Source: Beverwykella pulmonaria
Taxonomy: Eukaryota; Ascomycota; Dothideomycetes; Pleosporales; Melanommataceae
Assembly: GCA_001599595.1 (NCBI GenBank)
Contig: BCHH01000004.1
Location: forward strand, 2,958,778-3,022,777
Direction of reading: 5' to 3'
DNA length: 64,000 bases
Below the pieces are notes generated by a model. It was not told the origin of the DNA and did not search any database. It saw only the letters and a list, made by a program, of their open reading frames with translations. Positions 1 to 64,000 of the stretch are shown here, piece by piece. Positions within the stretch are counted from its first letter, which is position 1. Every line of letters begins with the position of its first letter. A program made the position numbers and the translations under genes.

Positions 1-329
1 ACCTGGCGCAGGTCCCGCACCTGATATCCTACCCGCGATGCGAGCAGGAGCTTGCTGGCGTAGTGTATATTGCCCCAGTCCACTGGGAACTCAACACTGT
101 TGTTCTGGCCCACTTTGCGGGGGAAGGCCTTTGAGAGCGACTTGGCCGGAGCCTTAGGCGTTAAGGGCGTTGGGCCCGACGAAACAATGGAGGAGGATAT
201 AGAGGGCGTCGGCGAGGTCGCCCTTGCCTTCTCGAAACGGCGGGACGACGCAAAGTGGGTGGTCGAGGCTTGAGTACTGGGGCCGGCTGACGACGACGAC
301 GACGACGACGACGTTGGGTGGCGAGGCAT
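1..329 (-). CDS. N-terminus of an unrecognised Ser-rich protein, cut by the window edge
   Basis: Reading leftwards from the ATG at 329-327, one frame stays open for 109 codons to the window edge. No other ATG lies in this frame before the upstream stop at 431-429. The protein begins MPRHPT, followed by eight serines encoded by a (TCG)n microsatellite at 288-311. Next comes a Ser/Thr/Pro/Ala-rich, probably disordered stretch of about 50 residues. A more ordered segment follows, with motifs SVEFPVDWGNIHYAS and RVGYQVRDLRQ. I do not recognise the family. The low-complexity head followed by a compositionally normal segment fits a real protein better than a chance frame. An opposite-strand and a second minus-strand frame overlap it but have no better content. 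The missing C-terminal part lies outside the window. Confidence 0.5.
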   Translation of the reverse strand, partial: MPRHPTSSSSSSSSAGPSTQASTTHFASSRRFEKARATSPTPSISSSIVSSGPTPLTPKAPAKSLSKAFPRKVGQNNSVEFPVDWGNIHYASKLLLASRVGYQVRDLRQ

Positions 330-1600
330 ACGATTCTGGGACGTCAAGAAGGACCTTATATTGAAGGGTGTCGGGCTGTGACCAGGGGAGAGAGTTGAGT
401 TTATTATGGAGATTTGACGAATCCGGCATCAAATCTCCACAGCTTATCACCGGCGCCCTTGGCAGGTCTCATCTCCAGCCTCAACACCAATAAAAAGTCT
501 GTATAGGGCAGTTACTGCAGTAACTACAGCCTCATCCATCAGTCGGTTACGGAGGGGGGTCCCCTTACTGACCGACTGCCCAGGAATCCGACTGTTAGTA
601 ACAGTAACTAACAGTCGGACCGACTATTGGGAACGATGCTGAGCACTTGTGGGCCACGTGAAGGAATGTATTCTCGTTCCATTTCGAGAATATAAGCGAC
701 GAGTAAGCTTGGCCAAGAATAACATAATATATGATACCTAGACCGTTATAATGCAGACGAATAATTAAAAAATAATTAAATCTTACATATTATATTATCT
801 AGGAAGAGGAGTATAATTAATTGCGACTTTTCCACCGTCCTGGTCGTAGTATCATGTCAGCCTTAATATTTTTAATAAGGTTGTGCGGCTAATTTGATCA
901 CTTTAACTTGATAAGTGCAAGCCGACGCATTGGGCGACAAACAGCAAAGATGTAAGAAGGCCGCGGCCGGCCTCGCAAGCAAACGCAAGACTTGGTAGCC
1001 AGCCCTATAATTTAGCGACATCGCCTGCCCTGGCTTCAGAATAATTGTTTATTTTAGCGAGAATAATTAACGTTAGGCACGAGCAAGCTTAATTTATCCC
1101 CAAGTCAAATTATACAAACTTCATTGGTCGATATCAATAGGGGTGCCGATTCCTGGGAATAGAGTTTTAAATGTTACTTGGTTGGGGGATTCTAAAGTAG
1201 GCAATGCCCTAGGGTATCTTACCATGTACCCGCAGTAGGGAGGAAGGGGAGAGAATTTATTCGTACATTTCCCCTAAACTAATAACAGAATCTTTATTCG
1301 ATTAACTTTATTTGATTGATCGCTTCTAAATTTTTGTTGTGCTATAGTAGTTCAACTTTTGGTGTACGCGAACAGGCTAAAGCAATGCCGGCGGATTAGG
1401 TATTGTGGTTCGCCTACATGGGGGTATCTCGGACATTGTCTGTGGTGAGTTTTTGATGCACGTCAGCTTACACAGGTATTTTCTTTCCAACTCATATAGT
1501 ATCAGTTGGGAAAGTTAAATAGCCACTGCTGGTAATTTTGAAAACCTCCGGGACGTAGGAAAAACCTATCTTTTTACGTCAAGGAATTTAGAGCCTCAAC
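330..1600. other. Gene-free AT-rich interval upstream of laccase
   Basis: No convincing coding frame is visible. It holds a perfect 13-bp hairpin at 587-619, an AT-rich tract around 720-830, and presumably the laccase promoter at its right end. I see no clear TATA element. Confidence 0.5.
587..619. repeat. Perfect 13-bp inverted repeat, 7-nt loop
   Basis: The left arm TCCGACTGTTAGT (587-599) is the exact reverse complement of the right arm at 607-619, around the loop AACAGTA. Imperfect pieces of the same motif (cagtcggt, accgactg) occur just upstream at about 538-578. This may be the end of a decayed inverted-repeat element. Confidence 0.6.
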
Positions 1601-3591
1601 ATGCGTTTGATTTGGTTATTGACAGTGACAAGACTCCTCAAGGAGCTGCCATGGGCTCATGCTACGCACAGCACTCCCTCATACTCCAATAAATGCACCA
1701 GAACCTCGAACATTCCAACAGACAGGCAGTCTTGGGGCGAGTTCAATATCTCTACCAACTACTACGATGTTACTCCTGAAACGGGATGCACCGTCGAGGT
1801 ACCTGCTCAATACTATATTGTATTACAAACGCCTGACGATTTGAAATAGTTTTGGTTTGATCTCGTTAAAACGAGAATGGCACCAGATGGTGTTATGAGA
1901 GACATGTATACAATCAATGGATCGTACCCAGGTCCCACCATCATAGCAAACTGGGGTGACACGATTGGTCAGTTCAGGTTCATTTGTTGTTTCGAGGTTG
2001 ATATTGACAGCGAACAGTGGTTCATTTTCGCAACATGCTTGAAAAGGCAGGCACTGGCTTGCATTTTCATGGTGTGAGGCAGCTCAATACCAATGATATG
2101 GATGGCGTCCCGTCCGTTACTCAATGCCCCGTCCAGCCGGGCAGAAGCATTACATATAAGTGGAGAGCAACACAGTATGGCAAGTATCCATTAGTAGCCA
2201 TCTTTCTTGTAGGTAGTCGTCTTGCTAACAAGACCGCGAATGACAGGTCATAGCTGGTATCATTCCCACTATGAACTGCAAGGTAAGCCTGTTAATCTGT
2301 CAATGATCCAGAGAAGTAACTAATATCTCCATTCTCAACAGCTTGGCAGGGTGTAGCAGGAGGAATCATCATCAACGGTCCTTCAACCTCCAACTATACT
2401 CACGACCTTGGAGTTCTTTTCCTAGCCGACTGGACTCACAGGGATGTAGATTTAATCTATGAACTCAAAGAGCGCAATCCACTTTCCGTCCAATTGGAAA
2501 ATGGCCTCATTAACGGTACCAATACCTACAACTCCTCTGGCTCTCGCTTCCAAACCATATTCTCGCCTGGCGAGTCCTACCGCCTCCGTCTCGTCAACAA
2601 TGCAATCGAGACTATGTGGGGTTTCATGATTGACAACCACATTTTAACCGTTATAGCTATTGATTTCGTCCCTATCGTGCCCTACCGGACGAAATCTCTC
2701 AGTCTTACCATCGGCCAACGGTACGATGTTGTCGTGGAAGCCGATGCCATTCCGGGAGACTATTGGATCCGTGCTATTCCATTGGCGAGATGCAGTGCTC
2801 TTTACATCCAGGATAGCACCAAGGGAATCCTGAGGTATGAAGCTGATAGTACTGCGATCCCTCAGAGTATTGGGTACACGGATTACAAGCCGAATTGTAC
2901 GGATGAAGATCTCTCAAATCTGGTACCGTATCTAAAGATTGATGTTGGTGATAGCAATGTTGTCCAGGATACTCTAAATTTGGCAGTTCTGAACACTACA
3001 GAGAAGGGCCTTTTCAAATGGTTTATAAATGGGAATACATACAATGTGAGTATTTTGTTGTATCCAAACCTTGACCTCGAATTTATGCTCACTTCCAAAA
3101 AGTCGAAATGGGAAAATCCTACACTTTTCAAACTGATAAACAACGACACCTCCTTATCCATACAACCAAACACCATCCAGCTCAACAGTACGAATCAGTG
3201 GGCCTACGTTATCATACAGTTTGCGCCCGATCAACTAATATTTGAGCATCCCATTCACTTGCATGGCCATGATTTCCACATCCTCGCTCAGGGCCCTGGA
3301 ATGTTCAATACCTCCCAAATTCTCAACTTGAAAAATCCTACAAGAAGGGACGTTGCTATGCTACCCCGCGCGGGTCATCTAGTTATTGCATTCCCGGCTG
3401 ATAATCCGGGAGCGTGGTTGTTGCATTGCCATAATGGCTTTCACCAGGGAGAGGGGCTTGACTTGCAGGTGCTGGAGAGGATGGATGAGGTTGGGGAGCT
3501 TATTGATAAAGAGACTGTGAGAGCTAATTGTGAGGCTTGGGGGGAGTATTCGAAGAGTGCCAATGTGTTTCAGACTGATCATGCAATTTGA
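1601..3591 (+). CDS. Laccase (multicopper oxidase), 568 aa in six exons
   Basis: Exons: 1601-1798, 1850-1967, 2018-2179, 2247-2282, 2342-3045, 3103-3591, total 1707 nt with every phase consistent. Laccases oxidise phenols with four coppers and reduce O2 to water; secreted fungal ones act on lignin, melanin precursors or plant phenolics. All four copper motifs are present: HFHG (about residues 121-124), WYHSH, HPIHLHGHDFHIL, and HCHNGFH starting near residue 514. The residue ten after the last-motif Cys is Leu, the axial position of class 2 laccases. Asn-x-Ser/Thr sites are frequent, as in secreted enzymes. The third intron (2180-2246) starts with GC. The last intron (3046-3102) is 57 nt with no stop and would read through in frame if retained. 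The N-terminus is hydrophobic but a weak signal peptide, so the first exon is the least certain part. Confidence 0.85.
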
Positions 3592-3860
3592 GAAATTAAG
3601 GAGGAAACGAGAGAGAGATGTCGGGAATATTGTGTTGTGCTTGTGATGGTATGATGTGGGTCGCCAATTCCAGAGGGGAAGAATGAGGAGAAGGGTGACT
3701 AGCAGGAGAGAGAAGTCAAAGAAAGGAAGATATCAAAAGTTATGTTCAATTTGATTGAGCCAGGCTAGATAACTTGACCAAGAGGCTCAAGGGAAACAAT
3801 ACCTTGGAACTGATGGCCAGGACCAGCCTCACCTATGCAGTTGCCTGTTCCTCTTTCCCC
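3592..3860. other. Short intergenic stretch after laccase
   Basis: Laccase 3' flank, purine-rich; nothing else recognised. Confidence 0.4.
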
Positions 3861-4372
3861 ATGCGCCCTATTGCTCTTCTGAATGCATTTATCATCCCAT
3901 TCGTACATTATATCACTATTGCGAAACGATCCTGTAAAGATTACTCCATCCTTAATCAGAAAAAGAGCGGTTTCGGAGGTCTCGAGCCAGCGGCTTTAAC
4001 TCTTCAATAATGCCGCAAACTGCGCGATGATGTTCTCAAATCGATTTTTGTCCATATCCCCCACTTTGTTCCGAGCAATTTGCGTATAGGTCCCGGCATA
4101 CCAATCTCGGAGGCAACTTACCGCTGTTGTTGGTCTTATCTGCTTTTTGGCTTTCGGGTTATTGTTCCCATCATCATGACCATATCGAATGCACATCCAT
4201 ATAAAGACGTACAGTAATGACTCAAGATCATGGCGATAAGTGTGACTCTTACCTTCGAGAACCTCGACTGCCATGAACTGCATCATGCCAGTTCGATGGC
4301 TGGCCCCACTCAAGACGCTGTCCAACTTCGTCGCTAAGCCCAGTTCCATCAATCTTCCCTTCGGAATCCCTT
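3861..4372 (-). pseudogene. Decayed C-terminal part of a FunK1-type fungal kinase
   Basis: Translating leftwards from about 4372 gives a FunK1 signature: GIPKGRLMELGLATKLDS, then HRTGMMQFMAVEVLEGKSHT, then YRHDLESLLYVFIWMCIRYG. These match the activation segment and the characteristic fungal 'RHDLES' block of this family. The frame stops at 3996. The expected continuation (ELKPLARDLRNR) appears in a second frame at about 3965-4008, and the expected C-terminal end (KDGVIFTGSFRNSDIMYEW) in a third frame down to about 3861. The remnant thus carries two small indels. No ATP-binding lobe is visible upstream of 4372, so it is also truncated. Confidence 0.75.
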
Positions 4373-5445
4373 CAGTGGCAGATTCATGCCACTCTTTCTC
4401 ACTTCAAGGGGCTGGGGAAGGTTGTACCAGTGGTGGACTTGGCTTTGATAGCATTCTTGTAAGGGTTTTCTGATGGGGGATAATGATCATATGGCGACTG
4501 CGTTGTTCTAGGACAGATCAAGTCAGAGCAGCTTATAAGCCGTCCGAACATGATCAACTAACTACATCAGGACAAGCCGAAACCGTATCAATTCTTTAGC
4601 ATTGCTTTCTTTTTCTTTTCACTATGATAGATCATATTTTCAATAATAAACGCCAGGAACGGAGGTGTTGCGCAAGTTAAAGCCTAATCTGCATTTCAAG
4701 GCAGCCTAGCAAGATGACACAGTATATCAAAGAAACTATAGTTAAAAACTGAACCCCTGCGTAGCTGAATTAAGACATAGAAGTGATTCAAAACAATATT
4801 CGTGCATCTATAAAGAGGTATTAGAACTTACATTACCATATCAACGCATGGATCACCCTAAAGAGTTGTTGTGGGTCTAAAGAATCCCGAGAGGCGCGCC
4901 GATGCGCTACGGTAATGCCAAAGTATACCGGTATGCAGCCACATGCCTTATCTTAGCGTGGGATTTTCCGTTCGATTTCGATCTTCAACACATAAGCCCG
5001 ACTCTGAATAATAAACCCGATCAGCTCATTGGTGTTAGCTTGTAGGACAGAGCCCCAAAGCTGGCTCCAAGCCGTTCAGAGTCAGACTAGTTGACTCTAA
5101 ACGTCTAGAACTCACTGCTAAGGAAGCAGAAGGAATTAATTGCTTGCGAAAATAACATTTACCTATGACCTCCTTATTTGATGAGGAGGTCAAATAAGGA
5201 GCAAACCGTTTGGTGGGGCAAGAAGGCTTATTAAAGCCTTTCTTACCACGTCGCACTTTCTCCAATGAAGTCATGAGGCGATGGACGAAAGTATCTGATC
5301 TATAGTCCCACTGGACAGTTGGAACTGCTTGTGTATCTTCATTTCTGCTCTTCTCCCTAGAGAAGAGAATTGTTCGGAGACGATTCGAGAATTTCATCCC
5401 AGCTTGCATATAAATGAAACTGAAAGTGCAGCAAATTGAAACGCG

Positions 5446-5600
5446 GCGCTCCAGACGTTCGAGTGCCACTCGCACTCGGTGGCCTTCTCACCTGACGGCA
5501 AGCAGGTCATGTCTGAGTCTAGGGATCGGAAGGTAGTATAGCTCTAGGACGCCCCGACAGGCGCGTCGGTACAGATGCTCGAGGCCACTCGCACTCCTTC
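5446..5600 (+). pseudogene. Remnant of a WD40 repeat, probably from a NACHT/NB-ARC-WD40 gene
   Basis: From 5446 the frame reads ALQTFECHSHSVAFSPDGKQ and continues with a degenerate 'S-RDRKVV-stop-L-stop-DAPTG' and QMLE. This is the pattern of the highly similar WD40 repeats in fungal STAND (NLR-like) proteins, where the usual text is AFSPDGK...VRLWDAATG...LEGHS. The two stops sit where Arg and Trp are expected, as C-to-T/G-to-A mutation would produce. The following GHSHS needs a one-base frame change (about 5582). Only about one and a half repeats remain, and no NACHT part is visible. Confidence 0.6.
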
Positions 5601-5735
5601 AGCTCTAAGAAGCGAAACTCGTCGCGAGTTAGGTGCCAGACCAAATTAGGAAGGTGTATGTGACTGTTGTAAGGGGCTGGGTGCTCAAGGAGCCAATATA
5701 GTGCCAGAAGAATACTTATGAATTTGATGCAGAGT

Positions 5736-5953
5736 CTCGGAGGTTTGGAACCTCAGCTATATACATGGAATGTGCTTAGTCACCCCAACCTGAGGTTCTG
5801 AGGTTCCCCAACCAATTGTTCCTAAGGTCTGTGGCCTCTTACATCTTAGAGGTTTAGAACCTTGGCTATATACGTGAAATATGCTTAGTCACCCCAACCC
5901 AAGGTTCTAAGGTTCACCAACTAAGTATTCCTAAGGTCTGTAGCCTCTTACAT
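5736..5953. repeat. Tandem duplication, two 109-bp copies, RIP-like divergence
   Basis: The copy at 5736-5844 is repeated at 5845-5953. Long blocks are identical, such as 'gcttagtcaccccaacc' and 'cctaaggtctgt'. Nearly all of the differences I can see are transitions (C/T or G/A), as expected after RIP. Confidence 0.75.
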
Positions 5954-6479
5954 ACCCTCCTGCTCTCCTAAAGCGGAGTTAATAGGCTTAAACTGTGGAC
6001 TAAGGCGCTAATGCTCGCAACAAGGATTGTAGTATCATCTGTTCTGCGCGCATTCTAAGGTATCCCTAAGTAGCAGCTAAAAAACCTTATTAAATCCTTA
6101 GATGTCTACACTTGTGTAAGCAGGCTATGTCACGTGTATATGCCACTGACTAATCAGTCCGTCATATATATATCATCTGTACATCTCACACACATCTCAC
6201 ACACATATACATACACACAGACATACAATACATCGGCAAAATGTAAATTAGCATCTGGTTACTGTGGTTAACCATGGTTAACCATGGTTAGCTAGGTTAG
6301 TGAGATTTGGTGGTTAGTGAGATTACGAGAGCCTCATTTGGCGGGTCGCGATTACCGTGATTAGCTATGGTTACCAGGAGCAATCTATACTAGTATCTAG
6401 TTACCCTGATTACTTAGGTTAACTTTACTTATTATTATAGTTTTAGGACTTCGTGTCACAAATATATATATGTTGTTCT

Positions 6480-7195
6480 ATACACATGTTCCTTTTTGTT
6501 GTCATGGCGTTGTGGTGTAGTGCAACGTCTTGACACCTCAGTCCCTGCCACGCTCATGCTACAAGCCTTCCACGCCAATATGCCACCTAATGCCCTCAAT
6601 GTTGTCCAAATACTCCTAATAGTCTCAACGTCTGCCATAACCGCCGTACCACTATTATGCCTGCTGTTCAACGCTGCCATTTGTCACCGCCCAAGTCGCC
6701 TAGAATTAATGTCCTGGAAATTCCTGTCCGTTCAAGTTTACTGTGTGATGCCTCATGCTGTGTACATTAGCTGTGTTATACTCTTGCTTACAGTACAATA
6801 GGTCGTACAATAGGTCTCCTTAACTTACGTGCTCTACAATTGCTGTGTCTAGAACCTAAGTATNCTCCTGTTGCGCGCCTGCCTGTTAGTGTTGCTACAA
6901 GAGGCTATTAGTAGTCTGTGATTAGGGCTTAATCAGCTATTGAAGGCTAGAGATACAATCTCAGGTACAATATTACAAGACGTTGCGGAAGGAGCTCAAC
7001 CAGAGGTCCTACGTGTTCAATAAGTACTCAGTATGGTTTGTGCGTTAGGGGTCTGGTTCGTGCGTTAGGGGTCTGATTCGTGCGTCAGGGGTCTGATTCG
7101 TGCGTCAGGGGTCTGATTCGTGCGTCAGGTGTCTGATTCGTGTACATTCCAGGTTAGGTTAGTTGCCGAGCTTGTTGTTCGGAGGGTACAGTACA
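6480..7195 (+). repeat. Dispersed repeat, copy A (longest)
   Basis: The segment starts near 'cctttttgttgtcatggcg' and runs through 'gaggctattagtagtctgtg', 'acaagacgttgcggaagg', 'gttcaataagtactcag' and 'ggttagttgccgagcttg'. The same ordered blocks occur at 19650-20060 in shorter form, and the start recurs at 7490-7600. The start contains TGGCGTTGTGG, resembling a tRNA A-box. No intact protein is encoded. It could be a SINE-like or other non-autonomous element. Boundaries are approximate. Confidence 0.55.
7036..7142 (+). repeat. 20-bp tandem array, five full copies
   Basis: The unit is approximately ATTCGTGCGTCAGGGGTCTG, repeated five times from 7036 to 7135 plus a partial unit. It lies inside dispersed repeat copy A. 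The related copy at about 19920-19960 has about one and a half units, so the array expanded locally. Confidence 0.8.
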
Positions 7196-7489
7196 NGGTT
7201 TGTACGATTTGTATGGTTTGCATGGTTTGTCTGGTAACCTGTGGTTAACCATGGTTAGTACATGGTTTGGAAAATTTAACCGAATTCCCGATGTACACAT
7301 CTTCATACTCTCTCCTCCGCACTCCAGCTTACAACTTGCTTTGTACTTTCAAGGCTTAGCGTTGTACTGCAACTCTATCCTAAGGTTCTATCACCTAGTG
7401 TTGTGACTTGGAGTTTCTGGCCAGGTTTAGCGCTGCTTTTACTTTGTTGTTGTCTGCTTACCTAGAAACCTGCGCTCCTGTTATGCGTA

Positions 7490-7600
7490 TATATGCTATT
7501 CCATGCACAGATCACCTATCAGGTTCACTGCACCTTTTTGGTAGTTCATGGCGGAGTGGTATAGAGCTTTGCTCGTGACACACGCCGTGTGGACTTTACA
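7490..7600 (+). repeat. Dispersed repeat, partial copy C
   Basis: Shares 'gtatat..tattcc.tgcaca', 'gcacctttttggtag', 'catggcggagtggt' and 'cgtgacacac' in order with 19650-19760 and, more weakly, with 6470-6540. Ends are unclear. Confidence 0.45.
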
Positions 7601-7828
7601 ATGGGGGTTCTCTGCTAAGGTCCAGTTGCGGGTTGGCACCTGTTATTTTTGGCGGGAGCAGAATTAGGCTGCGGGGCTATTAGTATGGAGAGAGAAGCAG
7701 TGCGGCGCTAGATATACGATGACAGGATCAAAGGATGGATGCAGGAGTGTCGGCGCGAAGTTGAATGGAGAAACGGTTAGCTGGCGAGAAGGTTTGACGC
7801 TCCGGGCTCGGCGCTAGTATGGTGGACT

Positions 7829-8328
7829 GTTGTTGGGTTTCGTGCATTTGAAAATCGATTTACTTCTGCCACCCACAGCACTACCAGCAAGCGTTCAAAT
7901 CAAGTCGTTAAATAGTCAATTAAAATTTAAGATTAAGCGCATAGTTATGAATATCCAACGACTCAATTTTTATACTTGCTGGTGGTGCTGTAGGGTGATA
8001 AAAATAAGTTGATTTTCCGAATGCTGCTGCTTGCTGTACTGCAGGTCAATGAAGAGAGTGATTTTTGGTGGTTGACAAACTTAATAAACCGACTTTTAGC
8101 CAAGTCCTACATGAAGGACACAAAAGCACTACTTATGACTACCCTACCCACAGTACAGCTAATAGTTGTTCAAATTATGCCATAAAATAAGATAATTGTA
8201 GCTAGAATCAAGAGCTTTCTAATAACCATTATTTGATATAATTTGGACAGCTAGTCACTGTGTTGTGGGTGGCTGAAAATGGGGACTTTTGGTTTTCAAA
8301 ATCAGAAATAATTGTTGGACGAAACCTA
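7829..8328. mobile_element. MITE-like element with imperfect terminal inverted repeats
   Basis: About 500 bp with no coding capacity. The left end contains GGTTTCGTG, then TTTGAAAA, then TGCCACCCACAGCAC. The reverse complement of the right end contains GGTTTCGTCC, TTTTGAAAACC and AGCCACCCACAACAC in the same order, with small indels. An internal motif (ctacccacagtacagc) resembles the terminal block. I could not identify an unambiguous target-site duplication, so the exact ends and the superfamily are uncertain. Confidence 0.5.
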
Positions 8329-9766
8329 GTGAGGGGCAGGTGGCAGTTGGAAACGAGCCGAGGGGGCGCTAATCAAACCACGCTACCCGTATACGGCAAC
8401 AGCATGGCCGTATACAATCCAGTCTGTGTAGTCATATAAACAAGCAGGGCGGGAATCGCCCATCTGGCTCTAACCAAAGGAGTGAGGAAGGCGAATGCCA
8501 CGGATGCCACAAGGCAGTATTCTTGCTGGCCGGGGACATGAGATACAAAGTATACCATATTCACAAAGTTGCAAACAGACGCTGGTTGCCCATTGGGTGC
8601 TGTAGGCCTTTTATCTACTATGAACACATTTCTGGGGCTTTCACAGGTCACAGCTGACATTGAAGTCTGCCTTGCCCAAAGCAGTGCTCTATGTATTAAT
8701 CAAATTGTGGTGCTTTCAATCCGTAGTCAGGCAACAGCATTACGGGTGGACTAGTGGTGTGAGGTGAACAGGGCAGAAGACCCTAAAAGTATTAGGGAGA
8801 CAATCATGCAAGGATCCTACAGAGACTAGCCGGCGCTATGCGACGAGCAGCCCAGTAGAATCTGCAGAAATGATTACGAATATAATTCTGGGCGCACACG
8901 ATGTTCCATCGCTCAGTACATCTTCAAGATCCTTCTGCTATCAAATCCAGCCACCTCATCACATCCGATCCTAGCTCTTCCTTGAATCCATGCCTAATAC
9001 ACTCCTCTTATCTCCAGATGACGTCCACGCATGAAGTTGCCCCATTCCTATATGAATCTCAAGCCACTCACACGGCCATGGCAGCGCCATGTTTGGGAAT
9101 TGAGTGTGATTGTTCTACTCGCTGTCAGCACCTGTAAGGGTTTAGATCCACCGGATGAACGGCACGACTACATGCGCTAAACTACTGAGCCAAAAGGCAT
9201 GCACAAGTTGAATCAGCACGATTCAGCTTGCGTAGTCGGTATTTATGCATGTAACAAACTCTTGCGCCATTGCGCCACACTCAAGCCCACACGTGGGCAC
9301 ATGAATGGGATCTATCCCATCACAGAACCCACTGTGCTTAGCTCTCGTGTTAGCGGCTCTGTGTCTCCTCATTACGTAAAATTCATCCTTTATTACCGAC
9401 AGCTATTGCAGTACGACTCTAGTGCTAGTCCATAGCACGGCCTATGTGGAGTATGCTCCAGGCGTCAGGGAAGGCCTTGATTAATAGTCTTGTGAGTGCG
9501 CTCTAGGCGTAAGCAACAACTTAGTTCTCATGCTCTCTCGTGCCTGTTCCGCCTATCGCACCTTTACAACAGTCCACAAACTTATGCCCTACTACGGGAT
9601 AGGACGGGACTGGAATTCTCATCCTACTTCCATTCTATTGGGAATCCTAAACATCTCTCTTGCCTACAATAGGATCGCATGAAGCTCAAGCTAAAAGCCC
9701 GAAGGATGGGATTCCTATTTTACATTGATTTTTGCGGTGCTTTTAAACAATTACTGCATAAAAGCT

Positions 9767-9937
9767 AAAATCCTACAGGTATGAGATAAATCGAAAAATC
9801 CTGCAGGTACGAGGCGAATCGAAAAATCCTAAGGATACGAGATGGATCGAAAATCCTTCTGATATGAGATGAATTGAAGAATCCTGCAAGTATGAGACAA
9901 CCTGAAAAATCCTGCTGGTATGAGATAAATCAAAAAA
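9767..9937 (+). repeat. Minisatellite, six units of about 28 bp
   Basis: Consecutive units of the form AAAATCCTGCAGGTATGAG followed by ATAAATCGA, six in all, diverged at several positions. The array ends about 140 bp upstream of the ATG of the small secreted protein at 10076, so it sits in that gene's promoter region. Confidence 0.8.
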
Positions 9938-10075
9938 TGGGTTATAGGGATCTCTTCATCTGATGTCCAACTTCAAAGCAAAGAAATATAAGAGTCTCCT
10001 TCCCTTCGAGCATTCCGCGAAACCGCTGTCAGCTCCAACATCTCATATTTCATCAATTCACTGTACACAGCCAAT

Positions 10076-10411
10076 ATGCAATTCAAGTCCATCTTCCTCA
10101 CTATTCTCGCCGGCGCCGCCGTGAGCAACGCGGTTATCGTTGATCTCTTCGCTGATACCGATTGTAATACCCCAGCGGGTAACCGCAACGTATTCGACAA
10201 CTCCTGTGCCCTGCTGGGAGGATTCCAGTCCTTCAGGATTACGGGCTCAGGAGGCTCTGGCCAGCAGCTTTCGGCTTACAGCCGCAACGCCTGTGCTGGT
10301 GCAGTGACCGCTTGCGTTCCGGTCGCGGCTACTGGAAGCTGCGTGCGCGCGACCAACGACAATGGTGGCAGCAACGCTATGAGCTCCAGCCCGGTTTGCG
10401 GTGCTGTTTAA
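10076..10411 (+). CDS. Small secreted cysteine-containing protein (effector candidate), 111 aa
   Basis: The single-exon frame starts MQFKSIFLTILAGAAVSNA, a good signal peptide with likely cleavage after Ala19. The mature part of about 92 residues has six cysteines (in TDC, NSC, NAC, TAC, GSC, PVC), enough for three disulfides, and is rich in Ser, Gly, Ala and Asn. No known domain is recognised. Small secreted proteins of this kind act in the extracellular space and include many effectors of plant-associated fungi, but nothing here proves such a role. A TATA-like 'aaatataag' lies at 9984-9992, about 85 bp upstream of the ATG. The gene is isolated between a promoter minisatellite and a solo LTR, a typical setting for fast-evolving secreted proteins. 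Confidence 0.75.
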   Translation: MQFKSIFLTILAGAAVSNAVIVDLFADTDCNTPAGNRNVFDNSCALLGGFQSFRITGSGGSGQQLSAYSRNACAGAVTACVPVAATGSCVRATNDNGGSNAMSSSPVCGAV

Positions 10412-12116
10412 GTGGTATGTTCTAGAAGATCTCAAATACCATAACTTGCTGATTTGCTAGAAGCTGAGATATCACCATTGCCCTTGTTTCCTGTTTTCCG
10501 AGATGAACCTTTACTTTTGGCGGGTGCATTGGCAAATGCTTGGAAAAGACTGCAGCTGGAAGGAGCATTGAACAAGACATCTTACATTCCTTTGTACTTA
10601 CATAAAAACAACTGTCGTTTCCGCTCAATGATTGAACTTGTTAGTGCGTTGTCTTTGCTGAACATTGCCCGATGCTTGCTTGACATCTTCCTACCTAATC
10701 TAGAAACGAAGCTCTTGCTATCTCGTCCACGGTGCCGTGAAGTTCAGCTACGTGGATTGCGTGTGAAAGGTACGTCGTTTATATTTCCTTTTCCTTATGT
10801 CCGCCCTACGGTACTAGCTCCTCAAACTAACCTGTTGCCGTGCCCACGCACGTCGCCAGATCATCATGTCCGTCCAGCCACTATGAAAAAGCTATGTGAA
10901 CTAGTCGGTACATATTGAACAATCTGACCCTTTTAACTCTCATACCGCCTGTTGGCGCTCTATACTGAATGCCATGTACCACACCGAGCAACCCTAGATT
11001 ACGTTAATCTACCCCGGGCCAGGCCTGAGTCATCTTAAAGACTGCTAGACGGAGTCGGGCAGCCCTAGACGATATGGACTCGTCATGGACGTTGCCTAAC
11101 AAAAAATTAAAGCATTATAGATAGTAATACATAGCTCTAGACTAAGCTAGACTGTCGTAATTAAGGGAGATTAGGCACTGTCTACAAACGGAGGAACTAG
11201 ACCCGTCTTGATCGACAAAGGATCATCTCAGTGTAGCGGAGATGTTTGATAGCAGCGAGCAGCACTTGGAAGATGGTAATAAAGTAGATTGAAATCTGTC
11301 TTGTTCTTGCTCTGCAGGATTCTTTTTTTCTATCTCCTCCCTTCAGAGATACGGCGCTAAACTGTCGTGGCGCTTGCGTTGTGGTGTAACGATTCGAACA
11401 ATCATTCCATCACGTGACTGAACCGCTCCCTACCCAACCCCGATACAGGTCCTGTTCCGATCCGAACCTGTAGTACCTCGGTTCCCGACCTGTCCCCTGC
11501 CCAACTCCGATACAGGTCCTGTTCCAATCCGAACCTGTAATACCTCGGCTTAGCTATCTCTCTTACTGTATATAAGCCAGTCTTCTCGTTAGTTAGATCA
11601 GGTAGCTTTTAAATATCCTTTCGTACCCGGCCTATAGGTGTCAATTCCATCTTGGGTATTTGTTATCACTCGTGCACTCCCATATGCCTCAGTGGTGATT
11701 CGCACCCGAATCCGATAGTTCTGATATCCTGCGCTGTTACAGTTAGGATTAAGGGCACAAATGTAAGGCCGGTTTTTGCCTGTACATGTTGTAAGGCTGG
11801 TACCGGGCCTGTACGGAGGTAGTTTGGCTGAGATGTCATGTGATTTAACCTATTAGTGTTCCCCCGCTGCCAATGTGGCTTGGCAGCGATTCGTCTCTCC
11901 TACAATACACTCCTATCTACCCCAAACCCTTACTCTTAACCCTATTTAGTTCGAGACAACCCATCTGCATTATATTCAAATCGCTCGCACGCCATATACA
12001 GTTTTGATTAACCTCTAATAGTCCGTATAGGGCCAAAGCAAATTGCTCAGGCGACACCTAGCAAGACAGGGGACCAGCTATCTGCCGTGAGGCAAGTTGA
12101 CCCTCTACCTACAAAT
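10412..12116. other. Gene-free interval containing a solo LTR
   Basis: A 154-codon frame at 10454-10918 lacks an ATG start and any recognisable motif, so I treat it as chance. The LTR at 11385-11741 is listed separately. The remainder is moderately AT-rich intergenic sequence. Confidence 0.5.
11385..11741 (+). mobile_element. Solo LTR of an LTR retrotransposon
   Basis: This 357-bp segment begins TGTAAC and ends GTTACA, perfect 6-bp terminal inverted repeats of the TG...CA type. It contains a TATA-like box (gtatataagc, about 11567) in the right place for an LTR promoter. Inside, a block of about 49 bp (gatacaggtcctgttcc... to tacctcgg) is duplicated at 11433-11481 and 11499-11547, differing by transitions. 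No second LTR, gag or pol is visible nearby. Flanking 5-mers (tgtgg / gttag) are not identical, so the target duplication is lost or the ends are slightly off. Confidence 0.6.
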
Positions 12117-13677
12117 CTACGAGCTCGGCACCATGATTCGATCCACATCAGGACCCCACCCCGTTCCACTCGCCGCAATCTTCACCGTATTCGTCCCCGC
12201 CTTTAAATCAACATGCACACTCGAAGAATCTGGATCTGTCCCCCCACTCGGCAAAAAGGCAATTGTCTGAGCTTTCCCCCCATTCACACTCACTTCTGAA
12301 AACCTTTGCACTTTATCTCCATTCAAATATTTGATCCTAATAGTCGTCCTTGTTGTCGCAGAACTACTCACAGTGGCGAAGTTTGCAGACCCAGTCGCGG
12401 AGCCGCCGATGTAACCCGCTGCGTTCTTGCCAGAGCACCCGGTGCAAGAGACGGTTTTTGCGCCACCGCTGAGCTCCGCCGTCTCACCTTCGTAGCTGGT
12501 CTCGCTGGGGCCTGAGGATGCTGATCCGGAGGCGACGTTAGGAACCCAGTTTATGCTGTTCTTCATTGTTGCAGTTGTGCCTGAGAGGGTGAGCGGGAGC
12601 CAGACGTATGTCGAGCGCATCAGGTTGCTGCTGACCCAGCGGTCGCCCATATAGATTGCGTTATCTCCAAGTGGGAGGATAAAGTTTGTCTGTGAAGTGT
12701 ACGTCTTGGAGCCAGAGTCCGCGAATCCTTTCCATGCTGACCATGGTCCACTGATCTTGGTTGCTGTGCTGTAGACGTTGTCGTTGGGATCCCAGCCGGT
12801 TAGTTTTGAGCCGAACATAAAGTACACTCCATTTTTCTTGATCATGGCTGGTGCTTCGATGGACTCTTTCCAGAGGTAGGTTGAAGATGCGACCTTGAGG
12901 TAGTCCGCAGAGAGGAGGTCGATGCGGAGGCCGTTTTTGCGCTGCACATCCATCATCAGCCCCAATACTCAAAATCTCGATGAAGAGGGAAGAAGGTGGT
13001 GGGTCTCACATCCTCAGTAAGCAAATATGCCTTCTCATCGTCATCAACAAAAACCCCCATATCCCTGCTCTCGAATCCTAACGGTTTCACACTGCCCACG
13101 TAATTATACTTGCCACACACTGAATCCCCTGTCGCAACGCCGGCCTTCGCCTCCCCATAATTGGAGCTATCGATATGCATCCACAGCACATACTTCTTTG
13201 TCGACTTATTGTACACGACTTTCGGCCGCTCGATGACGCGGCTGGGGCCCAGGTCGCCAGAGCCGGTGCGCGAAAGGAGTGCCCCCACGTATGTCCATTC
13301 TACGAGGTTGGTCGACGAATAGCAGTTTATGTTTTGGAAAGAGGAGCCATCCGTCTTGTCTTCACCAACCCAATAGTATGTGGAGTCGACTTTTAGGACG
13401 CCACCGCCGTGGGCTTGGATGTGCTTGCCTGTGTTGGTCTAGGTTGGAGTCAGGTGATGGGATAAGGATCCTGCTAGCGAAGATATAAAAAGACGCGAGG
13501 AAGAGTATTGGAATACGCAATGAGAGAATAAAATGCGAAAAATCGAGCGTGAAAGAGGAGTTCTTCCAAGAGTCGACGACTCACCGCAGTCCACGTTCCT
13601 CCCGGCACAATCTGAAGTGTCGCATCCACTACCAAAGCCAGTAGCCCGACTAATGCGAAGTCTCCGAAGAATCGCAT
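12117..13677 (-). CDS. GH43 (subfamily 24-like) exo-beta-1,3-galactanase with CBM35, 448 aa
   Basis: Exons (reverse): 13585-13677, 13010-13438, 12117-12941; introns of 146 and 68 nt, frame kept. The start MRFFGDFALVGLLALVVDA is a signal peptide. The catalytic part (about residues 25-320) contains AHGGGVLKVDSTYYWVGEDK, SRVIERPKVVYN, GVFVDDDEKAYLLTED and IEAPAMIKKNG, characteristic of the GH43 branch acting on beta-1,3-galactan, the backbone of type II arabinogalactan. That branch lacks the canonical GH43 Asp base. The C-terminal 130 residues, from YEGETAELSGGAK to GWGPDVDRIMV, form a CBM35-like module. The enzyme would release galactose or side-chain-bearing galacto-oligosaccharides outside the cell. 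The opposite-strand and shifted frames here are shadows. The first intron is long, so exon 1 is slightly less secure. Confidence 0.85.
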
Positions 13678-14172
13678 TGTGAGATCAAGTAACACCAATG
13701 TTTCCAAACAGACGCGACAGGCTGAACCCGGTTCTTAAGAAAAAAAAAACCTCACCCATGCCCCACGGAAGAATTAAACCCACCTCTCTACCCGGCAACG
13801 GACTGGTGGGTGTTCGACCACGTTTACTTGGATGGAAGATAAACAGCATGTCACGAGTAGATGTGACAGCACAAGGATCATATAGTGCTTGACAAGGGAA
13901 TTTGCGGGGATTTGCCATAAGCGATTTAATACCTGGCGCTCTACGTAATGATGTATTCCTTGGTTGGTCCAATCTATGTAATTCTAAGTTTGGAAATGCG
14001 CCGGTTCCCGATGCACGGTTGTGGTGTTAAAGCACGGCTGTGGCTGTACTGTGGCTGCTCTCCACTTTTCCTGGATGGGTCTAGTGCTCGACCAGGCTTG
14101 AACAACGACCCATCAACCCTCATCCGCATTCTTTCTGGACATTGACGTTTCGCAAATCGGAATTCGGAGATA
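13678..14172. other. Shared upstream region of two divergent genes
   Basis: These 495 bp separate the GH43 gene (minus) from the F-box-like gene (plus) and should hold both promoters. Only an A-tract at 13740-13749 stands out. Confidence 0.4.
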
Positions 14173-15123
14173 ATGAGTGTCATCAAGCATTACGGAACTG
14201 CAGATCTCTACGATCCTGAACGCCCTCTGGGAGAACCGTCTTCCAACCCGAAAATCGATGGCGTCGCGCTAGGCAGAAACGTGAGGGCTTGGATGCGCAA
14301 TCGTTTGAGGAGCAAGACTCAGAACAACGAGACTCTCAAGGTATAAATCTACTTATTCCGCGCTCTTCTTCTAATTCTTATATTTGAACAGGACTTCCAT
14401 ACCAGACTCGTCGAAGCCTCAGAGCAAACAACCTCGTCCAATTCTGAATCCACGGAATCCACATCATCGCCACAGCACATCGCTAATCCCAAAACCAAGG
14501 CCAGTTTCTACAGCCTCCCTGGCGAAATTAGAAATACGATTTACCACCACCTTCTCTTCCCATTACACGCCTCGCTTCTCGCTTTCTATCTCTCCCAACC
14601 CCGGCACGTCTTCCGCACACTACTTCGCTCCCCCATCTTTCGAGTATCCCGACGCATCCGCGCAGAAGCTCTCTCTTTCCTCGCTGCCACAAAGGACTTT
14701 CGACTCCCGGGCGTGCGAACTGCGACTACCTTCTTCAAGTACATTGGCCCTGTTGGTCGCGCGAATGTGACAAGTATGACGATTGCGTTTCTCAGTAGCG
14801 ATGATGTGAATTTAGCGGGCGGTAAGGAATTGCTTAGATTACTACGGGAGGTTCGAGGCGAGGGAAAAAGGACATTCAAGATCGCGGTGCAGGGCAATGT
14901 CAAGTTGGAAGAGGGGGCAGGGAAGTTTTTTGACGGTGTGCGGGAAGCGTTGGGAGACGGGTGCGAGGAAATGCAGGTCCAGTGGTGTGTGATGGAAAAT
15001 GGGGTTATTGATATGGAAAATGTGGAAGTTAAGAGATTGGTGGAGCGGATGGAGCACGCGTTTGGGAAGGAGAACAGGGTTGAGGGGAGTATGTGGCAGC
15101 TGGTTTCTGCCCAAAGTCTTTAA
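14173..15123 (+). CDS. F-box-like (LPxEIRNxIY motif) fungal protein, 299 aa
   Basis: Two exons, 14173-14340 and 14392-15123, with a 51-nt intron (gtataa ... aacag); 900 nt in frame. The region after a Ser/Thr-rich linker contains SLPGEIRNTIYHHLL (about residues 97-111), the core of a very common fungal F-box-like/2EXR family. A second helical block with RVSRRIRAEALSFLAATKDF follows. The rest, to about residue 295, has alternating hydrophobic strands and ends WQLVSAQSL. Members usually have no known function; the F-box likeness suggests protein binding, possibly to SCF ubiquitin ligases. The start gives a short charged N-terminus and is the first ATG in frame. A shadow frame on the minus strand is ignored. 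Confidence 0.75.
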
Positions 15124-15216
15124 TGAATTTATTGTTTCAATTTTGAGGCCCATTACATGGCATCCACCTGCAGAGCTCCAAGTCCTGTTCTCGCCTCCGC
15201 TGTTCTCCTTCACTCC

Positions 15217-15585
15217 CTATGTATCCCCCGGCTCCCCCCATTCCCGTCCCCTCTCCTCCATCATCCTGCCCCTCCAAAGCGATTCTCGCTCCTTCACAAA
15301 TAAATCCTCACCCCCGCCCTTTTTCTCACCCTCCTGTCTCAGCACCCAGCCACCAGCACCAAGGAACAGATTCGGTGGCTCGTGATCCCTCCACAGCTCT
15401 AGCGTCTCGAAATTCTCCCGCCGCAGAGACGGCTCCACACGCGAAGAAACAGGCAATTGGACACCACCGACAATCGGTGGGTAAACGCGTGCGGGGAGGC
15501 GGAAGAGTCTTGGGTGCCTGAAGGGCGGTGGATACGAGGGCGTGAAGAACGCCAAGAGGGTGGTGGGTGGCTTTACGGAGGGCAT
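15217..15585 (-). CDS. Hypothetical protein, about 122 aa, weak support
   Basis: The frame begins MPSVKPPTTLLAFFTPSYPP and is Pro/Arg-rich at first, then Glu/Arg/Gly-rich (RREN...LELWRDHEPPNLFLG...). An upstream in-frame ATG at 15678 would add 31 residues. Two other long frames overlap in this GC-rich stretch, so it may be chance. In favour: a plausible basic, mitochondrial-presequence-like N-terminus, a Trp/Leu/Gly-containing core, and convergent placement 94 bp from the end of the F-box-like gene. No family is recognised. Confidence 0.3.
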   Translation of the reverse strand: MPSVKPPTTLLAFFTPSYPPPFRHPRLFRLPARVYPPIVGGVQLPVSSRVEPSLRRENFETLELWRDHEPPNLFLGAGGWVLRQEGEKKGGGEDLFVKERESLWRGRMMEERGREWGEPGDT

Positions 15586-17942
15586 GGCACCGCGGTGTCG
15601 GCCAGCTATTGTGTTTGTTGCTGTTTGGGATGGTTTCTGTTGGCGGTCGAGGTCGCGGTGCGCGTGGTAGGCTTGCACTTATTGTTGAGTCGGAGGAGAG
15701 GAATCGTAGTGGGATGAATCCAAGTGCACACAGAGTACAAAATTTGCATCCAAATCCACAGAAGCCCGTAGTTTGCCTTGTTGACTCATCCACCTTTACG
15801 TCATATCCCCCTAATGTCGGTCCTTAATTCCGTCAAACATTCTGTTACCATCTACACACGCCCTCAAACAACTTCACAGCATGCTGTCCTCTCATGCGTC
15901 ATAGCCATCGCCCTCTGCTGCCTTGCAGACATATCATCTTGATTCCTAGTCATTCAGACCTTCGCCTTTGCCTTCACCAGCCAACCCATTGACTCACTGC
16001 TTCGGACTCCGTCCGTGCCCCTTCACATGACCGCTCGCACGGTCCCTCTACAAACAATATATGACCCCGCGGCTCCCAGTCCCCTTTCAATTTCGAGCAA
16101 GGACTTTATCTCTGTCAGTGAAGGGTTTCCTGAGACGAGATTATGGGGAATCTTTGGAACAACCATAGGTTTATCCCATTCATTCTTTTCGTTGCTGCTT
16201 TGGCTTGCCATTGCTTCGAAGAAGGGATTTTTGTACCTAAATCGCGATTGCTCGGATATTTGTGTTGATAATGGTGCGCACCGTTGCAATCTTTCGACTT
16301 GTCGCGCCGTACGGCCCTTCGATGGTCAGCCCAGCGAGAGTGCGTGCGTGGGTGATGGTGTTTGGTATACGGCGACGGTGAGGATTATCGCAGCAACACT
16401 CTGCGCGGCATCACCAGACAACCGCTTGTCACTACGAGGTGACTTCCCAAACAGGCATCACATTCGGAGCTTCAGACTGTGCTGCTCGCGGCTCTTGATT
16501 TCCTACTACAACCTTTGGAGTCTCCGCCGCCAGGTAACTTGCCCGTTGTCGCTCCGGTTGCCTTTCTTCCCTCACTTACGCCACGTCCTTGCCAGTCATC
16601 AATTTTATCATCAACTCCACCATCTCAGCTCATCCTACTATTCATCCTAACGGACTCCCTTTTCTAAAATCTACACTGACCCACTTTCTATTACAACACA
16701 CCGATGCTGGCAGCTGCAAGATGATAAATGCTGCGGACCGATATACACGGATGATTTGAGATCGAGGGCGGGTTCGATTTCAGTGACCATGTCGAGTTTA
16801 TGGATGTGTCAAGCTGGATATATATATCGCCATACATATCCATACCAACATCATATTCGTCACCGAAATCATTTTTTATGTTGAAATCAGCGACTATTTC
16901 AAGTGATTAGCGTGTTTGGTGACAATGCGACACCTGGTGGGGGAAAACGCGCTGGAAGTAATGTGTTGAGGGCGGGTTCGGCCTCTACTAACTAAGTGGT
17001 ACTGTACTATACAAGTACTACCACAGTAACTCTATGTCTGAGGACTCTCTGATCATTTTTTGGAGGTTTTCTGTCGCCGCTTTTGGAGTCACTTGCACCT
17101 AAAAGTGTCAAGTCTAACACCGTCAGCTTTTCCCTGCAATCAACATTTTCAACCACATGTGTACATAATAACTACACTCAAGATAACTAGTCACTACTTG
17201 GAGAGCATTAGATAGGAAAACCAAACGGCGTGTTGCTCTAAGACGAAAGTTTTATGTCGTTGACTTAGATTGTGGTGCCAATAGTTTCGCAAGGTCTCAA
17301 AGATTAAAAATAACCTCCATAGGCGTCCCAATACTCTGGTAGCAGATTTGGGTCCTGGGAGCCTCAGAACTCTAGAACGAGGTGTATTGGGGGAGATACT
17401 TAGGGGGATGGGGTAGGAGGTCGCTCGGTGCAGCCTCACAAAGTCCCTTCGTCGTACCTTCGCACCCCTCCACCCACCATGCACCCCCTCTTAGATGCCT
17501 TAATAGGCGCTGCACTTAATTCTATACTGATTGCTTTTGGTAAGGAAATGAAGAACAGCTGCATTGATTTTAAAAGCAAGCTATCGAGTTGACTTAAATA
17601 CAGGTGGATTGGCTTAACTATTTGTACAGGTGATCGAGCTTTATAGCTCTACACATTTTAAGGAACTACTTTGGGCACAGAATTATCACTGCCTAGGGTA
17701 TAGAGTGTGGTGTTAGTGGTGGTAGTTGTGAGATTTTGATTTTGCAACGAATACTTTCCCTTAGCCCGTAGCAAGGAAAGACTATATCACCAACATTTTG
17801 CGTCTATTTAAACGTTTAGAGTTCGGAAAGTAAATACAGAGCTTCCCCTCACGACATATGCGATGAATAATCCAGCTACCCAGTCGTATTGTACACCGAC
17901 ACAGGCAGATGCGTCAGATGCACGTCCCGATTGTCTCCAGTA
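15586..17942. other. Gene-free interval
   Basis: A 211-codon frame at 16015-16650 (plus) has no recognisable motif and ends in low-complexity His/Ser/Leu. I do not accept it as a gene. Nothing else supportable. Confidence 0.45.
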
Positions 17943-19077
17943 CTAACCTTTGGTGGTGGATCCGATGTCGCCCCATTTGATGTTAGAATAGACGACGTGA
18001 GTGCCAGGATGCTGAGCCTGGATGTTGGACGGACTTCCCTCTCCACTGCGGCAGGGTCCATTGTTACCAGAGTCAAGCCAGGCCATCTGCTGCGCAGCAT
18101 CGTTCCAGATGCTGATTGCCAGCACCACTATAATGTTTAAAGTCAGCAAATGAGTTCATTGGAAAGCGCGATAAGCTCTAGGATCTTTTCGAGACGAAGT
18201 TCGGGAAGAGAAGGTTTTGAAAATTTAGTAAATGTACAAGGTCAGGAAGCCACTTACTCCCGCGCCCAAGGGCCGCGCCCATGCCGGTTAGACCACCAGT
18301 CGACCCTTCAGAGCCACAGTTGGAAATTGACCCGCTGGTAATCTGTCGCCCGTTCTGGATATATTTGCGAGTGATGGATGACAGCTTACCGCCGCTGGCT
18401 TGGAATTGCGTAATGACCGTGAAAGGCTTCGACGTGTCAACTGTCTGGCCAGATCCCCAAAAGTTGCGCTGCCCGCTTTGGTATGGGTTGTACGCACAGC
18501 CATTTTTGTCGCAGCTGTTGCCATTGCACGGGTGGCCCGTCATAGCCGTTGCCCTGGAGTTGGCCTCGAGCACATCCATCTCATTGCAGCAGTAGCCCTG
18601 GCACTGCGCGTCGCAATAGCCCGTTCCGGCTGCAGCGTTACCCTTGCCGTCAGCAGCCATCTCTGATAGATAAAAAGCGCCGTTCTCCCCGCAAGGCACG
18701 TCTGAGTAGTCAACATCTACAGAGAGTTCCTGGCCGAGAAGCTTCATCATAACATATTTGCCGTCGTCGCCCAGGAGATAAACGCGCGGAGACGCGGGAT
18801 TGAGCTGGCTGCCCGATTTGACGTAGTGAGCCAGGGTCAGGGCGTTCCCTGAGGTAGAAACTCCCATGGCAGCGTAGTCGGCTGCCGTTCTCGAGCCTGC
18901 GGTACCTTTGGCATATTTGGAGTCCTTGTCAAGCACGATGGAAGTGTTCTGTTGCACGCAGCCTCCTGAGGTAGTACATTTCCAGGTCGGTAGCAAGGGA
19001 TGCTCCTCAGAGGTTTGGGCTATGGCCAGGCGAGCCAGCCAAGCTACCAGACCGATGGATGAGAGCTTGAAATACAT
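17943..19077 (-). CDS. GH7 endoglucanase (Cel7B/EG I type), 334 aa, no CBM
   Basis: Exons (reverse): 18258-19077 and 17943-18127, joined across a 130-nt intron (gtaagt ... attatag), restoring the codon for Met in [15 protein letters not shown]. The signal peptide ends near Ala20. Conserved GH7 blocks: [35 protein letters not shown]-like [15 protein letters not shown], and the catalytic EMDVLEANS with Glu166 (nucleophile), Asp168 and Glu171 (acid). The C-terminal block is [12 protein letters not shown]...GSPSNIQA to [11 protein letters not shown], ending in a stop. It hydrolyses beta-1,4-glucan internally by a retaining mechanism. The protein is shorter than typical EG I: the Cys-rich N-terminal loop and a loop before CCNEMD are missing although the exon is continuous. 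There is no linker or cellulose-binding module, unless a further 3' exon exists. Confidence 0.88.
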
Positions 19078-19649
19078 GGGTTAGGAATTCCTTCAAAACA
19101 TGAGGGGTTTGGTGCACAGTTCAGAAAGTTTGGGATGGGAGAGAGGTTTTAACATCCGCACCCATTTATTAATTATTTAATAACCGATCACGCCGCCCAA
19201 TGTGGGCGACATATTAAATATATTAACCGCTTTTAATGATCTTCGACCAATTCTAAATCGTAAACTAGAATGACACACTTATAATTGAATGATAAACAGC
19301 TCTTAATACTAACCAATATTGGATAGGCTTGGCCGTTTATCGCATAATATCCCCGCATACCCCAGATTCTACAAATAAGCAGTTCTGGGCTGGCGGCCGT
19401 AATATGGCCCCACACCATTATAACCTAACATCTTATATTATTAGGTGCACGTCCCTACCCAATATACAAATCTCTTCTAATCTCTTACCCTTAACCTAGA
19501 TGAAGCCACGAATTAGGCCCAACGGTTTTCCGACTTATATTTGCATCTAGAACCCAATTTTCATCACTAACCTGATTTGCATCGCAAACTTGTAGCTTTT
19601 TAAACTGGGTTTTTGGTACCTGTTTGCAAATAGCCAAGTTAATATTAAT

Positions 19650-20060
19650 GTAAGGGTATATGTACCATTCTGCACACGAACCAGCTTAATGTTGCTTATT
19701 TCGTGCCTTTTTGGTTGCATGGCGCAGTGGTGCAGAGTGCCAGGACGCGACACGCCTCACATGCTTGAGGGCTGTCACGAGAGGCTATCGGTAGTTTATG
19801 AACGAGGCTCAATTAGCTATCAGTGACTACAGATACTATCTCAGGCGCGCTAAGGCTACCATACAAGACGTTGCGTAAGGAGCTCAACCAGGGGTCCTTC
19901 GCGTTCAATAAGTACTCGGCATGGTTCGTGCATCAGGGGTCTAGTTTGTGCGTAGGCTGAGCCCAACTAGGGTTCAGTTGTGCATTCTAGGTTGGGTTGG
20001 TTAGTTGCCGAGCTCGTCGCTCGGAAGGTACTCTGTATTGTAGAATACAGTACTTGCCAG
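19650..20060 (+). repeat. Dispersed repeat, copy B
   Basis: Shares, in order, 'gcctttttggt.gcatggcgcagtggt', 'gaggctat.gtagt', 'acaagacgttgcg.aaggag', 'gttcaataagtactcgg', 'caggggtct' and 'ggttagttgccgagctcgt' with 6480-7195. It lacks about 300 bp of the middle. Many mismatches are transitions. It contains TGGCGCAGTGG, an A-box-like motif. Confidence 0.6.
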
Positions 20061-20240
20061 GCTCGTCGTTTGGAAGGTACTGTGTCGTAGAGTACAGTTC
20101 TTGTGACGGTGGTGCTCGCCAGCTCGACCGCACATTACATGAACATGTGTTAGATATGACGGTGGCAAGCGTTCGGCTCAAACATGCATCATAGAAACAC
20201 GTATGAGATGCGACAGTGGCGCACGCTCAGCTCAACCACG
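19998..20240 (+). repeat. Two adjacent short tandem arrays
   Basis: First array: two copies of about 48 bp containing 'gctcgtcg.t.ggaaggtact.tgt' and 'agtacagt.ctt' (about 19998-20100). Second array: two and a half copies of about 53 bp containing 'gacggtgg', 'ctcgacc/ctcaaac' and 'atgag/tagat' (about 20102-20240). Copies differ mainly by transitions. Confidence 0.5.
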
Positions 20241-20689
20241 TCGGACGGAGGGTTTTACATATTTATAAATAGCTATAGCACACAATTAATAAAGAACCGT
20301 AGCAAATATTAGTGTGCATAGGAATCGAGTTGCGTCAAGTCAAAGTACCCTTTATATATCTCGGCATGAAGGGTGTCTCGCCACGCAAGGAGGGGCGTTA
20401 GGAAAATATTACTGAGATGAAGTCAGTACCGGGAGAATGCTCCTGAGCTAAGCTTTCTCCTATGTCATCGGACCACGCGATATGCTAACACGGACACGAC
20501 GGTTGACCTAGAACCGTGATCCTGAAAGAATCACAGACGTGCAAACCTTTTCTCTTTTTTTGTACTACGTCCTGTATCTAATCTCGAACTCAACTAGGCT
20601 AATACTATTGCTATTTGTTGCTCGAGCATTGCCGCTGAATCTGATCGCAGACGAACCGTGGCATCCTAGTAACAGGATAATATTCCCAG

Positions 20690-20830
20690 GAGAATTCGCG
20701 CAGGCATCCGGGCGCCTGGGCAAATTCTCCTGGAATGCTGATCTTCCTAGGACGCTGATTTTCCTGGAGCGATTGTCCTGGGACGCTTATGTTCCTAGGA
20801 GGCTTTTCCGGGGACTCTAAGTTTCCTAGG
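20690..20830 (+). repeat. Degenerate minisatellite of TTCCTAGGA-type units
   Basis: Repeated 'ttcctaggacgctgat', 'ttcctggagcgattg' and 'tcctgggacgcttatg', then 'ttcctaggaggc' and 'tttcctagga'; unit about 20-24 bp with strong divergence. No coding significance seen. Confidence 0.45.
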
Positions 20831-21524
20831 ACCCAGTTTGGGCACTAAAGACTAACAGAGAATAAAAGCAGCACCGACCGAAGTAGAAACATGATAGCTT
20901 TTGTCAAACTCTGCCACCGGCATGGTTTAGGGTTAATCCGCTCTGTATCGTCATGTCCGTGCAAATGTATCGTGTGGCCCGTGACACTGGGACGCCCATG
21001 CCCCAGGGGCTTATTTCTGGGACTTATTACCCTACACAAAAAGCGATCTCTCCATATTTCGCCATGGCATGTACTACTCTCGCTATCGTTGACTGTATCG
21101 CTCTAGATGATGGCTTATTATCGAGAACCATCTTTACACTCTAAACGTCAGGCGGAAGAGCTCAAAGCGTACGTCTTTAAACTGGAACCTCCCTAAACGC
21201 CTGAAGAAAACAGAAAACTCAACCTCCTTTTCCTCACCTATTAATGCCGCTACCGTGGACTTGATCGTAAGGCGCCTTAGCTGCGTTCTTCATTTAGCGC
21301 CGAGTGCATGGACGAAGTCCAGCAAAATCGAGTGTTCGGCATTCCCAGAATCTTCGAGATTCATGTAAATCCCAATATTGTGAACGTATTGAAGGGCATT
21401 TCCGCCGAGCAATCAGAGAAGCCTTCCGCGGTTAAAAAAAAGATGATAAGGCGGAAACTTGGAAAGTCGCGCAGCGAGTTGGCTTATTGGAGAGCGAGGT
21501 GTGTGATTGGTGGCCAGACATAAA

Positions 21525-21672
21525 GAAAATTAGGGGAAAGAGATTAAGGAGAAAGCCTGGCGACGGGAGGGCGAGCATTTTATCGACGTCAAAAGCGGCG
21601 GATTGTCCGATAGGGATAAGCGTAGGACAGCACTAAACCCGAAGGGGGTGTCCCAGCAGAGATTACTATACT
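21525..21672 (-). repeat. Dispersed repeat pair, member 1
   Basis: Read on the minus strand it matches 38155-38316 (plus) in blocks: 'gtaatctc', 'ttcgggtttag.gc', 'cctacgcttatc', 'atcggaca', 'ccgcttttgacgtc.ataaaatgctcgcc', 'caggctttctcct' and 'atctctttccc.taat'. It abuts the 3' end of the GH6 gene. Both copies carry a similar reading frame (EEKAWRAFYRRQKR-like) broken by stops, so this is probably an old coding repeat. Confidence 0.6.
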
Positions 21673-21681
21673 CCATGACCC

Positions 21682-23067
21682 TCAACCACATTGCACTGCA
21701 CGCCTGTGTTCCCAGACCCGTTTGTGTAGAGACGATCTCCCTATCCAATTCATCACCAACATCTCAAAATACGCCTGACTCCACTCCCCTTTCTCTGGCA
21801 TTGGCTTGAACGCGTCCGTCTTCCCACAAAAGCTATTATACGTTCTCGCACTCGCGTCACTCGTCCCATCGCTGATACCACCCCATTGCGCCCACACAAA
21901 TGCATCAAGCATCTCATCTTTCGTACTGTTTGAAGGGGCCCGGCCAAATCCTGCATAATTAACGTTACACCAATCCGCCCACTCGAGTCGAATACCAGAT
22001 ACACCGGAGCGCGTTGTATCCATGATGGAGTGTGTCGGCATGCTAGAGTTCAGTTCTTTGACTCGTTTAGTCAGGATGGCGAGGTACTTTTTCTCGTTCT
22101 CAGCGGGGTTCGTGGCATCGTAGCAGTCTTTCTCTCGCACAAACTCCCCCGGAGATAAGTCCCTGGTCCCAAATCAGGTTGTGAACACCATCGAAGTAGT
22201 ACGACTCACCAGGCGTTGTAGTTGTTTACATTTAGCGCCAGTCCTCGCAATTGGGAGGGCTTCCCGGCTGCTTCATATGTTCGGATTAGTTCTTGGGCTC
22301 CAGGCTTTTGGTATTCCCGCCAGCCCAACCAGCCGCCATGTGCTGCGTCGAGGTACAGGATAACGTTGGGAAGGTTTAGATTCTTGAGGGCGTAGGGTAC
22401 GTTCTTGCGGTAGGAGTTCACGACGTGCGCGCACGTGCTCTGGTTGTTGGTGACGACAGTTCCGATTATCTCTGGTTCAATGATGAGGGCGAAAGCAGTT
22501 TTGGGGTGTGATTTGATGATTTTGGCAATTGCTGTGGGTGGTCAGATCTTCCGAGCAAAGAAGAAGAATTTTGGTCTTTTGGTTAGGCAGCTTACGGTCA
22601 ATGTACTCTTCTGCGTACGAGAATGGGTCATTTAAAGGTGGTGTTCCGATAGAAAGACACTCTTTGTATGGTAGGCCTGAGATGACGAGGCCGAGGACAT
22701 GATTGCATGAGACATCTTTGACAGCTTCTTCAATCCTGTCAATCTGCTCCCTTCCTTGACTGGACAGCCGTTATTTCAGCGCCTGATCGAGGTGTCAGGA
22801 GACATACATCCATACAAATGTTCCAACATCCGCAGCCTTCAGCGCCTTTTGTTTCAGTGCAGTGTCGTTGATAGCTGCAGTAGCCATCTCGACCTTCTTC
22901 CGGTAGAGGATGTTTGGATGAAGCGTAAAGTTCAGCCATATATTTGTTTGGGGGTCTAAAGACACCGGTGCATCGCATGCATTCCCATGGCCACTTCTGG
23001 AGATTGGAATGGTTGATGCAAATGTGCTGGATATGAACAACAACGGGATTACTATAAGGAGCTGCAT
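21682..23067 (-). CDS. Divergent GH6 (cellobiohydrolase II-like) protein, 405 aa
   Basis: Exons (reverse): 22808-23067, 22596-22750, 22210-22531, 21682-22162; introns of 57, 64 and 47 nt; 1218 nt in frame. The signal peptide MQLLIVIPLLFISSTFA is followed directly by the catalytic domain, without CBM1 or linker. Family blocks: TFVWMEQIDRIEE, ALIIEPEIIGTVVTN, YALKNLNLPNVILYLDAAHG followed by GWLGW, LRGLALNVNNYNAW, WADWCNVNYAGFG and SDGTSDASARTYNSFCG. GH6 enzymes cut cellulose from the non-reducing end by inversion. Here the acid Asp of 'IEPDS' is Glu159, the preceding 'LPDRDC' reads LPYKEC, and 'K-P-G-G-E' reads Q-W-G-G-I. Activity may therefore be altered or lost. The last residues after AYFEMLV differ from other GH6 proteins, so the 3' end is uncertain. 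Confidence 0.8.
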
Positions 23068-24494
23068 ATTGAATTTTGAATCTTGAGCTCGAAAATGGGG
23101 TTCAGTTTCAAGAGGCTCCCACGGATTAAGTATAAGACCACTCCATCGTGTGATGTTCTACTATAGATGAGGTCGCGGCCAGCCAATCAGGAATACCACA
23201 CCGACTGCGCGATCTGTTTAGCCTGATGAAGCGTGATATGAAATGTCAATCTATAGATGTCAGCCCTATATCAAATGTCGTATCGAACTGTTAAGAGGCG
23301 CAAACGTGACATTTACTCGTGCGAGATCATATTGAATAGAATTTGAAATAGAGCCATGTTAGGGAAGGAAGTGCTACCCAGATAATCCAGAGTATATTGT
23401 TTTTTCAGAGAAGACTTGAAATGCTCTAAACATATGGTTCATTAGAGATCTAATGTCCTGGTTCTGAGTGATCGTGTGACGAATCAGGACACTTCATTGC
23501 AGAAGTGGTGGAAATAATTTATTGTTGAGGGAAGAAGCGAAGCTGCGTTGTACGGCGTTTTCATTTTCTTAACTTGACACTTCTTTTCAAAAGTATTCCG
23601 GCTGTCGCCAAAGTGGTTCTTGTCAGTGTCGACACTACCGGTCACTTGGATCTGCTACTGACCAAATTGTCCGCTTTACTATATGTATTAGCTGTACACC
23701 ATATGCATCATGGAAATCACATCGATATATACACACACTACACATCATCATACCACCTTTCTTACAAAACCAGCCTGCAGAGAGAAAAATACAACACTCT
23801 TGGCCGTTGATCGATCTATTATTGCATCCCAAACCGCGTCAGCTTTGCACCCCTGCTACACCACAAATATCGAACCTTCAGAGCCTTAGGACAGTAACTC
23901 TATCAATACAGGAGATAATTTCAAGCTTTGAAGACACCTGCCCTCAAAAGGATGCATTCTAAAATTTCTCCGCGCGAAGCAGATTGGTGTAAAGACTTAA
24001 TGCGCTTACATGTTGCGGCATCAGACACTTAGCTCAGCGCATCGTATTCACGCTATGCCTAACTGACTCAAAGTGTGCCATCCTACCAAAAACCTCCATG
24101 TGCGGTCACGTGCTGGCCATCGCTAGTAATGCCGTCGATGCAACCGCTGCAAACTAGATCGGTTTCACATTAGGCTCTCAATCGACAGTCTTGTAAATTT
24201 AACCAGCCGTTTTACAAACTCAACATGTAGAGTAATATGTCAGCGCTACTTGAAGGGTTCAGAACTTTTGCATGAGGTTCATCTCGCTTGAGCATTGGCA
24301 GAGGTTCAACCTGGGGTTTTAGCGTGGCGCTTTGCAGGCCTCCTACTCGGACTGCACCGCAGCCTAGGTCGCGGACCTTTTCTCTGGCAGCTACGCCGTC
24401 TTGCACATACGTACTGCCCACTTCTTGTTTATGCTGTGGGCGCGTGTAATGTGTTTCATCTCGTCCCAAGACGCACTGGCGCTCTGATTGACCC
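23068..24494. other. Intergenic region between divergent GH6 and kinase-USP genes
   Basis: Holds both promoters. No coding frame beyond short ones; no repeats noticed. Confidence 0.45.
23217..23223 (-). promoter_or_regulatory. Possible XlnR/Xyr1 site (GGCTAAA) upstream of the GH6 gene
   Basis: TTTAGCC on the plus strand reads GGCTAAA on the gene strand, about 150 bp upstream of the GH6 ATG. This matches the known binding site of the fungal xylan/cellulose activator. A CCAAT box lies at 23183-23187. One 7-mer match could be chance. Confidence 0.3.
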
Positions 24495-27400
24495 ATGGAG
24501 AAGACCCCTCCCACCGACCTCGAAGCTTCGCTGCTTCAGCGTTGGTTCTCCGTGTCGCCGCCAGGCAAATCGACGCTCAAGCAACATGAGCGCTTCTCCG
24601 AGACCGACCTCAGAGACATCTCTGATGTGCTGCGGCGCGTTGGCCGGAGCTCGTGGTCGCGCATACCCCGCATCTACGCCGTCCTGCGGTTGCTCGACCG
24701 CCTCGATGTGATTGACCTCTTCCTCGCGCAGGCCATCTCCGACGTGTACTTCCCCTTTACACACCAGACCCTCCCACAATCGCTGAATCCGTCAGTTGCC
24801 CATGAATTCCTGCAGGTGCAGCGCGTGGTGCTGTCGAGCGCCCTCGACCTGGAGCGCGAGACCGGCCGACACCGACACTTTTCGAACGCCGACGACGTGC
24901 CGTTCATAAAGGTGGAGGAGCTAGGCAAGGGCGCCTATGGATACGTGGACAGGGTGATTAGTACCGTCAGCCACAAGGAGTATGCCCGGAAACTTATCCC
25001 ACGGGGTCGTACCTTCCAGCGCAACCAAAAGATCCTCCAAGACTTCGAACGCGAGTTGGGCACTCTTAAGAAATTGTGCCACCACCGACACATTGTGCAG
25101 CTCATTGGTAGCTACACTGATCCGCGGTTTGTGGGCATCATCATGTCGCCCGTCGCCGAGTGTGACCTGAAGGATTTCCTGAACAATTGCGCGGCCGGCG
25201 GCGAGAGCCATCCTCACTCGCAGAAGTCGTTCATCCGCTCCTTCTTTGGCTGCCTCACCTCTGCGCTGTCCTACTTGCACGACAACACCATCCGCCACAA
25301 AGACATCAAACCCCAGAACGTACTCGTTTCCCAACACACTGTCTACCTCACCGACTTCGGCATCTCGTTGGACTGGTCTGAGATCGGTCAAAGTACCACT
25401 ACAGGGCCAACGCCGAAGACGGCGCGATATTGCGCCCCAGAGGTATCCGACTATGCACCGCGGAATACTTCGTCCGATATGTGGTCGCTAGGGTGCGTAT
25501 TTCTCGAGATATGGACGGTTCTAAAAGGCGAGACCGTCGCTAACCTCCACACCTTCCTTGAAGCCAATGGGTCCTTGTCATCCTGTTACCATCTAAATAG
25601 GAATGTCACCTTCCATTGGATGAAAACTCTAGAGTCGAAACCAACTCTGGCCGACAATCCCCCCCTGGACTGGATCCGCCACTTACTTGTCGAAGACAAG
25701 GGTAAGCGCTGGACTGCTCGCCAGCTTCTCTTTGAAATCGAAACTGTCAATAGCAATCCCGAGGCCAAGTTCGCTTTTTCCGGGCAATGTTGTATGGAAG
25801 AGCTAGAGTCGGCCGAGAGTGTGATATCCTCTAATGGCTCGCTTTACGAGGATAGCCCTGTCCCGCAACCTCTACCCCCCGCTGCTCCTCTTACCTCCAT
25901 GCCAGATAAGGAAGAACAACCAAAAGCACCTGAGGTGTCAACATTTCAGCGTAACATTACGCAGAGCGATATGAATAACAATATCTCAAATTCATTGACC
26001 ATCGAGCCTCAGCTCGACAGTACTACGCTAACAGTGGAGAGCATTACAACGCCATCCGTGTTAGAAACTGCTCTAGGAGGTATTCCGAAAGATGGAGAGG
26101 GCGTGCTCGTGGCCGTCGGCGAATCTGCAGAAAGAAAATCGCATAGTAATGTTAATTATAACGATGGCCTTCATTCGGAGGGGATACCAGATTCCGACGA
26201 GAACTTCAATTGGAAGTTCTTGCGGAAAGTGATAACTCCGGGAGCCTTTCAGTCACGCCTGGACAAAGGCGCACTCAGAACACGAGGAACTGTGGGTTTG
26301 ACAAATCTTGGCAACACCGGCTGGATGAACTCCGCGCTCCAGTGCATTCGCAGTGTTGAAGAACTGGCAGTGTACTTCCTGCAGGGCGATTACAAGCAGG
26401 ATATCAACGCAGACAACCCTCTAGGTCAGGGCGGAGCTATCGCTAAGGTATTCGCAGGACTCCTGACAGCAATCTATAGTGAAGAGGGCACCACCTCATT
26501 TACGCCAAAGGTCTTCAAGAACCAACTCGGCCGCGCAATGCCGATGTACGCCGGATTCCAACAGCAAGATGCGCAAGAATTCCTTGCTTTTCTCATCGAC
26601 GCATTGCACGAGGATCTTAATAAGATTAGGAGGAGGCCTTACATTGAGTATCCAGAGTCCGATGAGAAGACAATAAACGATCCTGAAGCCATCAAAGTGC
26701 TAGGCGACAAGTTCCGCGCCATCCACCATTCTCGAAACGACTCGGTAGTCATGGATCTCTTCAACGGCTTCTTCAAGATCATTATGGCCTGTCCAGAGTG
26801 CGATAAAATCAGCATCACTTTTGATCCTTACAGCATGGTTACCCTTGAACTCCCGATGGGGCAAACCAGGCAGCAAATTGTCCGGTTCGTCCCTCTTGGT
26901 GGAAAGATTTGGGACGTGGAGGTGGATATTGAGCAGAATGCTACTATTAAGAATCTGAAGAAGTACGTGGGTAAGCGCTTCGGGGTCGAATGGAACCGCC
27001 TTATGGCATCCGAGGTCTGGAATCACAAGTTTTACCGTCACTTGGAGGATGCAGATACTGTCGAAGAGAGCAACATCAGCCAAGGCGATCAAATATACAT
27101 CTACGAACTTGATGGTGTTCCTAGCAACTGGCCGCCTCCAAAGAGGAAGAAAAAGCAGTCATTCACTCATTCCATATGGAATCACGATTCTGATGGTGAT
27201 ATTCCGGAATCTACTGATCCACACCACGACCGGGTGTTAGTCCCAATTTTCCATCGGGCTCCGAATTTGTCTTCCTCCCGAGCGCAGCAGTGGCTTCTGC
27301 AGCTGTGGCCGTCCTTTATTCTTATCAAACGCGAGGAAGCCAAGGTCTACGATACGATCTTGAAGAAGGTCCTCAGCAAAGTTGACCAAATGACTACTCG

Positions 27401-28432
27401 GAATGTTTTTGCTGAGAGCAGCAGTCCTTCCTTGTCACCTTCGCACTCCCCCAGGATCCTTAGACCCAATAGCTTTGTTCCTCTCGAGTTCCGTCGACTC
27501 TTCGAGATGAAGCACACGCGTGCTAGCAAGGAATTTGTCACTACAGGTTGGAGCACGATTGATGGAAACAAGACATATGACGCCATCTCCAAGCGCGTTC
27601 GAGTTCCCTCCGCTAGAGAGTTGCCCATACAATCGTTTGATGCCCCTAGCGAGTCCGAAGACTACAACAACGAAAGCCTAATCAAATTGGGAGAGGCCAT
27701 TGTACTTGACTGGACCCTAGATGCTTTTGATGATTTTTTCCACGGCACGGGTGCCAGTGATCAGCGGGGCATGGAAATTCTCCAATTCGTAGAGACGCTC
27801 GAGAATGAGGAGCTCCTAGTTAAGAAGGCGAAGCAAGCTGCTCGCCTGAAGAATGGCATCACCCTTGAGGAGTGTTTCGCGGAAACATCCAAGGCCGAGG
27901 TGCTCTCTGAAGAAAACGCTTGGTACTGCAACTGTTGTAAGGAGTTGCGACGCGCTACGAAGAAGCTAGAACTCTGGACTGCACCCGACCTTTTTGTTAT
28001 TCACCTGAAGCGCTACAGCTCACATCGTGCTTCCAAAGGCAAGATTGACGTGCTCGTTAACTTCCCCATAGAGGGCTTGGACTTGACTGGCAAGGTTGGC
28101 TTGCCCGAGGAGAAGGATCTGGTGTACGATCTTTTCGCTGTAATCAATCATTATTCTGCTAGCCCGAGCAGTGGGGTCTATACCGCCTTCGCCAAGAACC
28201 TCTTCGACCAACAGTGGTACGAGTACAGCGGTACGTATTATCGTCCTTTATATGCTACTTGCGCTGATGGTTCCCAGACTCCAGCGTGCACAAACGTGCT
28301 GATCCTAATGGCGTCGTAACGCCAGCCGCGTATGTTCTCTTCTATCGCCGTCGCTCAAACGGCCCTCTAGGCCCTCCAGAGCTCCGAGAGATTGTCCAGG
28401 CGTGGCGGAACTCCGACTATGAGAGAGCGTAG
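24495..28432 (+). CDS. Protein kinase fused to a catalytically degenerate ubiquitin-specific protease, 1296 aa
   Basis: Exons 24495-28230 and 28278-28432. The 47-nt intron restores WYEYSDSS and a canonical USP tail (AAYVLFYRRRSNGPLG) in frame. Residues 1-135 are the helical module typical of an expanded fungal kinase family (SWSRIPRIYAVLR, DVYFPFTH). The kinase spans about 138-420: glycine loop GKGAYG (144), Lys166, RHKDIKPQN (Asp270), DFG (Asp287), CAPE; it looks active. After a 150-residue disordered linker comes a Ubp12-like USP (about 598-1280). The Cys box reads NLGNTGWMNS, with Gly609 in place of the catalytic Cys. The His box ends SSGVYTAF, with Val1228 in place of His. Asp1246 and both zinc-binding CxxC pairs (ACPEC, CNCC) remain. 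The USP is therefore probably a ubiquitin-binding pseudoenzyme. The DUSP domain usual in Ubp12 proteins is absent. Confidence 0.85.
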
Positions 28433-28554
28433 TTCTGAAAGGAGCCGCAGCCGAGACTCCACGTGATGAGGTGGACGTCCCATAATAGGACTATGAAGAC
28501 GGATACGCTGATGATGAGCTTTCCATTAGTCCCTCTCTCTCTACCTTCCGTCAT

Positions 28555-29108
28555 CGTGCACACCGACAGCTCTCGAAAGAAGAAAAAACTCATCTCCAGC
28601 AATACCTCACTCTAGAGGAAGAGAAAGCTATTATTAAAGTTTTGCTATTAACCTCTGATCTCAGGCAACCTGTGCGGATAAATTTTATGTCTTTGCCGGC
28701 CTTAAGAGTCGACCGCCAGCGGTCCACGACAAACAAATCAATCAAGCTTCCAGACAAGAACTGGCTTCAGGTCTTCGAGAAACGCCGTCCAGGACTCGAA
28801 GGAAGATGAACCAGGGCGGTAGACTAGGAAAGTCAGAGGATTAACATACATAATAAGATCACAAACTAGTTTAAAGTAATTAGAAATGTACTACAGAATC
28901 TTCAATTAGAAAATGTCATAATATGGACGAGACGGGAATCATGTTCAGCATGCTAGGCTCCGTCAAAACTCTTGTAGGTAAGGATGACCCACGAGGCTCC
29001 AGAGGCGTGGGTGTTAAGCGGACAATGGTAACTGCCGTTGAGTGTATAAATGCTGACAGTAGGTCGCTGCTTCCCTTTATAATCTGGTCAGTTTCAATAG
29101 CTCACCCC
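28555..29108 (+). pseudogene. RIP-damaged Fot1/pogo-type transposase fragment
   Basis: The frame from 28555 reads AHRQLSKEEKTHLQQYLTLE, then SDLRQPVRINFMS, then KNWLQVFEKRRPGLEGR, matching the N-terminal half of fungal pogo-class (DDE_1) transposases. It is then interrupted by TGA and two TAG codons where the family has Arg, Trp and Trp, all explicable by C-to-T/G-to-A changes. A one-base deletion just before 28923 leads into MDETGIMFSMLGSVKTLVGK and VKRTMVTAVECINADSRSLL, including the first catalytic Asp. Homology ends near 29108, and the rest of the DDE domain is missing. It lies about 120 bp after the kinase-USP stop codon. Confidence 0.8.
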
Positions 29109-29409
29109 GCGCAATAGCTCACCTCACTTGCTAAATTGCTCCACATGTTGCGAAGCTCAACTTGAGCCATCAAGCCTTCAATCATAATCGTCCCCTCTAT
29201 CATTCCTGTTAAGGCCCTCTTAAACTTCGGGCCAGATGACACTAGCGCATCTACTACGACCTCTAAGGATCAAATATTACATAGTGAGTATCATTACACA
29301 TCGTCAGTGTTTACTTCATCAAATTAAGTCGCATACCACACGCCAATCCGCGACAGTTACCATCACTCCCGAGTTTGCCTGAAAATTACTATATAACATC
29401 ATCAAGGCC
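29109..29409. other. Gene-free spacer
   Basis: Between the transposase remnant and the end of the HET gene; nothing recognised. It may contain further decayed element sequence. Confidence 0.35.
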
Positions 29410-31344
29410 CTATACTATATGTACCAGAGCTTTCTCGGGGATTTCTAAAAAGATATCCTCGCTATGTCTAAGGATTCCCACGCGCTGAAATAACCTCTCA
29501 GCTCCATCAATTACTCGAAGAACGAGACTTTTGCGCTGGTACTGACTTTTAGTCAACGAGAGGCAATACAGAACCTCACCAGATGGGACAAAACTAGGAC
29601 CCTGAATCCCTAAAGAATAGTCATTACCAAGAGGTAGCGGTTTTTTGTGATGAGGAACTTGGAGCTGGCTAAAGCGTCCATCGCCTTCATAGCTTAATAT
29701 TCCCGGAACCATGTAGCCAGATATCCTAAGTTTGTAACCATTTTCATCTCGGTCGAATATGAGGCCAGGGCATCCGATGTCGATGACATCACAGAGATTC
29801 TCATTTATGTCGGCTGGCAGAGGATCATACATGATTGGCGCGGACACACTCGCCCAAGACCACGTCGGAATCCCTTCGGTTCGAGTATATGACCGTCCCA
29901 TTTTGTTTCTCCACGCTCCGGGATCCCAAACCTGCCAACTGAGGTCCTCCACAGCAGAGTCACTCCAGATCCCCGCATGGCAAGTCGAATCCCTTGCTTC
30001 TTGGAATAACTTCGCGATCCCAGCTATCGCAGGCAGCCTGTCTTTTTCGTACGTCAGTTTCAAGTTGCTGTACATGACGATATTTTGGCGCCACTCGAAC
30101 GCAAGAGTACTACTGCTACTGCTCTCCAGACTCTTCGCGACTTCGGATTTCTTGGATCCCATAATAACGACGTCGCACTGGCAGCGACATTCGCATGATA
30201 CACCACTTCTACATTCCCAGGCCAGCTCCCGCTCGAGAAAATGCAGGTATCTAGGTGCTAGCATGCGCTCTTGGTATACCCAACCTCGGGTTCGCAGAAT
30301 CCCTGGGCTGATATCACTGTTGCTTTCGGGAAAGATAGGGTCTATGAGCGCACGGTGGTAGAGAGGTTCTCGCACATAAACCTCCCAAGCTGTCGGGATT
30401 TTCTCGAGGGAGCTGAAAGAGATGCTCTTGAAGCACTCGATGCGAACAGGATCTCCAGCATAACATCCGCCGTTACCGCTCGCCGAGTTTGTCGCCGCAA
30501 GACAGATTACGCAGTTTCGATAGATCTCAGCCATTTGAGCAGCCTCGCGCTTCCAATCATTTTCATCGTCCTGGACAATGCATCTATGCCAAGTATGTGA
30601 GTATTCTTACCCTGCATTAATGTAAGACAAGACTTACAGAGAATCTATCCACAGGTAGCGAATGCCCAGGCGCCTTGTGAAATCAACGGCCTCCCTGAAC
30701 GTCTTTGGAAGGGCTGTTAGAGGTATTTCTTCCTTGTGAGATTGGATGTTGTTCGCGGTCGTTATGAGTATACGTGCCTTACCCCAGCAGTGGCTAAGGC
30801 ATGCATATGGTGCTCCCCGATGTCCAGTTTCGTAAAGCCTAATCGTCTTTGCAGTTTCCGAATTCCCAACTTCTCCCAAGTCTAGCACTCTGGTAGGAAG
30901 AGGGGTGTCCTCGAGTATCCGACAAAGCTCATGCTGCTCCGAGCATGCAGCAAGCGTTTCTTTGACAAAGTTCAAGGACGTTTCTGAGTCGGTCCAGCCT
31001 GTGAGGTGATCTTGGATTTTGATGCTGTTCCATGGTGTAGGCTCCAGGCTGTACAGTAATACTTCTTCGAGTTGACCAACTTTTAGTCGGATGGTGTGGT
31101 GGAGAGTCATTTTTATAGGCTGAATGTCTAGATACGAATTTTTGAAAAGTCGGCGTAGTATTTGTTTGAGTAGGGCGCAACTCAGGCAACTGGTGGAGGT
31201 CGTCTGGATGGAGGTCCAATTAAACGTGTGACTCGCATGCTCCCCATTCTCCTTTGGTTGATCTGGGAACGTGATTGGGTTGAGGTTCTTGCAAATGGGG
31301 CAAGTCTCGGAAGTCAAGGGCGAGTGCTTTGGTGTTACCTCCAT
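29410..31344 (-). CDS. HET-domain (heterokaryon incompatibility) protein, 626 aa
   Basis: Two exons (reverse): 30638-31344 and 29410-30583, with a 54-nt intron in the middle of the conserved block, giving LWIDSLCIVQDDENDWKREA across the junction. The N-terminus has a Cys-rich start (CPICKNLNP, SCLSCALLK). The HET domain runs from about residue 180 (APYACLSHCWGKA) through TALPKTFREAVDFTRRLGI to AEIYRNCVICLAAT (about 280). Then GWVYQERMLAPRYLHF and GIPTWSWASV follow, standard for this family. HET domains act in allorecognition and trigger cell death when activated, often downstream of NLR-like sensors. No partner domain is fused here. The gene is convergent with the kinase-USP gene, with a transposase remnant between them. 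Confidence 0.9.
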
Positions 31345-32996
31345 TGATCATTAAAATTGGACGTCTTGCGTGGAGAGCAAACATAGAGATTGATTGGGGC
31401 TCAGGACGTGAGGAATGGTGAAATCAGGGTTATTGAGGCTGCTTAGAGTTATTTGGCAGCGAGGAGCGGGGCAAGAAACCGGTGAACCGTTCTCGTATAA
31501 GTATATATGCCAAGGTACTCTATATCTCCTGGGCACTAGCTTACGTGACAATCACATGACCAAAGCTATTGTCCCACAGTATGAGGCGTAGAATGAGTCC
31601 AGTGCTGCTGCAAACGTTCTGACTGGCCGGAATGCATATTTGTGAAAACGCACCTATTCTCTCTTTATCTATTTATCACTCCGGCCTGCAGGAAGTAGGT
31701 AGTTTGGTTGTGGAACGCTTGTATTGGGGGCCAGAGCTCGTCTCGCCTCACGTAATTGACTGATAGGCTCAGGCTCGTACTCAGGCTCGTGATAGGCCCC
31801 GTGAGCGTTGTGCTTGCCTTGAAGCTTGCCGTGAGCTTGGCAAGACAGGCCTATCAGAGTGGAGATAGTAGAGCTTCTCTATCAATCAGTGAGGTGTTGA
31901 TCTGCCTGAACGGAGACCGAGACGAAGCTGGGAGATGCTATCTAAAAAACAAAAACAAAAAACAATGCTGAAAGGGACGGCGGGTGGGTGATTCAAATCG
32001 TCGATCAAGCGTCGCGTGAGAGGCTTGATGAGATGAGCTCACATGAGGTGGATGTGATGAGGCTGAGATATCTTGTCGCGAGAATTCTTGAAGATGAGGT
32101 GCTTGGCAGCCTAACTATAAATAGAACAATACAGTATTCAAATTCTACGTTTGTTCTATGTTTAGCAGTTACTAAAACATCTCGAGCCCATGCTAGACGG
32201 ATGACGTTTGTACTTGCTAATGGAGGAAACGACGAGACTCATGTTTTCAAGAGTTGATACATTCCTGGACTTGATTGTGAGTGATTAGTGTATAGTTCAA
32301 CTCTGAGATGCCATGTACAATTGCGAAGATTCTTTCATGCCTATCTTGCTTAGTGAGTACAATCAACTTTACATTAGTGTGTGTTCCCAGAACAAAGCAA
32401 CGTACTGGGTACGAGTTACGAAATGCACGAAATTGTAAGTAGTAATTACTAGCTGCCTATTCACTGCCTGAGTAACAGAAACAGTTCTTAAACGCAAGGT
32501 GAACTTCTCACTTCACGCTCTATGGCTCTCATTCCATCATGCATTGCTCCTCTCCAATCCATGTCGCCGATATTTAAAAGCGCTAGTAGCACAAAATTTG
32601 GAGTCTTTCCTTACGATACGTTACACCACTCAAGGTAGAGGGGCAAATACTCCGACAAAATACATCGAAGAGCCATCCAAAGTTAATAAACAGGACGCAG
32701 GGTCCTTGGAGCAAGTTTATCCTTGGTAGGGACCTCACGAATATGACCCTGGGGCTTGGGGTAGCCTCGAAAGAGCTCCACCTTTATGAGCCTTTATGGG
32801 CTGACTGAAATATGACTTCTTCGATGTATGGGGTGTGAAACAAGAATGGTAAGTCAATAGTTGCATAAGGCATTTTTGTATCCGACTAACAACCCTTTTG
32901 ACGATCTTGAAACCCTCTGACGAATCCCCGAAAGCTCTACCAATCTCGATGCATCCAGCATAATCCCTCTTGGCCATCTCTGCCTCCCATATTGTC
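31345..32996. other. Mostly gene-free interval
   Basis: At 31770-31840 short direct repeats of 'actcaggctcgt' and 'cttgcc' occur. A 92-codon stretch on the minus strand (33010 down to 32735) looks like a frame-shifted continuation of the SET gene and is treated in the findings. Otherwise nothing supportable. Confidence 0.4.
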
Positions 32997-35469
32997 TTAT
33001 TTAGACCCAATAAACTCTTCTACGCCCACCTCTGTACCCGTAATAACAACATACCAACACTTCGCCACCTCTAAACAACTCTCCCTCAACCGCCCCTCGC
33101 CCTTCACTTCCCATGCCTCGGCCAGATACTTAAGCGCCCGCACGCCCTCTACATTAATCAAGCCTGAGCAACTCTTTACTTCAAACGTGCTGCTCTCTAT
33201 ACTTGTAAGGATGCCAAAGTTCCGGAGGAGTTTCGTCGCGTACTCGATTGTCTTGTCAATGTTCTTGACGCCGCGCCAGGCTTCGGCGAGGAAGAGCGTG
33301 GGGTGCACAAGGGCAAGGCGGGGGAGGAAGGCGTACTTATCCTCCTCTTCTCCATTGGCAGGTAGGTACAGTGCTTCTAGTTCCCGCAGACCACGAGCAA
33401 TCTTCTTGATAGCAGTCACAGTCACTGCACCCTTATCACCTAACATGCTAACTTTACTCTTCAACTCTTCAAACACCCTCTCCCTCTCTTTCCTCACGCC
33501 CTCACTCACTCCACCATCAGCAACACAAAGTGCGCAATCACAATCAAACCCCCACGTCGCCATATACTTCTCCTGTCTCTCGGTAATATCATATTCCGGG
33601 CTAATATACTGGTGAGTGATTTCCTCGCCGGCGGCAATGGACCGTGTGGCGCGCATAAAGTGCATATCCCCAATGAAAGTGCGGATCGCGTTCGGCAAGC
33701 ACGAGTGGTTGATATACGAGGCATGGATCCAGAAGCCGTTGCGGAGCTCGGGGTTGGAGTTATGGGTTGGTGGAGAGTGTAGGAGGGAAGAAGAGGTTAT
33801 GGGGACGCTGAAGCAGTTGTAGCGGCGGATGAACTCGGTGCGGAATCTGGTGTTGTGTTAGCTGTGCAATACGAAGAAATGCTGAGACAGTTGGGATGGG
33901 AAATTAAGAAAGGTAGCGACTCACACGTCGACAACACCCTCACCCTCTCCATCATCTAGGTTGTCTTCTACCTCCTGCACCCTATTCCCCTTCCAATACC
34001 CCCCATCCCCAAGTTCAAAAAACTCCTTCCTCAAACTCCCATTCCACCTCAACTTCTGCACCAACTCTTTAAACAGCAACGCCCCCGGCCGCGGCGCCGC
34101 CGTCCCATCCCCTAGACTATATAAGAGACAATCCGAACTCCTATCCTGGATGAAGTACCCTGGAAGCACGAACGCCTTCTCAGCGGTAATCAGATCTCCG
34201 ACCTTGAAAGCTCTCTTCGCGAATAGCCCACGGCCATGGGACGGCGTGTCGCGGATCTCGGTGTCAGCAATGTACGTCGCGGCGTCCACATGAAGGGTTA
34301 GTGGACCGACGTATGAAGATATGAGAGGGAAGTCATAGTTTGGCACGTCTGTATAGACGCCAAGATCGAATTTGATTCTGGCGGCGAGGTCTTTCAAGGC
34401 GCGTGGAATATTTGGAGCTATGGCGTGAGGGTCTGCAGTGCTGCGGTTGTGGAGCCAGCTTTTCACGTTTGAAGAGGTTGCCATGGGGTGCGAGGAGAGG
34501 GAAGATGTCGATTGAGCGTGAATGGAGATGGCGAGGCTCAGGTCGTGGGTTGCTGCATCGAGGCGAAGGAGGACGATATTCACACCGCACTTCTTGCGGT
34601 GGAGGTCGATCTCAGCTGTGGGGTTAGGGTGTGAAGTGAGGTAGGCAATGCCGTGATTGTAGCTGGGTGCGCTTAGTAGGTTTGGTAATAGGAAGGATTA
34701 AAGCGAGGAAAAGAGTATATCGTATAGGAGAGTGGAACATATCTTACCAGTCTAATGCCCGTCGAAACTTCTTCGCCAGGAACATATGATCTCCCTCCTT
34801 CTTCCAGTATGCACTGTCCTTCTCCTCTCGTGTTCCGTTCAACTTCATCTCCCCCTTCCATGTGTCCGGCACCTCTATACTCTCTTCATCCAAAATCACC
34901 ATATCAGAAGGATGATCCACCCTAACCTGATAACCACCATCCACTAACCTGCTCCAACACGGCTGCTTTACGACAACAATACTACCCTCGACCAAAATCG
35001 GATCCGCTATCGAGTCCTCAAGGTTGCAAACCGTCAGTCGCGCTACATTGCCGGTGACATCTTCCACAATGGTCGTGCTGGCGGAATGAACGTACGGCGA
35101 GGTGATTGTGCGAAGGAATATTGCAGTCCTGGGATCCCTTTCATTAATTTTCAGGTCATCGAGGTAAATCTGTGTTGCGTAAGTAGGGATACTCGCGGTA
35201 CACTAGAAACAAGAGCTTACCTTCTTGCACTGCTCATCGTTCCATTTCATCCAAACAGGCGGATACGGTAGTGGCAAAATCATGCTCTTGACTGGCAGGT
35301 TCCCCGATGCGAGAATCTGAAGATGTGCTTCGTGACTTTTGAGTAGCGCGTCCCGTGATGTCCTAGTGGGGGGCTTTTTTCCGGTCTCGTCTTTGCCATT
35401 TTTGATGAGGTCTTGGAGGCGTTCAGGAGACTCTTCGTAGGTAATTTGAAAGTTCTTGGGGAGGGCCAT
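32997..35469 (-). CDS. TPR/SET-domain (SMYD-like) protein, 752 aa
   Basis: Exons (reverse): 35221-35469, 34748-35169, 33925-34662, 32997-33846; introns of 51, 85 and 78 nt; 2259 nt in frame. Helical TPR-like repeats start near residue 200 (KEGDHMFLAKKFRRALD, then AEIDLHRKKCGVNIVLLRLD). The SET domain begins about 360 (SHGRGLFAKRAF) and continues in the last exon with YINHSCLPNA (about 515), AGEEITHQY and the post-SET CDCALC near 572. The C-terminal part is helical (KTIEYATKLLRNFG, VRALKYLAEAWEV). SET proteins methylate lysine using S-adenosylmethionine; substrates of this fungal group are unknown. The stop at 32999-32997 may be premature, because the neighbouring frame continues with similar composition. 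Confidence 0.8.
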
Positions 35470-36064
35470 GATACCAGAAAATAAATGAGACTTGAGAAAG
35501 AGTAGTGAATGCAGCCCAAAGCAGGTTGCAGGGTCTAAAGTCGACTGTGGTTGCGAAGGTAGTCGAGCGGCAATACAGGGATGGTGGAAGTTGAGAGAGA
35601 AAGATATGTGGCAAATGCGACGTAGTTAGTGATGTATGCTGCGCGTTTATGAAGTTATGGCATCGAAATGCTGCTGGACGAGGTCTTTATTTTGTGCGGT
35701 CCATTATGTCAAGGTGGCCTTCACGATGCGGCTAAAGCCGACGCACGACGCACTCTATTTCACCGCGAGACTAAATTAACTGCGAGCATGATTGGGCGGA
35801 AGGTGTGCCTGCATGGCGGATTAGCATACAAAATACATGGAGGCACTGAAATCCGGGGTAGATATTTATGTACTTTGTTATAGTGGCTTAGTTTATTCCT
35901 GCAGGTACAGCGCATTGCAGATCAGAGTCCAGAATTACCGCAATAGATACAGTTCCTCAAATGACAGCAAACATGGACGTGAAAGTGGTATGCAAAAGTG
36001 GCAAAATATTCATTCGAAAGTATAGTCAAGAAGAGAAAAGAGGGGCAACGTGAACATCCGCCCC
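35470..36064. other. Short intergenic region
   Basis: Promoter side of the SET gene and 3' side of the xylanase gene. No repeats or genes seen. Confidence 0.4.
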
Positions 36065-37431
36065 CTACAAGCACTGCGAATAGTAGTCATTCTGCTTTGT
36101 GCAGGTTGTTCCACTCACACAGACAGTGGCTCCAGTATATCCGTTCCCGCCACATTGTCCCCATTTGGCAACTGTAGCGGCTGATGTCGACGTTACAGCC
36201 GGTGCAGCCGATGTGACAGCTTTCGTAGGAACAACAACCGATGAAGTAGCTGCTACAACTGCACTCGTTGTCGCGGTTCCAGAAGCTGCAGAGCCCCATG
36301 CGTTAAGGATGGCATTGTACACTTCATCCTTCTTCACGAGGTTCGAGTCCCACGGAAGGGCAGCTCCTTGTCCAGAGAACACGCTTGGAATCCAAGAATA
36401 TTTGTCCGTGTAGTCCCAAATCGTGAAGCCGACACACTTCGCTACAGCCTTGCATGCACCGACGGTTGCGGCATAGTCTTTCGCTTGCTGGGTAACCGCA
36501 GCTGCTGTGGCGGGAGTCGTGGTTCGGATGTCTAATTCGGTGATGGCAACCTCAACACCGAGAGCAACGAATGCGTTCATATTTGTGGTCTGGGCGGCTT
36601 GGGAAGGAGTAGATCCAACGATGAAATGTGCTTGCATACCAACACCGTCAATCTTAGCGCCGTACTGCTTGATGAGCTTGACAATATTCTGCGCGCCGGT
36701 AGATTTAGCGCCCGCGGATTCGATGTTGTAGTCGTTGTAATAGAGCTTCGCGGCCGGGTCAGCAGCTGCGGCAGTGGCGAAGGCGATAGGAAGGTACGCA
36801 GGACCGATGGTGTCATAAAAGACGTTCGAGCGGTAGGTACCATCCTCGTTGAGAGCTTAGAAGATGTATTAGCAGTGTGTCTAAAAGAACAAGAGATGTG
36901 GCTAACCTTCGTTGGCAACATCCCAATGCAAACACTTCCCCTTAAAGTGGGTAACCTCGTTGGTGATGTGGTTTTTCATAATGGAAATGAGAGTCGCATT
37001 GTCAAATCCTCCAGTTTTGACCCAGTTCGGCAGCTGGCTGTACCATACCAACGTATGGCATCTGACCTTTTGGCCATTTTTCTCAGCCAAGGCGACAATG
37101 GCGTCGCCGTTGGCGTAGTTGAAGGTTCCTCGGGATGGCTCAATGGTGTCCCACTGCATCGAGTGAGCTCCTGGTAAGACATACACAAAGAAAAGAGTTG
37201 GCATACCTTCATCGCATTGCCAGGAGTGATTTGTCCAAAGTCGGCTGTGTTGCTCAGCTCAGTAACGTATGCGGTATCCGTCAGCTCAGGATTGTCTGTC
37301 GCGCTGCCAAAGTACGCCTTTCCAGCGGCGACGGCACGAGTGTTCAAACCATCTGCGGCCCGGCGCGCAAATGGAGAGCAGACGACACTAGTCGCCGCAA
37401 GGAGCAGAGTATAAAGTGTAGCAGGAACCAT
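36065..37431 (-). CDS. GH10 endo-beta-1,4-xylanase with C-terminal CBM1, 420 aa
   Basis: Exons (reverse): 37207-37431, 36907-37153, 36065-36855; introns of 53 and 51 nt; 1263 nt in frame. The signal peptide is followed by a dibasic ARR that suits Kex2 processing. GH10 blocks: [38 protein letters not shown] with acid/base Glu157, and AITELDIRT with nucleophile Glu264. The catalytic domain ends near residue 340. A Ser/Thr/Ala/Val linker leads to a full CBM1 ([11 protein letters not shown] to YYSQCL, about 386-420) that binds crystalline cellulose. The enzyme cuts xylan internally with retention. The usual HTLVWHSQ reads HTLVWYSQ, and the Gly before it is Cys. Confidence 0.92.
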
Positions 37432-37512
37432 GTTAAAGGACGAAAGGAAAGTTGGCCAAAGAGCGATGCGTTAAAACGGAGAAACGACAAACGACAGCAA
37501 GGAAACGAAACA

Positions 37513-37518
37513 CTTATA
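37513..37518 (-). promoter_or_regulatory. TATA-like element of the xylanase gene
   Basis: TATAAG on the minus strand, about 85 bp upstream of the xylanase ATG (37431), a typical distance for a fungal gene with a strong regulated promoter. Confidence 0.4.
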
Positions 37519-38154
37519 CTCTTCCTCGACCACTATACTATTTGTGGGCCCGTTTCCGCCATTCACAGGACCCTGCCCGATCATATTGCTTAGCATGAAG
37601 CCCTATGGATACCGTGTCGCCCAATGCAGTAATGGCACATCGTGAGAGCGGCGCTCAACCCGGGTTTGACGGCGGTGCAACACTTTAGCAGGTGGCACAA
37701 ACCGGGATTTTTGTCGCGGGTAATATGAGAGGGGCGGCGCAAAACAATGCTGCGAAATCCAAGGGGATCTAGGGCCGTGTAATAGATGAAACGCCTACAA
37801 TTTTCCGTCCATTGACCGGGAAAGCTGCGGACGTGTCATGAGAGCGAGCGCTGATGGGATGCGGCGGGGGAATGAAAGGGAGAATTTGGTGAGGTTAATA
37901 TCAAAGGGACAGAATCTGTGAAGCAGCTGACGGATGGAGATGGAGAGAAGCGGAGTGGGGTGTTGTTGGCGTTGGAGGTGCCATGTTCTGCGCGAGTCAG
38001 GCCCACATTCCGAAACGAAGACTGATCGAGCGCCTCGGAAATTCCTAGTCTAGTAGTAACGTGACCCTCCGGCTTACATCAGACATGCTTCGCTTACTTA
38101 ATCACAAAATGCTCCTCCGCAGGAAGGGAAGTAAACGCCAGACTGGGAAATTTC

Positions 38155-38316
38155 CTGCTGTAATCTCGATCCAGAGATTCCCCTTTCGGGTTTAGCGCAG
38201 TACCTACGCTTATCTATATCGGACATCGCTCCTCGCCCCATCAATCCGCTTTTGACGTCTATAAAATGCTCGCCAGGCTTTCTCCTCATCTCTTTCCCTT
38301 AATTCTCTAACCCAGC
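38155..38316 (+). repeat. Dispersed repeat pair, member 2
   Basis: Matches 21525-21672 in opposite orientation, including 'tttcgggtttagcgc', 'cctacgcttatctatatcgg', 'ccgcttttgacgtctataaa' and 'atctctttcccttaatt'. Read on the minus strand it encodes an EEKAWRAFYRRQKR-like peptide before a stop. Confidence 0.6.
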
Positions 38317-39743
38317 CCTGGAACCTCTGCTGCCAAGTGGCCCACGCCCTTTCTACACCTCGCCTGCCTGCTCACCTATCTCATCTCCCCCCACCAATCA
38401 AAAACTCGGTCTCGGACCAGCCAACATGCTACGCAGCCTTCCCAGTTTCCGCCTTATCTTTCTTTTTCCCACGGCAGGCTGTGATGCTGTTGGTACGACT
38501 TTAGTGTGGACCTCACAGCCCTGCCAGCTTTAGTTAAGTTTGATTTAGACGGCTTTCAACTCTCGTTTTTAGAGTATCCTCTCTATACTTTGTCTGGGTT
38601 CTTTTCCAGTGCGCTTCTCTAGGACTCTTTGCATTTGCTTTCGCTATCTACGATCCTACCTTTACACCTTTCTAGTTTCTTTGTTAGGATCTTCCAGCGA
38701 CGGTAACCCAATCTGGTCATATTGCTGATTCCCCATCTTTCTTCTTTCCTGCTCCAACAGACACCGCCGCAACCAGACTAGACCAGAGCTAAGCCTACCT
38801 TGCCCCTCACGCGACGTTACTCTCGGACTTCTTTATTCTCCTCTCCAATTGTCTTCAAAACTTGGATCTATATTCTTTCTTTGTAGAACCTTTCCCTAAG
38901 TGCTCCGAACTGCAAAGAGACTCTGACATTCGCGATTGAGCAGGGGAGAACAGTTGAAACGGCGATCGATGGCGTCAACAAAACGATTGACAGCATGATC
39001 AACCGCAGTTATTTTCTCGCTGCGGACCATTTCCTAAGGGAGAAATTGTTTAAGAAGAGTGACATATTGATAACGAATTTGTAGAATGGCGAGGGAGAGA
39101 CTTGAGATACTTAAACCATAAATCCGTCTCGCGACGGGGTATCCACCAGGGCGCAGCAAGGCGGAGGCGGTGGAGACAATAGCAAGGCACTTCCTTGATT
39201 GGATACGTCGAACGTTGGAGGGCATAGCCTTCCTCATATCGCATGAATTGTGCTCCATCCTGCTGCGGAGTTGATACTACGCACTCCCACTACAGCGGTC
39301 CTCGACGCTCAGCTGCAGGGTTGCGCCTCCACTAGCTATGGGGGTAATCCAATGCGTCGCTCTGGTTTCTATCCTCTTTTTCCATGAACGCTAGATTAGG
39401 CAGTTGCTCTAAACTTAATCTAGTTTAGGGGGGAATGCTAGCCCTAGAATGTGATTTGTTAGACCAAATTATGAGGCGAGGTTGGTAGGACAACAGCCAG
39501 ATTTTAGGTCTAGTGACAGCGGTGAGGATGAATCCATCTTCTCTTGTTTCTCTCCATGGTCCACATGCTGCTCTCTCTGAGCCATGATTCTCCACTCACT
39601 AGGAGATAAGACATTTTTGCGATTGGCACAGGCATATAGGCCCAGGGAGAGTGTCCTAAAACGCCACATGTATTTAACGTGTATTAGCGTGCCTTCGCCT
39701 ATATTAGCTTGATTACATCATACTGCATTACAGTCCTGACTCA

Positions 39744-40690
39744 TTGTATTTTACTGACCCACTATTCCTCTTCCGCCGAGCTGCTGCGTTCAGCCCTCTG
39801 GGTCTCAATTCTTTTCTCCATTTCTGCAAGTTCGACATCACTCGCTATCCGCCGAGCTGGTCAGCCGTGCTAAGATGCCCCAAGACGAGAGGATCGGAGT
39901 CAGCGCCGCTTTCCAAGGAAGACATCTTAGTTTATACCTTCCTCTGCCAACTTATCATCGCCATAGTAACCTTCTACTGTGCGATTGCAATCTCACGTTA
40001 CGGCCCCGAGCGCGACCCCACGTCCGCATCAGCTGTACCCAGAGCAGTTGCCCTACAAACTCCACTCAGCGATGCAAATTCGACAATACCGCATATCTGC
40101 AAGACTGGCGCGCGTGAAGATATCGTAGATCTTGGTGCTGTGTTGATTGTAAGCTCTTCCCCACTTCTTCTCTGTCCCCTTCACATTACCTACAGATCAG
40201 AAGAGTATACTGATAGTCCCGAATGCAGGCAATAACACCCTACAGCGTGCTCTGTCCCAACACGCCATTCTTCTTCCTCTCCCTCATCTCTTTCTTGTTC
40301 GGCATATTCAAATTCAACTCCCTACACACAGAAGACCTCGACCTTGTCGATGGCTACTCATACTTCATCATCGCGGGTCTACTCTCCCTCAACCAGCAGA
40401 ATTTTTTAGTGAGCCTCCAGGTCACTATGCCGATAGTGATTTGGGGTGCTACTGTGTTTCTACCAATTTCGCATTGGCTCTTTAAGACGTTTTCCCCGAG
40501 GATATACGGGAGATACAGGCAGGCGAGGAGGTTGCAGGCGGAGGAGTTTTGGAAAATAATGGGTCGAGGAGAGAGGGTGGATGATGTTGAGGCCGGAGGA
40601 GAAGCTGTGGAAGGAGGGGACGTAGAAGAAAGAATTGACAAGGAGACGCCATTGAGGAGAGACGAAGAGAGGAGAGGATTAGATGCTTAA
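39744..40690 (+). CDS. Hypothetical multi-pass membrane protein, about 288 aa
   Basis: Exons 39744-40148 and 40229-40690, joined across an 80-nt intron (gtaagc ... atgcag) in phase 0. At least three hydrophobic segments are visible: FLCQLIIAIVTFYCAIAI, TPFFFLSLISFLFGIF and PIVIWGATVFLPISHWLF. The C-terminal tail is hydrophilic, acidic/basic and Arg/Glu-rich (about 60 residues), probably cytoplasmic. I do not recognise the family. The start is the first ATG of the open frame, but the Arg/Ser-rich N-terminal 60 residues look less protein-like, so another start or an upstream exon is possible. Confidence 0.5.
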
Positions 40691-41585
40691 CATCTCACTA
40701 AAGGATGGATTTGGACTAAGCAGCTGGATTTACGGGAAGGCCTAGATGATCTTCAAACATCGATTCTCTAGTCAAGTATGCCTATATGTGTACCACTATT
40801 TGTGCAATTCTCCTTTTGAAGAATTGGTCTGCCCTTCTGGTCCAGGATCCTGGCTCAGAAGATTCCTATTAGGGTCGAGTCGATCTGTGTGCGCTCCAGC
40901 AATTTCCCACGCATATTCCAGTTCCTCAGGGTCACTAGGGTGCCCTAGGGGAGATTGTGGAATTTTGTCGTTGTCTTCGATATCTTCGATGAAGCCGGCT
41001 GATGCAGTTCATGAAGGTTGAACTAATTCTGCTACAAGCTGGATATTGGCTTCTTCACGGGAAGTGTCCAGATTCCTCTTGGATCATGTAGGTGGCTTCC
41101 CCTTCTTGTAAGCTTGCCTTCTACTAGTCATTATGCCGATTCCTTGGGATAGATTGATTTGACTAGCGTTTTCGCCCCGGCTACTAATCCGGTGGAGGAT
41201 GAAGGATTCGAATTGTGAGGGTGTAGAGGCAGAGGAGGCGAGGGGCACCAAAAGAGGAGGAGCAGCAACCAATATATTATATGAGGTGTCTGATGAGACG
41301 AACCGTTGGGGCTCTGAATAGGCCCAAGGACGGATTATATATGTCCCGACACGTGACCGTTTATGGGCCGTGGGGTTTCCGATGGTACCCGTAAGAGGAA
41401 GTGACAGATACGTCCCAGCCATGTTCTGATAAGTGGGCCTGACCACTTTCCTAATCACACTTAGCGCAGCAGCCCACACAACTAGGCGAAGATTTAAAAT
41501 TGCCCCACTTCCTTCTTGGCCATGTAGAGCAATTAATTAACTATATAAATAATTTATTTACCACACATAACATCAATCGAATGAG
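40691..41585. other. Gene-free interval before tRNA-Phe
   Basis: No convincing coding frame or repeat. Confidence 0.4.
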
Positions 41586-41737
41586 GTCGCTTTAGCTCAC
41601 TTGTAAGTTCTCCGTTTCACAAGATGCATCGCATCGGTAACTGACCTTGCTTAGGGGAGAGCGCCAGACTGAAGTTCACTTCGGTTGTACACCTGTGCGG
41701 TATCTGGAGGTACTGTGTTCGATCCACAGAAGCGACA
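41586..41737 (+). tRNA. tRNA-Phe(GAA) with two intervening sequences
   Basis: The acceptor stem GTCGCTT (41586-41592) pairs perfectly with AAGCGAC (41730-41736), discriminator A41737. D stem GCTC (41595-41598) pairs with GAGC (41659-41662). Anticodon stem CCAGA (41664-41668) pairs with TCTGG (41703-41707), loop CTGAAG...A, anticodon GAA at 41671-41673. T arm is CTGTG-TTCGATC-CACAG (41713-41729). The 27-nt segment 41675-41701 sits between positions 37 and 38, the standard intron site of eukaryotic nuclear tRNA-Phe. In addition, 41603-41654 interrupts the D-loop. Without both inserts the molecule is a standard tRNA-Phe with an 8-nt D-loop. The internal A-box (TAGCTCACTTG) and B-box (TTCGATCC) survive, and a T7 terminator follows. 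The Levitt pair 15-48 is C-A instead of G-C, a possible sign of decay. Confidence 0.8.
41603..41654 (+). other. 52-nt GT-AG insertion in the tRNA D-loop, resembling a spliceosomal intron
   Basis: It starts GTAAGT (ideal fungal 5' splice site), ends TTAG, and has GTAACTGAC about 10 nt before the end, a good branch-site match. Its length equals that of protein-gene introns in this window. Removing it exactly joins ACTT to GGGA, giving a standard D-loop. Whether it is removed by the spliceosome, by tRNA endonuclease, or not at all cannot be seen from sequence. Confidence 0.65.
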
Positions 41738-41744
41738 TTTTTTT
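41738..41744 (+). terminator. RNA polymerase III terminator
   Basis: Seven Ts immediately after the tRNA discriminator base. Confidence 0.75.
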
Positions 41745-42441
41745 GCGCCTTTTATGCGCTTTTTTTTTTTATTGCCTTCGTCAACCCCCACTCTACACAT
41801 GTTATACTAAAGATAACGCCCTATTCTGTTTACAAGGCCTCGCTCGAGGTATTCCGCTTGACGTAGCTGCAAGTAAAAGAAATTGAAATATCGATTTGAT
41901 TCCTTTCCTTCAGCTAGTAAACATTCCCCACATCCCTCTTCACATCCGGTCAAAGCAACACCAACACAGTTCCTTTCTCTTCTCATCATACAAGCGCCTC
42001 TCGCCGCCACTCTTCCACCGCATGCACCATCTCCATACTACTCAACGACTACCACTGCGATATCTCTCTGCTCCTAACTTCCCTCCTATAACTTCAATGG
42101 TACAGTAGTGGGCCTGCAACAAGAATACTTCTTGAATTACAGTCCTAGAGCTACTCTCTTCCACCCCGTTGAGCACCTGCACCCTTCTCCACCTTTAATC
42201 TACCCCTGCACCATTTCACCGTCACAATAGCCAGCATACCCAGCAGCAACGGGTTTTAGAGATCACGTTGAGGGAGGAGGATGAGTTGGAGAAATTGAAG
42301 AATAGGGTAGGAGGTTGGAAGCACAGGCTTACAAGACACACTACAACCTGCCAAAGAGAGGATAAAGATGTACTCACAGCACAATGAAAAGATGGATTAT
42401 CAGGATGCTACGCTTCTGCTGTAACAATTCTGCTAACTTCA
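41745..42441. other. Gene-free interval
   Basis: Starts with a further T-tract (41760-41770). No gene or repeat recognised. Confidence 0.4.
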
Positions 42442-43013
42442 CTATGCACTCTTTGCCCTCTCTACATCTGCTAGTCCCAGCATTTCTTGGACCCCAACAC
42501 CGCTCGTAACAGCCATAACGGTTGCAAACACAGCGTGATTGATGCCTGTCATCAGAAGGGCACTCGTCGCTCGGTGCGGCTTCAGCACCACGGTCGAAAA
42601 CGCAAAGATCGACCACAAGGCATTCATAAGAACTATAATAATCTTAGCTACCTTGAAATCTTTAGGTCAGTGAATGAATGACATACCGAAAGCAGGCAAA
42701 GCCTTCCTCTCCTGACTCGCCCTCATATGCGCCACCCCGACCGCAATGACCTTCTCGTCCCATCAGCTCGATTGCATCACTTCCATCGTCGTTTCCGTCA
42801 CTAAAAACTTTGCTACTAACTTACCATTATAGCGACCGCATGCTGTGAGCTCACCTCGCCCTCCGCCACTGGATACGGATTCGGCAGCCTGAGGCCACTG
42901 ATTCGATTCAGCGCTTTCGCAACAACGCTGTGATATATAATCTCAGGTTTTATAAGGAGAATAACGCCGACGAAGGCATCGGCGAAACCTTTCCAGAAGG
43001 TGAAGCGTGACAT
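42442..43013 (-). CDS. Small multi-pass membrane protein, 147 aa, unknown function
   Basis: Exons (reverse): 42825-43013, 42687-42750, 42442-42632; introns of 74 and 54 nt; 444 nt in frame. The protein starts MSRFTFWKGFADAFVGVILL, and four hydrophobic stretches follow: AFVGVILLI, HAVAIMVIAVGVAHM, LMNALWSIFAFSTVVL and GINHAVFATVMAVTSGVGV. The segment between helices 1 and 2 is NRISGLRLPNPYPVAEGE. The pattern suggests a four-helix membrane protein, of a kind common but uncharacterised in ascomycetes. I do not recognise a named family. The ATG at 43013 is the first in its open frame. Confidence 0.7.
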
Positions 43014-44840
43014 GGTGATGGTGATGGTGCGGGATGGATGGATGATATATGGATGCGTTGATGTTGGATGTAAGCTGAGCACGGACCAGGGCTTGCTGGT
43101 ATGGGTTGGTTAGCGAGTCGACTAGATATGAATGTCATAGGGTATTATGGATTTATGGAGATTTTGGGGTGTTTAGAAAGTTGCTGGGTGATGAAAGGTA
43201 GCTTAATTCAAACCAGGAATACATGAGCCAGTCTTGCAGCAATTTCCGCGAAGCCACTGTAGATGGAATTATTCATATATCAAGCACTAAACAGAAGACA
43301 TCAGCTGCCAACACAATCTTTTATCAGCACCAGCAAACAACCGCAACGATCCAACTGTTTCCAAAAGCCATAAACAACGAAAAAGTTCAGCAAATTATGA
43401 CAGCCGTCCGGGGCGTCGCAGCGGAAGTGCACAATTGCCAGCGAAACCTCACGAATCGCCCGAACGAACTGGAGTGCCGCTTCGATGATGTCCACCGAAG
43501 CGCGCATCATTCATGCGGCAAGCTCTACACAGCCAGTTCTAGACACAACCCCAGCTCCAGCTCCAACTTTCGCATTTCCACCATCTACATTCTCGAACGC
43601 CGCACCAACTGCTGTTCCAAGGTTCCCTGTTCCAGATACGTTGCCCTCACCGCTGCCTAACCCCGCTACAACACATCGAATGGAAAATTCGCAGCCTTGT
43701 CATCCTATATTGTCAGTGCGTTGTTATCAAACGGTTACCCAGTGTTTGTGTTCGAAAGGTTCAAGCGGAAAGTGCAATGCCGGATACTCTCTCTCACCAT
43801 GACCTACACAGGTTTTACAGGTTCTAAGATTTCTGACTATTCTAAATATTTGCTCCCTTACTTGTCTCGATCCAGATCCTCTCTCTTCTCTACTCTTTGA
43901 AGCTCCTCGCTTGTCTCTACTTTAGTCAACTGACCACTCTTCGTCTTTTGGGTCACTCTCACGGCAGCTCTCCAACTGCGCACCATACCTCCCTGACTCG
44001 AACGTGACGGGCCTTTACTCACTTTTTAACCCTACCTCCATAAATTTGGCTAGCCTAAGATTCCTTTGGATAAGGAATACTTGAGTTACAGATTGATTAT
44101 TTTGCTCCGTTTTTCGACTGGCCAGGTATCGGCTTCTAGGTCTGTCTCTGCCCGAACCGGCCTCATATGTCGGCACTAGGGTTAGGAAGGACATCCAGAA
44201 CATCTCCATCTTATTCATTGGATCAGTGGCGCGCTTGATCCCTGCACCATTGCATTACGAGCGGGTGCCAGCAGAGCAATCCCTGGGATGAAGAGTAACT
44301 ATGTGGCTTGTCAATGCTTTTACCCTGCTTGCCCACTAACTAGGAGGGGACTGTGGAAGTCGCCAGTAGTTCCCGACCTACATCGATTTTTTTAGTGATT
44401 GCGTATGCATCTAAGTCTAGAGCAAGGGTAAGGGGCTCATGGAGGCTTGATACGAGAGGAGTTGATGCCCTTAGCTTCACTTATGAAATCGGCAACAAGT
44501 ATGCAGCTTTGAACAGAACAAGTCATGCTCCAGCTCAAAAAGATGACAATCTGAAGGGAGGTTCTTGATCAGCATTAACATTAAGCGACTAATCTTCACA
44601 AGAGTATAAATACATGGGCCAGCGAATTATAGTCGGTGGGCCGTGGAAGTAACTTGAGGAAGAAGATCGAAGGAGGGAAATAGAAAGAGACATTGAGACA
44701 TCAACAGGTTTTAACGCCCATGCAAGTACCTCGGTACCTGGGCCCCCATCAACTAATCCCACCTTCGTTATTCCTTTCCAAATATGAACTGTGTCGTACT
44801 GCAACGCTTGCCGAAATAACGCACCCAAAAAGCATTCTCA
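43014..44840. other. Interval without a confident gene
   Basis: At 43223-43802 (plus) two overlapping frames are partly protein-like: a Gln/Asn-rich segment with NEKVQQIMTAVRGVAAEV and RPNELECRFDDVHRSAHH, then in another frame a Pro-rich DTTPAPAPTFAFPPSTF. This could be a gene with a missed intron or a decayed one. I cannot build a consistent model. Confidence 0.35.
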
Positions 44841-46123
44841 TCAAGTATCTCGCTGCACCATCTCCGGCGGCGCCAACCCCGATGTCTCCGCCTCAGAGTC
44901 ACTCGCCAGGAACGTGCCTCCCCACCTCTCCAAATCGGCATTCTCTACCTCATTCTTAATCACAACCACCCCCACACTCGTACAGCTACTCTGACCCACA
45001 AGTTGCCTCTGGCCACTCTGATCCGAATTTTGATACGCTTCATGTGCACCTCGGATCGAGGAGGAGAACGTATTTGGGAAAAACTCGGCAAAGAAAGCAC
45101 GCAGTGTGGGAAGAGAGGCGCAGATGATGCCTATGTTAAGTTCCATTGCAGACCAGGTTGCGGTGCCCGGGTTGTCCCAAGTTATGTCGTGGCTAATAGC
45201 GACGATATAGATGGCATGGAGGCGGAAGATTGATGCTAGACTTGCACTGTGGCTTGGTTAGCATCTTGTTGGAGCCAAATTGATCGAGCAGCTTACAAGC
45301 CACCTAGTCCAAGAATGAGTACGAGGCTGATCTTTTCGCGCCTCGGTATTACCAGCTTTCTGAGTATAAAGATGGGAAGAATGATGAGCGAAAAGTCTTG
45401 GATGATGTTGATACCCGCATTTGCATACCAGAGTGCGGGCTTGTTGACACACCTACCAGGGATTCCATCGTCCCAGAATTTGGCCACTGGGTAGCATGAA
45501 AAGATACCTGTGAAAAATGTCTGGACACAATTTGCGATAGCGAAGACTATAAAGACCCGACAAGCCTTTCGAACGGGTGGATCAACTGTGATACGAAGAT
45601 ATTGGAGGAGTATAGAGATTTTGGTGAGGGTGAGGCCAAAGTTATACATTATAATACTGGCAAAAAGAGCCTGCGAAGAGATCAGAAGGAGAACTAGTAT
45701 GGTTGGCTGAGCGACATACTTTCAGCGACCCTATGCCTTGCTCTGGTGTCAATGCTTGGATATGCCGGCCCATGCCGTTCTGAACTTCTGTAATATAGGT
45801 CAAAATAGTGCAGTGAAGGTATAACGAGGAGCTTGACTTACGGGAGCCCTGACATATTGAGGTTGCGATGCTGAATATCTAGACTGGCGAGTGAGCAAGC
45901 CATACCTTAAATGGGATTTGGCCGTGCTTATACGAACCAAAGCAACAAATATCGCGAAGTCCTCCCAAGATGGGTTGTAGACAATTCTGAACCTGGTATA
46001 CAGTCGCAAAGAAACTATTACGAGAGCAAGACTAGGGAAGATGATTATGACCGCCAGAATTTTTGGACCCTTGTCGGCACGGAGATACTCCTCTGGGAAG
46101 ATAGGCGCGGGAGTGGTCGCCAT
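44841..46123 (-). CDS. Fungal rhodopsin-like (PTH11-related) seven-helix membrane protein, 356 aa
   Basis: Five exons (reverse): 45938-46123, 45842-45878, 45720-45787, 45297-45670, 44841-45246; introns of 59, 54, 49 and 50 nt; 1071 nt in frame. Hydrophobic helices include ILAVIIIFPSLALVIVSL, IFVALIFSIATSIC, ALFASIIMYNFGLTL, VFIVFAIANCVQTFF, WYANAGINIIQDFSLIIL and WSAMELNIGIICASLPTLRA. Family marks: SLRLYTRFRI...WEDF after helix 1, GMGRHIQ before helix 3, KISILLQYLRI, CVNKPALWYANAGINI and ATWSAMELNIGIICASLP. These identify the large fungal rhodopsin-domain family of integral membrane proteins, related to PTH11-type receptors and thought to sense surface or nutrient cues. No CFEM domain is present. 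The first intron has a weak donor (gttcgt), so that junction is less certain. Confidence 0.85.
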
Positions 46124-48625
46124 GATGGTGAAGGAATTTGTGCCTGTGAGATTCGGCTCAGTGTTCTTTCAGTTGGGGGCAGCAGAAGATTGTCGACTAT
46201 CGGCGTGCATTATTAGAAGGAAACAATCTAAGTCAACTTTGTCACATTTTCCTTAGTCGTGGGAATGCGCCCAAGACATACTTTATCAAAACTTGAAAAT
46301 CCTGCCTAGCACATCCTTTGCTGCAGATGCAGGTCATCTCGAGTGACGAGCCACAAGAGTTGCAGATCCGGCACGGTTAATTCCAAAAAGATGGTTATTA
46401 TTCCATTTCCCTGGATAACGGTCCTGATATAGGTAACGTTCAGCCACGTGGAGTCACCTCGTGAGTAGCTCTCGTGCATAGAGTTTGGACGACTGCGTGA
46501 TTCGCCGTCGTTGATAGGTGGCCTTGTACGGATTCTCAATGTTAACTGGGTTGATAGCGCAGCGCATGATGGTCAGGGCTCGGCTACTTCTGCAGGTAGG
46601 GATTTTTTGACGTTATACTGGATATGAGGCGCTAAAGGCTATATAACCGGACTTTTAGCCAGAGAATATGTAGATCGCTAGACCTTAAAAGATTACGGAA
46701 CCCCACCATGGCGAACGTCATTGCGAAATTGCATGGTTCTTTCCTTTTAGGTCGTCGGTCTCAAGACTTTTTCATGGAACGTCGACATAGAGAGGAGGGG
46801 AGGGTCCAAGGGAGGGTCCAGGGGAGTTGACTCGGAAGAACACTGTCAGCAACCACAACACCGGTACTTGTGCGTCATTGTCGCGCGTCGTTTTACAGCG
46901 CTTGGTGAATTACAAATTTTATTTATATTCGAGCCTCGTGAAGAAACGATGTTTTCGCGCACTTGCAACAAATATCTCTCCAGCGAGAAGAGAAGTGTAC
47001 TGAGCAATGCGGGTTCGCACGATAAAGGTTCTGCGTTATCAATCTTTACCTGGCAAATGATAACCATATTTTATTACTAGAATGGGGGCAGACTGCGTTC
47101 ACATAATCACAACGGTGGCGCTAGGTGTGTCGATCCTACTATGTGATATCTTCGGGTTTGCCCGAAAGAGTGACTGCTTGAATGATGGCGGGGTCAAGTT
47201 CTATACGAATCTTGGTGATCACTTGGCGAACAGAATGTGAGTCGCCACGATGCCTTTGAAAAATCACCAACCTAAAGGTTCCAATTTGCTAGCGCTGTCA
47301 TGTTACCTTGCGCCTTTTCGAGAATGAAGCTATAAACTATGTTGCTATTGTCTCTATTGGGAGTGAAGTCAGGATAAGGCCTTGCGTAGACCATTCCTTT
47401 GTACTTAATTGAAGACCTGGTGACAAATTGCTATGTCGCAACAGGGCTGTTGGGATTATTCCTGATAAGCTATTCGTTAAAAACTTGTATTGCAAACTAT
47501 ACAGAACACCTTTCAATGTATTGTAAGTGTTGGAATATATATATATATATCGAACGTGGTGATCACGTGGCGATCACATGAGACACTAGCGATGCTTGGC
47601 GGCAAAGGGATGATACAACCTCCCGAGCCTCACCTCAGATAGACACATACACGAATCATTACTTTGCTTAGAACCCACCCATTGCTATTGCAATAGCCCT
47701 GTGAGACCAACAGTAAGACTAACAGATGAAGAGATAAACAGAAATGAGCATCCAACTGTGCTTAAGGGTAGGCCCCAGTATGCCAATTGATCTCGAGAAT
47801 CACTGAGCTCTTCACCTTCGTTATTCAATATCGGCGATACCTGTCAGATTATGACTCTTGCATAACAAAGGTGATGCAAGATGTTTCTCGTACTCGGCTT
47901 GAACCTCTTTGGCAGAGATGTTGCCACGCCCACGTACTGAAAGTAGTCGCTCTTCGGTTCTAATCATCTCATTTTAGAACGAATCTCTTTTCAAAAAACT
48001 TAGTCACTTGCCCGATTTCAGGTCCATGATGCAGCGCAGTTGTGTAGTCAAAATAAACACCAAAACTTTCAAACTCTTTGGAAAGTGTAGAAATCGATAT
48101 ATAAATCCTTGTTAACCTTTGGATTGTAGCAATTATTCTGCTGTTTTTAATAGGATAGATCTGAAATCGGCAAATCTTCGGATATGCATCATTAAATACA
48201 GGCTCCTTCGTAGAGGATGACACCCACCGTGGAGTTGTTTGTGGTTAAGTGTGGGGTTCGGAGAAAGTTCGACACCTCAGCCAAAGTGCTAGTATCGTAA
48301 TGCCATAGATCACGTGTTGGCTTGAACATACCGGCGAGTTATCGTCAGCAACACTTCTCAATCATGTATTAATTTTTCTTGAAATTGCCTGAATTACTTT
48401 TAGAGCCTCTGGGGAGCTCAGAATTATCTAGTATGCTCGTTGTGGGGCCCAAACGTGAACCCCTCATTTTTGCTTATCTCGAGCAACACGAGAATGACGT
48501 TGTGGTTATCTCATTCGTACCTTTCATATCAACCTGTGTTTTTCAGTTTTCATAGTGGTTCTCTCTACATATACATTCCTATTATTTCTTTTCCAACGAA
48601 TAAACCTAATCCACAATACGACAAT
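46124..48625. other. Gene-free interval of 2.5 kb
   Basis: Contains a (TA)n microsatellite around 47538-47552 and duplicated 'gggagggtcca' at 46798-46822. No credible coding frame. Confidence 0.45.
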
Positions 48626-49074
48626 ATGGGCTGCAACCACAGCACTGAAAAGCCCTCAAACGATCTCACTTCTTCCGGAAACTCAAATAACAGCAACTGC
48701 AAGAATTGTAAAGATTGTGGTAACTGCAGCAACTGTACAGGTATGCTTTTTCATCCCGCATTCATTTCAAAGTTATTATACTCAGTTTAATTCCCTTTCT
48801 GTTCAATCCACATCACTGACGACATCCTCTCTCGCTAGATTGTGTAAGTTGTTCAAATTGTGACGGTTGCGATGGTTGCTGGGAGAGTACAAACTGCAAC
48901 AATTGTTCAGGATGTGATGAATGTAGTAACTGTAATGGATGTGTGGACTGTATCAAGTACGTTTATAGCATACTTACTCGTCGGAAGAAGCTGACCCTTT
49001 GTCCCAGTTGCTCAAACTGTACCAATTGCAGTGGCTTGAAGAATCGAAGTAACGAAAATAATGTACACGAGTGA
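48626..49074 (+). CDS. Cys-tripeptide (x-x-Cys) repeat protein, 99 aa, possible N-myristoyl/palmitoyl anchor
   Basis: Exons 48626-48740, 48839-48956, 49008-49074; introns of 98 and 51 nt with good donors and acceptors; 300 nt in frame. After MGCNHSTE, a Gly2/Cys3 start that fits N-myristoylation plus palmitoylation, and a Ser/Asn-rich spacer, the protein consists of two blocks of exactly ten x-x-Cys tripeptides. They are separated only by Trp-Glu-Ser. The x positions are mostly Asn, Ser, Asp and Gly (e.g. NCKNCKDCGNCSNC). With Cys3 there are 21 cysteines in 99 residues. The C-terminal tail is hydrophilic. Such Cys density suggests metal binding as in metallothioneins, or a regular disulfide or iron-sulfur-like stack; this is inference. 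There is no signal peptide, so it should be cytosolic or membrane-attached. Confidence 0.7.
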
Positions 49075-51039
49075 AAATTCTTTCATCCTTTATTTTACTG
49101 GGAGCCCAAGAGGTTTCATATACCAAGGTACAGATACTGTTCCAGAGAAGAGTAGGACGAAATATGGATGGATCCACTGTACACAGAGCCACAATATCAG
49201 GCCCAACTTCTTTTATATGTCCCTATAAGGCGATTGTAGAATGACAATCCGAAGGTTTTACTCCAGGGTCACTGGTCACTGGTCAAGTCGGTCCATTATA
49301 TCTGCCACTATGTATCTTTTATTTGCCTCACTCTCTGCTACAGTTCCAATTGCTGCATATGTCGTCGACCCACCGCCTTACGAAGTTCTGCTGCTTTCTA
49401 ACGTTCCTTAAATTCCCTGGCCGTCATTATGGTTGCATTCCGTCACGTCCCGCACGTGTTCCACCACTGCCCATTCTAGTTAGCTCTCCTGGTATGTGTA
49501 TATAGAGTCCTCGTGCGAGCTATCAGCTTGATATGGCTTCCACACTCTTTATATTGAGGTGGAGTAAAGGGATGATCTAGAAATCGGAGGATAGAGGCGA
49601 CTCGCAGCCGTGCGATGTCCGAGGCAGCAATGCACTGAGCAAGATGCACGATATGTTTTTGGTAGCTGTCCAATGCTATTCCGTTGTATGTATTAAAGAA
49701 AGAAAGATATACATATGTGTGCCGAAAGATGGAAAAATGATCGTGGTCTTGTTCCTTCAGTCCTCAGTGTTTTAGGCGTCGGTGTCAGTTTTTATCCCCT
49801 CTGAGACCCTTAGTCATCCATGAAACTGTGTATTCAAACTAGGAGCCACCATCCAATAGGGTTTGAACAAGAGACCCTGCTACAAACCCTATTTTGGGAA
49901 GAGCTCTCGGTAAGGCGCAATATACACATTCATTCTTCAGACGATTGACTGCCTCCAACTTAGGTGACAGTAGTGGTCCGATCCCTTGAACCTGAAGTCA
50001 CAATATGCCGGATTCGTGCACGGGCACTGACACTCTGTGTGACCCATCATGATTTGCTGACGGGGCTGAGATTTTGCGTTCCAAATCTGCCCTCTACTTC
50101 TCCTACTCCCTCCACACCCTCCTCGTCCCCCTCAACCTCTCACCCCAGAACCCCGGCCGTCCACCACACTCACATTTCCTCTTCTTCTTCTTCTTCTCCT
50201 CCCCCACCTTCAGTCCTAGCCACACCCCACCCCCCAACAAACGATCTCATTTCCCTCCACACCAGTCCACCCTCGTTCCATTTCCCCTTTGACGAACGCG
50301 CAGTGACTATGCCCACACTTCGAGCACACAAACACAAACGGCAACACCCACTGCCTTGCTTGCAGGAGATTTCCGTGCCCTCAGGTTCCTAGCGCACGGC
50401 ACACATGGGGATTTCGCAGAATTCGCAAAAGACGCGCTTGCATGCAGTCTTACGAAATAAAACTGAAGTGTCACTCCACGAACGGTAAAATCCTTGCGTC
50501 CATAACAACATCTAGTGTATGTACTGCCAGCTTTCTAAGCACTCCGCTCCGTCTCAACACTGCCATCGAATCCCAAATCCCGCGGTCGGTACAGATCGAG
50601 TACCACACTCTCACTCTAGCTCCACCCAATCCTCCGAAAAACTTAATGGTCTGAATCCCTACTCTCATCGTCTTGTTCTCACAAAAGGCAAAACCCTCAC
50701 ATCCTCAGCCCTCAGGATTAGACTCAACCTCGACCAAGCGTCAAAAAGACCCCTACGATATAGCATATCTATCAGCACCCATCACACCTATCTCTCTCAA
50801 TGACTGAATCGGAACGAAGTTCATGCTATCAAATAGCTATAGCTATATAGAATACGGAAGAAATTCTGGGACCCACAATTACAATCAAACTACGTAACTT
50901 GCCAAAAACAATTTGTCATAGATCCAGCTCGCCAAGATGCAACGACGATAAATACAAGGATATATCCACCACCGCCTACGAGCTCCGCAACAGCTAACTC
51001 CCCAACGCCACGCAAGTATATAATACCCAGAACTACACA
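49075..51039. other. Gene-free interval
   Basis: Contains an 11-bp hairpin (49855-49893) and a Pro/Ser low-complexity stretch at 50090-50270 that produces long frames without other protein character. Confidence 0.45.
49855..49893. repeat. Perfect 11-bp inverted repeat, 17-nt loop
   Basis: AATAGGGTTTG (49855-49865) is the reverse complement of CAAACCCTATT (49883-49893). I tested whether this was a tRNA T-arm and found no cloverleaf. Confidence 0.55.
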
Positions 51040-54000
51040 CTACACATGTCCATTCCTCCTCTTTGCCTCTTCAAGCGCAGCCTTCAGCCTTCTCTCTTTC
51101 TCCCTCGCCTCCCTCTCCTCGGGCGTCATCTTCTCCTTAACTAAATCCTCAATATCCTGCCTATCCTGTTCTAGTACTCCAACCTTGCGCTCAAACTCTT
51201 CTTTCATGTTCTTCTCACTATCCTTCATCTCCGCCTCCAATTCGTTAATCTTCGCCGGGTCAGCATTCTGCGCCCTTGCGTCTGCAAGCTCAGCTTCCAG
51301 CATCGCGGTGTTGTGCTCGATTTCTATCGCATTGAACAGGCCTAGGAGATTGATAGATGACGTCTTAATCGCGAGAAGTGTGTCCCGAGCGCGCGTCAGG
51401 ATATCCGTATGACTACCATCCGCATTATCCTTCGCCAGGGCTTTGGCCGCATCCAATATATGGTCCGCCTCATCCTGCTCGTATCCCACAGCCGCGACGA
51501 CAATTTCCTCTGCGACTCTGATCAGCTCACCGATCCGGCCTGCGCGCTCGCCTTTCGCTCTCGCTACGGACAATTTCTCTGCGTTCTCAAAGTGCTTCTC
51601 CATGTTCTTCATCTTGGCAATGCTGCCTGCAGCGTACAGGGGCTGGATCTCGGTGCGTTTGTAGCGCTTGTCACGTTCGGCAACGGCCTGTACGACCTTT
51701 TCATGGCGGGTCTCAACCTGTGTGTGCAGCGTCTTGAGAAGCTCGAGCGCTTCGTGCGTTGATGGCACGTCGTTCTTGCCGTCCATGGTCTTGACTCCTG
51801 AGATGCTGGTTTGGAGGAGGTTCTCGCTCTCGATGTAGAGGTCCATGAGAGATTTGATGTCTGATTGCAGCGTGTCGTACACTTTGTCGAAGACTTGCTC
51901 TACGTACGTCTTGTACTCTTCTCTATCTTCCTGTGCCTTAAGCTCCCGCTCCTTCTCCTTGAACTCGTCTTCGAGGTCGCCAATATCCGCATAGCTGATC
52001 TCGTTGTCATTGAAGAGCTGGTCGGTGTGCTCTTCGGATTCTTCTTGTCGTTTGTGCCGGGCAGCGTCGTTCTTCTTACGAGTTAGAACTGCAGCTTTCT
52101 CCCATGCAACTGTCAAATCGTTGATGTAGGCAAAGTCCGAAGATAGTTCGGAATTCATCTTCCAAATACCCTCCAGTCTGGGGTGTGGTTGATGTGGAAC
52201 AATCTGGGCGGGTAGGAACTCGTTTAGAACCTGTACAGGAGTCTTCTTTGGGGATGGAGCAGCTCCGGCTTGAGGTTGTGAATTAAAGCTCAGCGGTGCG
52301 GGAGTAAAGCTGAGAGGAGCAGGAAGTGGGATATCGGTACCTGCGCTGGTGCTCGTAGTCGGTCTGCTAGCGGTTTTCAGAGGCTGCGGTGGAGGTGTCG
52401 GGCTGAAAAAGATCTCATCATGGCCCTTGCTAGTCTTTGCAGTGTGAAGAGGAGGTACAAACGCAGGTGGAGTAAAGGACATGGACTGTCGGTGGAGAGA
52501 CTTGACGGACTCGCTTTGAGTGACCTCCTGGGGTACGAATGCCTTGTATTGTCCTGGGGTTTCTTCAGGTGGCAACTGCACGGGGCCTTTGTTGAAGCCA
52601 TCGTCGGTGGAGCTGGTTGGGGTAAGAATGGTCGCTGACTTTTGAGAGTCATGTGCGGTTGAAATGTGAGGTAGTTGCTCCGGCCCAGATCCAAATTCCC
52701 TTAGCGCGCTCTCGTTTGACGTCAGTGTTGGCTGCCGTTGCAACAAGGGTCTTCCTCCAGGGCTATACTGGAAATCATCCTGGGGAGGAGATTGTCGAGG
52801 AACCTGGACATGGACGTTTGGCTTCCTAATCGATGCATTCGACGCGCCGCGCGAAAGTCCAAACTGCTCTTCCACGGCAATCGGTTCAACAGCTTGATGT
52901 GCCGGAGGATGCGCCGCGTAATACTCCAACCCCCTGATGCCAGACTCGGCTTTCAAGAATCCTGTGAAGACATTGATCTTGTCTGCCACCTCCTGTTCGC
53001 CTGCCTCACTCCTCAACATGCCAATGTATCGCTCCAGCGACCCGGCATACCAAGGATCGATATCAGGAATGAGATCCCTAGGCGTTGGTTGGGGAAGATC
53101 AACGGGCTTTGAAGACGCATCCAACTTCGCCGCATCGAGCTGTCGTTTCAAATCCGCAATAGTAGCATCCCTCTCCTTGATCGCATCATCCTTGCCTTCA
53201 GCATCTTCCTTGAGCCGCTCAATTGTGGAGGCCTTCTCCTTGTGCGCCGCTTCCGAATTGGTCTGCGCTTGGGCTGCTGCAATTTTCATCTCTTCGACTT
53301 GCTCGTTGAGAATTTTCTTCTCGCTCGCAGCATGAGTCTTCACATTTTCGATATCAGCCTTTAGACGCTCAATCTCAGCATGAAGATCAGCTTTTTCTCT
53401 TTCGGCCCCAGCGTGAAGATCTGTCTTCTCCCTCTCAGCATCGGATTTAAGCCGCTCGATCTCGGCACGAAGGTCTGCCTTCTCTCGTTCAGCATCACTC
53501 TTGAGGCGCTCATACGCTTCGTCCTTAGCCTGTAGCTCCGCAGTAAGGTTCTGATTCTGATTCTGAGTCTGGGGCTGTCCACCCCATCCTGAAACTTGAT
53601 TGGGCGTTTGTCCCCATTCAGTTGGGAGAGGTTGCTGTGGATGTTGCTCCGCTGGGGCATGTTGTCCTGGGTGAGCTTGCGCAGTCCAAACTCCATCATC
53701 CACCGCAAACGTATTCCCGGCAGTCGGCGGTGGTTGATACTGCAGGTGCAGCTGAGCCGGTGTACCATGCTGTGACGACCCTCTACTATCATGCACAGAA
53801 AACCGTTGCTGGTTCGGTGGCGCTTGATACTGTTGCTGATGTTGAGCCGGCGTACCATGTCTCGACGAATGGGGGCTAGGATGCATGACGAAGCTCTGCT
53901 GCTGGGGTGGTGGAGGTTGAGCAAACTGGCCATGCTGGGGAGATTGGGTTATTGCTGGTGCGACTATAACATCAGCCATGACGAAAGCCTGTGGCGGTTG

Positions 54001-56076
54001 TTGAGCCGGAGGGGGATTGTGATTTGGCGGAGGTGTAGGTTGGTAAGTATCACGTCTGGTCAGATTTAATGAAGCTGGTTGAGCAGGAGGAGTGGGCCAT
54101 TCGGCGTGTGGTGGAGGTGGAGAAGGAACATGTGCCGGAAGTTCTACACTGGCCGAATGCTCCGGTTCAGTCTTCTTGTCATCTTTCTTCGCACCGAAAA
54201 TTTCCTCATCGTCTATCTCTTCGCCGTCGCCAAAATGCTCCCAATCAGATGGACCACCAAAGCCTAGAGCACTGAACGCTTTCGTCTCTGTGGCGGGAGG
54301 GGGTGCAGGAGCTTTGATTGAAGCAGGAGAGCTAGTCCGGTTTCCAGCTCGTTGAGAGTGAATAGCCCCCAAGGCGATGGAGCTGACAGAGCCCGTTCGT
54401 CCAATATTAGCTTGCCCAAAACTCATGCTGTTTCTATTGCGCACCGGAGACACAGGTTGACTTCGAGGACTTGGATCGCTGACAAAGTTCGGTGCAATTG
54501 TGCTAGTCTGTCCGTTGATGGGCTTTGGGGCCTGGATATCTTGGGCTTGTGCTTGTGCTTGTGAATCTTGAGGGCTCAACACTGGAGCCTGAGCTTGCTG
54601 ACCAGGCCATTGTTGAACAGGTTGTTGCTGTTGTTGAGGAATACCTTGATCCATAGGAGGAGGTTGCTGCCATTGGTTTCCCTGCTGCGGATATTGTTGA
54701 CCTGGTTGCTGCATCTGCCCACCTTGGGGCACCTGACCATATTGCTGTTGTTGTTGAAATGGATCCTGCGTCTGCGGAGGTTGTATAGGTTGTCCATATT
54801 GCCCCTGCTGCGACATCTGAGCCTGAGGTTGGAACTGATTCTGCACAGGCTGGCCGTATGGTTGTTGGCCTTGGACCGGCTGCTGAGCAAACTGATCTGT
54901 TGGCTGCTGAGAAAATTGCCCTGGTGGTTGCACCGGTTGCTGAGGAGCAAACTGGCTTGGTTGCTGCACCGGTTGCTGAGGAGAAAACTGCCCCGGTTGC
55001 TGGACCGGCTGCTGATACCCCCCAGCTTGCCCCTGAAAACTCGGATCCACCATGGGTTTCGTATATCTAAACTTCTTATTCCCACCCTGCAATGGCGCAT
55101 GACTCGCCTGCTGCCACGCTGGCATATCCGGCGGCGGAGGGACATAAACACCCGGAAGCGGATTCGTGTTCGCGGGTATGTACGATTGCACGCCCTGTCC
55201 TGAGAGCGACGGAGGGATGTACGTTGGGTGTTGTGCATCGGGACTGAGGACGGAGTTGGGCGGTTGTGCTGTTGTGGCAGATCCAGGAGTCGAGGTTGGA
55301 TATGTGCCTTGTTGGCTTGGGGGAAAGTATGAGCCACCGGGCGTTCCGGAGGGAGGTGGAGGAGCGTTCGTGTTGTAGGGTTGTTGGGTCTGGAAACCGC
55401 CCTGCTGAGGTGGATATCCAGTCTGCTGTCCCTGTTGGTTCATATCCATCTGCTGCCCTTGAGGCGGAAACCCCGCCTGCGCTTGTGGAGGATAGCCCTG
55501 AGTCTGTTGCGCTGGGTACGCTTGTTGTTGTCCCCAATTCTGGGCCGGTTGCTGCTGTTGTTGCTGACCAAAGCCATGAGGCTTCGGGGGTGGTGGGGGA
55601 GGTTGGTCTTGCTGTTGCGTAGTATATGGGTTCGAGGGTTGGTTTACGGAAGCCTGCTTGACACACTGTTAGCAACCACCATCAAACATCCTCCCACGCC
55701 CACCTAAACACACAGTATCATACCGGCTGTCCCTGTCCATACGCCCCCGGCATCGCGCCATAGACGCCAGGATTATATCCTCCGGCCTGTTGTTGCTGCT
55801 GCTGTTGTTGTCCACCCCATCCACCCTGCTGCGTCTGCGGACTCCCCCATTGCTGTTGTTGACTCTGCGCGGGCGGCGCCCATTGACTCTGCGTTTGCGG
55901 GCCCGCCGACGTGTATCCCTGGTTTACTCCTACACACTGGAATCAGCTTGTGCAACACTCCGCATTTCCAGGCGCGTACCTCCATAAGGCGGGGGCACAC
56001 TCCCAGGCTGTCCCGCGAAGCTCGTCGTGCTGCCGGGTCTCTGATAGCCGGGCGGCTGCTGAGCGTAGTTCTGCAT
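51040..56076 (-). CDS. Very long Q/P-rich coiled-coil protein, 1639 aa, unknown function
   Basis: Exons (reverse): 55980-56076, 55724-55929, 51040-55656; introns of 50 and 67 nt; 4920 nt in frame. It starts MQNYAQQPPGYQRPG. The first half (to about 780) is disordered and rich in Gln, Pro, Gly and Tyr, with tandem 'QQPVQQPGQF'-type repeats (about residues 320-360), and resembles prion-like/condensate-forming regions. A long coiled coil follows at about 800-950, built of near-identical heptad blocks (LKSDAEREKADLRAEIER). Another disordered stretch is followed by a helical C-terminal domain (about 1265-1639) containing EQVFDKVYDTLQSDIKSLMD, AGRIGELIRVAEEIVVAAV and a charged end. No EH, SH3 or other named domain is seen. 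The architecture suggests a cytoplasmic scaffold; function is not recognisable. Confidence 0.75.
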
Positions 56077-56736
56077 TACAATTAAGATAGGGTTGCGAAA
56101 GCTGGGAGCAGCTTCGCAAACTCAGGTGTCGAGAGCTGGCGCGGTACAGGAGAGTGCTAGTTCGTTGGTGCGGTAGACGTCGCAATAGCTAGCTGAAGTA
56201 TTAATAGAACAACAGCGGAGACACACTCGCGCGCTACAACAGTAGCCCAAGTGCGCAAAAGAAATAGAAAAGAAGCGGCAAGATAATGAACAAGAAGAGG
56301 AGCAGACGGACAGCTGGCGACAGACAGCCACCTACAGGCGCACGTTTGACGCTTCGTGTGTGAGGCTGACCGCCTGAACATTCGATGTCTGGAAGAGGAA
56401 TGGTCGACGCCACACAACATCCTTGGTTCACGTTTGTGCTTATGTTCTCCACAGCTCCAAAGCTACCTACACAGGTCCTCATATTTCAGCAGAAGAACAA
56501 GCAACCTATTCTACTCAAATAGATTTCGACACAATATCCTTACACGGTTCCGCCAACAATTAAACGATGTGAACGGCAAACCATGCTACCCGTACAACTC
56601 TTTGGAACAATGAACGAATTCTGATATACAATGCATCAATGACTCCCAGCTAATAACAGTCCAAGTCCACTGCACCGAGTATGCTCCAGCTCGGTCACTA
56701 TTCCTTCCACTCATCGCCGCACAACGGTTTCTCGTA
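56077..56736. other. Intergenic region
   Basis: Upstream of the long coiled-coil gene and downstream of the DUF3074 gene. No features recognised. Confidence 0.4.
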
Positions 56737-57117
56737 CTAGGTAAGACTTAGATTACACTTTGTTGGAACAAAGCCCGAAGACCATAGGTCGCTGTTCGAT
56801 GAAAATCGGAAACCGTTGAGAGGTGAATTCGAACTCCGCACCAGTGTCGAACTCGTACCATGTGTGTCCGAAGTCTGCACGCCTGCATCGATCCCGGGGG
56901 TTACATTCAATGGTTTCATACTTATGATGCATTTATGAGATGAGGTCGGAGGTTGCACGTTTGGATCGGTCTTCATTAGAGGATATGAAGCGAGTCGAGA
57001 AGGACCAGGGACTGGTTGAGGGAGTCGAAAAGCAGGCGGAACAGACTGCGCCTTCTCTTTCCCTTTCTTCAAAGGCCGGGAAGCGGCTAAAGCAACAACG
57101 GGAGCCTTCGCAGCATT
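56737..57117 (-). other. In-frame open extension after the TAG stop of the DUF3074 gene
   Basis: Directly after the TAG, the same frame stays open for 126 codons before the next stop. It encodes an Ala/Lys then Ser/Pro/Thr-rich stretch (NAAKAPVVALAASRPLKKGK, later DPNVQPPTSSHKC and SGFVPTKCNLSLT). It could be a readthrough tail, the lost end of a longer ancestral protein, or chance. Confidence 0.4.
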
Positions 57118-58377
57118 CTATTCCGGACGTTTGGACCTGGCGTAGTCGCAGACCAGCTTGACATCCTTGCAGATCGCCTTGGGTACAAAGAACTTGTACA
57201 TGAACCTGGGCATAGATAGTCCAGCATCGCTGGCCGTAGACATGGACCAAGTAATGTGAGGGTAGTCCGTCTTCGGCCTCAAGTCGTTAGGATATGTATT
57301 GGCCACGTAGGAAAGTATCTCGACAGAAGCATAACGCCCCTCGGCGAGGCGCTTGCCCTTATTCGCTTGTTGCTCCGACGTAAGGAGAACTACCCCTTCA
57401 TTGGCAACTCGGGGTTCCGGCGGCTGGTAGGTGTTATCCTTGAGGCAAGATCGCATCGTGACATTTGGGGGAAAGTCCTTTATATCAACGGGAAGTTGGA
57501 TTACGATGAACTCTCTGGACTTGGTGTTGGAAGTCTCTCCCTGGAAATCGAGGTCAGAACGGATACCAGAAAGTAAAAGCACAGTAAAGACGCGATCATT
57601 GATGATTCCGCCCATTTTATGGTACATTTGAGAGACTGTGACATGTCAGCTGATATCTACTTCAGTCATGTCTCTCCTTCACTAGAGCGTGTGTCGGGAT
57701 AGAGCAACAATGACAGCACAGCAAGCTTGCAGATAGCTAAGGCGACATGTTCGGAAGAAAAGTGATAAGATGGAACTAGGTAACAGAGAATGTGACTCAC
57801 TTTCCATGGTGATGTCGGACATTCTACACTGCGTATGGAGTACCTTCGTCGCCTCAGACGTAGGATCGAATTCCCACTTCAAGAGCGTCTTGTGATCAAA
57901 GATTTCGGGTGTGTACTGTGCTTCCTGCTCCGAGTGATTGATTCGCAGCACATTTTCGAGCTCCTCAAAGTACTGGTCGTGAACAGATGGTTGGAACTCG
58001 CAGTACCGCGCAAACCACCTGTCTCCCTTACTAGTCTTGTACTGACGGATATTTATTGGTGCCGGGCCAGCGTTCTTCTCCAAGCGGTTGCCATTTTTCG
58101 GCCATTCCTCGCACTTCCATGACTTAGCTTCAGTGAATATGGTCTCGCAGAAGTTGGTCAATGATGGATGTCCTTTGGGCGTCTGGGTTCCAAAGTCTGG
58201 ATGGTATGGAACGTCGTTGATGCCAAGAGATTTGAGCTTTTGGTTCTTCCGCAGGTACGAGGGCCAGACCGGGATCGTCGGGGGGCTGGCTTGGGTGGCT
58301 CCGCTGGGGGTGGGAATGGGAGAGGGGCGCTCCCCGCTGTCTCCGCCGAGGGGACTGACTTTGGAGGAATCGGCCAT
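57118..58377 (-). CDS. DUF3074-domain protein (START/Bet v 1-like fold), 364 aa
   Basis: Exons (reverse): 57801-58377 and 57118-57635, joined across a 165-nt intron (gtgagt ... gtcacag), giving DITMEISQMYHKMGG at the junction. The N-terminal 45 residues are Pro/Ser-rich. The domain spans about 85-350: TNFCETIFTEAKSWK, GDRWFARYCEFQPSVHDQYF, EELENVLRINHSEQEAQYTP, VFTVLLLSGI, FPPNVTMRS, GRYASVEILSYV, SMSTASDAGLSMPRFMYKFF. This is a fungal family of unknown function predicted to have the lipid-binding START-like fold, and the 'M...P' segment near the end is typical. The protein ends RSKRPE at a TAG beyond which the frame is open again. A very short intron there (19 nt) would not restore frame. 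Confidence 0.75.
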
Positions 58378-60034
58378 GGCTTCGGTGGGCGCACAGCTGC
58401 AGTGGGATTTCGTTTCGAAAAGTCGTCTCGAGAATTGTCGGCTTGGGGGTTGTGGAGGGGATCGCAGGGTCTAGAACGCGGGCCGGGCGCCGATGGTTGG
58501 GTAGCGAGAAGTGCCTGAGAAACGGTCTAGAACAATGGACGGTGAGATAGATGGACGATGGCAGCGTTATCCAGAAAGAATATGGACTTGGGTGGCTATG
58601 AATGGATGAGGCAGGAAGAGACGCGGCAGACGGCAGGTCTTTTAGTTGTCGGGGACGGGTTCGCAACTTGCAGTCTCCAATCACACTACCCTCCCGCCCT
58701 GTTCCTGCACGCCCGCTGCACACCTTGCAGCCTGCCCTGAAACGCAATCTCGAACAACAGCAGCCGCCACTATCCGGAAGCAGGACTCGGGGAAGAAGGT
58801 GGATTACAGCAACAAACCACCATACATCCTGCTATATACAGCACTGGGCAAAGTGTCCGTCGTCCAAAACCTAAGCGGACCGCCCTGCCTTGTCCTCGTA
58901 CACCCTTGCGCGCGGCCTTGGCGACTCGACGCTCTACTGCACACCTGCCGATCGTTTTTAGTCCATGAACCAGGCCGAACATGCCAAAGTCTGATTCCCA
59001 TGTCCACATAATCCACCTCTGGCACGGCAAAGTGCTTGCGCCCAATCCGTCTACCAAGGCAAATCGTGGTATGCCTCAGCCCCACCTCACCTCAAGGCTG
59101 CATCGGACAGAATTCGCTATGCCATCTCATTGGACGTCGCCAACGAGCAGCATGGGATTGTCACTCATCGAGAATGCGGCACGGGCGGGAATAACATGGA
59201 CCACGCTGCATCCGTGGCCTAAGACTTCTGTGGCACACCAAAGCTTACATGGACGACACACCATGCCCATTTCATCACATCGCCTCCCAATCCCATATTC
59301 GCATTGGCGATGCAGATTTCGATGACAAGAGATCTGCAGCAAATACCGCCCGCATCTGATAAACCAATATGGATATACCGAGCATCGCCGTCGGTTCATC
59401 ATCGGCATCTCGTATTTGAGTTTTGGGCGTGGGTGAATATGTTCTCGATCGCGGGTAAAATCTTTGACGGATCCATGGCTTTTGCTGCAGGCCAAGGTGA
59501 AAGCGTAGGGCGAGCGGTCCAACGGCCTTTGCTGCATATGATTGGATGACCGCACACATGTAGCCAGTTCAACATAAACTTCAAACGTTCAAGACGGCAA
59601 CTGTTTATACGCAAATTCAAAAGGCCAGAACGCTCTCGATCCCTCACGACCAATACATTCGGCATGCATGCAAGCCGGCGCGTAATGTGCAGCGCCAAAA
59701 AGCCTTGGGTATAATTTCTGCTACAAGAGCTAGAACCTAGATAGCCAGAAACAGGGACATGGCGGCCCCCATACATCTAGTTATGTACTCTCCACTCGTG
59801 CCATGTCCTAAGAATGATACAAAATTGAGCATGTGTCTCCGCGGAGCGCCATGTCTACTATCGGCCAGGCCTAGAACGCCCTTCTGAATGAAGCTGCAGA
59901 TATTGACTACTACAAATCCTCCTCTTGTATGGTCCAGAACGAGTTTTGTGCCCTGGCAAGCAATCCGATGGCGGGGCTCGATATAGACCCTCATGGAGAA
60001 TTGCCATGGCGGCCAGTGAGGCCTAGAACAATAG
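58378..60034. other. Gene-free interval
   Basis: Several long frames on both strands overlap one another without motifs. I see no gene. The 3' end of the SAM-HMG transcript probably lies at the right. Confidence 0.4.
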
Positions 60035-61773
60035 TTATGGTGAACCCTCTTTTCCAATCTCTTCGTCATTGGCTTCTCTAGCCAGTTCGCCAGCCCTGAG
60101 AAGCGCCGCAAGCGAGGAGGTAGTTCGAAATTCGGGGAGTAGTTGTGGAGAGGAAGCAGGAAGCGAATGTCGGTCGAGAGGAGATGGTGTTGCCGCTACA
60201 CTGGGAACCGGTTGCGGGAGCACACGCATCGATTTCTGAGAATCTACAACAGGACGGAGTGGCCCCGGATAGGTAGCGATATTATAACTACCATCGCCAC
60301 TGTTGGATGAGAGTGTTGTGTCTTCATGAGTAAGTGGAGGGAGACGCGAAGGTTCTCGGAATGACCGCCTTGAAGGAAGGTCAATGGGGGCCTGGTAGTG
60401 TGAGCCATAGACAGTCGGTGGTGTTATCGATGATGTGTGGTGTGCATGGCTGTACGAACTTGGTGGGTAAGGCATACTTGGGTCCGAATATCCACGGGCA
60501 TCACGTGCCATTGCGCTGACATGTATGTCAAATGAGCTTTCTTTGTGCAAGGTTAGAGAACGTGGCGACCCAGATGAAGGAGAGTAGGGATCAGCCATCC
60601 TGGGTGAGTTGAGTCCAGACATGGAATGGGCTGCAGGTGAGGTTGAGTTCGACGGATATGTGGGACCTGAGGGTAGCCGAATAGGAGCAATTGGCGGACT
60701 GCTCTCTGTCCTGTGATGACCAACGGTGAAGAGGTCCGGCTGGGCGGAGCTAACTCTTCTTTTTTGTAGTCGGTCGACTTGTTCATCACTCCTACTCCAG
60801 GTCCCTGATGTTGACGTACTCGTCTCTGTTTCTAATTTGGATCGTTTGTCCACGCCTGTTTGTCAAATGTTATGCTAGACTCCTACGACAGGAGGGGTGC
60901 GGGGAAACCCACCTTTCTGCGGTGTGGCGTGCTTTGCCTTGAACTCTTCAAGATACTTTTGATAGGCATCGTACTGGGGCGTCTTCTTGTACTCTGCCAA
61001 CTCTGTATAGTATTTCTCCTTAGCAGCATTGGCCTGGCGCTCGCACGCTTCCCGAGCATCGGCTGGCAACACCTGCCACCTTTCGCCAACCACCTTGGCG
61101 ATTTCCGTAAAAGATAAATCTTGGCCCTTTAGGGTTTCTCTCACCTCTGCTTCGGATTAGGCGTGCACAGCCAAGACGAGTGAAGGGATGCACTCACGAT
61201 TTGAAAAAATTACATAAGCGGATGGAGGGCGTTCGGGAGCATATTCGTCAGGCTTCGTAGTGTTAGCAGTGCGTTCTGTGCCGATGCAGGGGCCAACTGA
61301 CTTTGGGATGCCGTCTGTACTTGCGCTTGGTACTTGTGCTAGCAGCTCCAGAAACAGACGGTTCGCTCGGTCTCAGTCTTGGTTCCTGTGTTGAGTCGTC
61401 GCTTCGATAAGACCCATCGGCACTGGTATTCTTAATTAGAAGTGGGCGGTCGCCAGATTGTCCTCTCGATTCTGCAATTGCCCTTTGCAGTTTCTATAGC
61501 AGATCTCCCAGTTAGTGCAACTGATATCGAAGGCTGTTGCACGATAGTACTACTTGGTCGGGAATGTAACATACTCTGCGGTGTCCAAGCTTGACGTTGA
61601 GAGAACTCCTGAGAAGCGTGAGCAGGATTTCCGGCACAGGTATACCAAATGGCTTACAAGTCTGATTCAGTAATGTCCAATACGGTCTCCCAGGTGTCAA
61701 AGCCTTCGGTGACGAAAACCTCAAGGTACTGGGACAGTCCCAATCGCTCCAACCGCTCCGCTAGATCGCTCAT
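60035..61773 (-). CDS. SAM-HMG-box DNA-binding protein, 483 aa, six exons
   Basis: Exons (reverse): 61658-61773, 61575-61608, 61302-61493, 61198-61252, 60913-61146, 60035-60855; introns of 49, 81, 49, 51 and 57 nt; 1452 nt in frame. Exons 1-3 encode a SAM domain (MSDLAERLERLGLSQYLEVF, TWETVLDITESDL, LNVKLGHRRKLQRAIAE). A basic KRKYRRHPK leads into the HMG box (about 120-200): APERPPSAYVIFSNQVRE, then LSFTEIAKVVGERWQVLPAD and YYTELAEYKKTPQYDAY. The remaining 270 residues are Ser/Pro/Tyr-rich and disordered. HMG boxes bend DNA, and the PSAYVIFSN form is that of fungal sequence-specific regulators. The SAM domain should mediate self-association. Probably a nuclear regulator; target genes unknown. 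Confidence 0.88.
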
Positions 61774-64000
61774 GTAGGGAAGGTGTCTTGATGTTACGTG
61801 TAGGGTGATGTTCAAGAGAGGTACGGGTGTTTAGGTGTGTTGGGGTTGGCACGCCCGAGGGTTGTCTTCAAAGTTATGCCCAGCCAGCCCAGTAAGAGAC
61901 GGAGGGAAAGGCGTCTGATAGTACTGGACCCACCGGTGACAAGGTGACGAGGCACGAGTGGTAGTGCACAGAGAAAGCGTAGTGTATACAAGAAGGAGTG
62001 TAATAGGAAATAGGAAATAGGATGTTGTTTTGTTGCTTATAATGGGTAGGCGAAGGATGCCAGTAGCTGAGGGCGAATCGTACGAAAAACTGGGTATTTG
62101 TAAAAGTGTTGCAGGGCGCAGAGCGCAAGAAGAGTAAACGTGGATGGCAAATGTTAAAACTGATGCTCCATAGATAGACGTTGGACAAAACGTGGGGTTT
62201 GGCAGAATTGGCCCGGATGGAATCACCAGACCTGTTAATTATGTTGTGGGGATGGCGAGAGACAGTGCTGTGGTGCTATCATGAAAGGAAGAGCTGCCAG
62301 GAGCAGGCACGACCCAAGCAATAGCCAGCTGGATAGTCAGAGCGGAGCTGGTGGGCATTGGGCGCGGCCAGGGATTGAGTATGGAATGTGCGGTAGGTAG
62401 TGAATACCGGCTCATTCGTTCAGCGGGAGTAGACTACGGCGGAGCGAGTCTGGGGGGCGTGAGTGGCCTAGAGGGGCCAGAATGGAGAGCCGCGTGGTCG
62501 GAGTTAAGCGTGGGGAATAACGATGAAGGGCATTGCGGCGTGGTGGCAGCGGATGTTACTAGGAGGGTGGCAGCGACATGATGGAGCCAGGTGAAGAGAT
62601 TTGAAACGACCGCAGCGAGGAACACGACGGTGAGGTCAGAGCCGTAGCTGGAACGGCAGGCGACGGCCGGGGATTTGTTGATGTGTGGGAGGACAACCGA
62701 CGACAGGCCGACGACAGGGCCGACGTGCAGCGTCGTTTACGAATTGGCAAGCCAAGGCAGGCGCACGCACCGCGGGACAGCAGCGGAGCGCGTCAGGGAA
62801 TGTCCTGGCTAGCAGCAAGATGCGCAGGCGGTGAGGGCTGGGGATCGAGACAAAGGACGGAATCGAGCCCGCACGCCGGCGACGCGCTGCAGAGTGACGG
62901 GCTAGCTGGCTCGGCGGAGGGATACGGGTGCCGGCCCAATGAGACACGGCGGCGCAGAGGGAGCAGACGCGTTGGTGGGGCGGGCAATGGCAGGCGGCAT
63001 GGCAGAATGACGTGCGGGTGAGGGAATGGCATTCTGGAGCTGACACCGATGCAGATGCAGCGATTGGCCGAGCGTCCCAACCCTCCTTTGCGCGTTCTCT
63101 TCCGGCTGGCGGGTCTGAATGAACGGCATCGCCTACTGGCGCCAAAATTCCCTCGGTGGGCGTGAGGCGAGGCGGGCAAAAGGGGTGGATCTCGATCAGC
63201 ATGCGTGCGCAGGCGACAGCTCGGAACAGACTGTGCTTCGCGGAAAACTGCCCACCGCTGGCCTTCCCACAATCCACAGCCCACAAACACTCTCTCCCTG
63301 CATCCTCGTCATGCTAGAGACTGACCCGGGAGTCTGCCGAGCGAACGCTGCCCGCGGGGCGGAGTGGAGCTCTCGGCACCCTCCCTAGCGGATAGCCACT
63401 CCTTGCGAATACGGTGCAGGCCTTGGCGTTGGGAGGAGTCGATGCAGTGCTCCTCCACAGCAGATGGGCATCTCGAAATCTACCATGGAGCAAAATGGGA
63501 ATCTAGGCAGTTTGCGATGCTGCGAGCGATCTCGATCCCCAGGGCCTGCCACACCGGCGCGCGCATCTGAGCCGATCAACGATCAGGAAGTTAAGAGCAA
63601 AATCTGCCACACTTAACCGAGTTTGATGTCGGCAGCATGCTGAGTGATACCTGGCGATGGCAGGTGTTGATATGGGTTGTTGCTGCTTCCATCGTGTCTG
63701 GGCGGATTTTTCGATCACGTGCTCAACCATCTCAACTGATTATGATAAGTCAAGTTTCATCGTTGCTGCTTCCAATAAACGATTTGAGCCGTCATCCATC
63801 TCGGTGGCTCTGAAAATTGCGCGAGGGCTTTCAAAGCCCAATCCAAGGCATATTTAATGAAGTCGTGTGCTGCGGTCGTGTGCCCGCGTGACAACCTTAC
63901 CCCCGCAGAATCCTCGTCTGCGCAGCCAATGCCGCCGCAGGGAGCATCATACTCACGACGTGCTTGCTGGTGACAAGTCTTCCTCACCTCTCTACTGCTC
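61774..64000. other. GC-rich interval to the window edge without a supported gene
   Basis: The first few hundred bp should contain the SAM-HMG promoter. From about 62430 to 63560 the DNA is GC-rich and gives several long overlapping frames on both strands with no motif. A possible 5' end of a further minus-strand gene beyond 64000 cannot be judged. Confidence 0.35.

Follow-up and report, generated by a model that had tools for sequence, protein, structure and literature searches.

A probable U2-type spliceosomal intron in the D loop of a fungal tRNA-Phe(GAA) gene, with further inserts of the same kind in other tRNA genes of the genome

The locus studied here raises the question of how a tRNA-Phe gene can carry, in its D loop, 52 additional nucleotides that look like an mRNA intron, and by which machinery they might be removed. 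In the textbook view, introns of nuclear tRNAs are removed by the Sen endonuclease. We examined the locus in its 64-kb window (the whole stretch of DNA that was analysed, part of contig C4) and in the 45.6-Mb, 31-contig assembly to which it belongs.

The tRNA-Phe(GAA) gene and its truncated relative

Neither ARAGORN (bacterial setting) nor Rfam (gathering score) reported a tRNA in the 64-kb window. Direct reading of the sequence, and ARAGORN applied to the spliced gene, gave the following features (insertion sites are written as the two flanking tRNA positions).

41542-41549, plus strand: TATA-like element about 40 nt 5' of the gene, from sequence
41586-41737, plus strand: tRNA-Phe(GAA) gene, from direct sequence reading
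41586-41602, plus strand: exon 1, GTCGCTTTAGCTCACTT, tRNA positions 1-17, from acceptor pairing to 41730-41736 and ARAGORN on the spliced gene
41603-41654, plus strand: 52-nt spliceosome-type intron at 17/18, with GTAAGT donor, AACTGAC branch-like motif and TAG acceptor (CTTAG 3' end)
41639-41645, plus strand: branch-like motif AACTGAC, its A at 41644, 11 nt from the intron 3' end counting the A
41655-41674, plus strand: exon 2, positions 18-37, anticodon GAA at 41671-41673, from ARAGORN on the spliced gene
41675-41701, plus strand: ordinary 27-nt Sen-type intron at 37/38, ARAGORN i(38,27)
41702-41737, plus strand: exon 3, positions 38-73, B box GTTCGATCC, from ARAGORN on the spliced gene
41736 and 41737, plus strand: acceptor 3' end and discriminator A, from sequence
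41738-41744, plus strand: run of seven Ts, Pol III terminator-like, from sequence

The coordinates, lengths and motifs that an earlier note had given for the gene and its insert are correct on direct reading, as is its statement that excision leaves a D loop of 8 nt. Without the 52 nt, ARAGORN called tRNA-Phe(gaa) with intron i(38,27) and all stems paired, whereas the unspliced gene received no call at the default score; a complete GAA cloverleaf of tRNA-Phe is obtained once both introns are removed. Among single-base shuffles of the insert (n = 4000, any of 7 registers), 0.1% gave a donor...branch...AG insert of this kind. On these and the genome-wide sequence features described below, we put at about 90% the probability that a functional tRNA-Phe(GAA) gene of Pol III type here bears a U2-type spliceosomal intron in its D loop, one of at least 17 in 14 tRNA genes.

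The earlier note had cautioned that the gene could be a dying copy, pointing to its C15-A48 pair. A search of the assembly with the locus found one relative, on contig C3. This copy is truncated and a pseudogene.

G000:C3:2370211-2370291, minus strand: tRNA-Phe pseudogene (L002), without D-loop insert, anticodon GAG, ending within the T arm

Its D loop is uninterrupted (ACTTGGGA), and it differs from the window copy at 3 of 81 compared positions, located in the D stem, the anticodon (giving GAG) and the 37/38 intron. The missing 3' 19 nt were not found within 1.5 kb beyond the end of the copy, where the best match has 7 mismatches. The copy stops in the T arm at CTGT, which is followed by GTAAGT; the break is possibly the trace of another intron and a later rearrangement. 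Searches of this assembly with two conserved segments (up to 3 mismatches) and with the spliced tRNA (E up to 10) found no other complete tRNA-Phe, a sole-copy status that is relative to this assembly and to searches that skip common words. This largely answers the caution: no complete tRNA-Phe(GAA) other than the interrupted gene turned up, and it is the insert-free copy that has decayed. The C-A pair is present as described, but it is not a sign of decay, since the C3 copy shares both bases; the oddity therefore predates the insertion and is ancestral.

Over the 5' flank and first exon, 57 of 67 positions are identical between the two loci, and these homologous 5' flanks indicate that the tRNA-Phe gene was duplicated as DNA. 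The simplest history is that the window copy gained its intron after the duplication; precise intron loss from the C3 copy is a conceivable alternative.

Interrupted tRNA genes across the genome

tRNA genes were collected from four sources: an Rfam tRNA-family scan that scored 63 of 1174 candidates, a T-arm-plus-terminator pattern, a tRNA-Pro pattern and the window's own gene. Of the 45 readable genes obtained, 14 have an insert outside 37/38 and 31 do not, a count that omits the Phe pseudogene and the Cys-like L073 (both read) and the weak RF00005 matches C14:149327 and C1:2554459 (19.9 bits). The ratio 14/45 does not give a genome-wide fraction, because interrupted genes escape gene finders and even an intact gene was absent from the RF00005 list. 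That gene, Pro(AGG) copy 1, was found by the tRNA-Pro pattern alone, and given this gene it would be wrong to take an isotype missing from the RF00005 list as interrupted. L073 (G000:C17:711695-711764, minus strand) resembles a tRNA-Cys without interruption, scores low (31 bits) and may come from an organelle.

In all, at least 17 inserts were found in at least 14 tRNA genes on 9 contigs, 16 of them in the 13 genes other than Phe. With this distribution, an assembly artefact was rejected. The inserts lie in the acceptor stem, D arm, anticodon, variable loop and T arm, at the following positions, numbered by hand.

Phe(GAA): 17/18
His(GTG): 53/54
Ser(GCT) copy 2: variable arm
Leu(CAG): 10/11
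Leu(AAG) copies 1 and 2 (L038, L072): 6/7 in both
Leu(TAG): 53/54, GC-AG variant
Val(AAC): 52/53
Arg(TCT), L059, around G000:C4:852556: 3/4, 24/25 and 43/44, plus an ordinary 37/38 intron; gene of 237 bp
Glu(CTC): 11/12
Trp(CCA): 53/54
Cys(GCA), L074/L075: 58/59
Pro(TGG): 58/59
Pro(AGG) copy 2, L078+L079, G000:C5:1635460-1635760, minus strand: 9/10 and 34/35 (within the anticodon), plus an ordinary 37/38 intron

None of the 17 occupies the canonical Sen position 37/38. Introns at 37/38 are common in this genome, and several of the host genes have one in addition to their insert.

Removal of the inserts makes these genes recognizable as tRNAs. At its default score, ARAGORN called all 14 spliced genes, 13 of them with the expected anticodon (the Val gene was called Thr through another 37/38 placement), and only 2 of the 14 unspliced ones, one with the wrong identity and the other with the wrong limits. 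For 12 genes, calls obtained without the linear flag numbered 7 spliced and 0 unspliced, and with the flag 12 and 2. A relaxed score threshold yielded some call for 10 of 12 unspliced genes, with the right anticodon in four.

Comparison of paralogues points in the same direction. Minus its two inserts, Pro(AGG) copy 2 equals the intact Pro(AGG) copy 1 at every position outside the 37/38 intron. The two Ser(GCT) genes are identical at 80 of 81 exon positions, and only one has the intron. Leu(AAG) copies 1 and 2 share 90 of 91 nt in exon 2, including an identical 37/38 intron, with diverged flanks; their spliceosome-type introns occupy one and the same site, yet their alignment (35/58) is at the level of shuffled sequence. 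Exons that are conserved while introns drift are the pattern expected of working genes.

An opposing explanation takes the interrupted genes to be pseudogenes or copies in decay, with intact genes elsewhere doing the work. Intact paralogues do exist for Ser(GCT) and Pro(AGG), and others may have been missed by the assembly or by the searches, as Pro(AGG) copy 1 was by the RF00005 list. It is hard to reconcile with this explanation that sequence search found no other complete Phe, His or Trp gene, the spliced His and Trp queries matching the interrupted gene alone in this assembly. Decay would also not be expected to keep stems paired, to spare the Leu(AAG) exons while their introns drift to the shuffled level, or to place GY...branch...AG at 17 of 17 limits, and the Phe copy that did decay is without an insert. 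We therefore regard general decay as very improbable. If the assembly is complete and nothing was missed, the interruption of the sole Phe, His and Trp genes makes the reading of UUY, CAY and UGG codons dependent on intron removal.

Splicing and transcription signals

The 17 inserts are 47-72 nt long (median 52). At the 5' end 16 have GT and one has GC, and at the 3' end all 17 have AG; since limits were chosen by tRNA structure and motif jointly (those of Arg intron 1 and of the Pro(AGG) copy 2 introns partly by motif), this grammar is not wholly independent. Donors are GTAAGT (7), GTAGGT (2), GTAAGC (2), GTAAGA (2), GCAAGT, GTTAGT, GTACGT and GTAATT (1 each), with GTAATT and GTTAGT the weakest, and acceptors are CAG (10), AAG (4) and TAG (3). 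A YTNAY branch-like motif is present in 17 of 17 inserts, its A 10-15 nt from the end, and 15 conform to the strict CTRAY, the exceptions being CTTAC in Leu(CAG) and TTAAC in Val. Per insert, 0-0.43% of shuffles followed the same rule in any of 7 registers for 14 inserts, and 0.1-0.375% did for the last three, for which donor position 5 was treated less strictly so that GTAATT qualified; these shuffles preserve base composition only. The inserts, their grammar, the restoration of the tRNAs and, in searches of this assembly, the lack of other complete Phe, His and Trp genes are all read from the sequence.

Four protein-gene introns of the window, identified by eye, served as the mRNA comparison.

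2180-2246, plus strand: mRNA intron GCAAGT, 67 nt, GC-AG, in the multicopper oxidase gene; branch-like A 19 nt from the end
2283-2341: mRNA intron GTAAGC, 59 nt; branch-like A 19 nt from the end
36906-36856, minus strand: mRNA intron GTTAGC, 51 nt; branch-like A 14 nt from the end
22595-22532, minus strand: mRNA intron GTAAGC, 64 nt; branch-like A 11 nt from the end

Their lengths bear out the claim that the D-loop insert has the size of local mRNA introns (47-72 nt for the tRNA inserts, against 51, 59, 64 and 67 nt in this small, eye-read sample). In two of the four, the branch-like A, at 19 nt, falls outside the 10-15 nt of the tRNA inserts. The GC-AG variant is common to the multicopper oxidase intron and the tRNA-Leu(TAG) insert. 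An automatic scan of the window for intron grammar showed no enrichment (106 observed, 119.2 in shuffles), because motifs alone are too loose to locate introns without gene context, and motif ranking alone did not single out the mRNA introns of the window.

The window also contains genes for a HET domain protein and for GH7, GH6 and GH10 with CBM1. Together with the multicopper oxidase and the shortness of the mRNA introns, this gene content suggests a filamentous ascomycete. The cellulase/xylanase-type GH7, GH6 and GH10-CBM1 genes lie within 20 kb (18178-37431, minus strand), and a stop near 22207 in the GH6 frame could be due to a further intron. At 24495-28319 (plus strand), an intronless frame of 1274 aa joins a protein kinase domain to a following ubiquitin carboxyl-terminal hydrolase domain, a pairing that looks unusual. 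A 20-bp tandem repeat (5.2 copies, 96% matches) is located at 7040-7142.

In their ends with GTRNGT-like donors, their branch motif and their local mRNA intron length, the tRNA inserts have the features of U2-type introns. In PMC5832005, fungal introns are described as having a RCTRAY branch 6-36 nt from the acceptor and GC-AG as a common exception, and the tRNA insert grammar matches this description. The spliceosomal interpretation given earlier to the D-loop insert is thus strongly supported by sequence, with 17 such inserts in 14 tRNA genes.

Alternatively, the tRNA-splicing endonuclease (Sen/EndA) might excise the inserts as ectopic introns, as happens in archaea and certain algae. Disrupted tRNA genes of the endonuclease type are known in algae as well as archaea, and in the Guillardia nucleomorph many ectopic introns show no defined bulge-helix-bulge (BHB; PMC3978253), so that a missing BHB would not by itself exclude this reading; 37/38 introns, moreover, are common in this genome. 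In our set, the central 4-bp helix of a BHB was found at 0 of 17 junctions, whereas shuffled inserts gave an expectation of 2.36. Donor, branch-like and acceptor signals are present in all inserts, one of them GC-AG, whereas GY...AG ends occur in none of the 29 37/38 introns placed by ARAGORN (9-34 nt). Cleavage by the endonuclease consequently appears to us extremely improbable. Self-splicing was set aside on length, 47-72 nt being too short for it.

As to the origin of the inserts rather than their removal, they might be mobile introner-like elements that spread as near-identical copies. Fungi have introner-like elements (PMC4457414), and the many different insert positions are consistent with separate gains. 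The Phe insert, however, has no near copy in the genome at E 0.001, and the first 14 inserts, compared with each other, score slightly higher than shuffled ones over the whole length (13.3 against 11.8) but are at the shuffled level once splice signals are stripped (9.9 against 9.6). The introner idea, which the earlier note had brought up, thus finds no family of near-identical copies, whether in the comparison of the Phe insert with the genome or in that of the 14 inserts with each other, and we hold such an origin to be quite improbable.

A run of at least five Ts lies at +2 to +16 in 14 of 14 interrupted genes. In the unspliced genes the B box core is kept at 7 of 7 positions in 12 of 14, the exceptions being the two with 58/59 introns; the core survives six T-arm introns because the intron-terminal AG supplies the G before TTC. 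In some genes introns appear to break the A box, and only 7 of 14 have an upstream TATA match. TTTT occurs within 1 of 17 introns, fewer than the 4.09 expected (P 0.049), which weakly fits a Pol III demand, and the deficit of TTTTT (0 against 1.27 expected, P 0.262) is not significant. Judged from B box and T-run, the hosts do not appear to be Pol II transcripts, the usual hosts of U2-type introns. Among other Pol III-type genes, no long insert was seen in U6 (one full-length match over the cut-off, 47 of 2588 candidates scored), and no interruption in 5S (23 genes over the cut-off, 120-121 nt, 47 of 2265 candidates scored).

As a rule, the spliceosome is recruited in connection with Pol II and the cap. 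It could be, then, that the spliceosome does remove the inserts but acts on embedded or read-through Pol II transcripts, a reading that the apparently broken A boxes of some genes would also allow. The T-run in 14 of 14 genes, the B box core in 12 of 14 and the rarity of TTTT in introns argue against this, as does the U6 of S. pombe, a Pol III transcript that is spliced (PMC10484740). Pol II precursors are in our view improbable, and a Pol III origin of the precursors is preferred.

Implications and comparison with known systems

In the pathway that we infer, Pol III would transcribe the tRNA-Phe gene from its internal B box and upstream TATA-like element up to the T-run terminator. The spliceosome would remove the GT-AG intron in the nucleus, the tRNA would then be able to fold, and Sen endonuclease and ligase would next excise the 37/38 intron. 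Folded tRNA is the substrate of Sen, RNase P and RNase Z, and the spliceosome should therefore act first. Transcription by Pol III, spliceosomal removal and this order of reactions are all deduced from the signals and structures described above.

A second class of nuclear tRNA introns is, we think, quite likely in this fungus. The spliceosome would then have to act on Pol III transcripts to yield many essential tRNAs, among them the only Phe, His and Trp; several would need the spliceosome and then Sen, one gene would undergo three spliceosomal events, and one intron would split the anticodon. If so, the spliceosome would act on Pol III transcripts with a first exon of down to 3 nt plus leader, presumably before folding and Sen cleavage, and tRNA supply would be tied to splicing capacity. 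The gains are probably recent, since for Phe, Ser and Pro an interrupted copy exists beside one that lacks the intron. The genome would thus offer a natural system for studying spliceosome recognition of Pol III RNA and intron gain in structured genes. tRNA finders overlook such genes, and genomes that seemingly miss tRNA isotypes may contain more of them.

The earlier note called removal of a Pol III transcript's intron by the spliceosome unprecedented. That was too strong, as the U6 snRNA of S. pombe is a Pol III transcript with an mRNA-type intron (PMC10484740). Among small structured RNAs, U3 and U6 alone were described in 2017 as known frequent hosts of introns (PMC5832005), and a 2026 review classes tRNA splicing as spliceosome-independent (PMC13149111). 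Our literature search, which lay outside preprints and most subscription journals, found no published spliceosomal intron in a tRNA gene; a prior report is possible, and a tRNA as host lacks precedent as far as we searched.

Several known systems share part of these features. The canonical Sen introns co-occur at 37/38 in several of the same genes and differ from the inserts in position and sequence signals. Cyanidioschyzon, green algae, the Guillardia nucleomorph and archaea likewise have tRNA genes interrupted or rearranged in the D, T and other arms. Those genes are described as endonuclease/BHB types, many of the Guillardia ones without a defined BHB (PMC3978253), whereas the inserts reported here combine GY-AG ends with a branch motif and have a BHB helix at none of 17 junctions. 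Fungal introner-like elements are likewise short spliceosomal introns at new sites, but here no near-identical family is seen. Comparable too are U6 of S. pombe and other fungi and fungal U3, in which a spliceosomal intron also interrupts a short structured RNA, U6 being likewise a Pol III product (PMC10484740, PMC5832005). The hosts here are instead tRNAs, with 17 introns in 14 genes, while the U6 match of this genome (47 of 2588 candidates scored) is without a long insert. Finally, the rDNA of lichen-forming ascomycetes contains ectopic spliceosomal introns that are removed by the fungus and, after transfer, also by yeast (PMC8527467). These too are spliceosomal introns in a structured RNA not made by Pol II, the host there being Pol I rRNA. 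Whether the tRNA introns are novel depends on the grouping: set against Sen introns they would be a second class of nuclear tRNA intron, and grouped with the U6 and rDNA introns they would be a variant of these.
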